A stretch of DNA of 64,000 nt from Chrysogorgia sp. JL179-B06. Lineage: Eukaryota > Cnidaria > Anthozoa > Scleralcyonacea > Chrysogorgiidae. This document shows positions 1 through 64,000 of the stretch, one piece after another. Location: positions 2,323,921 to 2,387,920 of the forward strand of contig JAYKKM010000156.1 of NCBI GenBank assembly GCA_035772405.1, read 5' to 3'. The stretch's first letter is position 1, and the number at the start of each line of letters is the position of its first letter. Position numbers and translations under genes: made by a program. The notes under the pieces are model-generated. The model was not told the DNA's origin. It did not search any database and was given only the letters and a program-made list of their open reading frames with translations.

Positions 1-129
1 TTTTGGCAGCTTACATTTGGAGTTTCCCAGAGTCTTTCGTTTTCGTTTAGCATGTGCAGTAAGAATTCGTCCGCTAGTTGAAGCATTAACTCACAGTCCC
101 ACATGCTTTCAATGTCATCGGTAAATCGC

Positions 130-245
130 AAAATTCATTTATATTATTGGTCAATGTATTAACATTGACATAATGCAAAATAATAATATAATGCATTAGC
201 ATTATACACATAATGCATTAGCATTATACACACATATATAAAACG
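130..245. repeat. short tandem repeat, ATAATGCATTAGC-type
   Basis: A ~22-bp unit built around the palindromic core ATAATGCATTAGCATTAT is repeated about twice, with a diverged partial copy upstream. No coding potential is evident. It is probably a simple local duplication. Confidence 0.55.
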
Positions 246-496
246 AGAAAACATGGAACATAAGACTTCGTCCACAATCAGATTGCAATCTGTGGCAACA
301 TTTTTTTACCTTGTTGTCTTTATAGAAGGGAGAAATTTCCTAAAATCAAGTTCGAACAAAGTATTATTAATGTATACAGTAGTAGGAGCAGCAGGATTAG
401 TAGCATACTTTCAGAATGCCATTTCCTTCATTTTCAGGAGCAACTTAGCAAGACCTATTTTACCGAAGTTTCGGAGAACATTTTGCCAGCATTAAT

Positions 497-620
497 GGTG
501 GTAGTAGTAGTTTATTAACACATCCCAAAAGGGCTTTTCAATTATAATTTACAAGTGTGGTCAAATAAGCGAGTGATAACAAATAATTACAATAAAATCA
601 GAAGAAATAACATGTAAAAA
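497..620 (-). mobile_element. possible LINE 3' end (antisense)
   Basis: A short GGTAGTAGTAG run is followed by TTTATTAACACATCCC and a region without ORFs. Read on the minus strand this looks like the AT-rich 3' UTR of a CR1/L2-type LINE ending in a trinucleotide tail, as in the other LINE ends in this window (7.0 kb, 20.6 kb). No coding remnant adjoins it, so the call is tentative. Confidence 0.3.
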
Positions 621-723
621 TCTCTGATAAGCACGCGCCACTCCGAATCAGAAGAATACGTGCCAACTCGCTTCCATTACGCCCCAAATACAATCATTGA
701 TTGTCGACAGAAATTTTCATCAC

Positions 724-935
724 AAAAAAGCTTTAAAGTCAGGGTCTATTTATGATTGGTCTTGCTATCGAACTCTTAGAAACAGAGTAACATCGTCTAT
801 CAGAGAGGCCAGGAAACTTTACTATTCCAACTTGATCGAAGAAAACAAGTCTGCATGACTCTTCTAAGCTGTGGAAAGCTTTAAAATCGGGCATTTCTGC
901 CGATGTTCATGCCACACACATCCAATGGGTGATGG
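724..935 (+). pseudogene. LINE relic, endonuclease-RT linker region
   Basis: Translation on the plus strand gives a stretch with YDWSCYRTLRNRVTSSIREA followed by a KLYYSNLIEENK motif. This is the typical linker between the endonuclease and reverse transcriptase of L2/CR1-type LINEs (compare the KAYYRTQISG segment near 18.67 kb). A stop or frameshift follows at about 857. It is an isolated, truncated fragment with no function expected. Confidence 0.5.
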
Positions 936-999
936 AAGGTAGCAGCAGTAGCTAGAGTAGCATATTTTTAGATCAAGTGTACAGGCGAAGATGTCACAA

Positions 1000-1205
1000 A
1001 ATAAATAGAGGTGTTTGGCAGTAGCAGTGGATCATGGGGGGGGGGGGGGGGGGGGCAGGACAAATTTGAATTATTTTGAAAGGAAACCCTTGACCCATGA
1101 ATGCACGGGTCAAGTATTTATTTTCAAAATACTTCAAATTTGTCCTGATTGGTCTATTCACAAAATAGAGGTGTTTGGCAGCAGCAGTAGACCGAACTCG
1201 TCTAT
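1000..1205. repeat. short inverted/direct repeat with G-tract
   Basis: A direct repeat (AGAGGTGTTTGGCAG at about 1006 and 1164) flanks an imperfect palindrome whose arms begin AGGACAAATTTGAA (about 1057) and end TTCAAATTTGTCCT (about 1132). A run of about 20 G precedes the left arm. This is probably a small non-autonomous element with a polymorphic G-tract. Short ORFs across it on both strands are by-products of the symmetry. Confidence 0.45.
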
Positions 1206-1559
1206 TATATACCGATAGGTCAATGTGTTTATGAGATTTTATGTGACACAATAAATTAATAGCAGATGTATCCACAACCTACCTTTGATATCATTGCGTT
1301 TGCAATTTTAGGGTCTGGACTTATCACAAGCGCGAAAACATCACCAGGGTTTAAGTTGAACTTAGGAAGTAAATGCAATTTCCGCAATCCATCTCTTGAA
1401 CACGCAGCGACTATACGCACCCGTGGATAATGTTCCTATTTAAATAAAAGTATTAAAATAGGCGATAAAAGTTACCAATCGGATGCTATAAAAGGTTTAC
1501 TGCCGAAATAGTACGAGGTCTAACGTTACAGTGAAATAAAACCATGTGTTGAACTTTTA

Positions 1560-1760
1560 TATGCACAATAATCATGTGACAAAACTAAGCCAATTAAACA
1601 AATAATTAATGAGATGTGACAAAACATCTTGAGGTGTAAGCCACGGTCGCAGCGATGAAAGATCTAAATGATGCAAAATAATAATGTGACAAAAAAGTAT
1701 ACAAAACAAATCATGTGACAAAAAAAGTATGCAAAATAATCATGTGACAAATTGAACAGA
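1560..1760. repeat. irregularly spaced ATAATCATGTGACAAAA motif cluster
   Basis: The motif CATGTGACAAAA or a close variant (ATGTGACAAAA) occurs about five times in 200 bp with unequal spacing. It contains the E-box-like CATGTG, but nothing shows regulatory use. No gene is recognisable between about 1200 and 2440. Confidence 0.35.
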
Positions 1761-2454
1761 CCAATCACTCACCAATGCCACCATTACATCTTCTGTATAA
1801 TACAATTAACAATTAGACAACAAAGTCCGAGTTGACTATTGTTTTAGTTTAAACCAACTAGTCAGACATAATAGTATGTTGAAGAAACGAAACTGAAACC
1901 TCTACAAAACTCGAGTTTTCTGCCATTGTTTTGCATTTGAAAAATTGACTAATTTCGCAACAAGTGGTCTATCACCAATATAGACAATGAGTACAGGGCA
2001 ATTAGAATCCACCAGTTGGTTTTTAGTAATCCTGTTACCACACAAGAAGGAAGATAAACTGTCAAATTACCTTTTGCTTCACATATACTTTTACAAGTGC
2101 AAGTCCCTCACGCGAAATATTCACTGCTTCCTGAAGGTTATCAAGAAAGAACCATGTAAAAGGGGGCGTGAAGCTGAAGAATAAATTTTTTTGCAAAATA
2201 AGACTTTAGTTACAAACTTCTTCACTTGAGTAACTGAACATTCAGATTTCATGTTTTCACGAAACAGGCAATTTACATTTGTTAGCTGTTTCAGCTTCTT
2301 CAATCTCTAACTTGAACTTCCCGTCAGGCCGCTGAAGGTCCTAAAAAGCCATTGCAGCAACTTTGTTAATGTGTAACACTCTAGAAAAGCTTTATTCAAC
2401 ACCTTGTCCCTTTTGATACAACAAGGAAGTGTACTACACACATGTACCTATACT

Positions 2455-2640
2455 TTGAGTCTAGTGAAATATTAATTCATGCTTTCATAACCACTAAACT
2501 GGATTACTGCAACTCTCTTCTGTATGGTTTACCCGATTACTTGATCCAAAAACTTCAACATGTACATAATTCGGCGGCAAGGCTATTTACAGGCTCCTGT
2601 AAACTTGAGCACATCACTCCTATTCTTAAAGTGCCCCTAA
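2455..2640 (+). pseudogene. LINE relic, RT C-terminal region
   Basis: The plus strand encodes a fragment containing ILIHAFITTKLDYCNSLLYG and a QHVHNSAARLFTG motif. These match the region downstream of the catalytic RT core in L2/CR1-type LINEs; the same block occurs at about 20.02-20.12 kb as VHAFITSKVDSCNSLLIGLP. The fragment starts and ends abruptly and has lost all catalytic motifs. Confidence 0.65.
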
Positions 2641-3184
2641 CCCCAAATATTTAAAAAAAAATAATCAAATTACTGTGGTTTGTTGAGTACCTCAGTCCAA
2701 AAATTTCTTGATTTGGATGAATTCTCGATTTTCTATACCCTGTTGAAATGTCGAAAATCGACGAGTTGCAAGCAAAGTTTCAAAAGGCATGGAACTAGCA
2801 CATTTATGACGTAGATTCCGGAACGCCTAAATTGCTCGTTCGCTTTACTGACTTGTATTTTGTTGGGATGTCTACTTTTCTCTATCATGAGAACAGGTAC
2901 GTGCGTTTGATTTTTCTGATCATATGAACTAAACTAGAAATACATAAATGCAATAACCCCTCGCCCGCTTTTACAGCAACCCCCCTTGCGCTCTTTTTTA
3001 TTGGAGGCCTGAAAATAGCTACTCCTGTCGGAATGAAAATATAGTTTTAATTCTGGTAGAATATTTGAAATAAAAAAACAAAAACTCAAAACAAAAAAAG
3101 TATTTTTTTGAAGAAAAATACAACAAAGAACAAAGAAAAATTTAAGGATGATATTTCGTAAAATATATTGAGATGAAGAAAATT

Positions 3185-3395
3185 GAACGTCGCATCCCAG
3201 GTTTTGAACTCGATCTCGTTTGCGTGCAAACCGACGATGTAACACAGCTTATGAGCTGGGAGACGCGGGTTCAAATCATGCGTCGGACCACTAACTCAGA
3301 GTCTTAAAATAATTGAGAAAGTGCTGGCTTTGCAATAATACCAGCAAATGATAGGACTTTTCACCAAACTAAACTAAACTAAACTAAACTACACT
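3185..3395 (+). mobile_element. tRNA-like SINE-type repeat with (AAACT)n tail
   Basis: A box-B-like GGGTTCAAATC lies at about 3267 in a segment resembling a tRNA T-arm. It is followed by about 90 bp of unique sequence and then a pentanucleotide tail (CTAAA repeats, about 3366-3392). That order (pol III promoter-like head, body, simple-repeat tail) is that of a SINE. The box A is not clear, so the head assignment is weak. Confidence 0.35.
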
Positions 3396-3709
3396 AAATG
3401 CAACAATTTTATTACATAAAATGTATAGTTTCAACAAACATGATGAATAAGTGAATAAAAAATGTTGTTGGCAAAAATGCGTCGATTGCTTAAAACGCGA
3501 TTTCTTAACGCGATTTGTTTTGTTTATTTATTTATTTATGGTATTTTTAGCTTGTCGAATGCTAAGACGACTAAATTTTTACTGCCAAAAAACGTACTAT
3601 ATAAAAACAGGCTAATTACAATATATAAAACAAGCCGAGTACATATCTATTTTGCAGGAGAAAGCTAAATACTCAAGTTAAATACTATTTTCTGGGTATT
3701 ACCGTTGTA

Positions 3710-4125
3710 ATAATATACATGAAAAAATTTCTCAATTCTGATTGGCTGAGAGCAGTGCAGTTTTGAGGAAATACAGTGCAGAAAAAAGGAAATACAGTGC
3801 AAATTTTTAAATTTTTTAAATTTGCACAAAAATCATTTTTTACTAGAAAAAAAGCTCTTCCTGTTCATTTCTTTTTCATGTATGTTATTTGAACAAAGCA
3901 TTCTGATTAGAAAGATTCTCTTTTCGTTAAATTTTTTCATGTATATTATTAATAAGTAATAGCATGATTTCTCGTGCAATTTGAAAAAAACACGCACTCG
4001 TGAGTTTTTCAAAGACCTCAAATAGCACTCGTCCTTCGGACTCGTGCAATTTTGATAGTCTTTGAAAAACTCACTTGTGCATGTTTTTTCCAAATTGCAC
4101 TCGAAACCATGCTATTGCCTATACA
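3710..4125. mobile_element. MITE-like repeat with internal palindrome
   Basis: The segment begins near ATTGGCTGAGAGCAGTGCAG and ends near TTGCACTCGAAACCATGCTA. In its right half GAGTTTTTCAAAGAC (about 4001) faces GTCTTTGAAAAACTC (about 4058), either side of GCACTCGTCCTTCGGACTCG. A related sequence (ATTGGCTAATCGTACAGTGC) reappears at about 21.78 kb, so this is an interspersed family. No transposase is present. Confidence 0.45.
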
Positions 4126-4129
4126 ACGT

Positions 4130-5520
4130 GTTTAGAAAGTCATGGGGAAATGGTATTTTTGGTTTTTCGAATGATAAGCAAAAATATGCGCTTCGTCTGT
4201 AAATGCAAATGAAACAATTTTCAATACATAAGCAGTCAATTGACAATGCCATAGCAGATCTACAGCATATCTACTTACAAAATATCTACATTTTTCTTTC
4301 TTTTCTTTCTTCTTCTCCATATATAGCATTGTTAGAAGGGTTGTCTTTCCCACTCCTTTGCTCCTTTTATTATAAAAGTCATAAAAACAGACGACAGTAA
4401 AATATTAAAAGGATGGGGGGGAGGGAGGTCACTCCAAATTGAATCCAGAATGTCTGAGCATCTTCAGACAAAGTGAAGTCAATACAAAGCACTCTATTTT
4501 GTAGGCGTGGTCCTTGAAAATGTATAGAAACTGACGGGGAAAATGTTATATCTGGTACTGCTCTGTGTCAATGCTGTTCTGAACTTTACCAAAATTAACA
4601 GATGGTATGAAATGCCTAAAGGACTTAGTGAAAAAATGTTGCATGTGAACAAATTCTAGGGAACATCCTTTAAAAAATTAATATAGTAAATTAATATAGC
4701 TATTGCATACACCATTTAAATGTACTGTGCTAGCATTATTTTGCTTGTGAACTACAACAGATTTGGTATATTATTGCATGACAAATGGTTTACTTGTATA
4801 ATTTAATTTCCTTACAACAGGCTCATCTTTCCTTTCAGGTGTATGGTGTATGATATACATGTACATGCAGGGGATTATAGGGGCATTCGAGGGGATTTGA
4901 TACAAAACTACGCCCAAGGTGGGGAGTTGTACGACGACTGCTGTCACTGAGTTCAGTATAATATGACCCATCTGCTTTTTAAAAGCCAATTAATACGCAA
5001 AATGAATATTCATCTACATCCTATACTCGTTTATTAAATACTGTACATGTACAGCACATCTGGTTGATTTATATTATTCTTCTATTCTATTATTATTATT
5101 AAAAAATTGGAAGACTTCAAGACGACTCTTTAATATCAAACACGACTTCCCAATATTAGTTACCGTTAGTCGCCAAATTTGTATGTCTAGCCCACAGGGG
5201 TGGGGGCATTTGTCAGCTTTTGCAGTTGGACAATGTCCCCTGGGGTAGGGGATTTTTCATGATTTGAGTGAAGATTTTATCAAATCCCCACCTCTGCTCA
5301 AAATATTGGCTGGCTTGGCCGCTCGATTTGGTAAATTTATTAACAAGGCTTTGAAAACCTTTTGTCCTCATGTTGATACACTTTCAAATTCACTGCAATT
5401 CATGTCCACTGCCTCGGGATTTCAATTGACTAGTGCATTAGCGATATACATCCCGCAGGCTTTTTTATGGTGCTAAGCGCCCTTTTCCTTGCCAAGGGGG
5501 CAAAATAAATTGTAACCTGT
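4130..5520. other. AT-rich stretch without recognisable genes
   Basis: I see no supported gene here. Short ORFs on both strands lack similarity to any family I know. A G-rich patch near 5200-5255 (GGGGTGGGGGCATTTG) loosely resembles the subterminal motif of the large transposon at 34.9-42.2 kb but has no inverted partner. Confidence 0.4.
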
Positions 5521-5527
5521 GAATACA

Positions 5528-5713
5528 CATGGACCACTTTCATAATGGCGACAATTTAAATATTCTTTTATGTGCATCTAAATAACGCTTTCTGGCATCG
5601 CTTGTGCGTTTGTAATACAAAACAATCTCTGCTTCCTAACGAGACCAGAGGGCTAATTAAGATGCACATAAAAGAATATAGTGGGAAATTGCTCTAAATT
5701 ATGAAAGTGGTCT
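5528..5713. mobile_element. foldback MITE
   Basis: Inverted arms of about 60 bp: the left begins GGACCACTTTCATAAT and contains TTCTTTTATGTGCATCT; the right contains AGATGCACATAAAAGAA and ends ATTATGAAAGTGGTC. About 65 bp separate them. The arms differ by small indels. No ORF. A C-tract follows at about 5725. Confidence 0.65.
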
Positions 5714-6293
5714 ATGGGTAACACGCCCCCCCCCCCCCCCCGATCAAAAGACCTATTCAGAGCACACACATCATTCCATATGGGAGCTTTTCTGTGAACT
5801 TTTAAACTTACCAACCAAACACATAGTTTCCCGCAGATTATAGTTGTTCAAGTATTTATAAGCTTGGTCAAAGATTATATGTCGCTGTAAAAATTCACAT
5901 TGACTCACTCTCTGAAAAAGATAAAAATTTAAAAAAAATTTGGTTCAACTGGTTATCATCCGACAACTAAAGGTATGGGCTTTTTGTATACAAGTAGCAT
6001 AATATAGCAATAGTAACGGTAATAACGTATTAGTTATACGGTCGACTGTTTTCTTCCATTTAAGCAAACCAAAGTTAGGCAATCTGATAAACCTTGGATG
6101 ACTTCTTCACTTAAACTACATTCATTCTTAACTTACATTACAATTACATATGTATACAAATAACTATTACAACAAACACGAAATACATATATAAAATTAC
6201 AAATACAAATTACAAATATAATATATTGAATCACATGCTATAGAAAATATGAATAAAAATATTGTTTCAAAAGGTGGTAAAAATCAGGCGTGG

Positions 6294-7010
6294 TCAAAAA
6301 ATAGATTTAATTTTTTTAATGCTTATGCCTTTTTCTTTAGCATTATTTGGTAAGTTATTCCATAGTGAGGCAGCTGAATAACTGATACTCTTTTTCATGA
6401 AATTTGTTTCTGGCTTGTCAAGTACATAATTTTGGTTGTTACTTCGCAAGTTATATCTATCATTAGTTTTAATGTCGAACATGTTTGTTAAAGATGGTGG
6501 CAGTACATCTTTTCTAACTTTATGCATGAAGATGGTCTTGTTGATCTTAAAGCGTTGCATCAAGGGCTGCCATTTTAATTCCTTTAAGACATCTTCAGAA
6601 CTTATATCATATGTATATGCTAGTGATGACTCGTGCGGCTCTGTTTTGTAGTTTTTGTAATTTGTCAATTAGATAATTACTACAGTTGTCCCAAACCAAA
6701 CTACAATGATCGAAATGTGTTAACACAATGGCATTGTATATTCTAAGTAATGTTGATTTGGGAACAAACTGTTTTATCCGCCGCATCATTCCAATGCCTT
6801 TTGATGCTTTTGTTACAATATTTTCAATTTGGTTTTTCCATGAAAGACGTTCGTCGATAATGACGCCTAACGTTTTTGATGTATGAACTCGCTTGATTGT
6901 TGCCTCACCAAGCTCAATTTTTGGATCAGTTAAAATATTTGATATTCGCTGCCGGGAGCCAACAATCGTATATTCGGTCTTTTGTTTATTCAGTGTAAGT
7001 TTATTTGCTA
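6294..7010 (-). pseudogene. LINE relic, RT C-terminal half and 3' end
   Basis: On the minus strand, starting near 7010, the translation carries LNKQKTEYTIVGSRQR (post-YADD palm/thumb region), then GVIIDERLSWKNQIE, then RIYNAIVLTHFDHCSLVW and QNRAARVITSIYI. It ends with LRSNNQNYVLDKPETNFMK and ASLWNNLPNNAKEK at about 6294-6450. This is the usual C-terminal order of CR1/L2-related LINE proteins. The reading frame breaks near 6610. The element is 5'-truncated close to the trinucleotide repeat at 7012, where a second LINE end begins. Confidence 0.75.
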
Positions 7011-7440
7011 GTATTATTATTATTATTATTAATATTGATTTATAAAGCGCAAATTATCATACAAAAATGTTCAGATGCGCTATGTTTACAAATTAATTTA
7101 GTTACAAAACATATATATAAAATAGTATCCAACATTTATATTTAAAACCGTAAAATTATCTATTAAAATAGTGTTATACTAAGAACTAAGATTATATCCT
7201 GCACGAAATAAAAAAGTCTTTAATTGTTTTTTGAAACTAAAAAGAGATTGCACTTGTCTAATTTCCTTTGGTAAACTGTTCCACAAACTGGGAGCTGCAA
7301 ATTGGAATGCTCTGTCACCAAGTGTGGGTAATGACTTGGCACAGCTAAAAGTAGTTCATCATTTGATCGAAGATGATGACATGAATGATATTTGATACGA
7401 ATGAGCTCACGCCAAACCGCAAATTGCTTGTAAGGTTAAA
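7011..7440 (-). pseudogene. second LINE 3' end with (TTA/AAT)n tail
   Basis: The (ATT)n tract at about 7012-7032 is the simple-repeat tail of a minus-strand LINE. Upstream of it on that strand (7190-7440) the degenerate protein includes FQFAAPSLWNSLPKEI and LFSFKKQLKTFLF, the very C-terminus of L2-like polyproteins (compare AAPRLWNELP near 20.4 kb). Frameshifts are present and the rest of the element is missing. Confidence 0.65.
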
Positions 7441-7474
7441 ATTTAAAACAAGAATTTTAAATTTAATTCTAAAT

Positions 7475-7833
7475 TTAATCTATAATTTTCCTTCTAAAAT
7501 CTTCTTGGGAGACAGCGATTAACATGTCGATATCAGAGCCATTTTGAGAATCATAGTCTTCGTAAGAGCTTCTCTGTTCATTCATGTTGTCGTTTTCCCG
7601 TAGGTCAGCATTGAGTTTATCATTACTAATATTATCATTCGCTTCATCACTGTTACTGCCTGTACTGGTTATCGGACCCTCCAATTCTTTCCCAAACAAA
7701 TCTTGACTTTGTATCAAAAGAGAAGCAGAGTTATCAGATGAAATGTCTGATTCTTGCAGTCTTTTGACCAAATCGGCTTTCAATCCTTGTACGGAGAGAT
7801 TTCGCTTCTTCAACGTTGTCTTTAAATCTTTAA
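7475..7833 (-). pseudogene. SAP-domain protein fragment (3' part)
   Basis: The minus strand encodes DLKTTLKKRNLSVQG followed by LKADLVKRLQES, a clear SAP motif (DNA/RNA-binding helix-turn-helix, about 35 residues). An acidic, Ser/Asn/Asp-rich tail of about 85 residues ends in QEDFRRKIID and a stop. The ORF runs upstream into a TTAA-flanked foldback element at 7834. The likely N-terminus (30 codons, 10475-10564) lies on the far side of two nested elements. Whether the original gene was a host gene or a transposon ORF cannot be told; the SAP assignment is firm, the gene model is inferred. Confidence 0.5.
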
Positions 7834-8164
7834 AGTGCCTATATCACTTGTGGGATCTTTACATATTTATAGTAATTGGAACATTCTAAGAAGATTTGTA
7901 ATATATCTTCTCAGGCGAAAATTTCATCTTCATGGACTTTTTTGCAGTTAAAGTTACCGGATATGACATCAAAGGAGGAATTTTTGAAGCAAGAAACAAA
8001 AGAAAACTGATTTGCAATTCCTCCTTTGATGTCATATCCGGTAACTTTAACTGCAAAAAAGTCCATGAAGATGAAATTTTCGCCTGAGAAGATATAGTAC
8101 AAATCTTCTTAGAATGTTCCAATTACTATAAATATGTAAAGATCCCACAAGTGATATAGGCACT
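7834..8164. mobile_element. TTAA-flanked foldback MITE, near-perfect palindrome
   Basis: The arms (about 150 bp each) are almost identical inverted copies, beginning AGTGCCTATATCAC and ending GTGATATAGGCACT, with a spacer near 7985-8015. TTAA lies on both sides (7830-7833 and 8165-8168), which suits a piggyBac-type TTAA target duplication. Diverged relatives occur at 13.34 kb (one arm) and 32308-32620 (both arms). It carries no transposase. The high arm identity suggests a recent insertion or gene conversion between arms. Confidence 0.8.
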
Positions 8165-8168
8165 TTAA

Positions 8169-10474
8169 AGTGTCACTAAGACGAAAAAATCGTCCACCAA
8201 TTTTGATCTTAGTTTGTCATAATTACGAAATGAGGAAGAAAGGCGTTCTCGGTTTCTCAATATCTTATCCCGTTCTCGAGATATTTAGGTTTTTGACATA
8301 TGCAAATTAGACAGTGTATGACGTCATTTTCTCACATAGACGTAAATAAAATAAACAAAATGAGGATTATTTCTGCAAATAATAGGTAGAAAGTTTTCAA
8401 ACTTTGGACATTTATGGTAAGGTGGAATGTACACTCTACTGTACATATTATATAGTTGCCATGGAGATCGTTTGAAAATAAGCGTCTTTCGCCTAATAAA
8501 ATTAAATCGTAATTTTTGTCACTTTTTAAAAAGAACAAGACGCCCGCTAGGCGTTAACTCGGGCTACTTGAGTTAGTAGCTTGTTGAAAGACATTGTAGG
8601 CAAATTCAATATACACAAATCTATAGACCTTATTCAAAAATTGCCATTGCAAACCCATAATAAGAAGTGTTGGCCAACGGCTTTGATTATATGATGGTGA
8701 GTTGGCTCAGTATCCAAGCTGGCTTACTGAGAAGTATGCCCCAGGCCCCCACCAAATGAGGCATCCTCCTGGCAAGCAAGCCGGCCTGTGCTCATGTAAT
8801 AACAATTAATTCATATGGTCAGTCCGGCAAACAGGTTCAGTTTGAGCAAGCATTAAATCAGTTAATCTTTTTCTTAGTGTATAAGGCATAGCAGTAAATC
8901 AAACCATTTAGCTGGCAGTAGCAAGGTGTCATAAGCTATTATAAACAGTTTAAAGAAATGTAATTCAAAATCATTATTTCTTTGAAGTTTAATATATAAC
9001 ATTTTGAGCCAGTAAACATATTCATAATTCTAGCATATTTATCATTTGAGAGGCTTTGTATACTAGTGACTAGTCCAGTGGGCCAGCCAGCTAGCTAATT
9101 GTAATATAAAGACAGATTACTGCATTGTTACTGTAACTATGTTACTGTCTCGGTTAAGCGAGCCAACTCCTCGCTCCATGGGTGTCAGAGATTTATATAC
9201 TGTGTGTTCATTTGTAAGCATTTGCATATAATAATATGAACAATCGATACAAACTTACTGATAACCCAGAACATTTTGGAGCTCCATTTTAAGTTTACAG
9301 GTAAAATATCAAGTGAAACAAGGTTATTCAATGGCAACATTGCATAGTCATCACTCATCATAGATGAATTGATAATCAGCAAACAATAACAAACTCTTTA
9401 CTCCTTGATCTTGATAGTTGGTATGGGTGTCAGAGATTTATATATCATATAATATGAACAATCGGTACAAACTTACTGATAACAACATTTTGGAGCCCCA
9501 TTTAAGCTTACAGGTAAAACATCAAGTGAAACAGGGTAAAATTCGAATATAATATATGAAATAATAAACTGTAGCATCGATTTTATTTTGTATAACATAA
9601 CAATAAACAATACAGGCAACAAAGCATGAAGGGCTCCGCTCGAAACGTCAGTCCTTTACAAATATTACTGTTTATACCTTGACATATTTCCATATAATGT
9701 TGAATCTCATATTTCTCGAAATCGTAGACCAACCCATTTCGAAAGCGATCGGGATTGTGAGCGTATATAAGATCAAGATACTTGCCAGCCACAAAAAAAT
9801 TTTCAGTGAAGAGCACTCGAAGAAAGGTGATCAGATATGCAGTGTTTTCAGTTTCGCAAAGGTGAAAAGCCTTGGGTTGATCGGGATGATGCAATAATTA
9901 GCCGAGGGGCACTTAACTGCGCATGTGTAGTAATCCCACATTCATAGTCTCGCTCACTAGTCTACTAATTTAGTCAACAATGATGCAATAATTGCCATTT
10001 CGCGACCCGACAAAATAATAAACAGAGCCCTTTTTAAGACTCGTGCTCCCCCACAGGGGGAGGCCCGAGTAATAAGGTCTACAAATATTCGTGTGTATGC
10101 ATTACAATAAATGTTGTTTGATAAAGAAGAAATAAACACTTTTTGTTTTATAAATGACAGGTGCCTATTTCCAAAATCTTCGTGGCAACAATATAATTTG
10201 TGCAGTACGGAGCACATTTCACCAGAAAGTTTTCAAACTTTACACATCTGTGGTACCTATTATTTGCAGAGATATTCCTCATTTTATGAATTTTATTTTG
10301 GTCCATGTGAGAAAATGACGTCATACACTATCTAATTTGCATATGTCAAAACCTAAATATCTCGAGAACGGGATAAGATATTGAGGAACCGATAACGCCT
10401 TTCTTCTTCATTTTGTTATTATAATTTACTAAGATCAAAATTGGATAGACGATTTTTTTCGTCTTAGTGGCACT
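8169..10474. mobile_element. non-autonomous element with ~270-bp inverted ends
   Basis: The left end (8169 onward) starts AGTGTCACTAAGACGAAAAA. The right end (to 10474) is its inverted partner, ending TTTTTTCGTCTTAGTGGCACT. Similarity continues inward for about 270 bp, including AAGTTTTCAAACTTTG/C and ATCTCGAGAACGGGATAAG. Inside sits a distinct 1.4-kb repeat (8530-9960). The element interrupts the SAP ORF. I could not identify a convincing TSD, and no transposase is encoded. Confidence 0.6.
8530..9960 (-). mobile_element. 1.4-kb interspersed repeat, copy 1 (with hammerhead-like core)
   Basis: This segment matches 55.57-56.97 kb in opposite orientation; shared landmarks include CGCCCGCTAGGCGTT at the outer end and CTTGCCAGCCACA at the inner end. 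Both copies share an internal direct duplication around AACTTACTGATAACCCAGAA (9178-9345 and 9422-9540 here). Only copy 1 has the block GAAGGGCTCCGCTCGAAACG at about 9628-9647, which is identical to the core of the PLE hammerhead-like motifs at 22.6 and 25.1 kb. The ORF across it has no recognisable domain. Confidence 0.6.
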
Positions 10475-10564
10475 AGCAGAATAATTCAGTTCACTCAAAT
10501 TAGATCCAATACCAAAAGTATCTGTTAATTCTATCTGCTCTTCGCGAGCATCGCTATCCGCCAT
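10475..10564 (-). pseudogene. candidate N-terminal piece of SAP-domain ORF
   Basis: The minus-strand ATG at 10564 opens a 30-codon acidic segment starting MADSDAREEQIELTDTFGIG, with coding-like composition. It continues straight into the end of the element at 10474. On the far side of the nested insertions the SAP-domain ORF resumes at 7833. The join is inferred from position and composition only; frames agree only if a few duplicated bases are removed. Confidence 0.35.
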
Positions 10565-11825
10565 GTTGCTTGAATTTCCTAAAAATCGGTCGTTGCCACC
10601 GTTTACCCTAGCCTGATTTATTAGACCGTATAGACCTTATTCCAAAATGGCCGCCATACATGAAAATGTGTGAAAAGCAGACACACAAAAAAAATGATAG
10701 TTCAGTATTTTAAATCATTTTATACATGTATTGCTAATTTGAACATGGCACATACTATAAATACATCTTTACTGGCTGTTTCCAAAACATAGCATATATT
10801 AGATGTAATAGATGCCCCCACGTTTTACATGAAGTGAACTTGTAAAATTCAGATTTTTGTACGAAACCTGGAAAGCTCATCTGGTGGATAAATCCTAGCT
10901 AGAGAACCACTCTAGTGGTGCTTTGAACAACCCAATTTAACTTTTATCCACTGAACAGCACTATCAGGTACATAACTATTCAGTGGATAAAATTTTACAT
11001 TAGGTTGTTCAAAGCATGATTAGTGCTGTTCTTTAGCTAGAACTTATAAACTAGACAGATAATATAATTTGGGCGGGATTATCCCGATTTTGCTTGAAAA
11101 TCCCGAATCCCGAATCATGCACGGTCGGGATAGGAAAAATCCCGAATTTAAAGATTTGCTTACCTTGTGTGTTAATTCCTCTATGGTTTTAATGTACTAT
11201 TATCAAACAACACATTGTTGAATGATGTAAACAACAGGTTTTCCTTTCGTAAGTAAGTAATATCCGATTTCTTGAGCTTTTTTTGGAAAGTAAGCGTAAA
11301 CTTAGATGATACATTTTAACGAGCATTTTGACAGAAATATTCGTCTAGAATGCTGGAAATGGCATTTCCGGGCCTTGAGATTTCAAAATGTTCGGAGGAG
11401 ATTTCAAAATGTTCGGGGTTTCCAGACCTCCCAAGCTCGCGCCTTCGGCGCTCGAATAGTTTCCCTCTACAACAAAAATCCCGATTTTAGAATCCCTAGG
11501 TTGGACACTCTGATTTTACATATAAGTAGCTGACTACTTCGCCACTGAAAAAATGTAGTTCGCTACAGCTACAGCTCCTGATTTCAAAAAGTAGTTGGGC
11601 CAAAAAAAAATAATACCGGGTTTCCGGTTTCAGGCTGAAAAAATTAGGTAGGGTAGATGGGTTTTTTTTTGTTTGTTTGGGTTTGTTGCTTTTTTGTTTG
11701 TTTTTTCCCCCAAAACATTGCATGGACGAACAATAGGTTTTACCAAATCACAAAACCCATGTTGATTCAATGTAGTTTCAACTTTATAATTTTGAATATA
11801 TATTTAATTATACTGCACATAAGCC
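10565..11825. other. non-coding stretch with a small foldback
   Basis: No supported gene. At about 10905-11040 a weak foldback is visible (arms GCTTTGAACAACC and GGTTGTTCAAAGC around TTATCCACTGAACAG). Near 11385-11420 a short direct duplication of GGAGATTTCAAAATGTTCGG occurs. T/G-rich low-complexity sequence lies at 11660-11710. Confidence 0.4.
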
Positions 11826-12119
11826 TGGTTTCCATATAATCGCCACGATCGCACAAGAATGAACTCAGCGATCGCAGCGAGCATATGGAAAATCACTGAC
11901 GCAGCGATCGCTGTGATCACGATCGCTGAGATAGAAAATGTTCTATCTCGACGATCGTGACGATCGTTGCGTTTTATATGGAAACGGTGATATTGCAATC
12001 TCAGCGATCTTGGCGATCGGTATGCATCCCTACGGTCCATTAAAACAATGGCCGCGATCAGCAATCACATGCAAACGCGAAACGATTGTTGATCGCTACG
12101 ATCGTTGTGATGGAAACCA
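11826..12119. mobile_element. CGATCG-rich MITE
   Basis: The termini TGGTTTCCAT and ATGGAAACCA are inverted. Between them the motif GCGATCG/CGATCGT recurs about a dozen times in both orientations, so the element can fold extensively. No ORF is credible. No clear TSD is visible. Confidence 0.65.
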
Positions 12120-12149
12120 TTAATTTACAGACAATTTATAACACATTTT

Positions 12150-12584
12150 TTATGCTCCCAGGATGCAATTCAAGCTGCAACTCGGGCCCAGGCTTCTCAA
12201 AATTTCAATAAAAAGATTACCGTTTCCCAAGGTATTTTTTTTGGCCTTAGAAACTATTCGCTTCTTGAAATTTAGTTCGCTACAGTAGCGATCTAGTTCA
12301 CTACGACCCGCCCTTGTTAAATATATATATATATATATATAGATATATATATATGTGTGTGTGTATGTGTTTCTAGTTATGAATACTGAGTAGAGACAAA
12401 TGAAAACAGGTATGAAAAGTACTTCTGCCAAAGTGCTGTCGCTGGGCGTGTCCAAAGCGCTGCCGCTGGGCGTGTCCAAAGCGCTGCCGCTGGGCGAGTC
12501 CATATTCTCAGGCAAATCCAACTTTATCCTTTTCTGCACTAGATTAAAAATTAAAATAAAAAAATAACGATTAAAGAAGGGCAC
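12150..12584 (-). other. ORF with 27-bp in-frame repeat
   Basis: A 27-bp unit is repeated about three times at 12428-12505. On the minus strand it encodes SALDTPSG-type nonapeptides preceded by LDLPENMDSPSG. The unit length is a multiple of three and the frame is open, which is compatible with an exon. However, the rest of the ORF runs through a TA/TG microsatellite (12319-12366) and has no known domain. I cannot assign it to a gene. Confidence 0.25.
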
Positions 12585-12599
12585 TACTAGTCTACTACA

Positions 12600-13340
12600 T
12601 TTCTGTTTACTTGAATTACTTGTTCTGTTTACTTGATAAAAAGGAATTATTTTTATATATACTGAATATACACGACAATTCTGTCACGAAAATAATATTA
12701 CGTTAGGCTTTGCCTTCTTTCTTCAACCTCATCTGGTCGCTTTTGCTCCAGTTGTTCCAAGTGTTCTTTGTCACCGAAATATACTTAATTGTTGATCGAT
12801 AATGGCTGGCAAGTATGTTGGCCATGTTGGTCATAAATAATCTTATACAAAAGTTACAAACTCGGCATGTTCGATTTTCCGCTTTTTTTCATAAAAATAG
12901 TTCGATAGCATGCACATTAAGCTGTACATATATTGTATAGTCTGGTATATTATCTTTCTTTTAAGGTATATTACAGCTTCCAAGGTTTATTATTTATCAA
13001 GATAACGTTTGAAGAATAGTGCCTTATTATAAATTTACAAATACACTGTTATTTTCAGGGAGTTATTTTTTCTCCAAAAATCGGGTCTAAAAAAAGGTTC
13101 AATTTATAAAGGTAAAATTTATAAAGGTAAAATTTATAAATTTAGTTTGGAGTTCTATAGGGCGGTGAGAAACGTTTGCGATGTATTTTGTGTCCAAAAT
13201 CTGACAGAGTTTTCATAATAAAGCGATAAAGAAACTAACGGAGAGAACGATTGATGTTTTTTATATCCCGTAATTACGTCACTTACCAATAGCGGAACTC
13301 AATTAGACCATTAATTTAATTAATTACTCTTTTTTATTAA
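12600..13340. other. AT-rich stretch without recognisable genes
   Basis: No coding or structured feature is supported, apart from a short tandem of AATTTATAAAGGTAA near 13100-13135. Confidence 0.4.
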
Positions 13341-13341
13341 A

Positions 13342-14580
13342 GTGCTTATCTCAGGGTTGGGGATTTTACATATTTAGGATATTTGGAACATTCTAAGAAG
13401 ATTTGTAATATATCTTCTTTTCCTAAAATGTCATCTTCATGGACTTTTTTGCTGTTAAAGTTGGCGATTTTGACGATGGCCGTGAAATTTTTTTACTGGG
13501 TTCTAGTCGCCGGAAGTGACGTAGAAGCAGGTGCGTTAGTGTTTTTACTCTCGAATGAACCCCGATGGCTATAAATTCGCTTTGCGGGCCACAATAAGGT
13601 GAACGATTTATCTGTGAATTTATGTTTACGTTTTATCGAATGTTATATACTGGCATGCCATATTTGCAATTGGCCATATTTACTAAAACAAAATTGTATG
13701 CTGTCAAAGCCAAATGATTCGCATGTTTATATTTGTTATATATCTGGTCACTGCGTCTAGCGGGCTGCAAATATCGAAGAATTGACCAGGCAAAGTATAA
13801 AATAGAAGATACAGAAAGCAGGTAGATACTGTCAGTATTGATTAATAGAATACCCGTTCGCTTTCCGATTTCCACTTGCGAATAAGCCAGCTGCGCACAA
13901 TTCACCTAGGCTAATAGAATTGCTTCATTCTTCAAAATTGCCACAATTCAGTGCTCGTCGAATACGATAAACAACAACGAATGTGCGATTTCATCTTCAA
14001 ACTTGAAGAAATTGACTCTGTATATGTGCCTGCAAGTTCAGATTTCAAAAGTGGATGCAAGTATTCCATTAATCTATAATCAACAGACAGTTCCTACCTG
14101 TTTTCTGTACCGATCTTTTATTTGATACTTCATCTTGTCAATTTTTTTATGTAAGTATCCCGCTAGACGCAGTGACCATGGTCATTGGTATTAACCATTT
14201 CAATGCAAGCTTTGATTTAGTGACATTCCTTCGCATTCGCAAGCAGTTCAGTGTCAGAGAAATATCGAATAGAATTAAACATGCGAATCATTTGGCTTTG
14301 ACAGCATACAATTTTGTTTTAGCAAATGCATGTATACAACATTGCAGATAAAACGTAAACATAAATTCACTGATAAAATCAACTTTCAATTAAACTTACC
14401 AATCATTTACCTTATCGTGCCCCTCAAAAGCGAATCTGTAGCCGTCGTACTAAAGACCTTTTTCAACTTTCAAGTCGCATTTTCTCATAAACCGCGTTGC
14501 CCACACAACGCAAAATTCCCATTGGCTGAAATCGTTGATTGACAGGTCAAGAATAATCCATCGTCTGGACGAATGTACTT
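13342..14580. mobile_element. composite repeat with ~200-bp inverted arms
   Basis: The left side (13375-13465) matches one arm of the TTAA-flanked foldback at 7834-8164 (shared ATTCTAAGAAGATTTGTAAT and a CATCTTCATGGACTTTTTTG stretch). Further in, 13560-13770 and 14165-14445 are inverted copies (shared GTGAATTTATGTTTACGTTT and TTGTATGCTGTCAAAGCCAA). TTAA occurs next to AGTGC on the left and after GTACT on the right, so a TTAA-type element is possible. Its ORFs show no domain. Confidence 0.5.
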
Positions 14581-14612
14581 TAAAGATCCACGATCTATAT
14601 CGAATTATCGCT

Positions 14613-14781
14613 TAGCCTGCGTAGCAGACGGTTGTTTGGGGGGAGGGGGGTTATATTCGGGACCCGCAATACAACGAGGCGGAAAACCCGCGAGGCGGAA
14701 AACGTGGCGCGCCTCCTCGCTGTATTCCGCGTCCCGAATATAACCCCCCTCCCCCAAAACAACCGTCTGCTACGCAGACTA
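14613..14781. mobile_element. MULE-like foldback element with 9-bp TSD
   Basis: Near-perfect palindrome of 169 bp: TAGCCTGCGTAGCAGACGG at the left and CCGTCTGCTACGCAGACTA at the right, with internal GGGTTATATTCGGGA arms. The flanks carry the same 9-bp sequence ATTATCGCT (14604-14612 and 14782-14790). A 9-bp TSD is characteristic of Mutator-like elements. The open frames on each strand arise from symmetry. Confidence 0.8.
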
Positions 14782-14790
14782 ATTATCGCT

Positions 14791-15950
14791 CTGATACTTG
14801 TTTTACACGAATTAATATATAGGTTGGCTTTAGCCATAATCAAATAACAAGTTGAAGAAACCTATACAATTAATAATTATATAATTATTAAGACTAAACA
14901 GTCATTTCCAATCGGCAGTTGCAAAATTTTCAACGTTTCAGCAATCGTGTTGTTCAAAATGGTTTAGACTTTTTAAACTTTCCGACTTGTTTGCCCTATA
15001 CACGCACTATGTTTGAGGTGTCAAATGTAAATTGCGTAACAAAAGAGCACTCCTCGCAGGTAAGGTGTAGTTTTTCAGTGCGTAAGTTTTTCCGTGTATT
15101 ACAGCCTGCAAACCGTAGTACAAGCAAAAATAGGGAGAATATTTACACCAGACTAGTGTATATAAATGAATATACCTTAATATAGTTCTTTTGGCCTATT
15201 TCCCTGTTTAAATACCTTACATGCATGGTTTTACCAGTATGAGCCGTGGATAAACACACTTTATTTTAACAAAATGTTTACATTGACCAGCGTCGGCGTT
15301 GCAATCAAAAAGGCAAAATCTTAACACCACGTCGATCTCAGGACACCAACCTGCCAGTACCAGTCACATGCGGCCAAGACGTCCGCGTCATCGTGTCGCG
15401 TCGTCGAATCTTAAAGTCTAAAATCTATTTTCGTACGCGATTATGTGTCCATCAGCCGCGGACCAGAACCGCAAATCGAACCGCAACAGAACCTCAACCA
15501 AACCGCAAAGTGCATTAGGTTTACTGTACCTACACCACTGCATGCCTGGGATATTGACGCTACAACAACGTTACAAGGCAATCCTCCTTATTACCGGTAA
15601 TAAGAAAGTAATTACAAAAGTTCTATAGTTCTATGCTTATTTTAGGCATGGTATATTTCCACACACTCTTTAAAGTAACCCGGCATAATGTAATTGAAAG
15701 AGATTATCCTGCACTATTCACCTCTTTACAAAGGTGCACAAAATAGTTATTTTTATTTGACTCTAATGAAAAATAAGTCACCTCAAAATGCTTCGGAGGA
15801 GGAGGTTTTCTTGTGAATAACTTTGAGGAGGACTTTGCCTGCCAGAAAAGTTTTGAAATTTAGCTAGGTTCTCTGAAATGCATAAATTTGCTGCTTTCTT
15901 AGTGCACTATATTTTAAAAGTTATATTAGACGACCTGCCAAGGCTTCAAA
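14791..15950. other. no recognisable genes
   Basis: Several 60-90-codon ORFs occur but none shows domains, family similarity or splice context that I can support. Confidence 0.35.
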
Positions 15951-16184
15951 ATATTACTTTTGATGGCATTTTTTGTCACAAGAAGGTAACCATGATAAAT
16001 CATATCGGATAGTGTATACTTTGAAGGTAAAGGGGGGTTACCGGTCGTAATTATTGATTTATATTCTAAAATTTGGAGATTTTTAAAAGCACAATGTGAT
16101 GAATGGGATATCTGCAAATTCTGCATGTAAAGTGCTGCCTAATACGTTTGTGTTTTATTTGGATTGACTAAATTCAGAATGCCA

Positions 16185-16320
16185 TCCAATCAGCGTGGCC
16201 GAGGTTCTAATTATCCTAATTCGCATAACTCGCATAACTCACAATCATAAACAAACAAGAAACATTGCGCAAATTTCCCCCAATATAACACTTCGAAGAA
16301 CAGCCACAACAAGCAGCCAA
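16185..16320 (+). repeat. direct repeat, left copy (partner 20745-20875)
   Basis: About 130 bp shared in the same orientation with 20745-20875, with scattered substitutions. Landmarks are ATCCAATCA, CACAATCATAAACAAACAAG, ATAACACTTCGAAGAA and AGCCACAAC. The two copies flank the LINE and its quasi-palindromic surroundings. Confidence 0.65.
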
Positions 16321-16922
16321 CTTTTTGTTACAAACAGGTAACCACCATAGAAATGTAGCTTAGACATTAATCAAGATGACTAAGCCGGTTACCATCCATG
16401 TATCACAAGATAGCATTGTTGAGCCGGTGAGTTAAAGTGCTGAAGATATCATGAGTAACACTGTACTGCATATACAACATGTAACAGCATGACGAAATAA
16501 CAACGATGAAAAACAATGTTACAACAATGTCACAGGGTCTCTGTTTTGTAATATAGTTTTCTTATTTACTTTTAATTTTCAACGGGAGAGCGCCTCGCAT
16601 GGGTCCCTGAGTCCTGTTCGCGCTCTTCCCGTTTGGGTAACCTACTTAGCGTATGTTTTATATGTAATTTCTGTTGTGTAGGTTTATTTAATGTAGAGTA
16701 CCCAATAAAGCCGTTATAAAAAATAAAAAAAAAAATTAAATAAATTAAAAAAGAACATGGTTGATGTATCAACACGTTCTTCGGTTGTTACAACATGCGT
16801 GAACAACGGTTGTTGTTTCATCAAGCTGTAACAACTTGTTGAAACAATGATGAACAATGTTGTTCATTTATCAATGTTGTTCACGCATTCCGCGACCCTG
16901 TGACATTGTTTTTAACATTGTT

Positions 16923-18250
16923 GTTCACGCATGCATGAGCGCCATGATGGCAGCCGGAAATTTTAGCAAAGGAAAGTTTTTAGTATTTTTTATATCTATT
17001 TGGAATGTTTATGCTTCAAACCTTAACAAATCAACTTGTAAGAAGGTTTGTCATTGTTATGATGAGTTTTCAGACGATTGCTGGATAGCAAATGGGAATT
17101 TGATCGACCTTAAGTTGTTTACAGCTAGTCGCTGTCACCGATATCATGAAGACAACTTGGTGTTCAGACTTCATCTTCGTCGACCCATATTCGTATGGCA
17201 CAAGCATGGCCACGTCTGTCTGCTGCTACCACCTCTGGACATCACTATCTGTATGGATATCTTATCGAATCCTGGCCCAAGAACTTCTCTGATAAAAACC
17301 ACTTCATTATTTAACTTTGGCCGGAACTTTAAACAGGCTTCATTAAACAAGGATTTGAATAATTATCCAACACGAACAATAGTTTATTCTAAAGATGAAC
17401 TCTTCAATCTTAAAGCGAAATATGCCATCTCGCAAGACCTCTTCTTCGTCCTAAAGGACCAGAAATTGTTAAGAACAAGAGGAGTTCGCTCTGGTTTATC
17501 AGCTCGTAACAAGATCTACAATATTCCATCGCATATTAGTTATCGTGACTCCGCCAACATCAAGAACCAAAGCGGTGTAAATCTGCATAATTTACAACCA
17601 GTAAAGCGTGCCACTGTAAACAAACCAAAGATCAATTCTCTATTGAATGTCGCCATGTGGAACATTCGCTCGCTCAATAAGAAGGCTGCGCCGATATGCG
17701 ATCTGGTTATCTCTAAACGTATTGATATATTGGCCTTGAACGAAACCTGGCTGTCAAATGACGATAACTCCGATCCTACTCTGGCTGATATTTTAAATAC
17801 TCTTCAGGATTATGACTTTGTTCATCTTCCAAGGGCTATAAGAATTGGCGGTGGTGTGGGTATGTTTCTAAGAAAGGGCTTCAGTGTAAAACGCAACACA
17901 ACCTACTCGTTTAAATCAATGGAATATTTAGATCTGTTTATCACGACAGGCAGCTCGTCACTACGTCTCATTACTCTGTATAGGCCTCCGCAATCTACGA
18001 AGAACAAACTGACACCCCAAATGTTCTTTAACGAGTTTTCTGTCTTACTCCAAGACCTAGCTGTTGCAACTGGAAATTTGCTTATCACCGGTGATCTCAA
18101 TTTTCATGTTGATGATTGTGGGAATTCGAATGCCTCTAGATTTTTGGACATGCTTGAGTCGGCTGGCCTTGAACAAAAAGTGGTCGGTGTAACTCACAAA
18201 CACGGTCATACGCTCGATTTTCTGGATGTCCAGAAATCATCAACTACTCT
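16923..18250 (+). pseudogene. LINE N-terminal region and APE-type endonuclease
   Basis: The open frame (longest form begins 16857) encodes about 265 N-terminal residues, then an exonuclease-endonuclease-phosphatase domain. Visible landmarks are VAMWNIRSLNKK (domain start), LALNETWLS (catalytic Glu), LITLYRPP, LLITGDLNFHVDD (Asp/Asn) and THKHGHTLDF. This nuclease nicks target DNA to prime reverse transcription. A motif DILSNPGP at 17256-17279 resembles 2A-like peptides known from some LINE N-termini. The frame is lost at about 18240, just before the last catalytic SDH motif, which continues in another frame (ISDHSTIF at about 18257). Confidence 0.8.
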
Positions 18251-18253
18251 CAC

Positions 18254-18696
18254 AAGATTTCTGATCACAGTACCATTTTTTGCACTATCAATATGCCCAA
18301 ACCAATGGCGACTAAGAAGTCTATACAGCACCGTAACCTGCGACGTATGAACATGGACTCATGGCGTGATGATATCAGAAATTCTACACTTTGTGATGTA
18401 AATGTATCCTCCTGTATGGATGCCAGTATTATGGCTGAACGCTATAATGATGTGCTGCGGCAATTGATTGATAAACACGCACCTGTTCGTAATAGTTCAG
18501 TCACCTTGCGTCCAAATGCACCTTGGTTTGATGACTCCTTGAAATCCTTGAAAAGGAAAAAAAGGAAGTACGAGCGTACTTATAGGGCTTCGGGCCTGGA
18601 AGTTCATCGTCAGATGTACAAGGAGCAATGCAACATCTACAATGATGCGCTTAGTACTGCTAAACAGGCGTACTATCGTACTCAGATTTCTGGTCT
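18254..18696 (+). pseudogene. LINE EN-RT linker, shifted frame
   Basis: Second frame of the LINE. It begins with the displaced SDHSTIFCTI endonuclease C-terminus, then a linker including RNLRRMNMDSWRDDI, APWFDDSLKSLKRKKRKYER and KQAYYRTQISG. All are standard for L2-type elements upstream of the RT domain. A single-base-type shift near 18695 moves the reading frame to that of the RT. Confidence 0.75.
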
Positions 18697-20490
18697 GATC
18701 AAAGTAAGCTGTTTCGATTGATTGATGGACTTTTCAAGGTTAAAGCAGCGCCACCACTGCCATCTCATGAGTCTCCTGTATCACTAGCCAACAATTTTAT
18801 AAACTTCTTCACCATCAAGATTCAAAACTTGAAAACCAACCTGCGCTCATCAAGTTTAGCAAATAGGGAACTTTCTGTCATCCTTGACAGAACTCTGTGC
18901 CAGACATCATTCTCGGAGTTCTCACAAGTGTCTGAAGAATACATATGTGAGCTAGTGATGAAGTCCAAACCAAAGTCTTGCAAACTAGATCCTATTCCGA
19001 CTAACATCCTGAAGCAATCTATTGACGTCTTGGCACCATCACTGACTGCTATCATTAATAGTTCATTGTCCTTGGGTGTTTTCCCTACATCACTTAAGAA
19101 AGCGCTAATTCATCCGTTGATCAAAAAACATACCCTCAATCGTGAGGAGTATCCAAGCTATCGTCCCATCTCAAACGTTGCTTTTCTTTCGAAAACGCTG
19201 GAACGAGTTGTTGCTACTCAAGCTCTGAATTATCTTACTACTAATGGATTGCTGGCAAAATTCCAGTCGGCATATAGGCACTTCCACAGTACTGAGACGG
19301 CACTATTACGAGTTTGCAACGATATGTTGATTGCGATAGATGGACGTCAAGAGGTTGTTTTAGTTCTTCTCGACCTGTCATCTGCGTTTGATACTATCGA
19401 CCACAGTGCTCTTCTATCTCGGCTACAATGTCGTTATGGAATCACTGGTACAGTGTTAGAATGGTTTAGATCCTACCTGACAGGCAGGTCCCAACAAGTC
19501 ATCATCAAGGACGGTGTCTCCCAGGAGAAACCTCTTGAATTTGGTGTACCTCAGGGTTCTGTGCTTGGGCCCCTCCTGTTTTCCTTATTCTTCGCCCCTC
19601 TCGAGGACGTAATCCTGGCGCATGGTCTGAGTGCGATGATGTATGCTGATGATACTCAGGTGCATATATCGATTGATTCAATCGAAGATCGCCCTGTAGT
19701 GCTGTCCAAGCTTGAACTGTGTATTCAAGACATCCTAATATGGTGCACAACCAACGACCTAGCATGCAATCCAGACAAGACCGAAATTGTTCATTTGACT
19801 TCGCGCTTCTCGGCACACTCTCCTATCCCAGGGATCAATGTGAATGGATTTAACATCACACCAACACCTACAGCGTGCAACCTTGGAGCAATATTCGATA
19901 ACCATTTACAGATGACACAGCATGTAAACAACCTATGCAAATCAGCGTTCTTCTCCATCAGGAACATAGGCAGAATTAGGAAATACCTTGATAGGGAGAA
20001 TACTGAACGACTGGTCCATGCATTTATAACTTCTAAGGTAGACTCCTGCAACAGCTTGTTGATTGGACTCCCTGACACGGAAATTGCCAAACTTCAGCGC
20101 GTGCAAAACACCGCGGCAAGACTTGTCACAAGAACAAAAAAGTTTGACCACATTATGCCCATACTCAGACAGCTCCATTGGCTCCCAGTTCGATTGAGGA
20201 TAACATTCAAGATACTTGTAACTGTTTATAAAGCTCTTCATAACCAGGCTCCTTCCTACATAACTGAACTTATCACTCCCTACAGACCGTCGCGTTCTCT
20301 TCGTTCAGCCAATAAGAATCTTCTTGTCGTCCCTAAGTGTAATACACAGTTTTACGGTGAACGATCTTTCGCAGTTGCTGCACCACGTCTATGGAACGAG
20401 CTTCCCCTTCTAATAAAAAATGCGGAATCTTTAAACTCATTTAAATCCTATCTTAAGACCCACTTATTCCATAATTTCTTTGATTTGTAA
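18697..20490 (+). pseudogene. LINE reverse transcriptase
   Basis: An intact 590-codon frame carries the RT domain: DPIPTNILKQS, YRPISNVAFLSKTLERVV (fingers), LLDLSSAFDTIDHSALLSRL (motif A, catalytic Asp), GVPQGSVLGPLLFSLF (motif B) and MYADDTQVHI (motif C, YADD at about 19639). The thumb and C-terminal region follow with VHAFITSKVDSCNSLL and AAPRLWNELPLL. No RNase H or zinc knuckle is seen at the C-terminus, as expected for L2. The RT itself looks undamaged; the element is disabled by the two upstream shifts. Confidence 0.88.
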
Positions 20491-20744
20491 TTTCTTGTTT
20501 CAACTAGTTTTACTGTAGCATGTGTTTAAATATTATTCAATATTGTAGTTTTCTTTAATTTTGTAATTCATTTTATATTCCTAAAATAACCTGTAAAGCA
20601 TTGAAACTTTGTAATATGCTTAATAAATTATTATTATTATTATTATGTCAACAAGTTGTTACAGCATTGTTCAGGCAACAATGCTGTAACAACTTGCTAG
20701 ATTTTTGCATGTATACGTAGGTGTTTTATTTTGAATGGCTCGCT

Positions 20745-20875
20745 TCAGAGCGTCATCCAATCATCGTGCCTCCAGTTCTGGTTAACCTGATTCGCATGAC
20801 TCACAATCATAAACAAACAAGAAATATGGCGAGAATACACCTAAATATAACACTTCGAAGAAAAGCCACAACGTA
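20745..20875 (+). repeat. direct repeat, right copy (partner 16185-16320)
   Basis: Matches the left copy in the same orientation with scattered differences. It is followed by unique sequence and by another AACAAGTTGTT-rich quasi-palindromic cluster at 21040-21150. Confidence 0.6.
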
Positions 20876-21849
20876 AGCTTGCTAAGAATCAGAAATTTAT
20901 TTGATCTGGTAGATACAGAAAAGTCTCATATTCGCAATTTACTTCGTTTTATTTTGGTAATTGCCAATACCGCCATGTACGTAATGTTGAAGCTGAGCTT
21001 ATCATGTGCGAACAACGTTGTTGGCTATAAAAATGTGCTGTTGGAACAACTTGTTCATGACTGTTCATTTATCCGTGAACAAGTTGTTCGAACCATAAGT
21101 GAACAACTTGGAAAAATATTCGCCTGTTGACAACCGTGAACAAGTTGTGCGTTTTTACGCGTGTAGTTTGCATTCATCCCAGTGTGCCTTTAAAAAAACC
21201 CAAATTTTAGTATAAAAATTTCAAATTAGTACGCATGGTAACCCCCCTCACCTTCAAAATATAAGCCATCCGATACTATCTGGCATTGGTTACCGGCTCG
21301 TAACAAAAAATGCCATCAACGGTTTTTCTGAGACACTTTTATCGACGTTGGGCGGCCATCCCTTAGAAGTTTCAAATTGGAGAGTAAAGTATTATAGACA
21401 TTTCACCACATTTTTCAGTAGTTGTAAAATATACGCACTTGTTCATCCATCTTCCTCCTTTTATGTGTCCTTGTGTAAAACAAAAAGAGAACAATGATTA
21501 AACGACAAGTTCTGGTAAAAGAGCGTGGCCAGGCCAATGACAGCTTCAGTTGTCAGTCAACAATCATATGATGTTCTGCACTGCTGGCATGTGTATCGCT
21601 TCTCCAAGCTTTTTTAAAACACAAGTAAATAACAATATATTATATACGGTAATTCTAATTATCGCGCAAAATTCAAATCAAACACTTGAATATCAAATGT
21701 CAGAGTTTGGACTAGATACAGTAGTTTGTAATCAGTTATAATAATATACACTACATGAAAATGTTTCTCGACTGCGATTGGCTAATCGTACAGTGCAAAA
21801 ATGTGTAACAAGCTTTTCCGATTGGCTAATAAACAACGGGAAACTGCCG

Positions 21850-22322
21850 GAAAGCCAACAAAATGGCTATATGCGGATTTTGAAGGATGTCTTTTCCTTC
21901 ACGAGATAATCCAATATGGTGACCAAAACATAGAGTTGTCGAAGAACATTTCGATGAAATCTGTCCTAATCCCAACAACCGCCATAGATTTTCTGGGCTT
22001 TCTAGTGGATTCCACAACCCTGACTTGGACTTAATTCTAGACAACCCACTGCCATCAATTCAACAATTGTCCAAACTGTTGGGTTACCTAACATCCACCA
22101 TACAGGCGGGTTTCCCGGCACCAATTCATTTTCGTTACTTACAAATAGACAAAAACAAGGCCTTAAGTACTTGCAAGGATTACTCGGCTACACTCCAACT
22201 CAGTCATAATGCAAAGGAAGAGTTGGTTTGGTGGAGGGACAATCTCGAAGCCTGGAATAGGAAAGCATTAATTTCAGGGGAACCAGACCTGATAATAGAG
22301 ACATCAGGGGCAGCGCGCTAAG
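21850..22322 (+). pseudogene. DIRS-type retrotransposon RT/RNase H fragment
   Basis: Two overlapping frames give a DIRS-like sequence. The first ends with TTAIDFLGFLVDSTT (RT C-terminal region); the second contains QLSKLLGYLTSTIQAGFPAP, HFRYLQIDKNKAL and ELVWWRDNLEAWN and stops at DLIIETSGAAR, where RNase H would begin. The frame changes near 22020-22030. DIRS elements normally also encode a tyrosine recombinase, absent here. The fragment is truncated at both ends. Confidence 0.7.
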
Positions 22323-22602
22323 GTATTAAAGGTATCAGTCTAATACCTTTTTTTCCAGATTGAAATGAATTGCCTCATTCTTATAGAACAGAGACGGAAT
22401 GGAAGAAAACAACATCTTTGTTATTGATTGTGTCATTTCAATTATCTCGTAGCTAACCACTAAAGAGTTTAGTATTCCGCAGTACCGTACCGTCCTCGCT
22501 GACGCGCGCAACGTCCTTAGCGACTGTTTGAAAGGCTTATATATATATATATATAATATACATAGCAAAGTGAAAAGGTGGTAAACTGCCAAGAATTTAG
22601 TG

Positions 22603-22646
22603 ACGAGATACTGACGTTTCGAGCGGAGCCCTTCATCAGAGTAAGA
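22603..22646 (-). ncRNA. hammerhead-ribozyme-like motif of PLE
   Basis: On the minus strand CTGATGA is followed by a short GGGC/GCTC stem II with one extra A before it, then GAAAC immediately joined to GTC, leaving a two-pair stem III. ACT before CTGATGA pairs with AGT after the cleavage triplet (stem I). Minimal stem-III hammerheads are known from PLEs. Activity cannot be judged from sequence; the extra A and short stem I may reduce it. Confidence 0.5.
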
Positions 22647-22955
22647 CAAGATGAAATAAAATAAATAGGGCTTATATAATGCCAAAAGGGTGTCACAGGT
22701 AGAAAGTAGCCAATCAAATACACGGGAAATAAACTAACTAATAATTAATGAGATGGGAAAAGTTAAATCATTTGCTATTTTTAAAGTCGATCAATACGCA
22801 GACTGAGGGGGTGGGACAAATGACAGGTCCAATATTCAAGGGGATTAGGCGATAATAATAGAAACAAAGACTTGAAAAGGAATGAAAGTGCATAAGCTGA
22901 TGATAAAAAGTTCCAAGCAACTAAAATAATAAAAAACTAAAAAACTTTTAGGAAA

Positions 22956-23260
22956 TTAAATAAAAGAAAAATGTTCGTTAAGACCAAGAGGATGTGTGGT
23001 GCCAAGTTTAAAAATGAGACGCTTCTCTTGCCGCTTGCAGTTATCATTGCCACCGGAAATGGGAAGGATGGCACAGACTTTCATGTCTGAAACCAAATGG
23101 TTGGAGCTGTTGAAATGGCGGGCTACAGGTTTGTCACCATCATTGATCCTCACGGAACGAAGATGTTCAGCAAACCTGTCTGAAAGACGTCGCCCAGTTT
23201 CACCGATGTAGATTTTAGGGCATTTATCGCATGAAATGCAATAAATTATGTTGGTGGACG
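22956..23260 (-). pseudogene. PLE GIY-YIG endonuclease domain
   Basis: The minus-strand translation includes IIYCISCDKCPKIYIGET, the CxxC-containing GIY-YIG core, then GRRLSDRFAEHLRSVRIN with the catalytic Arg/His helix. ARHFNSSNHLVSDMKVC and RLIFKLGTTHPLGLNEHFSF complete the C-terminus and the stop. This domain nicks DNA for PLE integration. The domain itself is open from about 23260 to the stop at 22956. Confidence 0.8.
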
Positions 23261-23402
23261 TGCATGAAAAAGCATGACGGATTGTGTGGTCGAATTTGGG
23301 GGCAGTAATAACTGTAGTGGGATTGAGAAAAGCGCATGTGTTACAGCGGGAACGGCTGCAAGAAAATGTTCCGGCTGGTGCCGAGGTATTTTGTTTAAGG
23401 GC

Positions 23403-24263
23403 CAGGCCTCATTAAAGTGTGCGAGCGTGCGAGAGCCGCTCGCAGGCACATTTTCAATTTGTGCAGGCACAAATTTTTTGCTGATTTTTAGCTAATTATT
23501 AAAACTGTGTTTACAAAGTATGACGTTCGCAGGCACTATATTTATAATTCAGAAAGTTTGTGCAGGCACAAAGATTTTATTTTTTAGTTCATTAGCTGTT
23601 TTTACATGACGTATACGTTTTCAAAATAATATTTTTGTCAGGAGCATGTCGCGATGTAAGATTTTTCAGGTTTATTGCATGCAATGCAAGTTTTTCGTTG
23701 AAAAGCCTACAGGTCACGAAAATAAAAAGAAATGATTGATCGCATCGCGTGCAAACTAAGGTACGCTTATAGACAACGAACAAATAATATCGTTTGCGGC
23801 AACTTTCCCCACTTCGCGGCTTTACTCGCTTGAGACCTAACGGCTAACTCAATGACCAGAATGACAGTTTCAGCAGCCCTTTAAGTTCCAAGTCGCTGTG
23901 GCTCGACTACATCCAATTCAATTTGAATTTTTCTGATGTGTGATGTTTGGAAGTTATATTTCAAATGTGAGACGGAGAACTTTTCTGGGATTTCAAAGTC
24001 AGATCGAGTGTCTTTTGAAAAGGCGAGCCGAAAACGAGCGAGCCTTTTCAACGCACGAGGAGTTTTAACGAGTTTGAGAATTTAATTGCAAGTGTTTTGT
24101 CACAAAGATTTTGAAATCTACTTGTCATGTTACCGTACTACCTATATACTATTGAAGTTTTCCAAACAGCTTGTTTCCCATGGTTTGCACACAAAATTTT
24201 CGCAGGCACATTTCCAACTTCTAATTTCTGCTTTCAGGCACAAAAAAATATTGATGAGGCCTG
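23403..24263. mobile_element. non-autonomous hAT element in PLE, 8-bp TSD
   Basis: Termini CAGGCCTCAT and ATGAGGCCTG are inverted. Both flanks carry TTAAGGGC (23395-23402 and 24264-24271), the 8-bp TSD expected of hAT transposases. Subterminal GCAGGCACA motifs recur near both ends (about 23451, 23463, 23528, 23564, 24201, 24236), plausible transposase-binding repeats. No transposase ORF. It interrupts the PLE coding region between the RT linker and the endonuclease. Confidence 0.88.
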
Positions 24264-24684
24264 TTAAGGGCACTATGTACTAAGGAGTCACGAATGTTTT
24301 TATTACGGCGAAAAGATACCAAAGGGTTATCGGTGAAAATGGCTGACGTCTCAGGATCATTTTGTAAAATGTGAAAATTCCGATTGATAATATTTTTAAC
24401 TTTAAAATTGAAAGGATGAAATGTTAGAACTAAAGGAATTTTATTGTTTGAAACTCGTTCCAAAGATGGTTCAAGGGCGTCTAAACGGGGGACGAGAAAA
24501 GCTTTCTGAACGGCGAGGTCTAAAAGGTTGGTAGGGTAACCACGTTGGACAAAAAAGGATCTCATTTCCATTGATTTGGCTTGAAAATCTTGGCCGTCGC
24601 TACATAAGCGGCGAAGACGCAAGAATTGAGAGTAAGGGATGGATTGTTTAGTGTGGAAAGATGGATTGCTTAGTGTGTGAAAGT
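24264..24684 (-). pseudogene. PLE RT C-terminal/linker region
   Basis: Read from about 24680 downwards: SNPSFHTKQSIPYSQFLRLR (RT thumb), EMRSFFVQRGYPTNLL, RVSNNKIPLVLTFHPFN and NFHILQNDPETSAIF, then FRRNKNIRDSLVHSALN, which stops at the hAT insertion. These blocks and their order are those of PLEs between RT and the GIY-YIG domain. The ATG-initiated frame from 24790 includes about 35 residues antisense to the inverted endonuclease copy and is not a natural N-terminus. Confidence 0.78.
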
Positions 24685-25205
24685 CTGTGCCATCCTTCCC
24701 ATTTCCGGTGGCAACGATAACCGCAAGCGGCAAGAGAAGCGTCTCATTTTTAAACTTGGCACCACACATCCTCTTGGTCTTAACGAACATTTTTCTTTTA
24801 TTTAATTTCCTAAAAGTTTTTTAGTTTTTTATTATTTTAGTTGCTTGGAACTTTTTATCATCAGCTTATGCACTTTCATTCCTTTTCAAGTCTTTGTTTC
24901 TATTATTATCGCCTAATCCCCTTGAATATTGGACCTGTCATTTGTCCCACCCCCTCGGTCTGCGTATTGATCGACTTTAAAAATAGCAAATGATTTAACT
25001 TTTCCCATCTCATTAATTATTAGTTAGTTTATTTCCCGTGTATTTGATTGGCTACTTTCTACCTGTGACACCCTTTTGGCATTATATAAGCCCTATTTAT
25101 TTTATTTCATCTCGTCTTACTCTGATGAAGGGCTCCGCTCGAAACGTCAGTATCTCGTCACTAAATTCTTGGCAGTTTACCACCTTTTCACTTTGCTATA
25201 TATTC
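24684..25205 (+). mobile_element. inverted PLE 3' end (endonuclease C-terminus and 3' UTR)
   Basis: This is the inverted copy of 22545-23085. On the plus strand it encodes the endonuclease C-terminal residues (RQEKRLIFKLGTTHPLGLNE), a stop, then a 3' UTR with a second hammerhead-like motif at about 25113-25155. The arms are highly similar, with only isolated substitutions in the parts I compared. Confidence 0.78.
25113..25155 (+). ncRNA. second hammerhead-like motif of PLE
   Basis: Same core as the minus-strand copy at 22603-22646: CTGATGA, stem II GGGC/GCTC, GAAAC-GTC, with ACT/AGT pairing for stem I. The two copies face each other across the PLE, as expected for PLE terminal repeats. Confidence 0.5.
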
Positions 25206-25515
25206 AAAACACTGTCTACGCAGCACTCTACTTTTTTATATATATACATATATACACATATACATATATAAAGCAAGAAATAAGCAACCTTGGCTTGACA
25301 AGAAACACATTTTCGGTGTTAAATTTCACCACAGGTGGTACAAATGTACAATATTTATATTTTATGGTCAGATGCTTTAATTTACTATTTCGATTTAAAA
25401 CTGCTTTTATTTCACAGCCAGAAGTATTTAATTCTTTTCACTTCATTACATTAACAATATATAACATCTCAATATATAAATCATCCATGTACTGTAGTAT
25501 CCGCTGTATCGCCTA

Positions 25516-26128
25516 CAGTAAAAACCCGCAGCCTGAAATTTGGCATTTAGACACCCATTTTATAAGAACCCAGTCAGCCTAAAATTTAAAATAGGTTCTT
25601 ATTTGGGAGGTCAGTTTCAGTTACAGTTATAGTACAGAACAGAACAGAACAGAACAGAACAGAACAGAACAGAACAGAACAGAACAGATTTATTTGTGCC
25701 ATTAAATAAGAAAATTATAACACAAAAGTTATTTATAAATTACATTGAAACAAATCACTAAAGCACTGGCTATTTAGAATAGCAAAGCTAATCTAGCTAT
25801 TAGTAGCACTAAATCAGGTGTAAACTGAATATAAATAAAAGTAAAAAGGGGCATTTTGTATTGCAATGGAGTAATAGAATTTGAATATGTTACTGAAGTC
25901 ATTAATCATAATTTTACCTAATACATATGTGTAGTAATTTATTGGACTGCATAGGACCACACCCAGGTTATACGTCTGTATCTACAAACTCATGACCCAC
26001 AGTCTTTGAAAAATAAGAACCTATTTAAGAACCTAAACAGCCTGATTTTTTCTTATGCATCAAATATATAAGAACCTATTCAGGCTGACCTGGAAAAATG
26101 TAGGTTCTTATACGCCGGGTTTTTACTG
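25516..26128. mobile_element. Tc1/mariner-like non-autonomous element, TA TSD
   Basis: Termini CAGTAAAAACCCG and CGGGTTTTTACTG are perfect inverted repeats, with TA on each side (25514-25515 and 26129-26130). AAGAACCTATT-type motifs recur internally near both ends in opposite orientation. No transposase. A minus-strand LINE 3' end is nested inside. Confidence 0.82.
25634..25930 (-). mobile_element. LINE/SINE 3' end with (GAACA)n tail
   Basis: A pentanucleotide GAACA tract (25634-25686) adjoins GATTTATTTGTGCCATTAAA. On the minus strand this reads as an AATAAATC-type 3' end with a TGTTC tail, like the other LINE ends in the window. No coding sequence remains. It lies within the Tc1/mariner-like element. 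Confidence 0.45.
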
Positions 26129-26533
26129 TATTTCACAAGGAAAAGCTCCCAACACTGGAGTTCAATACTTCAATAATATGGAAACAAAGAGCAATTATTT
26201 ATAACAATTTTGAAGCTTTGATATGATGACTAGAACTTATCTGACGAAAGGAAAACATTCTTGAATCCATATTTAGCAAAATAAAGGCACAAGTCCCCCT
26301 TCAAAGGCAAGAACGACGCGAATATTTGTATATCTAACAACGCAATCCGGTCGGTCGATCGGTTAGTCGTGGTCAGTTGCCCACTGTTTATTCGCGTGAA
26401 GTTTTTTCATAAATATAGTAATTATATTATACAAGCAGTACAAGCAGTACAAATAATATAACTTAACAAAAACAAACACTCACATTCGTTGCTAACAGGG
26501 CGATGGCAAAGATGGCGACTTGTAAGTTGTAAC

Positions 26534-26782
26534 CAGTGAGCTCTATATATATATATATCTGGAGGGCTATCTGCCAGTCATTGGCCAGGCAAAAAGTGAA
26601 GCCCAAGATGGCCGACTTTGCACGTCAGTTTCAGTCCCCTACGCGGTTTATATATACGAAATTGACGTAAAAACCGCGCAGGGGACTGAAACTGACGTGC
26701 AAAGTCGGCCATCTTGGGCTTCACTTTTTGCTCGGGCAGATAGCCCTCCAGATATATATATATATATATATAGAGCTCACTG
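26534..26782. mobile_element. hAT foldback MITE, copy 1 (8-bp TSD GTTGTAAC)
   Basis: Ends CAGTGAGCTC and GAGCTCACTG, followed inward by TA tracts and about 95-bp inverted arms (AGTGAAGCCCAAGATGGCCG and its complement). Both flanks are GTTGTAAC (26526-26533 and 26783-26790). It is nearly identical to 42293-42539. The ORF across it comes from the palindrome. Confidence 0.9.
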
Positions 26783-26930
26783 GTTGTAACTTGTCCGATT
26801 ATTTTTCTGCGCATGTGCGAGTTTTCGTCATTCTGGACGTCACTCAGCAAGCGTCAAAGCAGCAGGAAAAAATGATGCGCGCGGGGACGAGAAACTATTG
26901 ATTTTTTTTACTTGGCCTTAAAGACATACA

Positions 26931-27869
<939 letters not shown>

Positions 27870-27937
27870 CCCCTGCAAGGCGGAAAGCGGGGCGAGCGAG
27901 GCGCGAAGGGGCTACTGGGAAACTTGCAAGGCGTCTC

Positions 27938-28103
27938 GGATTTAGAAGTTAGTCGCATAAATTAGATTTAGAATTTGCAATTCAAAATACCTGTGAATAA
28001 CAATCCTATTGGATAGGTTTTTGTTCTGAATTATTCTTAAGAAAAGCATAACCAATAGGGTTGTTCATGAAGTGTCTAATTTATGCGACTAACTTCTAAA
28101 TCC
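27938..28103. mobile_element. MITE with ~29-bp inverted ends
   Basis: Starts GGATTTAGAAGTTAGTCGCA and ends with its inverted partner TGCGACTAACTTCTAAATCC. About 107 bp of AT-rich sequence lies between the arms. No clear TSD is visible. Confidence 0.7.
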
Positions 28104-28254
28104 GCGCCTGGCTGGATAATAACCCTCTCTCCTCTATGGCGCGGCGAGCTGGACAAATCGATGTTGTGTCTACTTGATGAGGACAGTATATGTTTAATGT
28201 GACGACACTACACCTTTAATATGATGATGCACCTTTAAGATGAATACAAAGACT

Positions 28255-28680
28255 TTGACGAGGTCGACCTTTGAAGTGATGACACACCTTTGAAATGATG
28301 ATCGACCTTTGAAATGATGACCGACCTTTGAAGTGATGACCGACCTTTGAAATGATGACCGACCTTTGAAATGATGACCGACCTTTGAAATGATGACCGA
28401 CCTTTGAAGTGATGACCGACCTTTGAAATGATGACCGACCTTTGAAATGATGATCGACCTTTGAAGTGATGACCGACCTTTGAAATGATGACCGACCTTT
28501 GAAATGATGACCGACCTTTGAAATGATGACCGACCTTTGAAATGATGATCGACCTTTGAAATGATGATCGACCTTTGAAATGATGACCGACCTTTGAAAT
28601 GATGACCGACTTTTGAAATGATGACGACCTTTGAAATGATGACCGACCTTTGAAATGATGATCGACCTTTGAAATGATCA
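28255..28680. repeat. 19-bp minisatellite (GACCGACCTTTGAAATGAT)
   Basis: About 22 copies of a 19-bp unit vary at a few positions (GACC/GATC, AAATG/AAGTG). Because 19 is not a multiple of three, the ORFs cycle through three frames and give a false 19-residue peptide repeat. The same unit occurs inverted at 33975-34096. Confidence 0.92.
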
Positions 28681-28689
28681 TAGGCCCGC

Positions 28690-30110
28690 AACCTTAGAAA
28701 TCAGCGGTAAAACCAAACGATTTATATTATATGGATTGGAATTGATTGGAATTAAGGCAACACTATAAACAACAACGTAGAAATACGTCAAATCAGTCAA
28801 ATGCAGGTACTACAAAATACAATGATTCACTCTATAAACTTCTGTGATGTTTAAAATTTCTTATAGAAAATCCACATGCACAGCCAGAATGCCAATTTAA
28901 GAAATAATAGTTATACACCTGAAACTCAAAGTGGTCAGTTTCCATACTTTTATTGTGATTAGGCAGTGCCATACCTCCTTTATTGGGGAGCTAATATAGG
29001 GCTATTTTGCTGCTGCCTCCTTCTCTTGGACCCTTATAGACCTTATAATAGCATGGTTCAAATCGTTCAATTCTTACTGTGACCAACCCTCCAGGGTACC
29101 CCCCTGGGATTTGCATATTTTTAATTACTAAACTGCATATTCCCCACCCCCTGGCACATGAAAAAAGACAATTTACACCCCGGGGACTGCAATTTGCATT
29201 TATAGATATTCGGAACAATGCCAAAGCTGTAGATATTAAAAGTAATTTCAATTTAACCCTGGGGTTTGCCTGGGGGGTGTGGTGCGGTGGTCACAGCCAG
29301 AAATAAAATTTAATAGATTTTAGGTAGAGCTTGGTGACTACGAAAGGTGATACAGTACTTAAGTCCTACCCAGCCCCCTTTTGCTATACTGTGTAACAAC
29401 TGTATCTATGTGCCACCGGGTACCTGAGTTAAAGTTATTGCTTTTGCTAGGAAAAGCAAATCAATTCTGGACAGTATTATTCCAGTTAGTGCCAAATGGT
29501 GGGTTCATGATAATTATAATAGTATCAAAAACATTAAAAACATCAAAAACATTTATCTCACTTTCTTCCAAGTTCCTCTTGTCAATTGCCAAAACTATGA
29601 TCTCCTTGCAACATTAAGTTTAAATGGTCAGGTTTGAATATTAAAATCCCCTCCCAGCACTTTTTTCAGATGATGTTTAGGGAGTGGCATTATATATGAG
29701 GGAGGGGGGGGGGGGTTGGTAGGCAAATGCATAGCGGGGCAAAGAATGTTTTACTCTCCTTTATAGATTTAGGGATCAAAAACGTTTTTTTGTTGAGAGG
29801 TCACAAAAGATTAAAATACTTGTTAATCTCTGATCTCAGTGCTTTACATGGTCATCTAGCAATCTCTATTAACATCAAACAGTGCCACGCTTTTCCGTCA
29901 TTATCAAGTGGTCTTACGTCTATTCTAAAACAATGCAAGTCCATTTGCACTTATGTCTTATGATTTTGCATTTAATACTGAATTATTGAATCAAGGTGGT
30001 GATTGGTAGGGGGGGGGGGGGGGGGGCAATGAAAGTTTGCTTTGGTCCTTGAAGGTCTGAAATGTTTTTATCCTATTTGACAATGACCACTCCCTTACAC
30101 TGTATTGTAT
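28690..30110. other. no recognisable genes; G-tracts
   Basis: No family similarity is seen. G-tracts lie at about 29702-29716 and 30009-30026. Short plus-strand ORFs at 29381 and 29727 lack domains. Confidence 0.35.
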
Positions 30111-30119
30111 AATTTATTT

Positions 30120-30500
30120 GTAATTTAGAAACTCCAAGAAATGAACTTAACCATTTCGAATGACAAGAAGAATGAAAGGAAACAGAAATATCTGGCTTCA
30201 TTGAAACTTCCCAACACATGGACACACCTATTTGTATGTTTGGGGTGTACAGAAAATGGTTCATGTTCCTACTTTCCTATTGGAAAACTTCCCAAGACTC
30301 CAAAATGGGGGTGGTTATGAACTTTTGCGAACTCAGTATAGATTAACAACCAAATTAGAAATCCTATACCCAAGACAAGCTGCAAGATATAATGTTTTTC
30401 ATTTGAAGGAGGACATTGCATCAGCAAATATATATATATGTCAGACCTTTACAAAAATATTTAAATATTGAACCATTGGAACAATCACAAATAACAACAT
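30120..30500 (+). pseudogene. degenerate exon(s), E3-ligase-like invertebrate family
   Basis: Frames on the plus strand give LPNTWTHLFVCLGCTENG, then VHVPTFLLENFPRLQNGGGY, ELLRTQYR and ASANIYIC-RPLQKYLNIEPL. The combination of HTFVCL-like, FPxLxxGGGYELL and ARxYIRPLQ blocks recalls the N-terminal region of HECT/G2E3-like proteins that are numerous in cnidarians and other invertebrates (from memory, unverified). Frame changes near 30250 and 30430 indicate decay. Confidence 0.4.
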
Positions 30501-31268
30501 ATTTAAAGGTAAAAATCCCTACAATCAAATACAAAGTTGTCCAATATTACTATAATTATAGTTGCACATTTTACCTGGCTGGTTCCCAACTTTTCATTTT
30601 GAACCTTTGTGGAAGGGAATTCACAAGTAAATGTTCAAATTTTTGTGTTTTGCTACATGTACCTGAATTTATTTTTGAAGCCTGTACATTTTTGAAGTCT
30701 GTACAGCCACTGAAAGAATGGCATAGTGCTGTATTATTTGAAGTAGAGGCCAGAGTGTTGACTATAATATGACAGGTAGCTGCTTATTACAGTATACTGT
30801 ACTGTATAGCCTCTGGGCCTCAATGAAACAATTGTATTTTGGTGCAGTACTGTAGTGTACATTGTTACAATATATTGCTTATTTTACAATTAAGGTTGAA
30901 GATATTGGTCCATCAGAGAAATGTTATATTACATATAACCTTAATATATATATTATGATTATAACTAGGACAAAGTTTTGGATCCTGTCAAAGTGGAAAT
31001 TTATTAATGGTCAAAGATTAGAAAAAATAGAAAATGGCTTTTTGAGATCTACTTTATGGCACACAATAAGAGAAATGCATTATTTCCAGACACATTTTCA
31101 TTAATACACATGTATTTAATTGTCTATTGTTTGTATTTTTACATGTTATTTAAAACTACATTGATTGATATTTGTTACATAATATTTCAGTTCTTCAACT
31201 ATAGAGACTTTGTATGTTCATGTGACAAACATAAAATTTTCCAATAAACATATAATTATACTGAAAAC

Positions 31269-32131
31269 CAGTGGCGTAAATAGGAATTTTTAGCGGGGGG
31301 GGGGGGGGGGGCAAGCGTTAAAATTTCCCGACAAGTGGGCGTGGTCATGACGTCATGTGGGTGTGGCCGTAGGAAAATGCCATATTTATTCACTAATTTA
31401 TTTAACATTAAATCATTTCTACTCATGTGTTATATACATAAATTCATCTTAATTGGTCTTAAATTATGCAGTCTTTGCATGTCTTTCCGCACTATATTTT
31501 GCAATAAAAAAACTATAAACGGTTAGAAGTCAATATTGGTACTATTCTGATCTGGTTGATAAGCCAAAAATATGTACAATTACTATGTGAAAAGTTCAAC
31601 ATACAGTTGAGATTACTTTATAGATTAAAGATTTTCCTTGTTTTTGGATTTTAAAATGGCTTTTGGAGATCCCTTACAGCAATGGATGAGACATGCTCGC
31701 GATTTATAGCGATGCATTTGAGTTAGAGCAACTCTGAGTAATGTGGTAATGTTTTCGAATTGAGCTTTTGTTTTCCCAAAAAAATCAGACGATCTTCGAT
31801 ATCCCTTGGAACAGCTTCGTTATCTTCAAATTCCCAGGCGTTCAGAAGGGCGTGCATGTTCTGGTTCACTGGAAAGATCTGAATAAAAGTGGCACAAAGT
31901 TTTAAGCTTGGAAATTGGCGACACGCCGAGCGGAAGTATTCTGACAGAATGAGTTCCGGTATCGGCCTATCGCGATGTTTTGCCAATATTATCATACGCA
32001 ATGTCGCTAAAATTTATATTATTTTCAATGATTTATCTCGAAAGTCCGCATGAAATTTTCCGACAAATGGCCATCTAGACGTTGTGTGGGGGAGCGACCG
32101 CCCCCCTGCCCCCCCTATAGTTACGCCACTG
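31269..32131. mobile_element. non-autonomous hAT element, 8-bp TSD CTGAAAAC
   Basis: Ends CAGTGGCGTAAATAG and CTATAGTTACGCCACTG, each adjoining a G- or C-tract. CTGAAAAC flanks both sides (31261-31268 and 32132-32139). An internal minus-strand ORF (31723-32001, with ILSEYFRSACRQFPSLKLCA) has coding-like composition but no identifiable domain; it may be captured or derived transposase sequence. Confidence 0.88.
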
Positions 32132-32307
32132 CTGAAAACCTAATAACCTTAAAGAACAAACCAAGATATGGTGTTTCGGCTATTTTCAGGGTTCACTTCG
32201 AAATTTTGATAATTACTCATACTGTAGTCTGTAGAAATGATAACGTACTGTACATATGCAAATTATTAATAAGTACTAGTATTTACATACAAAGTCCATC
32301 TTTTATT

Positions 32308-32620
32308 AGTGTATATAATGTCTGTGGGGATTTAACATATTTGTAATCGATGGATTCTCCTGAGATAAATTGTAACATATATTGTCAGCTGAAAATTTCA
32401 TACTTTCATCACGGAAGTGATGTCATAGTGGGCATCGACTGTCTACATGAAAACCTCTTTACAGATGCCTGCTATGACATCAGTGACTTCCATCAACTTT
32501 AATAGCAAAAAAGTCTATGAAGATGAAATTTTCGGCTGACAAGATATATTACAATTTTTCTCGGAAGAATCCATAGATTACATATAATGTTAAATTCCCG
32601 CAGATGTTATAATATGCACT
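32308..32620. mobile_element. diverged foldback of the TTAA family
   Basis: The left arm starts AGTGTATATAATGTCTGTGG; the right arm ends with the complement of AGTGCATATTATAACATCTG before TTAA (32621-32624). The arms share GGATTTAACAT/GAATTTAACAT and GAAAATTTCAT, and match the 7834-8164 element in the CATCTTCATAGAC region. Arm divergence marks it as older. Confidence 0.6.
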
Positions 32621-33054
32621 TTAACCTGAACTCCTTTAGAAATTGGTAATCATTTGTTTCTTTTACAGTACTAGTCCACACCAAAACAATAGAAATTCAA
32701 AGTACATGATTATGTATTTCAATCTATATATATTTTTATTTTGGGTGGTGATGTTGGATTGTATTCACATGCCATTCAAGGTGACCTTAACTAGAATCTA
32801 TTCTATACTTACTTTTTCACTGTTATCATTGCAAACAATTCTAATAAATTCTTGGCAAATATTATTTATTCATAAAGTAAAATGTGAAAGAAGTCTTATC
32901 TAAGTGTAACTTTTAGAAAATGTTATGTTTGTCATGCGACCAACCCTCTCTATATCTTCTGTAAGTTTTAAGTTGTCATTGGTTTTAAATATGCAATAAA
33001 AAGCTGCCATATTTTATATTATGGCATAAATTTCTTTGTTTGCAGTACCTAAAT

Positions 33055-33253
33055 TTAATTTAGCTGAAATAGGAAGTTCCATGCTTCATTGTATAAATCA
33101 ATTCCATAATGATCACTACATGCCAATGGTTGTACCAGTGAATTTAAATGTCTTTTCTGTTCCTCACTAATTTCAACTTGGGTGGTTGGGACTTGTACGT
33201 GTACATAATCCTCACTGTCAAGGTTGTTTGGAATTGGATACTCTTTGTTCTTC
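33055..33253 (-). CDS. C-terminal exon of integrase-like protein
   Basis: On the minus strand an acceptor TTTAACAG at 33254-33261 opens a frame with EYPIPNNLDSEDYVHVQVPT, EISEEQKRHLNSLVQPLA and CSDHYGIDLYNEAWNF, ending at a stop at 33055. The block xxxPLxxSxxxGIDLY just before the stop recalls the C-terminus of a retroviral-type integrase-core protein family common in cnidarian and fish genomes. It pairs with the exon at 33433-33961. The catalytic core that should lie between them is absent. Confidence 0.5.
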
Positions 33254-33432
33254 CTGTTAAAGCAAGCGTCATTAGTAAATTATTTAGTAATCTATCTTCA
33301 CTATCATTAACTATTAAACTGGCACAGTACAGACTAGCCCTGCAGCAATGAAACCAGAAGAAAAATAGGGTAATATCACATGTCACTAAAGTACTAGCCA
33401 ATAATACGATTAGAGGAATCTAATAATCTTAC

Positions 33433-33961
33433 CTGATTAGTTTATGGTTTCCATCCATGTGCCAGAGTGCTAAAGGACTAACCACACTGTAACATCGCCT
33501 CTGGATTGCAGCAAACCATCTTGAGGCTGATCCAAGTGGATCACATCTCCGAAGACTCTCTCTATAAGTTGACGTTCCCGAACTAAAATACCTTGAGTCT
33601 TTAGAATTGCAAGCATTTGCCTATAACCAGATTGCGGAAACTGTCGATGAATTTCGGTCACTATTCTGTCTAGTTCTTCATCTGTATAAATGTCATGAAA
33701 CTGTGGACTTTGCAAGTCATAGAGATACCCATCATCCTCGATAACTGCCGAACTGCGTCTTATTAAATCCCAGTTTAGAAACTCCAACTGATCTCTGCTG
33801 ATAAATAATAATCTTGGCCTTCCTAAGGGTCTTTCTCCATTCCTGTTCCTGCATTGCTGAAGAGAAAGGAGTGCTTCTCCTAAAATCCTCACACAATTCA
33901 TCGAATCCACGCCACTTCCGCAGAGAAAAAAAAGATTACGGTGAAAATGTTCAGTGGACAT
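33433..33961 (-). pseudogene. integrase-like protein, N-terminal exon
   Basis: From ATG at 33961 the minus strand reads LGEALLSLQQCRNRNGERPL, GRPRLLFISRDQLEFLNW, YTDEELDRIVTEIHRQFPQS and YRQMLAILKTQGILVRERQL. After a frame change near 33505 it continues as SPLALWHMDGNHKLIR, directly followed by a GTAAG donor at 33428-33432. The LWHMDGNHKLIR block is the start of the integrase core in this family. The DDE core exons are missing before the C-terminal exon, and the frameshift suggests decay. The upstream side is the 33975 minisatellite. Confidence 0.6.
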
Positions 33962-33974
33962 GAAAACTAAATTT

Positions 33975-34096
33975 CTACGATCATCGTTTCAAAGGTCGAT
34001 CATCATTTCAAAGGTCGATCATCATAATCAAAGGTCGGTCATCACTTCAAAGGTCGGTCATCATTTCAAAGGTCGGTCATCATTTCAAAGGTCGAT
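33975..34096. repeat. 19-bp minisatellite, inverted copy
   Basis: About six units of ATCATTTCAAAGGTCGGTC, the inverse of the unit at 28255-28680. The array is cut by the foldback element starting at 34097, and one further half-unit (GGTCGATCATCAAAGG) reappears at 42166. Confidence 0.88.
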
Positions 34097-34885
34097 CACG
34101 GGCTTTAGGACAGGCTCGATGCGAGTATTAAAAAGTTGTTTCAACATGCGATTGTTAACATAATCCATTTATTTGTCGCGCCTTAATGTTCGATAAACTT
34201 GCTTAACTATAATACAAGAGTACGATACCTTGAAATCCTCCACAATTTGACTTGCAAATTTTCGTGTAAAGTATTTGAGTTTGAACCTCCATGTTTACTT
34301 GACCCAATCCTTCCAACTGCCGCGCGGCTTAACTAGACCCACTCCTTCGAACATTTAATGACGTAACACGCCCTGAATGATCCTAAAATTAGGAGGGTAG
34401 GATCAAAGTGGGCGTGGTACCGACATAAACCAATCAGCTATCTCGATTACATACCATGTGATCTGTTTAAATCGTCAAGAGCGAGATGAACCGTCAGAAC
34501 GTCTGCGACTGGGCTCGGGGACAGGTAGTTTCCATATATGGAAGTTGGGGACACGTTTGTACCATATATGGTAGTGTCATTTCATCTCGCTCTTGACGAT
34601 GAAAAATCCAAGAGATCTTAGGATTATCCAGGGCGTGTTACGTCATAATATTAAGCCGCGCGGCAGTTGGAAGGATTGGGTCAAGTAAACATGGCGGTTC
34701 AAACTCAAATACTTTACACGAAGATTTGCAAGTCAAATTGTGGAGGATTTCAAGGTATCGTACTCTAAACTCTTGTATTATGGTTAAGCAAGTTTATTGA
34801 ACATTAAGGCGCGACAAATAAATGGATTATGTTAACAATCGCATGTTGAAACAACTTTTTAATACTCGCATCGAGCCTGTCCTAA

Positions 34886-35065
34886 TGCGCCGATCAATTT
34901 ATATTGTTAACATCCCCCCCCCGGGCATACCCCGGGCATTTGACACCCTTCCCTATCCCGGAGTGGGAAATTTGACCTTTTAAACTGCTGGGGGTAGGGC
35001 ATTTGACACCGAGCCGCGTGACGTGGGGCATTTGACACCAGACCGCGGGAGGTACGGGACTAAAT
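34886..35065. repeat. left TIR and subterminal repeats of the 7.27-kb transposon
   Basis: TIR about 34886-34945. GGGCATTTGACACC or a close variant recurs at about 34935, 34996 and 35026, with TTTGACC at about 34971. Corresponding motifs on the complementary strand lie at 41995-42095. Such repeats are commonly transposase-binding sites. Confidence 0.75.
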
Positions 35066-35105
35066 TTTCTCGATCGCACGTGTGCTAAATTTTATTAATC
35101 GCGCC

Positions 35106-35205
35106 ATGGAGTACACATTAAAAGATTTTAAAGGCCAAGGCAACAGCTACGTGGCAGAATGGCTTCTGACAAATGGGATGCAGAAGCTGATTGACAGTTT
35201 TGAGC
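35106..35205 (+). pseudogene. transposon gene, exon 1: SAM-domain N-half
   Basis: ATG at 35106 opens MEYTLKDFKGQGNSYVAEWL, then LTNGMQKLIDSFE and a consensus donor (C/GTAAGT) at about 35205. The VAEWLLxNGMQKLIDSFE block is the first half of a sterile alpha motif (SAM). It continues at 36637 after an intron of about 1.4 kb. Choice of ATG: first in frame, well placed before the SAM helix. SAM domains mediate protein oligomerisation. Confidence 0.65.
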
Positions 35206-35272
35206 GTAAGTACCATATATGCTTCTTTGAGTGGCTGTTTATTTCCAAAGTCTCTGTTTTAGAAGTATTTTA

Positions 35273-35511
35273 GGGGCTGTTTATATGAGAGGCGGGCTAG
35301 CCCGGCAAAGCGAGATGATTTCTGGCTCGCGTTCAATATATGGGAAAAATTCATCCCGCAATACCAAGATGATTTCAGGTGTTGTATTAAATAGACGGCG
35401 TCGGCATCTCCAACCCGGCTGCGAGTGTTTATATACGCCTCTCTCAAGCGAGATCTCGCTAACCGGGCTGGTCCGGTGACCGGGCTCGCTCACCTCTCAT
35501 ATGAACACCCC
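35273..35511. mobile_element. MITE in transposon intron
   Basis: Inverted ends GGGGCTGTTTATATGAGAGG and CCTCTCATATGAACACCCC, with GGCTAGCCCGG and CCGGGCTGG internally. About 239 bp, no ORF of its own. Confidence 0.7.
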
Positions 35512-35988
35512 ATAGACTGTAGAACATATTTTATAAAAGAGAAACGAGAAGGAATTTATACTATACGTGAACTATCAAGTCAGTCTAAAACATATTTTAC
35601 ATTTCAAAACAAATATTTTTAGAGCGATTTTAATACTGGCCTGCAATATCCGGCATTTGACAGTTTTGTGTTATCAAATTAACTGTGGTTCCTCTCTGTT
35701 TATCTGTGCATCACGGCTCTGTTTCGCTTGTATTTTCCTTCTGTCGCCAGTGGCTTTAATATTTTAAAATAAAACGTTTCGCTCTCCAAATCTTTTCGAC
35801 GAGACAAACAACTTTGTTTGTTCGTAGGGTGGCCAATAAAAATACGGAAGCCATAAAATGCAGACAGACGGAGGCCAGACAAATTTCTGCGGAAAACGGG
35901 AAAAGTTTAATAACCGGCCCTGAACTTTTATAGTTTCCTTTTAACCTAGCGATTGCGAGTCGCCCGCCTTTTTCTGGGGTGTCTACCT

Positions 35989-36213
35989 TATTGTTACTTT
36001 CGAAAATTGTTATTTTCGCGGGACTAATTAATTTTCGCGATTTTCAAAAATAAGCGAAATTAAAGTCCTGCGAAATCAGTATTTTGACAATTTTCGCGAA
36101 ATTTAGTTCCTTTTAATGGATATTTTTGGCCAAATCGCGAAATTCAAGTCCCGCGAAATATGCCCGTTCCATTTTCGCGAAATTAAGTTCCCGCGAAAAT
36201 AAGTAACAATAAG
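35989..36213. mobile_element. CGCGAAA-rich MITE in transposon intron
   Basis: Inverted ends CTTATTGTTACTT and AAGTAACAATAAG enclose many TTTCGCG/CGCGAAA words in both orientations. About 225 bp, non-coding. Confidence 0.65.
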
Positions 36214-36636
36214 ATTAGCGAAGTTGCGTAATAATGAAACAGCGAAATAGAAAATTGTAGTTGGTTTTCTTTTTTTATAACAGGACTTATTTTTTGTTAC
36301 ACAGTAGCCTGTTTACACGAGATAAAGAGATGTATAATACAAAATATATAAAAACGTTCTGTTATAAAAAGAATAAAAACAGCATATTTTTTCACTTATG
36401 TTTCGCCATTTCGTTAATTAGTAACACCCGATCAGCCTATGTTCGCAAGCTTCAATTATGTTTGTATTCAGTGGTATTTCAACTGCCAGTGCCATTTGAG
36501 TCAACCCGCCACGTTGGTATATTTTCACATGAGTATTTAAAAAATACACTGTAGTTAATATATTTTGAATGTGACCATGTGAATAATAATTTCCTCCAAT
36601 GAAATATTCATTTTATATTGTTTATTACATGATTGT

Positions 36637-38129
36637 AGAGAATGATGTTGACGGAGACGCCTTCGTGATGTTAAATGGCGATAGTAATTAAAGAACTAAT
36701 CCCGGCAGTGGGGCCCCGACTAAAGTTCCAGAGTGCATTTGCCCAGTTGTCACCGCAATTAAAGGAGCACGAGGCCAACGACCCTATCAGTATCACTTCC
36801 AAAGATGATGTAGACGTAGCAACCAAAACAAGTGCAACAAATTTGCTGAAAAGTACGAGTGACAAAATTTATAAGAGAGCACAGCAAGATTTTTGGTCTC
36901 CACCGAAAAGATGCACAGTTAACCAATTGGCAGAAGGCTGTTAACGATAGTGCTTATGAGGCAGCAAAAGCGAATCCTGATTTGCTATATGATCGAGGAA
37001 CGCTGAAATTTGAGGCAGAGAAAAAAGCCCGTGAAAGCTATATTTTCCAGAAGAAAGGTGGATCACGCTCCAAAAGCAAAGATATGACCGGAAGCCAACC
37101 GCCGATCAAGAGGGCTAAAATAAGTCAAGAAGAGAGAGGTGATAGAATACTTGAGATTTCCCAAGAACTGGAGTTGCTGAGGAAACAGATAATGACGAAG
37201 CAGCAGATTATTGCCAAATCAAGTACCATGAAAGACTATCAACAGTGTGACCAGGCACAGACGGAGACAAGAGAATTGGTGCGAGAGAAGGCCAAACTTG
37301 AAAAGCTCTTGAAAGAGCTACAGAAGAAGGAGGCAAAGAGAAAGAAGTACCAGAGGTCCAAGGGACAGAAACTAGGGGAAACTAGCACAGTTTCTAAGTT
37401 ACCTCCACTCAGAGATGCACATTCCGTGGACATAAGAACATTATTTGCAACGAAGCCAATACCCGGAAACGCCACATCTACAACTTCCCAATCTGCAGGT
37501 AAACAAGCCAATTTTGTAACTGCCGAAACAACTGGTGAGGTCATTGACGTTGACGAGACAGACGAAACAGCCACCTTAACTGCTGAATCAGCCACTGTCA
37601 TCGAGAAAACAGCCACCGCCACCTTAACTGCTGAATTGGCCACTGTCATCGAGGAAACAGCCACAGCCACCTTAACTGCTGAATCAGCCACTGTCATCGA
37701 GGAAACAGCCACAGCCACCTTAACTGCTGAATCAGCCACTGTCATCGAGGAAACAGCCACAGCCACCTTAACTGCTGAATCAGCCACTGTCATCGAGGAA
37801 ACAGCCACAGCCACTGTTATCGAGAAAACAGCCACAGCCACCTTAACTGCTGAATCAGCCACTATCATCGAGGAAACAGCCACAGTCACTGTTATCGAGA
37901 AAACAGCCACAGCCACCTTAACTGCTGAATTAGCCACTGTCATCGAGGAAACAGCCACAGCCACCTTAACTGCTGAATCAGCCACTGTCATCGAAGAAAC
38001 AGCCACAGTCACCACCACATCTGTTGCTGAACCTTTAACTATCGACTTAACTGCAAAAACATCCACTACCTCGACTACAATAGCCACCGACACTACAAAT
38101 TATTATGACAGGGAGCATTTTTTAGAGTA
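36637..38129 (+). pseudogene. transposon gene: SAM C-half, coiled coil, TLTAES repeats
   Basis: After the acceptor, ENDVDGDAFVML and, after a frame change near 36690, IKELIPAVGPRLKF complete the SAM domain. Another change near 36905 leads to LTNWQKAVNDSAYEAAKANP, then a strongly charged coiled-coil region (RILEISQELELLRKQI to ELQKKEAKRKKYQR). A T/A-rich region follows with a 16-residue repeat (TLTAESATVIEETATA, 48 bp, about nine complete or partial copies, 37560-38000). The main frame ends at 38128 in a T6 run. The protein is probably DNA-associated and oligomeric, inferred from SAM plus coiled coil. Confidence 0.6.
37560..38000 (+). repeat. in-frame 48-bp coding minisatellite
   Basis: Units of 48 bp (16 codons), some shortened by whole codons, keep the reading frame throughout. 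Serine/leucine and valine/isoleucine substitutions vary between copies. The antisense 284-codon ORF across this region is a shadow of the repeat. Confidence 0.88.
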
Positions 38130-38880
38130 AAGTTCTCCCATGTGCAAGACGATCAAGGCATGGGAGAAGATTCGGATCAATTACTTGATGAATTGGTTCA
38201 AACACTTCGAAGGGAAGAACGGAAAAATTTGACAAACACAGCAGCACAGAGAATTTCGGAAGGAGTGAGGGAGAGTCTGTTAGACGGCTTGAATCTAGCT
38301 GAGTATGTCTCTGCGAAGGAACGGAACTGCAATCGTTATCATCGGGACTGCAAAATAGGTTGTCACGGAATGGTAAAAGCTGCTAAAATAGTGTTGCAGT
38401 AAATTATGGAGGGAAGCATTCCCAGGTATACAGTATGACTGTGAGAAGGCTCAACGTAAACTTCTTCAAATGCCAGTTACCACCCTGAAGATCAACAGCG
38501 GTTGTGTTGTAGTTGAAAAAAGACCAGACAGTCTTTATGATGAAATAAAAGGTCAACACAGTAAAATCGGAGTGCAGGCCAACATACAATCATTAATTTT
38601 CCGAGATAGTTTCAAGTCTCTCTTAAATGCAGCACCAAATTGTGGAGAGAGCGAAAGAATGAAACATTTGATGGCATCATCGCATAATATGTCCGTACGC
38701 CAGGGGGCTAAGTTTGGAATCGCGCGAATGAAGCAAAGAGCTGTGAAGGTAATTTCAGCGACTACCAAAATTAACAAAATCAAGAGCAAGCACCAGTACT
38801 TCGCGAAAATGGAACAGAAGATTCTTCTTCAGTCAGTAGGGCTGGCCCCAGAATTGTACTTGTCCAGTGACCAGTTCTGA
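38130..38880 (+). pseudogene. transposon gene: conserved central block
   Basis: Frame 1 (to 38402): FSHVQDDQGMGEDS, QRISEGVRESLLDGLNLAEY, ERNCNRYHRDCKIGCHGMVK and AAKIVLQ, then a stop. After a shift at about 38400 the frame carries WREAFPGIQYDCEKAQRKLL, TTLKINSGCVVVEKRPDS, HLMASSHNMSVRQGAKFGIA and ISATTKINKIKSKHQYFAKM, ending PELYLSSDQF. The Cys/His content (C-x5-H-x2-C-x3-C-H) in CNRYHRDCKIGCH could be a metal-binding site. I cannot assign a named domain. Confidence 0.5.
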
Positions 38881-39266
38881 TTCAGAGGATTCTGATGACG
38901 ACGAGTTTTATGTGAAAACCTACAAGATCCATCCACCAGATCAGGGGGAGCAGCACAAACAACCAGACCAACAGAAGCAGGACCATCAGCCAGACCAACA
39001 GAAGCAGGACCACCAGCCAGATCAACAGGAGCAGGACCAACAGAAGCAGGACCAACAGCCAGACCAACAGAAGCAGGACCAACAGCCAGGACCAACAGAA
39101 GCAGGACCAACAGCCAGACCAACAGGAGCAGGACCAACAGCCAGACCAACAGAAGCAGGACCAACAGCCAGACCAACAGAAGCAGGACCAACAGCCAGAC
39201 CAACAGAAGCAGGACCAACAGCCAGACCCGCAAAATCAGCTAGAGAAGGGCCAATCCATAATCGAT
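38881..39266 (+). pseudogene. transposon gene: acidic segment and QQKQDQQPD repeats
   Basis: Frame shifted from the preceding block: SDSEDSDDDEFYVKTYKIHP, then a 27-bp minisatellite (QQKQDQQPD-type nonapeptides, 38960-39235), whose frame changes once at about 39090. The repeat unit is again a multiple of three. It leads into LEKGQSIIDVKFIVVLDVLR. Confidence 0.5.
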
Positions 39267-40377
39267 GTGAAATTTATTGTTGTCCTCGATGTCCTTCGAG
39301 AGGTGCAATGGAACTGGTTTTCATTTGTTACCTTATTGGAGCCAAAATTCGAGAGCCATGGCTACACTCAGGAGGAATTCGATCAGTTTCTAGTGGATTT
39401 TGCAAATCAGCTTCCAAATCTTGGTTTGAGTGATCTGGAATTTAATCTCACCGAACAATCACGTGCAGCGTACTTGTCGGAAATTATACAGAAAGAAATT
39501 AGGATAGAAGAAATTGTAGCAGAAACAGCAAGTGATGACGATGACAATGGTGGTGCCTTGTCCGATGTAATCAACGAAGAGGAGCTTGACAAAATTCACA
39601 GAAATATAAAGAGAATTAAGTATAAAGCAAAAAGGTTGGCCAAAGCGGAGATAGAGTCAGAGGGTCTACATGGAAGACGGAAACCGTTAGAAAGATCAAA
39701 CACAGTTCTGTCAAGACATCCCGATATCGGTAAGGTTATGGAAGACATGGTGAAAGAAGCAGATGTAGGAGCAGATAAATGGCGCCGCACGGGGGTGTAT
39801 ACATTTACCGGAGAGACCAAAAGAGAGAAGAAGATGACATTTAGGAAGCTGCAGGAGAAACTTAGTGCACACTATCGTGAGAAGTTTAGCTATGGGACCG
39901 TTATCCAGCTATGCGTCCACCGTAATAAGCGAAGAAAGTCCAGCAAACGCTACAAAGGAGTCGCAAACATCAGGTACCAGAGGCCAAGAAAAGGATTCAG
40001 CTTAAAGTTCAATGCTGACACCAAATGGAGCCGCTCCCTCTACAAGTGTCTAGAAAAACTACAGATTGATGGATCGCACATCCTTCTCCTAAACCGTGAC
40101 GACCAGGCAGGTTTCCGCTTAGACTCTACGTTCACCCACAAGAGTACACCCTCACTCAACGTCGATGGCCCAACCCTTACAACACACACAGATTTCCTAA
40201 ACAAACATCAAACACAGCTTCAAACAACAAGTTATAACTTTTCACAGACCACAGTTTCTAGTGAAGTTTGTGTCGGCGTTGTCAAAGCAGCAGGTGTGCA
40301 CCAGAAGAATCCATGCCAGCATGCTGCTGACCTGGCTATGCTTCATTCCATGGAAGCGTACCATCCACTATTTTTAT
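39267..40377 (+). pseudogene. transposon gene: putative transposase core, part 1
   Basis: An open 370-codon frame. Landmarks are LTEQSRAAYLSEIIQKEIRI, DVINEEELDKIHRNIKRIK, LSRHPDIGKVMEDMVKEADV, GADKWRRTGVYTFTGET and MTFRKLQEKLSAHYREKFSY. Also visible are GTVIQLCVHRNKRRKSSKRY, LLLNRDDQAGFRLDSTFTHK and KNPCQHAADLAMLHSMEAYH. The block ending RDDQAGFRLDSTFTH is a candidate for a first catalytic Asp of a DDE-like fold (inference). Similar multi-copy proteins exist, as I recall, in coral and Hydra gene sets as uncharacterised. A stop follows at 40377. Confidence 0.55.
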
Positions 40378-40940
40378 AAGGAAACGGGAGAAGCCAAGGA
40401 TATCGAGTGTATTCGTGTAGATGGTAGCATCTGACGAAGGACCAAGCCATGTAGAAGTGCAGTTTCTTTGGGCAGAGAGACACATGAAGCGTCCAACAAA
40501 GGTCACCCTGGTGACTACAAGGTCAAGTGGGATAGTTTTCTGAACCGTGTAGAACTCCAAAATGGTTGCTTGAGCAGAGGGCATTCAAATCTCTTTATTC
40601 CCTCAACTTTATGTGGTGAACCTTACGATGCCGATGGCCAATTTGATGACTCTAGACATCGTGAGAACATGGAAGCAGCTTTGCAGCAGTATATTGCACG
40701 TGTAGATGGAACTCCATGTATGGGGACAAGTATTAGTTTGCATAAAGGTGTTGGAAGCCATGACTTGCTAGAAAGAAGGAATAGGTTATTGGTGTTCCTG
40801 AAGGGAAGTGCACGGGATAGAGTTGAGCTAAAGAAGACTGACCCCTGAAGAATACAAGTACTTCACAAAGGTTTGGCAAATAAGACAGAACCACATGGAT
40901 AACACCCTTCCAATCAACTATGTGTATTTGCTGAGATGTT
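40378..40940 (+). pseudogene. transposon gene: putative transposase core, part 2
   Basis: Conserved blocks are spread over changing frames: KDIECIRVDGS, then DEGPSHVEVQFLWAERHMKR, then FLNRVELQNGCLSRGHSNLF, IPSTLCGEPYDADGQF, ARVDGTPCMGTSISLHKG and YTFTKVW-like LPINYVYLLRCCGK. Shifts occur at about 40430, 40530 and 40850. VDG...DEGPSHVEVQF is a plausible second acidic catalytic block, but the assignment is inferred from pattern only. The number of shifts shows that this copy is dead. Confidence 0.45.
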
Positions 40941-41597
40941 GTGGGAAACGAAAAATGTCCGCATCCATTATGTGCGGCACATGGTGAAAAAGGAGGCGAT
41001 GTCAATCAACCATCCGACAGCGGTATGACTCAGCAGGTGTTTTGTATATGCAGGCAGCCGGAGGCTAACTTCATGATATGTTGTGATCAATGCGGAGAAT
41101 GGTTCCACGGACACTGCATCGGCATCACAGAAGAGGAAGGTGACAAAATAGAATCTTACATTTGCCAGACCTGCGAAGGGCAGCAATACACACACGATGA
41201 TTTCACTCCTTCATGGTACCTGGGCGGACCTTCTTTCAAGTTCTTCCCATACCCAGTAATCGACAATACAAGGCCATGGGGAAGTCCGTGTACAAGCTGT
41301 GATGGATGTTGCAGTGGTCACTATGTGACACAGGTTGACAAGCTGTTAGAGCTACATAAAAGTGGAAAGGCCATAAGGTCCTTCCCTCCTAATACCATCA
41401 TTGAAGAGGCTTTCAATAAAGGAAACTACACTGTTGATGCCTTAGCAAAGAAGTGCTGCCTGACCACAGACGATGTGGAGATGTGGCTGCAGCATCTTCA
41501 GAAGAAGAAAGCCACACGAGAGAAAGCAGTCCTGAAGGCCAAAGAAACCCGCCGAAAGAAGAAAGAAACAGCTATGCTTGATTCAACCAGGCATTGA
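40941..41597 (+). pseudogene. transposon gene: PHD finger and basic C-terminus
   Basis: About residues 31-75 of this 218-codon frame form a PHD finger: CICRQPEANFMICCDQC, GEWFHGHCIGITEEEG and YICQTC, with the C4HC3 ligand pattern. Upstream CPHPLCAAHGE may be a further zinc site. Downstream come WYLGGPSFKFFPYPVIDNTR and CTSCDGCCSGHYV, then a helical region (ALAKKCCLTTDDVEMWLQHL) and a lysine/arginine-rich tail. PHD fingers read histone-tail marks, so chromatin-guided targeting is a reasonable inference. The frame is intact to the stop at 41595. Confidence 0.75.
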
Positions 41598-41599
41598 TT

Positions 41600-41990
41600 C
41601 ATGTTGCATTGTTGCCATAGGGACATTGTTATTTTTAGCTGTTCAGTTTATCTTGAATAAAATGTTTCATATATAGTGGTGTTTTCTATACAAGGTGATT
41701 TAAAATGTCGAGAGTTGCAGTATGAAACAATTTACATTCATCGTTTATTAGGCCAACAAAGTACCATGGAAAACTGTTGTTTATATTAATTTAATATTTA
41801 AAGTTTATCTAATATGACACTGCACCCTATACGTTTGCTTTTAGGGAACTTTTTAATAACATTTTCTTTAATATAGCATGAAGTGTAGTATGTTAATACA
41901 CACTTTATTATATTAAAATGAGGAAATTGCTTCAAAATTCAGTGCGTTTATTTTTCACACAATTCCAAACTCAAACTTACAGCACAGAAT
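41600..41990. other. 3' UTR-like sequence of transposon gene
   Basis: AT-rich and non-coding. An AATAAA word at about 41656 after the PHD-frame stop could serve as polyadenylation signal. It ends at the G-rich subterminal region. Confidence 0.4.
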
Positions 41991-41994
41991 GACC

Positions 41995-42154
41995 CGGGGG
42001 TTGGGCATTTGGCCAACAATTTGCCTTATATGTGGGGGCATTTGAACAGTTTTTTGGCCTGGGGGTGGGGAATTTGACCACAAAATATCGAAAAGTTCAA
42101 ATGCCCGGGGGTATGCCCGGGGGGGGATGTTAACAGTACAAATTGATTGACGCA
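41995..42154. repeat. right subterminal repeats and TIR of the 7.27-kb transposon
   Basis: GGGGCATTTGAAC, GGGGAATTTGACC and related words occur before the TIR (about 42097-42154), which mirrors 34886-34945. Confidence 0.75.
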
Positions 42155-42292
42155 TAAAGCCCGTGGGTCGATCATCAAAGGTGTTGTTAAGGCATCCGAG
42201 ATTTATTATTTTTTGTAAACATTTGGGCTACCTGTATCGTGCCCAGGACCTCACGGTTTCTGTTGATAACTCAGTTCCCCACATGGTTGAAC

Positions 42293-42539
42293 CAGTGAGC
42301 TCTATATATATATATATATATCTGGAGGGCTATCTGCCAGTCATTGGCCAGGCAAAAAGTGAAGCCCAAGATGGCCGACTTTGCACGTCAGTTTCAGTCC
42401 CCTACGCGGTTTATATATAAGAAATTGACGTACAAACCGCGCAGGGGACTGAAACTGACGTGCAAAGTCGGCCATCTTGGGCTTCACTTTTTGCTCGGGC
42501 AGATAGCCCTCCAGATATATTTATATATAGAGCTCACTG
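42293..42539. mobile_element. hAT foldback MITE, copy 2 (8-bp TSD GGTTGAAC)
   Basis: Same element as 26534-26782, ends CAGTGAGCTC and GAGCTCACTG, flanked by GGTTGAAC (42285-42292 and 42540-42547). Very few differences from copy 1. It sits about 100 bp upstream of the BEL/Pao gag start. Confidence 0.9.
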
Positions 42540-42636
42540 GGTTGAACCATAAAATAGAGCGTTTCAACCACGGAAACCGTTACAGTTCAACCATAAAGAA
42601 CGATTATCTATGGATAAAGGTTAAAGGAACACTATT

Positions 42637-43127
42637 ATGGATTTCGAAGCTGATCTGAGCTTGTTGGATATCGTGAATGACGAGCAAATGAGCTTGCCAC
42701 TTCTCGATGAATTACCGCCATTATTTTCGCCACTCGTCACGGAACCGCTGACATATATTGTCGAGCCCACGGTGTTTGATGGAAATGCGAACGAGCAGAA
42801 TATAAACAGTTCATTGAACTTTGATGGAAATACGGTCATGGAAAATCAAAGTAATCGCAATGAACAAACTGGTCCAATAACCAACGACAAGGAAATGGCT
42901 TTAAAGAGTCTGAAACAAAACTGTGAGTACGCTTTACCTGATGTAACTAAGCAAATGGATGAAATTGCCCCTCTTATGTCGAGTGTAAATAATGATGAGA
43001 CGGTGAGATTTAATACAGTACAGTTGGATAAACTGTTTTTAAATATGCAGAAAGCTTACGAGTTGTATATCAAGGAACTAGAAAATGATAACGATATTGA
43101 AATGGCTCACAAATGGTATGACACTCA
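42637..43127 (+). pseudogene. BEL/Pao retrotransposon gag, N-terminal part
   Basis: ATG at 42637 opens an acidic N-terminus (MDFEADLSLLD) and a helical segment with TVQLDKLFLNMQKAYELYI. The frame is then broken by a hAT element at 43128. It resumes in the same frame at 46095-46102 after the duplicated 8-bp target, so the insertion is a clean disruption. It belongs with the gag/protease at 46103-48540. No LTR could be delimited upstream. Confidence 0.6.
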
Positions 43128-46094
43128 CAGGGCCGTAGCTAGCATGTGAAAGTTGGGGGGGGGGGGGGGGGGGGGGGGGGTGTAAGTCCCAAATTTCCGA
43201 ATCTCAAATTATTTTTCCGAATATGAGGACACGCGCCGTAAGGCGCGTCAATCTACACGCGTAAAAACGCACAGCTTGTTTTTGCCTGTCAACAGGCAAA
43301 AACAAGCCTGTTATCGACAGGCTAGAACATGCTTGAGCTGGCCAGCAAGAACATGGCTGTTGACAGGCTTGTTCTTGCCTGTTGACAGGCTTGTCCTTGC
43401 CTGTTGGAACAGGCTGTTTACGGCTTGATGAATGAACAGGCTTGAACAGCGTTGTTGAAACAGTATGTTTCATGCATGATAACAGCGTTGATTTAGCGTG
43501 ATGAAATAACATCCAAGAGCATGGTTGTTCTGACAGCGTATTTCAGGCATGATATCAATGCTGTTTTTGACTGTTGAACTCGAGATTTTCTCGTGTTTAC
43601 TACGCGTTCTTCTCGCGAGGCCCCGTGTATCGTGTGTTGCCATGCAACAGCACGACGAACAAAAAATATTGACAACACCTGAAAATATATTTGGGCTTTA
43701 TTGCAAAAGATAACAAAAACATTCACAAAATAGGCAAGCTTACAATACTTTTTTATACAAAAATACCCTGTAATATAATCAGTCTTCGCTTCCACAAACA
43801 TTAAGACCACAAGTCATTCTTCAAACGGCATATGCCACTGCTTGCCCGTCTCAAAAGTTGGTTTCGCGAATTTGAATTGTGGTCATGTTGTGAACGCGAT
43901 CCCTAGCCTTAGCCATAACAATAGAAACTATAAGATCTTGCAGTGTTAATCATCTTTGAATGTCAGATATCAGTTTCACATTCTGCAGTGCATGGCCTGG
44001 TTCATTCACGTCGATGTTTTCAGAACTTGGTCTAATGGTTCTTGAATACGGGTAATAGCCAGAGTAAAATTTCCAAACGTGCATCTAAAAATATATAAAA
44101 AATAGATAAATACAGAATGTATAATATTTACAATGCATTCAAACCACAACGACGTCGATGTAAGTTAAGCTTAAGCTTTATTTTATATCATTCTGCATGC
44201 AGAGACTTGACTAGTATATTGTTTTTTACGTGTTCTCTTTTAAGTTAATACATGTGCATCCTGTCGGAAAAGGCAAATCTCAAACTTTTTCCCATTTTTA
44301 AAATACTTCCCTTTAAGCAAGAAACTAGAAAACTTTACCACAAATAGTACTTTAGAATATCTTTTGATTGATATATAGATCAAGTTTGTGCGTTAAGCAT
44401 TGTGCAAACAATATCTAATATCCTAAAACACTTGTCGAGCAATGGTGCGAACATTTTGAACATTTTGAACATTTTAAAACGTTACACAAAACTCACAGAC
44501 TTGAACTATACATCAAATGAAAGCTTATGAAATTTCTAACAACATACGTACATGATGTATTTCAACAATCCGTAGTTCGGAAGTTATTCACCATTTTCCT
44601 TCATGAACAAACATGCCAATAGGCAATAGCCTCGTTTTCACTTTCGCGAGTGTTTTCTTAATTTCTTCCTTCAGGTTTGCGCCTTCGACTGAACCTGAAT
44701 TTCTTTAAAACAAAGTGACCATGTAATTACTTAAGTTAACTTACTGTATGTCGTTGGAAAAACTTGGAAGCCTTTTTAAAGACTGACTTCCGCCTTGGAA
44801 ACAGGAAAAGACTTTAACTGGAAATATTAATCGAGCTAAAAAGGCAAAGTGCCCAAGAAAAATAACCGCTTACAGTACCTCTTAGTCTTTGACACGTTGG
44901 CAACTTGACACAGAATATGGTTATTTTCGGATCTGCCGGTGAATTTCCACTCAGCCAAAAATGCGTTGTCGTTTATAATCTCAATTTCCATTCGCTAGTC
45001 AGCCTATATGTATATAGTGGCAGTCGAGCCCAAGACAATGTGGAAAGTTTCAGCCTCTTTTGGCGGCGGGATATCCAGTTCTGTTTCTTCGTCTTTCTTG
45101 GTATAAATGTTAGGAATTAAACCATTAAATTTCGTAAAAACAGCAGCACAAAAATATTAAAACTGTCTTGTTCAAATTTCGCTCTCGGATGGCGTGGATA
45201 TATATGTATTCAAAATAATTCCTGATTATAAACTGGTTCAAACCGGTTGAGTACTCACAACAGGCATGAACAATGCTGTCGAACAAACAACCTTGTTCAT
45301 GCCTGTTGGAACAACATAAAACTATCATGTCAAATCAACAGCCATGTTCATGCATGATACAACATGTTGTCAGAGCATGATGAAATAACATCCAAGAACA
45401 GCAATGTTACAACAACCATGAACTTGGTTGTTGTATCAAGCTTGTTTTTGCTTGTTGTAACATGCATGAACAAGCATTGTCGATTCGCCAAGCTGTAACA
45501 TGCATGTTGTAACATGCTTGAACAATGCTGTTATTTCAACAATCATGTTCTAGCATGTTAACAGGCTGTAACAAGGTTGTTGAGCCAACAACCTTGTTAC
45601 AGCCTGTGAGATTTTTACGTGTGTAGGGGAGCATCCCCCGGGAAATTTTTAATTCTAGGGTCTCGGAAATTGCATTTCCCGCATTCTGGGAGCAGTTTTA
45701 AGAGATTTCCTTGGACAGTTTACAGATGTAGGAATTTAGTTTTCAACAATAAAAAAGAGGCGAAATATAAACAATTTAATTCTATGGTATACGGTATCAT
45801 AATTCGTGGTTTTGTGAAGGCTGTTTAAAATCCGGAAATGATAAATTTTATTGCAAAGCAAAAGCCAAAAGGTGTCATCTATCTGATGTACGTATGCAGT
45901 AAATCGACAAAAATAGATTTGTTATCCTTGTGAATATTATTTTGTAAGTTCTATAAACTTAACATGAGTTTTTTACTGTTCACTGACTGAAATCTCGCTT
46001 AACCTACGTTGCCGTAGTTTTCCGAACGAGTAATTCGATTTTCCGAATATCTCAATTTCAAAAATGTTAAATACCCCCCCTCGCTACGACCCTG
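43128..46094. mobile_element. 2.97-kb non-autonomous hAT element in BEL gag, 8-bp TSD
   Basis: Ends CAGGGCCGTAGCTAG and CGCTACGACCCTG. Both flanks are GACACTCA (43120-43127 and 46095-46102). A G-tract adjoins the left end and a C-tract the right. TTTCCGAATnT motifs occur subterminally on both sides. The interior holds an inner element (43253-45626) but no transposase, so mobilisation would be in trans. Confidence 0.88.
43253..45626. mobile_element. inner element with CTACACGCGTAAAAA ends and AACAGGC palindromes
   Basis: Ends CTACACGCGTAAAAA and TTTTTACGTGTGTAG are inverted. Both ends carry several hundred bases of short quasi-palindromes built from TTGTTxxxGCCTGT and ACAGGCxxxAACAA words (43270-43560 and 45240-45607). 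The same style of end occurs at 20690 and 21140. The central part has no recognisable domain. No TSD found. Confidence 0.55.
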
Positions 46095-46102
46095 GACACT
46101 CA

Positions 46103-48050
46103 AGATAGAAATGTGTTTGAGTTTAAAAAGAAAATCGTTGAATTCCTGAATAAAGCTAAGAAGGAACTACCTATGAAATATGAAGCTTATTCTTGTAAGT
46201 CTAGAAGATCTCGTAGTTCCAGTAAATCCCGATCTTCTGTGGCCTCATCTGTATCCACAAGAGCAAAATTAATTGCAGCAAAGGCCAAATCGGCAACACT
46301 AGAAGTAAAAGCTGCATTTCTGAAGGAAAAACAAGCAATAAGGATGGCTGCTGAGGAGTTGGATTTAAAACAACAAATAGCTGAAGTTAAGATAGAGGAA
46401 CAGATCTATGAACAAGAGCTAAATGACGGTGCTAGTAATATCGAGGACAGTAATGTTAAAGATTGTTCAAATGTAATTTTAAATCCAAGTTCAATTAATG
46501 CTTGTTCACCGACCATTCAAGCTACAACATCATTGCTGGATCCAAATGCTTCTGCCTTTGTGGTTCCTAATTTGATTGAAAGAAAAGAGCCTGTATACCT
46601 AGCTACAGGCATTGCACAAAAACCCACTGTGAACACCACCAAAGTATTGGAGAATCAACATCAGAGTTCTGAAGCTGAGCCTGCTTCACTTGAAGAAGTC
46701 ACCCCATATAAAGAGTTTCTCAAGATACAACGAAATCAAACTGAACTAACAAAGATGATTGCAACTCAACAATTGAAAGGATCCCTACCTACCCACAAAC
46801 CACCTACATTTTCTGGGGACATGATGGAATATCCAGCATTTATAACAGCGTTTGAGACTTTGGTAGAATCAAAGGTTACAGATTCTACAGAACTACTCTA
46901 CTACTTGGAACAATATACTGCAGGTAAAGCCAAAGAGGTTATAAAGGGATGTTTCCAACGAAAATCTGAATCTTCGTACCAAGAAGCTAAATTGTTACTG
47001 AAGAAACATTATGGGGACTCATTCAAGATTGCCAATGCCTATGTTACCAAGTTGTCAAGTTGGATACCTATCAAGCCCAACGATGGAGCAAAGCTACAAG
47101 AATTTGCCATCATGTTAGAGCAAGCAAGAACCGCTATGATTGGTATGGAATATATGAATGATTTGAACACAGCCCATGTTTTGAGACAACTTTGGGAGAA
47201 ATTACCAAGGTACCTTCGTAGCAGGTGGTGTGAAAGAGCTAGTAGTATCAGGAATACTAAAGGGAAGTTGGCTACTTTCGAAGATTTTGTGCAGTTTGTA
47301 ATCAAGCATGCTGACCTGGCTACCGACCCTATTTATTCAGAAGAGTTGGTGAAGAAAGAAAGTCCTTATAGCCAAAGGCGAGATCAAAGAAACAGAGGTT
47401 CAAGTTTCGCTACAGAGTCTACAAAGAAAGATCAACAATCAAGCAAGTCTGATATGCCCTGCATTGTATGCCATAAGTTGCATGATCTTGATCAGTGTTT
47501 TGAGTTCAAGAAACGGTCATTGGCTGATAAGAAAAACTTTGTAAGAATGAAAGGTTTGTGTTTTGGTTGCTACAGTCCAGATCATATTGCCAAGTTCTGT
47601 AAGCAGAGAAAGACATGTCAAGTATGCAAGAAGCGTCACCCGACAACATTACATGACACTAATTGGCAACCACGATTCAAGAAATATGGGAAAGAGGAGG
47701 ACCCTGATAAAGCAAATTCAGAAACCAAGGATGTAGAGAAGCAAGTTAACGTGCGTTCAACTTTTTGCGACATCACAGAGGCTGGTGACACACCAATCAA
47801 CATGGGTATTATACCAGTTTGGTTGTACCATGAGGACAATCCTGTTGAGAAAGTTCCTGTGTATGCTCTACTGGACAATGCCAGTGGCGGAACCTTCATT
47901 AAAGAAGAATCCTTGGAGAAACTACATGTGAAGGGAAATGATACCAAGCTTCTATTAACTACCATGCAATGCATGGTACTCAAGAAGTGTCTACTAAAGC
48001 TGTTGAAGGTTTGGTGGTGGAACATTTTCAACACAATACCACCAGTGTAA
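46103..48050 (+). pseudogene. BEL/Pao gag and aspartic protease region
   Basis: The frame continues the N-terminal gag after the hAT element. Order: basic/helical region, linker, gag core of DUF1759 type (LPTHKPPTFSGDMMEYPAFI, a typical start, to ADLATDPIYSEELVKKES), zinc knuckles (CIVCHKLHDLDQCFEF, CFGCYSPDHIAKFC, CQVCKKRHPTTLH), then a protease (VYALLDNASGGTFI, catalytic Asp in LDNAS). The frame shifts near 47965. Gag packages the element RNA; the protease matures the polyprotein. Reverse transcriptase, RNase H and integrase are missing downstream. Confidence 0.8.
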
Positions 48051-48545
48051 GGTTACCCAGAACTTACACAAGGCAGCAGATTCCAGCTGACAGAGATGAA
48101 ATTCCTCGAACTGAACTGTTGAACAAATGGCCTCACTTGAAGAAGATAGCAAAGCAAATACCAGCCTACATGGAAGATGTAGAAGTAGGAATCCTGATTG
48201 GTCTGAATTGTCCAAGTGCCCTACGACCAAGAGATGTAATTCACGGAAACGAAGATGAACCATATGCAGTGAAGTCGCTGTTGGGATGGCATATAAATGG
48301 TCCAGTGAATCACAGCACCGGTGATTCAATATCATGTAATAGAGTCCATATTGTCGGAAGCAGCTCCAATAGTACTGCCAAGGGATATGTTACCATCGAG
48401 AGGAAGGTTAAAGAGGTCATTACACCCAACGTAATAAGAGAGATGTTTGAGATGGAATTTTCAGAAAAAGAGCGTGGAATGGGTCTATCCCAAGAGGACC
48501 GCAGATTTCTCGAGAAAGCTGAAGCTGTATACCCTAATAATTTTT
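47966..48545 (+). pseudogene. BEL/Pao protease C-terminal region, truncated
   Basis: Next frame after the shift: STKAVEGLVVEHFQH, then YMEDVEVGILIGLNCPSALR, EPYAVKSLLGWHINGPVNHS and GMGLSQEDRRFLEKAEA. These are the usual segments between the BEL/Pao protease and the reverse transcriptase. Similarity ends near 48530, where unrelated sequence begins, so the element is 3'-truncated or was cut by a later rearrangement. Confidence 0.72.
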
Positions 48546-48726
48546 TGAGAGTCGATTTCAGTTTATTTGTTTGAGTTTTGGTTCTATATACATGTATAGA
48601 TAGCGCTGCGTATTCTCCGTGCCTTCTGCACGTCGATTCAGTTTCCTAGGGCACTTTCTTTTTGGCTAAAACAAAACCGGTATGCCCAAATTAACTCTGG
48701 ATACGGCACTGATATTTGCCAATTGA

Positions 48727-48900
48727 TTAGACAGATAGATAGATAGATACATAGATAGATAGATAGATACTGTAGATAGATAGATAGAAAAACTTTATTT
48801 AAACACGCTAACCGTTGTCAACCTAGGCTGATTTCCACAAGGGGCGTGTATTGATTGGCCTCGACTACAATCCAAACAGTTAATTAAAGCTTGTATCCAA
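48727..48900 (-). mobile_element. (GATA)n tract with LINE/SINE-like 3' end
   Basis: A GATA array (48731-48788) abuts GAAAAACTTTATTTAAACAC. On the minus strand this reads as a 3' end with an AATAAAG signal and a TCTA tail, in the style of other retroposon ends here. No coding part is recognised. Confidence 0.4.
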
Positions 48901-49617
48901 AAAATGAAGTGAATTAGAAACCTGAAAATACTGCCTTTGATGGTAATACCGGTGAATATTTATAGGGTACTGTATATTGAGAATAATATTGTCATTTACA
49001 CTAGATAATGCAGCATCCTTGTAAAGGTAATCAATGGGAAGGAGATTTGGCGAGTGTAGAAATTTTATAAAACCCAAGCGAGATCAGCTGTGAAAAATGC
49101 AACTCCTGCAAGACCTTCGGTGGAACCTCGTGAATTGTTTTCCGTCCGCCGTTTGCCGTAAATTTTGAATCAAGCCAGAACCAGTAAACGTCGCTCATTT
49201 TTTTACGTCTAAGCTATTATTGACATTATTGAATTTAAAAGTTTTAGATAAAGTAGTATTCATTTGTTCATTCAACCTAGTGTTTATCAGGATACTTGTT
49301 CCACAATCCACATGCAATTTTTTGTCCATGTAATAAATAGAACATTGCAAAGTACATTGTACTATAACAGAAATATATGGATTTTACAGTATGTTTTCAT
49401 TATCCTATATTGCCATAAAATCCACGCATATATGTAATGTATCTTTTAACGTAAATGGTTACGTTAAAAAATCAAGGGATATCTCAAGGATCATTACGCT
49501 GAAACAATGGAAATAAATTCATCTGCGTCGCAAGATCTTGGTGAATAAAAAATGTTACCATTTTGAAATGATACATGTACATGTAATTAATTATGTAACC
49601 AACAATTGTACTTATAC

Positions 49618-49801
49618 CTTTCATGAACTTTTCAAAAAGTGTTGTCATCAATGATCCAATTTTTTGTTGATTTTTCATTCCATAGCCTAACAATGCAGAA
49701 GCAGCACCGGGAGTTCCGTATGAATCGAAATATCTCCTCTTTCCAGGAACATGATACAATACAACAACATCATATCCATATTGCTTATTGAGAATGTCGG
49801 C
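49618..49801 (-). CDS. internal exon of unrecognised minus-strand gene
   Basis: Acceptor TATGTATAG and donor GTATAAGT frame a 184-nt open exon whose peptide includes ADILNKQYGYDVVVLYHVPG and KRRYFDSYGTPGAASALLGY. Its entry phase (0) matches the exit phase of the exon at 50934-51101, which supports splicing between the two. I do not recognise the domain. It may be a host gene or a spliced repeat-encoded gene, since a decayed copy of the neighbouring exon exists at 63.8 kb. Confidence 0.5.
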
Positions 49802-50614
49802 CTATACATAACATATGGCAGTTAGAGAAAATAAATTAGTACGTATATGTGGGGGTACATCGGATTATAGTATCCAGCAGGATAATGAATAAATTTGAAC
49901 ACTATATGGTATCTGGCACGATAATTTCTTTCATTATATAGATATCGATAAAATACCAGGTTTTCTTGAAGAGATCATTTTATCTTTACATCTAAAGTTA
50001 TCATTATGGTTATTTTATCGATTTCAATATACTGTAATAAGCAGAACATTACATGGTCGCTTGGAGATATAAATTTTATCTTCTTGTGATGACGATATTG
50101 CTCACTTGTTTCCTTCACTCACTTGTGAGAGGTATTACCAATACTCAAAAATAAAATCTGTATCTCTGCACAGCCATGTAATATCCTCTATTTTGACTGC
50201 CAGATACCAGATACAATCTATTTTCCCATTTTGATATTTAATTTATTTCAAAAAATATACTTATATAAATAATATTACAAGTCTGTTTAATGTTCCAATA
50301 TTATTAGCCATGGTTAAAAATGACTTAAAATTACTTAAACGATAAATATCAACTTGAAAAATCATACATACAGTACTGTACTAGGACTGTAAAAAATGAT
50401 CCAATAAAAAATCATGTTATAAACTTATAATAAATCATAAAATTAAAAAATGCTATAAGCTTGGTTATTTATAGTAAACTGTTCGCTATTCAAGCTTTTA
50501 ACCAAGCTGCATGTCACATTACATGTATGTGTATCTGTTATAGTGTGTAGATATATAGACATATCGAGACTGCTGATTTAGCAGTATGTATGTTGCATGT
50601 ACGAACTAGTACAC

Positions 50615-50700
50615 AAGTCAATGGTTACAGCGTCTAACCAGCTAGAGATCAGAAGAAGGTTGTGGGTTCAATTCCCATCTGGGACTCAGAAACATTTTTC
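50615..50700 (+). mobile_element. tRNA-derived SINE-like head
   Basis: A box-A-like ATGGTTACAGCG and a strong box-B-like GTGGGTTCAATTCCCA lie about 45 bp apart, as in tRNA genes. There is no acceptor-stem pairing, so this is a tRNA-derived repeat rather than a functional tRNA. Confidence 0.45.
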
Positions 50701-50933
50701 TGAGTATATGGTAAAAGCTTGAGTAGCAAACAGGTTACAATTAAATGCTGACATGTGTTGAAAAAGAGATTAATGCCAACTACAAAACATCTCAGCCATC
50801 TATATTGCCAAAATCAATGCAACCCATGACCCAACCCAAGTACAGGTAATGACTATATGCATGTACATGTAAATGAAAGGCAAATTAGTCTATGAAACAG
50901 AACAATTCTTGATGGAAGGCAAACACACTTTAC

Positions 50934-51101
50934 CCGGTAACGAAGCATTTGTTTTTGTCTGGTCACATTTGTTTTGCCCTTTTTTGAAATATCTTGCCAA
51001 TATTTTTCATTTGTTGTCTTTTTTGCAAACACTTCTACACATTCTTTATTTTGGCATCTCTTACATGCCACAGGTTGCTCCAGTCCACAGTTTGCACATT
51101 T
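50934..51101 (-). CDS. internal exon with zinc-binding motif (unrecognised gene)
   Basis: A 168-nt (56-codon) exon between acceptor TCTTCTACAG and donor GTAAAG encodes KCANCGLEQPVACKRCQNKE, then CVEVFAKKTTNEKYWQDISK and NVTRQKQMLRYR. CxxC and CxxC-x4-C cysteines suggest a zinc ribbon-like fold. Phase 0 at both ends fits the next exon at 49801. A degenerate copy of this exon, with splice sites conserved, is at 63789-63962 on the opposite strand. Confidence 0.5.
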
Positions 51102-51344
51102 CTGTAGAAGATACAGTACATAAAGTATACTATGCATAAATCATTACTAGCTAATGTAAGGAAATAAAATATAGGTGGCAATTCTGCAACAACAAAATTA
51201 ATAAAAAGGAAATAATTGTTGCAATTAATAAAAACAATTGACCATAACAAAAAATATGGTATATATGTAACTTGTACATTTAACCACAAGCCTCTGTAAT
51301 TTGGAATCAACTCAATCAAGATACATAGACAAGCACTGTCCCAA

Positions 51345-51397
51345 CTAAATTTTTTTAATAGCTCTAGCACCAGCTGGTTTGTCTTTGACAACATCTG
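51345..51397 (-). other. candidate upstream exon (weak)
   Basis: After a TTTTAAATGCAG-type acceptor the minus strand reads VVKDKPAGARAIKKI before a TAG. Entry phase fits the candidate exon at 52258-52319, but the stop and lack of a matching donor leave it doubtful. Confidence 0.25.
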
Positions 51398-51706
51398 CAT
51401 TTAAAAGAATGAAACCAAGAAAAGTAGGGTCCTAATAATGTTCCATAGCCAATATTACATAGAGTATGACTGCATTACCTATCCAATTAAGGATATATTG
51501 TACCTGTATACTACCAATGCAAGTTCACTGATTGGTGATAAATTTACACCAATTACCAGTTGGTTTACATGATGGAAAAATTTGAAAAACTGTAATACAC
51601 ACAGTAGCTTTTATATATCGCTGATTAGCAAGGGTTTTGTCTTTAAGTTTGAACAACCTATTGGCTTTGAATATCCAATAGAATATCCAATAGATTATCT
51701 TGTAGA

Positions 51707-51865
51707 ATACCCATAGAATATGCTATAGAATCCCATAGAATATGCTATAGAATCCCATAGAATATGCTATAGAATCCCATAGAATATGCTATAGAATCCC
51801 ATAGAATATGCTATAGAATCCCATAGAATATGCTATAGAATCCCATAGAATATGCTATAGAATCC
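51707..51865. repeat. 22-bp minisatellite (AGAATATGCTATAGAATCCC-type)
   Basis: About seven near-identical 22-bp units, degenerating on both sides into shorter TAGAATATCC-type words (51665-51965). Non-coding. Confidence 0.9.
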
Positions 51866-52257
51866 ATAGAATATGGATCCTATTAAAAATGCAATAGAAG
51901 TGGTCCCAATTTCTAATAAAATATCCAATGGAATAATATTCTGCAGAATTTTACTATAGAATATTCTATTGAATATTTTTGTAAGGGACCCAACTTTGCT
52001 GTATAAAATCATATTGCATTAGCCATAATACAATGGTAAAGCACCCCTTGCATCATTTTGTATCCAATTTCCAATGAGGCCAAACAAAAAAATGATGTGG
52101 TTTCCATAACATCCTACAAATAAATTAGGGTCGGAAGGTCAGAAAAGTTGAGAAATTGAAAAACTCATGTTATAAAATGTCATTTCTGATCCAGAATTGT
52201 CGAAAAATATTAGGGTTGGATCATATAGCAATAGGGTTGGTGACGTTGGTCGCTTAC

Positions 52258-52319
52258 AAGCATGATTGAGAAAATATGCATCTGTATCCAAGGCAACTGC
52301 TGGAAACTGCTTAGTAAAC
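52258..52319 (-). other. candidate exon (weak)
   Basis: Bounded by an ATTAATAG acceptor and a GTAAGCG donor. One frame gives FTKQFPAVALDTDAYFLNHA, which looks protein-like. It could belong to the gene with exons at 50934 and 49618; phases require at least one more exon upstream. Confidence 0.3.
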
Positions 52320-52822
52320 CTATTAATGAAAATACTACTATTAAAGTAATTTTAGCATACATTATTATTTATTATATTACCTTTGTCCATTTTGGCTGTT
52401 TACCTAAATAAAGTAAAAATCATAAATTTAAATTACACTGTACATGTATATACATATTTATACTAGGGCCAAAATAAAAAATACCTTGGTTTCCGGACCC
52501 TACCTAGTTTTTGGCAAGTAAAATATCGTTCCTAATCTTTTTATTGAAATTTTGAAAAGCCTTGGTACGAGTTGCAGCTTAATTTTCATCCTGGGATAGT
52601 AAACAAGATCAGCGTGGTTTGGTAAAACCTATTGTTTGTCCATGCAATGTTTGGAAGAAAAAAAAGTTAAAAAAAAAAGAAAAACCTACCTACCCCACCT
52701 AATTTTTTCAGCATGAAATAGGAAACCTAGGTATTTTTTTCTTGGCCAGTATGACTGAGCTTATTTTCAACTTATGAACTTAAAATATTGTTTGCTACTC
52801 CCGAGTTTCACGCAAGTGCGAT

Positions 52823-53047
<225 letters not shown>

Positions 53048-53271
53048 AGGTTATTGAACCTACCGAGAGTCAATTATAGTTGTTTGACCGAGGTCCGGTT
53101 CAATAACTTTCTTATTACCCAACAAAGGAGGTTTCCTATTGGGTTTCAGTTTGACGTCAACAATTTACATGAACACAATATGAATGCAAATTAAAGTGCA
53201 TTTATTTAACAATTTAAATAGGACGGTGCTATATATCATATGGGTTATAGCACTGGATTGGGTATATTAGC

Positions 53272-53325
53272 GATATATATCCAGCGGTAGATCAAAGAAA
53301 ACCGACTTAGTTGGGTAATAAATAT

Positions 53326-53402
<77 letters not shown>

Positions 53403-53408
53403 CATATA

Positions 53409-53454
<46 letters not shown>

Positions 53455-53502
53455 TACTCAAACTAAGTCGGTTTTCTTTGATCTACCGCTGGATATATAT
53501 CT
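53272..53502. mobile_element. foldback element with TA-rich centre
   Basis: Arms of about 55 bp: CCAGCGGTAGATCAAAGAAA (53281) and its inverted partner TTTCTTTGATCTACCGCTGG (about 53473), continuing through AACCGACTTAGTT/AACTAAGTCGGTT. The centre is a (TA)n tract. No ORF apart from repeat artefacts. Confidence 0.8.
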
Positions 53503-53509
53503 ACAGTAT

Positions 53510-55395
53510 ACACAGTATACAAAAATATAACTTAAATCCTCTCTTCATTTAAATTGTTCTAAAGCAGCTTCCCTGTATACAACTAGCTGTGAGAGGCATC
53601 AATGCATATTTACTATATTAAATAAGTAATCTGAAATAATTTCAAAATGCCACCATAGAAACAAATATTTCATATACTGTAGAACATTGACTGGCCACGT
53701 GAATAAAGTGCAATATACTGTATGCCAGTCATCCTGTGCAGATCATGTCAATAAGAGTATTTTTTCAGTTTCCTAATGATCAGAGAGGTTGCTACTCATA
53801 GTTTCATACAATATGACATATATTGTCAACAATGGGACCAGGGAATTTATGAGTTCGAGTTCTGTCCGAGTTTGAGCCAATTTCGAGTATTCGGCCAGGG
53901 GGGTTAGGATTACAAAGACACTGAATATGGGGGTTTTAAGGCATGGGGTTAGGGTTAGGAAGACACTTAAGATGGGGGTTAGGATTGGTGTTGTGTTGGG
54001 GATAGCTTCTATTTTGACCATTATCATCAAAATAACACGAATGGGCAATTGATGATTGTCTTCAAAATAACGGTGTTCTATAGTAATGTCTGAAACCGCT
54101 CAGTAACTCTAAGTCAACGCAAGGTTAACTTGAAATTAACTCAAACTCATGGATTACAAGATCCCATCAATATATATGTATCAATATGATAGGTCATCAG
54201 TTTCACTGCACTGACGATCCCCAATAAGGGCAAAACAGCTGTCTGTGATTGCTGTATGACCCACAGGGTATGGAGTATATATATTAATTTTGTTGTCAAT
54301 TCATTTTGTTGTCAATCCATTTTTCAATATCACTCGCTGTACACTTAAAGCCCATTTACACTAGCGAGTTTTGGTACAAATTTTTTCCTCCTGGTGCATA
54401 CGATCGAGTGGATTCATGACTTACAAAACTATTGGCGATCCCCTGAGACGCAGAACACAAAGGTTTGTTTGACGGACATGTTCATACCACAAACAAAAGA
54501 AGTAAATGAATTATTTGGTTGAAGTTCCTCCAACAATATGAAATTATACTTTCATGAGTCATCCACTCAATTGCATCCCCTAGTGTGAGAAAAATCGTAC
54601 CAAAACTCGCCAGTGTAAATGGGCCTTTAGTTGTCAATCATTTTATTTTCTGGGGCCTATTTTCAGGAGTTTTGCATTATATTCTGGTAATTTATTGCTA
54701 CTCAGCCACAGTATTAGAAATTATTCTGCTGATAGAGGTACAGAATTTTCAATTTAATGAGCCATTGTTTAACCATCAATAACAATAACTTCCCATTTTT
54801 AACTTTAACTTACAACAATGACAATATAACTTCCCAGGAAACATTGGAATTCAACCAAACAAAACCATTATGCTTCAACATAATATGTTGAAGAGAGATC
54901 AGAGCAAGAGGCTAAAACCTCTTTTCCAATCATCGAAAAACCCCACCAGCTCGCTGCGATTGATAGTTCAATATTTTCAACTATGTACTACACACTCGCA
55001 ACTCGCTGCGAGTAGTCGCAGGGAGTGTGGAGTTTTGCGATTGGAAAGAGGCTTAAGTTAAGAGCACATGACATGACATGGAAAAGTCAACAATCCATTT
55101 TAGTTGTTAACAATCCATTTTAGTATAAATTAGACGAAGCGTAAAAGTGCCTTAATTTTAAGACTTTGTATCAGATAGTCGACCAAACTGCTGACAGCTC
55201 CAGTTCATTGGCAGCGATATAGCGCTTATTTGCATATTGACAAATTTATGGAAATTTAAGCGACTCATACATTATGCATCAAGGAAAAACGAGTGTCCTT
55301 GCTGTACATACGGACACATTTGAATCTCATCAAGTGTTCTGTACTTCAAGATTCTTACAAATAATAAACCTTATGTGTTAGTAAACGTATTTTCT
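53510..55395. other. no recognisable genes; minor repeats
   Basis: A short GGGGGTTAGGATTA/GGGGTTAGGGTTAGGA cluster lies at 53900-54000. A weak inverted pair TTTGGTACAAATTTTTTCC... and GTACCAAAACTCGCCAGTGT bounds 54345-54640, a possible MITE. Otherwise nothing is supported. Confidence 0.35.
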
Positions 55396-55398
55396 TAC

Positions 55399-55435
55399 CT
55401 GGAATGGCGCTCATATTTGAGGAATTGGCCGCCAT
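55399..55435 (-). other. candidate first coding exon
   Basis: The minus strand has CAACATGGCGGCCAATTCCT, then codons for MAANSSNMSAIP and a donor AG/GTAAGAAA. An ATG in MAA context followed by a strong donor is typical of a first exon. It could start the gene whose later exons lie at 51.1-49.6 kb. The distance and phases leave this unproven. Confidence 0.35.
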
Positions 55436-55489
55436 GTTGTATTTGCATGATGCGCAGATCAGACCAAAATAGACATCTGTAGAGTTTAC

Positions 55490-56985
55490 GCTATTTTGAT
55501 CATTACCATCAAAATAACACAAATTGCCAATTGATCATTATAAGTAAAATAAGGGTGAGGACAACCTGAATTATTGCATCATCCCAATCAACCTCTTACC
55601 CAGGCTTTCCACCTTTGCGAAACTGAAAACACTGCGTATATTTCTGATTTATTTACTCATCTGATCTGACACCTTTCTTCGAGTGCTCTTCACTGAAAAT
55701 CTTTGATGTGGCTGGCAAGTATCTTGATCTTATATACGCTCACAATCCAGATCGCTTTTGAAACGGGTTGGTCTACGATTTCGAGAACCTGTACTCGATC
55801 AAATTATATGTTTCCATACGCTTTTTGTCTACTAAATGTTTAATAATTTAATATGAGACTCAACATATGAATGAATGCTGTATGGAAATATGTTAACTAT
55901 TCTGAGGTAACTGTAATATTTTTATAAGCTTTGTTGCCTGTATTGTTTATTGTTATGTAATTATACAAAATAAAGTCGATGCTAAAGTTTATTGTTTCAT
56001 ATTATACCAAGTAGAAGTACTATTATCGTAAAGTATGCAATGTTGCTATATATCTGACATTACATTACCCTGTTTCCAACTTGATATACTTTGTACCAGT
56101 AAGCTTAAATGGGCTCCAAAATGTTCTGGGTTATCAGTAAGTTTGTATCGATTGTTCATATTATATGCGAATGCTTACAAATGAACGTTACAGTATTATA
56201 AATCACTCTGACACTCATTGTTGCCATTGAGTAACCCTGTTTCACTCGTTATTTTACCAGTAAGCTTAAAATGGGGCTCCAAAATGTTTCTGGGTTATCA
56301 GTAAGTTTGTATCGATTGTTCATTACATTGTATTATTATACACCAAATGGCTTTACAATGATGAACACATACAGTATATAAATCTCTGAACACCCATACC
56401 AACTATCAAAAGAAGCAAGGAAGTATGAGAGTTTGTTGTTGTTTGACCTTGCTACTGCCAGCTAAAATGCCATGGTTTTCGATTTACAGTGCCCATGCCT
56501 TATACACTGAGACAAAAGATTAGAACTGATTTAATGCCTTGCTCAAAAATGAACCTGTTTGCCCGGAACTGACCAATATGAATTCTTATTACATGAGCAC
56601 AGGCCGGCTCGCTTGCCAGGCTGACCCTGTTGACTAGAACCGGATTAGGTCAGCAAACAGGATGGCTCATGTGGTTGGGGCAGACCTTCTCAGTAAGCCA
56701 GCTTGGAGCTGAGTCAACTCACCTTCATATAATCTAAGCCATTGGACCAAACACTATGTTATGGGTTTGATAATGATGGAAAAAATTTAACCACCCCTGC
56801 ACTGACAGCTGTATCATTTACATGTACCATTGTACCTACCCAACTATAGATTTGTGTATATTGAATTCAGAAATCCCCCAAACTGAATTTGCCTACAAAT
56901 TATATGTTCTTTCAACAAGCCACAACCTCAAGTAGCCAGAGTTTAAACGCCTAGCGGGCGTCTTGTTTTGATGGTAATCATCAAT
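55490..56985 (+). mobile_element. 1.4-kb interspersed repeat, copy 2
   Basis: Inverted partner of 8530-9960, retaining the internal duplication (about 56100-56220 and 56250-56400) but lacking the hammerhead-like core. Ends near 55500 and 56970 carry inverted ATTACCATCAAAA/TTTTGATGGTAAT words, which may be its true termini. Confidence 0.6.
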
Positions 56986-56999
56986 AGACGACTTTCACG

Positions 57000-57890
57000 G
57001 ATCATGCGCAGTAGCAACAAATTTTCAAATTTTTCATCGTAGGGTAAAAAACAAACTGGTTTCAGCAGGAAAGAGCATATTGAAAATAGTTAAAGTGTAA
57101 AACTTGGGAAAGGAATTGTTTCTTGTAACTTATGTGTTGTCGTCGTCGTATGTTTGGTTTGTTTTGTTTGTTAAAAAAAGGAAGAAAGTTTAACACAAGC
57201 AAGAAAGTTGGCCATTTCAAAAGGGATTTGATTAGTGATTTATTAAGGATTTTGGCTTGGCGGGGGTGCGTTGCACGCCAAGCAAAAAATCCCTATTAAA
57301 TCCATAGTGAAGAGCAAAACTTCCAATGTGTGTAGCTTTCGCACTATTTGCTCGATTAGTTTCAAACTTTGCACTTTTACTATTTTTAATATGATCTTTC
57401 TAGCTAAAAACAGTGGTTTTTACCTCATAAGAATAATTTGAAATAAAATTGCTACCTGCGGCACATGGACCCTGAAAACTCGTCTATTGCCATGACAAAA
57501 TCGTCGGAAAAATGTGCGTTAAATATGGCGAGTTAGTCTTCAATCTTCCAATATTCTCAAGGATGTGCTGTTGAGTGGCAATGTTTTGTATTACTATGGA
57601 CTTTTTCCTCTTTTTGATAATACTTGGATTGTTTAATAGTGTTGTTTTATAAAATTGGTTGTAGGTGTATTACATAAGATTAATTATTTTGATTCAATCA
57701 TATTTCATATAGAAACTGTCACATCCACTTTAACTTGTATAATTTATGTTGAAATTTACAGCAGCTACAGACATTTAAATATTGTATTGTTAGAAAGCGT
57801 TGGAGTCGGACCTGAATGTTTTTGGAAAAGTATGGATTATTGTGATGAGCATGTAGAAGTATTATTTAAAATTTAAATATCTGATGTATG
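57000..57890. other. no recognisable genes
   Basis: A 73-codon plus-strand ORF at 57655 has a reasonable composition but no recognisable domain or splice context. Small inverted words flank 57240-57290 (CTTGGCG and CGCCAAG). Confidence 0.35.
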
Positions 57891-57894
57891 TATA

Positions 57895-58545
57895 ACGAAT
57901 GTTTTTCGATGCGCTCCGTGGAAAAACCCCACGCGCTTGATCTCTGGCACGATGACATATCACGAACATCAAGGCATGTTCGATATATCGCTTTTTTAAG
58001 AAAAAACTAAGTAAGATAGCCACAATAATGTTTACGTATATTGTAGACAGATAAATTAACTTTGATTTTATGGTAATAAGAGAGCTTGTAGGGTTGATTA
58101 TTTGTCAAGAAAACGTTCGAACGTATTCGGGTTAAAAATTACGAATGCTGATTTTGAAGATGGCGGCCAAATAATAAGGCCGCTCCTCTTCGAACGTTTT
58201 GGTTGTAGAAACAGTTATAACTTTACAAGGTCTATTATACCTTAAAAGAAAGATAATTTATCTGTCTAACAAATATACGTATAGATTATGTGTTGTAGCT
58301 TACTTAGTTTTCCTAAATAAATCGAACATGTCCAAAATACGAACAATATTGCCGCTATTTTGAATATTAAGTCGGTCGTATTTTTAAGCCTCTCTACCTT
58401 TACTTCGAACGTTTTTTTGAGAAATAAATGAAGCATACAAGCTCTATTATACCTTGAAAAGAAAGTTAAATTTATTCTATCTACAACATACGTTAAAGTT
58501 TATTTCGCTAGCTTACTCAGTTTTGTTGGTACCAACCATTTCAAA
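57895..58545. repeat. repeat with inverted and direct copies
   Basis: AAAACTAAGTAAGATAGCCAC (57998) is mirrored at about 58300 (GTAGCTTACTTAGTTTTC) and resembles 58505-58525 (GCTAGCTTACTCAGTTTTG). CTATTATACCTTAAAAGAAA (58231) and CTATTATACCTTGAAAAGAAA (58443) are direct copies. TTCGAACG words occur several times. This is probably a decayed foldback element. Confidence 0.5.
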
Positions 58546-58549
58546 ATCG

Positions 58550-61500
58550 CTTTATATTTCGCGCAACGCGAAGATAGACCGAGCATTTCCCGACGAACTT
58601 CGTGAATTGTTCGTATGACGTCACTACATCAAACTGAGTTACAGATCTTCAATTTTAATCTTATCCTGCGCATGTAGTAAATTCATAATGGCGTCCGAAA
58701 ATCCGAGGGTCAACTCGTTTTTCTCCATTTTTCGCTATTTCAAAGGCGTTTGCATTTAGTTACAAAGGTATCCTATCACGTATATTTGAGGGGCTGTTAA
58801 TCAACCTTTGATGTTATAACGAGGCATGAATTTTTATTATAGTCTCCCAGTTTCTTCCCATTCGCAAATACACACCACCGCCCTTCGACCTTCCCATTTT
58901 CACCCACACATTGTTCATGTCAATCATCAATGTTATCCACATAATATAATTATATTGATATTCGTTAATATGCTCAAATGTACTGTTTGCCCCTACTATT
59001 TACAAAATTTCAACACCGATGGTAGGTCTCATTACTCCACCCATATATTACACAAAATCTCACACTATTCACATTTCACAATCGCTATCTACTCCTACTG
59101 TTGGTATACGCCACATAACATGTTATTTCGCATCCAAATGGGAACACCCGTTTTTTAAGCGTCAAATTACGTCATCCCCCCCCCCGTTTTTAATTGTAAA
59201 CACGTCATCCAACTCAGAGCCCCATGCCGTAGTCTGAATTTACTCCAGTCGATTGTCAAAACATCCAACTTATTACCATATTTAACACCGGTGCAGGTCC
59301 CATCACCTATCTTTTTATCAAAACAAAATACATGCAGTAGTGTATTTTGTTTTTGGCGCTACCGTGCATATTTCGTTTGATCTGGGTGCGACTAGTGGTG
59401 TAATTTCAGGTAAGGAAACCAGTTTACCATTCCACATAATCATTTGTTTATTAACTTTATTGCGAATGAAATTGTCTCAATGAATTTTTGAAAATAATAG
59501 ACATCGTTTCAAGCTCACCAAAAGTGATCGCATCGCGTTGTATGAATTAATTTATGACCTTTAGTTTATATTTAGATTTTAGATTTACCATACTAAACAC
59601 ATATGTATAATTATGTTAAAAAGGCCATTATCAGACTGGCAATATATGTTGCAACAGCAGTTCGAAGAAGCTGTGAGCACGAACAAATATTGGTCAGTGA
59701 TTACATTTAATATTTTAATGATTTATTTAACCTAATAAAATCCGGCTCGCTGGTTTTTCCCATATGATCCATATCCGCGATCCGAAAGGAAAATTAATGG
59801 TGAAAATTTAAATGATTTACACAGTATATTATATATAATCTATATATACTGTTATATATTATATAAATAGATAAAAAGTTGATACTGAATACTGATTTCT
59901 AGTGGTAAAACTTTTATTAAATCTTCATCAGAACTAAAAAATTTAAGAATACAGAAACGCACTGCATCCAAATATCCAATTATGTCAATTCATTAAATAT
60001 TATTGCACAAACCCGGTCCTTAGGGACCGCCGAAGAAAATGGGGTATAAGAATGTTGGAAGCGGAAATTCACATTTTTTGTTGACCCGTATATTACTCTG
60101 TATGTACTGTAGAATGCAAGGACTCTAAATAAACGCTTCAATGTTTGTTACTAATTACCTTGCTTGCCCCCCCCCCCCCCAAAGGTTATCACATCATTAG
60201 GTGTGTTGTCTATGTCCAGTACTTTCGGCATGATTTCTAATGGCAGAAGTCATTTTGTCCTTTTCTTTTGTACCAGCTGATCTTTTGCTTTTCACCTACA
60301 TATGTTCAAATGAGCATGATTTAATGTATTTAACCTTTTGTATGCAATTGCTTTGACCTGGTTCTGCATTGTTTTTTTAGTCCATTGTTTTTTTAAAATA
60401 TTTTGTACTTAATGTAGCGTAAATAGCGGTATTAAAGGCGGTCTTTTATGTCATTACGAAGGACACATTGAACTCTTTTCTGACCACACCTTTCACATAA
60501 GGGATTATAGCAAAACCTATCAGGGTTGCATAATGGTCTGTCATTCCGGTGCCCACCCCAAATGGGAGTTTTGCGACAAATTTACTAGGGTAGCCATTTC
60601 ACTTTAAAGAATCATCTTAGAACCATGCTACTTTTCTTCATTCCGTAATTCATCGCTCAATGGTAAAACCAATTTGAGCGATGAATGGTTTAATCCCATG
60701 GCACAACTGAAATGATGACATTTTAGTAATACTGCATATTTTGGGGTCCTGAGTGCTGGTGTGACCTAATCAGAGCATTAAAGTCATCATTAAATTTGTT
60801 GAAACTGGCTTTTTTTCTATCATATGCAGCTGCATTTATCCACTTTGCTTCCCTCCAATTGTTTCATTTTCAAAATGCTTAATTTTCCTACTATGTGGTA
60901 TTGCCCTGTTGTTTCATCTATAAATCTATTTTGCTGTGTAGAGAGACTAGAGTAGCTGACTGGGAATTTTTGTGTTTCAATGCAGTCTTTTAATGTTTCA
61001 GTGCAAATTTTAAATGTTCACAGGCAGTGGTGTTAGCTAGAGTACTTGTGATACCAGATAATTTACCTGCATTCAATTGGTTAATGTTACTAAATATGCA
61101 TGTAAAGGTCAGTACAATTAATACACTATGTATAATTAATTATGTTATTGTACTTTACATCCACCCCATAGGGTACCGGTAAAGAGCATACAAATGGACA
61201 AAGGTAGTTACCTTAAATACACATATTTACAAGTACTGTTATGTACTGGATAGTGATTTTTTCTCATGTGAAACTCCGGAGTAGCAACCAACTTTTAAGT
61301 AATTCTTTATGTATATACTGTTTAGTGTATATTATGGATATACTGTAATTATAATGTATATATATTTATATATTGGGTAGCATAGGTACATGTATAATGA
61401 AAGCCACATTAACGTTGAGACCTCTTTGCTTTTAATGGATAATGTGTGCATTATATCATGGGACACAAGTATAATGAAACACATCTTTAATTTTCTTATA

Positions 61501-61940
61501 TTTTATTTCAAATTCTTATTTCAGTTTACACTGCATGTCAACCATGTGCTGGCCATATGATATGCATTATTACTGTAGCCACAGGCTTAATTGCACTGGT
61601 TATTTGTAATCCCCTATCCCCATTAGTCTTCCTACTTTTACCATTGTCTTAAAGCACAATTAAAAATGATTAGACAAGTGTGACAAAAAATTTTAAATAT
61701 TTTTTTGATTATTCTCATTCATACTGTATTATATATTCTGTACAATCTTTGTCTAACTCTGATTCAAGTGTGCTTAATTGATCACTACATGTATAGTTAT
61801 ACATGTACCCTCCATTCTTGTACTAAAATATTTGTTCATGAAATGCTGCTTTACAGGTACAGTACTAACTAGTATATTTATAGATTTGCTTTTGTCTTTT
61901 CCTTTTCTTTGACTACCACATCACAGCCTTATGATATTGA
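58550..61940. other. mostly featureless; two weak exon candidates
   Basis: Possible plus-strand starts with donors: MASENPRVNS at about 58688, and MLKRPLSDWQYMLQQQFEEA at 59611 followed by a GTCAGT donor at 59691. Neither is supported by other exons. A C-tract lies at about 60166-60180. Otherwise AT-rich sequence without domains. Confidence 0.25.
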
Positions 61941-61944
61941 ACCA

Positions 61945-62018
61945 AAGGGTATAGCTCAGTGGTTAGTGCACTCATTTTCTGTTTGAGTGGTCTCCGGTTC
62001 AATCCCGGATTACCCCTG
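61945..62018 (+). mobile_element. tRNA-like sequence (SINE head or tRNA pseudogene)
   Basis: Box A (TATAGCTCAGTGGTTAGTGC) and box B (CCGGTTCAATCCCGG) are well preserved, and the T-arm (TCCGG/CCGGA) is perfect. The acceptor stem is short and mispaired, and the anticodon stem has a mismatch with a TCT-like anticodon position. A degenerate tRNA or SINE head is more likely than a working tRNA. Confidence 0.55.
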
Positions 62019-62284
62019 ATATTATCATTAATTCTGGTTAGAAATTTAATTGTTTTGTGCAGTTTTTATATTCACTTGGTATTTGTGTCTTAATCTTATT
62101 GGTGTATCTCAATATTTGATTCTGGTTCAAATAAATTAATGTGGTCGTGGTTATTCTGCCGATTTCTTTGTGTCACAGTATGTTTGTGTGCATTTTATTT
62201 AAAATTGGCAGATGATAACCATATAATTATTACTGTATATCTAAAAAGGTTGGTGTATCTGCCAAATTCCGAAAATTGCGTGTA

Positions 62285-63130
62285 AAGGTTGTCTAACGTT
62301 TCGAGAGAAAGGCGCTTTCGTCAAAATGAGCGAAACTTAAGTGTAATAATAACCATGTGAGACTTTTTTTTGCGTCTTTTACGACTATCATTTCCACCGG
62401 AAATGGTGTGACATGGCACCAAACTTTCATATCAGGAAATTTGAATGGAATTGATACTTGTTAAAATGTCGGGCAACGGTTTTAGTCAAACATCAATGTT
62501 CCTTACGGAACGAAGATGTTCAGAAAATTCTGTCAGGAACCGTCGCCGACAAGTATCACTGTCACGGTTAGAGGGAACAGCAATAATACAGGAGTATACA
62601 GTAAATGATGTTGGAAGAGGTGCATGTAAAAATAATGCAGAATAACGAAATTTGATTTAAGGTCCCAGAAATACCAAATGTAGCAGGGTTGAGGTGATGG
62701 AGCGGGGTTGATTGTAGCAACGGGTACGGGAAACAAGAAAAGGTGCGCTCTGGAGACTGTTGGTGATTTTGGTACTGTCTGAGGGCAACTGTTAACCAAA
62801 TTGTCCCTAATATTTTTTATTTCGTCAAAAAAGAGATGAATATGGGTTTTCGGTGAAAATGGTACACGTCTCCGTGTCAATTTTGGAGCATATGAAAATT
62901 ACGGGTAAACGATTTTCTTTAACTTTGAAGTTAAAGGGATGTGAAACGTTAAAACTAGAGGGAATTTTGTCATTGTCTTGTAAATGTGATTTGAGAGTGT
63001 TCGGAACATGCAACACGAAAAGCCTTTTGAATATGCGGCGTTCTAATAAACTAGATGGGGAAAATAAGATCTCATTTCCAAATATTCAGCCTTAAATCTT
63101 GGTCTTTCACTGCAAAGGCAGCGAATGAAA
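62285..63130 (-). pseudogene. second Penelope-like element, heavily decayed
   Basis: The minus strand carries degenerate PLE blocks in order: a CSRRPRFKAEYLEMRSYF-like thumb region (about 63100), FNVSHPFNFKVKENRLPVIF and DTETCTIFTENP (62825-62960), NIRDNLVNS (62790), then a GIY-YIG C-terminal part (FLTEFSEHLRSV near 62520). A hammerhead-like remnant (TTGACGA...CTCGAAACGTTA) lies at about 62290-62333. Multiple frameshifts and stops. It is clearly related to, but older than, the PLE at 22.5 kb. Confidence 0.7.
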
Positions 63131-63134
63131 AAAA

Positions 63135-63785
63135 GTTCGTTTCCCTATATTCTCTTGAGCTTGTTATTTGAAGTAACATTCATCCAAAAATGTTAAATAT
63201 ATTGTAAGTTGTAGAAATGGATTTTTCTCTAAGTTTCTGTTATAACACAAAACAATGGCAGAAGAAAAAGAATTATTAAGGAAAAAATTATTGTCACCGA
63301 CCTTCTTTAAGAACTATGGCCTTAAACCTACATTATCAAGTACTGTATTACAAACACTACTTGCACAGGGAGCACTAGCTAGACTTGTGTAACCGTTCTT
63401 TGAAGTCAATTGATTTAGTCCCTTAATAACTCTTCCCTACCCAGAACATAAGCGGCCATTGTTAGATTTGGCACTAAAATTCTCCTAAAATGGTCCGGAA
63501 TTTTTGAAGAGTGTTTGCATAATGGCCCGTAAAAAAAAATTAATCATTGGATGTGGCGCAGTATTTACTGCGCACATAACTATCCAATAATTCAGTGTGC
63601 AATTGCAAAACTGTGGAAATCACCTTAATAAACTATTTGGGTGATATGAGCTATTTTTGCCCAGGGGAAAACGATGATAAAGTGTATTGTACATTAGGAT
63701 GGAACCCATTTACTGATATTGATTGGGATATTAATTGTGTTTGAAATTTTCTTCCAGAATTTTAATGATTTCTTTAAATATATTT
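63135..63785. other. no recognisable genes
   Basis: AT-rich sequence without ORFs of note or structured repeats that I can support. Confidence 0.35.
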
Positions 63786-63788
63786 TAG

Positions 63789-63962
63789 AAATGTTGGAAA
63801 CTGCGGATTAGAATAACCTGTTGCTTGCAAAAGGTGCAAAAAACAAATCATGTTGTGCATCTTTTCAGAAAAAGACCACAGAAGAAGGCTACTGGAAAGA
63901 TATTTGAAAAAAGGGGAAAACAAAAATGTAACCCAACAAAAACAGAATAGCTTCATTACCGG
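63789..63962 (+). pseudogene. degenerate copy of the zinc-motif exon
   Basis: Aligns over its full length with the exon at 50934-51101 (opposite strand): AAATGTTGGAAACTGCGG against AAATGTGCAAACTGTGG at the start, and CATTACCGG followed by GTAAAT at the end. A TTTTAG acceptor is kept. A one-base gain after AAATGT and other indels break the frame and create stops, so it cannot encode the same peptide. Confidence 0.6.
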
Positions 63963-64000
63963 GTAAATTTTTAAATTTGAAATTTAAAATTATGTACGCA

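Follow-up and report, generated by a model that had tools for sequence, protein, structure and literature searches.

A degraded cut-and-paste DNA transposon of Chrysogorgia sp. with a putative −1 frameshift signal between its SAM/coiled-coil and transposase reading frames

The 64,000-nt stretch of Chrysogorgia sp. JL179-B06 DNA analysed here (the window) carries, at positions 34886–42154, a cut-and-paste transposon unit that is multicopy in the host genome (Table 1). Its terminal inverted repeats (TIRs) are 83% identical in an ungapped alignment of the arms 34885–34943 and 42097–42155 and, when two gap columns are allowed, 53 of the 59 paired columns are identical, giving a TIR of about 59 bp. 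The unit interrupts one arm of a foldback whose two copies (34102–34332 and 34651–34888) are 95% identical. The empty site in the partner copy reads ...CCTGTCC-TAA-AGCCCGTG and the filled site ...CCTGTCC-TAA-element-TAA-AGCCCGTG, the match ending 8 bp beyond the TAA, apparently at the end of the foldback itself. The initial annotation, made from the sequence alone, held that the whole unit had moved as DNA, and the TIRs, the TAA duplication, the empty site and the other copies described below bear this out.

Table 1. Positions of the transposon features in the window.
Feature	Position	Strand	Basis or remark
Foldback arm holding the insertion	34651..34888	-	Partner 34102-34332 retains empty site
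Left target-site duplication TAA	34883..34885	.	Read from sequence
Left TIR	34886..34943	+	Self-comparison; 40 scored genome matches to 121-nt left end
Three exact subterminal GGGCATTTGACAC motifs	34934..35038 (at 34934, 34997, 35026)	+	Motif search
ORF1 exon 1: start codon and first half of SAM domain	35106..35205	+	Profile search, sequence
Predicted intron in SAM domain, GTAAGT ... TTGTAG	35206..36638	+	Sequence; SAM_1 gain on joining exons
ORF1 exon 2: second SAM half, helical region, coiled coil, minisatellite, end F-L-E-stop	36639..38130	+	
In-frame minisatellite, 48-bp unit, ORF1	37567..38013	+	Repeat search
ORF2, transposase frame	38109..41594	+	−1 relative to ORF1 at start; several breaks in window copy
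Putative slippery heptamer T TTT TTA, ORF1 frame	38118..38124	+	One codon before ORF1 stop
Putative stimulatory hairpin, stem 38133-38143 / 38158-38168	38133..38168	+	8 nt after heptamer
Minisatellite, 15- and 27-bp units, ORF2	38966..39228	+	Homolog model disordered there
NRDDQAGFRLD: predicted first catalytic Asp, beta strand 1	40092..40124	+	Alignment, homolog model
CIRVDG: predicted second catalytic Asp, after beta strand 4	40408..40425	+	Alignment, homolog model
NRVELQNG: predicted catalytic Glu, helix start	40543..40566	+	Alignment, homolog model
CPHPLC box	40956..40973	+	PHD finger sits after box in this clade
PHD finger	41043..41174	+	Profile match, E=1e-9
Homeodomain-like helical segment and basic tail	41382..41564	+	Alignment to homologs
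Four related subterminal motifs, 3 mismatches each	42003..42106	.	Motif search
Right TIR	42097..42154	-	Self-comparison of window
Right target-site duplication TAA	42155..42157	.	Read from sequence

Kolobok and piggyBac elements duplicate a TTAA target, RAG-like transposons leave a 5-bp duplication, and Tc1/mariner elements (Mos1) are small, single-ORF elements with a TA target; the element in the window differs from the last in its TWA target and two ORFs. We rejected a TTAA duplication of the Kolobok/piggyBac kind: the inverted repeat runs beyond TTAA to TGCG, the inner sequence GTTAAC belongs to the TIR, and TWA is what both the empty site and the other copies show, the flanks being TAA or TTA. 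Nesting of a TTAA element within a short palindrome was likewise set aside, since the same outer ends recur in other copies. The GGGCATTTGACAC motifs near the two ends are possibly transposase-binding repeats, and the three left-hand copies are its only zero-mismatch occurrences in the window. Taken over the whole window, the subterminal repeats are weakly above chance, with 26 matches at up to 3 mismatches against a mean of 15.3 and 1 of 100 shuffles reaching 26.

Other copies were surveyed with the 121-nt left end as query; 40 of 97 candidate matches were scored and 17 loci examined, of which 11 had both ends intact (one of them, L016, completed by L026) and six were one-ended or had a degraded end. 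Identical 3-bp flanks were found in eight of the 11 other two-ended copies (five TAA, three TTA) and unequal flanks in the remaining three (two TAA/TTA, one TTA/ATA). Copies with the same ends, for which the initial annotation had proposed a search, are present, with TTA as well as TAA flanks. At 7244 nt and 96.9% identity to the window element, L009 is a full-length copy, and it does not have the ORF2 breaks of the window copy. Between the window copy and L016 there are many small gaps plus substitutions, the latter numbering 0–9 per 170 bases, and mostly 1–4, over most of the element, the last three bins being poorly aligned. The copy in the window is degraded, and the family fits an autonomous cut-and-paste DNA transposon; the label "autonomous-type" therefore suits the family and not the window copy, in which the frames are broken.

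The first reading frame, ORF1, begins with a SAM domain split by a predicted intron: the SAM_1 match improves from E=0.043 to 1.3e-7 when 35106–35205 is joined to the sequence from 36639 onward. Exon 2, which has two frame breaks in the window copy, includes a coiled coil. The structure model of ORF1 was poor (pLDDT 62.8, 7 sequences) and only helices were taken from it. In ORF2, the core of a close homolog has a predicted RNase H-like fold of the DDE transposase type in which D, D and E are invariant, and strand 5 is followed by the Glu helix without a large insertion. This supports the assignment of the ORF2 core as a putative DDE transposase. The split SAM domain, the coiled coil, both in-frame minisatellites, the DDE-type core and the PHD finger had all been recognised in the initial annotation and stand.

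What did not survive is its single gene. ORF1 and ORF2 overlap by 22 nt in different frames, and the window copy has further breaks. ORF1 ends in T TTT TTA GAG TAA, and ORF2, in the −1 frame relative to ORF1, is open across the heptamer, which fits X XXY YYZ in the zero frame and lies inside the overlap. In the window sequence the spacing of the predicted hairpin falls within the 5–9 nt stimulatory range; the hairpin is weaker when folded over 101 nt. A gathering-level Rfam search of 34000–42700 found nothing. The junction with T TTT TTA is common to all four copies having coding sequence (window, L009, L015 and L016); identity at the window/L016 junction was discarded as a sign of constraint, substitutions being low across most of the element. 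Among relatives, compared as proteins, nine ORF1 homologs from about seven lineages likewise stop at F-L-x, and these are 41–54% identical, three close ones aside. In one relative, −1 is the only offset at which the codons of the ORF1 end and the ORF2 start (P0138/P0096) agree, with T TTT TTG as the heptamer; in another (P0131, a cluster with 317 members), ORF1 and ORF2 are fused in frame at the T run. We prefer a two-frame reading to one gene: the first frame, with SAM and coiled coil, runs to a stop that is conserved, and the second, that of the transposase, lies at −1. We propose that an ORF1–transposase fusion, still a likely product, would be made by −1 ribosomal frameshifting.

Three other accounts of the junction were weighed. 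First, ORF1 and ORF2 might be separate proteins made without slippage, with translation of ORF2 beginning at an ATG of its own (38160) through reinitiation or leaky scanning, or from a separate transcript. That ATG lies 29 nt past the ORF1 stop. N-termini were examined for 34 ORF2 relatives, several of which begin near the same point, and DNA transposons with two genes, PIF/Harbinger among them, are well known. Separate translation, however, needs neither a −1 frame open 5′ of the ATG across the heptamer, as seen in all four copies and across T TTT TTG in the P0138/P0096 relative, nor the in-frame fusion of P0131; both count against it, and we regard it as unlikely. Second, the run of six T could be a sequencing or replication artefact, or be bypassed by transcriptional slippage, so that the gene reads through as it would with seven T. 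The P0131 fusion at the run would agree with this, and the small gaps between the window and L016 copies suggest that assembly errors may account for some indels. Against it, six T are present in 4/4 copies of the assembly and required by the P0138/P0096 pair, and the nine ORF1 homologs, mostly 41–54% identical, stop exactly there, which leaves this account distinctly improbable. Third, TTTTTTAG resembles a polypyrimidine tract with AG and might be a 3′ splice site of an intron that normally joins ORF1 to ORF2, in an element that already has one predicted intron, in the SAM domain. We give this very little weight: ORF1 relatives stay coding up to the F-L end, P0131 continues across without a gap, and an upstream donor was not established in a search that was not systematic.

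One protein search matched 591 relatives; of the 120 matches listed, three carry an organism name, in each case the octocoral Paramuricea clavata, in line with the cnidarian relatives suggested in the initial annotation. Scanned in full at E up to 1, eight relatives gave no match to any Pfam transposase model, the PIF/Harbinger transposase and PF07592 included, so the family appears to be large and largely unannotated. Zator elements have a 3-bp duplication, as here, and a transposase-36 (PF07592) domain, for which these eight proteins gave no match. In IMG/VR and prokaryote genomes there were pattern matches to the relatives, none confirmed by tblastn. In titles and abstract openings of the open-access literature, neither this domain order nor a matching new superfamily was recognisable.

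PIF/Harbinger elements have a 3-bp TWA target duplication, TIRs, two ORFs, a DDE transposase and a Myb/SANT ORF. A very divergent PIF/Harbinger lineage, its Myb-like ORF swapped for a SAM/coiled-coil ORF, would account for the TAA or TTA duplications in 8/11 other two-ended copies, the TIRs, the two ORFs and a DDE model without a large insertion before the Glu helix. It would have to be reconciled with the Pfam result for the eight full proteins, with ORF1 homologs (sets of 7 and 10 scanned) that have no Myb/SANT match, and with a PHD finger and frames overlapping at a slippery heptamer; we consider this placement possible, if rather doubtful. A Harbinger-type transposase domain was absent among the 25 families listed of 45, with 42 proteins scanned, and PIF/Harbinger, hAT and piggyBac structures were absent from the 50 VIA-align rows listed, a result that excludes none of the three. 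The placement concerns classification only and is compatible with the frameshift model.

Taken together, we think it probable that the unit in the window is a degraded member of an autonomous cut-and-paste family whose transposase is made as a fusion through programmed −1 ribosomal frameshifting. Most ribosomes on ORF1, whose SAM and coiled-coil parts would oligomerise, would terminate at the stop codon that follows U UUU UUA GAG, and a minority would slip one base back at the heptamer, aided by the downstream hairpin, and continue into ORF2. In the product, SAM and coiled coil would be followed by the DDE, PHD and homeodomain-like domains. It would bind the TIRs and subterminal repeats, probably via helix-turn-helix or homeodomain-like parts, excise the element and insert it at TWA, giving the 3-bp duplication. 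Free ORF1 and the fusion may co-assemble via SAM and coiled coil, so that free ORF1 could set the dose, like OrfA in IS3.

Control of transposase dose by frameshifting is classic in bacterial insertion sequences and in retroelement Gag-Pol. In IS3 and IS1 the first ORF is joined to the catalytic ORF by −1 frameshifting, as predicted here, and the IS3 first ORF has a coiled coil; the element in the window, in contrast, is eukaryotic, with a spliced first ORF and SAM, PHD and homeodomain-like parts. The HIV-1 gag-pol signal consists of U UUU UUA, a short spacer and a stem-loop, the arrangement predicted here, in a DNA transposon whose downstream frame is a transposase. Titles and abstract openings in the open-access literature describe no frameshifting in a eukaryotic cut-and-paste transposon. 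If the proposal is true, an animal DNA transposon would use a device well known from bacterial insertion sequences and retroviruses, having arrived at it independently, and would offer a natural reporter of frameshifting in that phylum.

Finally, the closest solved relative of the PHD finger is DIDO1, whose structure was solved with H3K4me3, and the finger may steer integration to, or couple activity to, H3K4me3-marked chromatin. Its position differs between two sister clades, which would make it testable whether transposons choose targets by histone marks. On balance we lean towards the view that the PHD finger of this clade was gained or moved separately from that of the sister clade, jointly with frameshifting, a SAM/coiled-coil–DDE fusion and no Pfam transposase match. 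A PHD finger in a cut-and-paste transposase, which the initial annotation thought would be notable, is indeed present, with precedents. In PMC6446971, Rehavkus transposases are described with a PHD finger and the element with a minisatellite, as here, and with 9-bp duplications and arthropod and annelid hosts, unlike the 3-bp duplication of the window's element. RAG-like transposons, according to PMC4411706, also combine cut-and-paste movement with a PHD finger, RAG2L having it in a second, Kelch-PHD protein.

A DNA transposon occupies 34886-42154. It is bounded by inverted repeats of about 59 bp, with 53 of 59 paired columns identical and two gap columns in a gapped alignment (83% in an ungapped comparison), and TAA flanks it on the left and right. 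It has inserted into one arm of a foldback element, close to where that arm ends; the opposite arm retains the empty site ...CCTGTCC-TAA-AGCCCGTG. The terminal repeats, TAA duplication and empty site described in the initial annotation are borne out by both alignments and sequence. The foldback arms adjoin a 19-bp minisatellite that recurs as an array on the other strand.

Coordinates of features in the window
Feature	Coordinates	Remarks
Transposon	34886-42154	
Foldback arms	34102-34332 / 34651-34888	95% alike
19-bp minisatellite array	28265-28678	22 copies
Predicted SAM intron	35206-36638	
ORF2 frame, open from	38109	
Heptamer T TTT TTA	38118-38124	
CPHPLC box	40956-40973	
PHD finger	41043-41174	
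Near-palindromic element, two copies	26524-26792 / 42283-42550	94.7% alike
AAAG array	26931-27869	235 copies
Non-LTR retrotransposon-like frames	16854-20490	by eye
Gag/protease-like frame	46071-48574	by eye
Inverted repeats	22558-23083 / 24678-25203	99% identical, ~1.6 kb apart

Copies of these ends are numerous in the host genome (781 Mb, 522 contigs). Forty of 97 candidates were scored and 17 loci then examined, of which 11 have both ends intact and six a single or degraded end. Identical 3-bp flanks occur at eight of the 11 two-ended loci (five TAA, three TTA); the other three carry non-identical flanks (two TAA/TTA, one TTA/ATA). The target is therefore TWA, with which a distant PIF/Harbinger origin may be compatible. 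A complete copy, 7244 nt long and 96.9% identical to the window transposon, lies at locus L009. Six loci (L010-L013, L017 and L018) are non-autonomous elements of ~1.2 kb with TWA duplications. They match the transposon over ~210 bp on the left and 535 bp on the right; their middle gave no match to it.

The initial annotation saw a single gene-like series of frames. We find instead two overlapping frames, although a fusion product of the two is most likely. ORF1 ends ...GAG CAT TTT TTA GAG TAA, placing the heptamer T TTT TTA, a putative slippery site, in phase with ORF1 and one codon ahead of its stop. ORF2 lies in the -1 frame and overlaps ORF1 by 22 nt. A hairpin of 11 pairs starts 8 nt past the heptamer; none of 200 shuffles of its 50-nt context was as stable (z -4.2), with z -2.64 over 61 nt (2/200 shuffles) and a modest excess over 101 nt (z -1.76, 12/200). 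A perfect stem of at least 10 bp occurs at that spot for 4 of 782 such heptamers in the window versus 12 of 15,689 in shuffles.

Both reading frames of the window copy are disrupted: its ORF2 alignment passes through frames 3, 1, 3, 1, 2 and 3, and its ORF1 has two frame breaks. Among the 17 loci only L009, L015 and L016 retain internal coding sequence, and neither in these three nor in the window copy are both ORFs whole. The junction is the same in all four. L009 lacks the window's ORF2 breaks (851 aa open from the junction, then 234 aa in another frame) and shares the junction, which is therefore not a private break of the window copy; L015 is open for 668 aa from the junction and L016 for 740 aa further downstream. 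Since window and L016 differ by only ~1% substitutions, the shared junction is uninformative about constraint on the hairpin; many of their differences are small gaps, so some frame breaks may be assembly errors.

Relatives also bear on the junction. Seven ORF1 relatives were found by sequence search and 27, these included, by profile search. Nine of the 27 end in F-L-x-stop, with no second F-L within their last 60 residues; three are 86-97% alike and the nine otherwise 41-54% identical, and in all nine the residue preceding F is one that a codon with a final T can encode (chance about 0.06). Of the other 18, one is the in-frame fusion P0131 and the rest, including many fragments, end elsewhere; about seven extend beyond the coiled coil and end differently, and not all are explained. 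P0131 runs unbroken from ORF1 via S-F-F-G into ORF2, matching one extra T, and its ORF2 part is itself truncated. Three ORF1/ORF2 pairs lie on contigs of equal size (P0122/P0021, 592973; P0132/P0008, 15029; P0138/P0096, 4802), their ORF2 partners being 62-86% identical to the window ORF2. For P0138 and P0096, of the registers tried, one DNA encodes the ORF1 end and ORF2 start only at -1, over 7 codons, and the compatible DNA contains T TTT TTG. In controls 2 of 20,000 8-mers fitted as well, as did 1 of 1837 M-started sequences, a pool that includes P0096 itself.

These sequences point to -1 frameshifting as the most likely route to the transposase, which would be made as an ORF1-ORF2 fusion alongside a larger amount of free ORF1. 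IS3 OrfA/OrfAB and Gag/Gag-Pol follow the same logic of a free first product and a frameshift fusion. In ORF1 the SAM domain is divided by a predicted intron, and joining the exons yields a SAM_1 match (E=1.3e-7), followed by a helical region, a coiled coil and a minisatellite. SAM domain and coiled coil could let free ORF1 and fusion co-assemble, the DDE domain would cut and join at TWA, and the PHD finger might couple transposition to H3K4me3 chromatin. Among the open-access papers listed on frameshifting, none, judged by title and the start of its abstract, describes the mechanism for a cut-and-paste transposon of a eukaryote.

The window PHD finger is closest to that of DIDO1 (E=9e-15), and its F, M and W occupy what we take to be the aromatic and methionine methyl-lysine cage positions of ING2-type fingers. 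The DIDO1 finger, per the title of its structure, was solved with H3K4me3. PHD fingers in cut-and-paste elements are already known from Rehavkus (PMC6446971) and RAG-like transposons (PMC4411706). Scored by pattern among the 120 relatives listed, the PHD lies between the CPHPLC box and the GGP motif, as in the window, in seven, is C-terminal in 35 and is present without a recognised GGP in six; 31 have a longer tail without the PHD pattern, 17 end at most 60 aa after the box and 24 lack the box. In a midpoint-rooted FastTree of the core, the window joins the internal-PHD and stop-after-box proteins (support 1.0, 15 tips) and the C-terminal-PHD proteins fall apart from this group; the C-terminal finger of one relative, P0041, is nearer Alfin-like and PHF20 fingers. 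We infer that the PHD was gained or relocated separately in the two clades. Twelve of the 17 stop-after-box relatives (among P0009-P0107) have a tail that goes on with G-K or G-M, as if reading a splice donor of an intron beginning where the window clade has its PHD; capture of the finger at an intron is therefore possible.

The window contains further elements. One near-palindromic copy begins ~130 bp to its right, and the AAAG tetranucleotide array is very long. The non-LTR-like frames resemble an endonuclease and a reverse transcriptase, and the long gag/protease-like frame resembles a retroelement with a zinc knuckle. The inverted repeats of 526 bp are possibly another young element.
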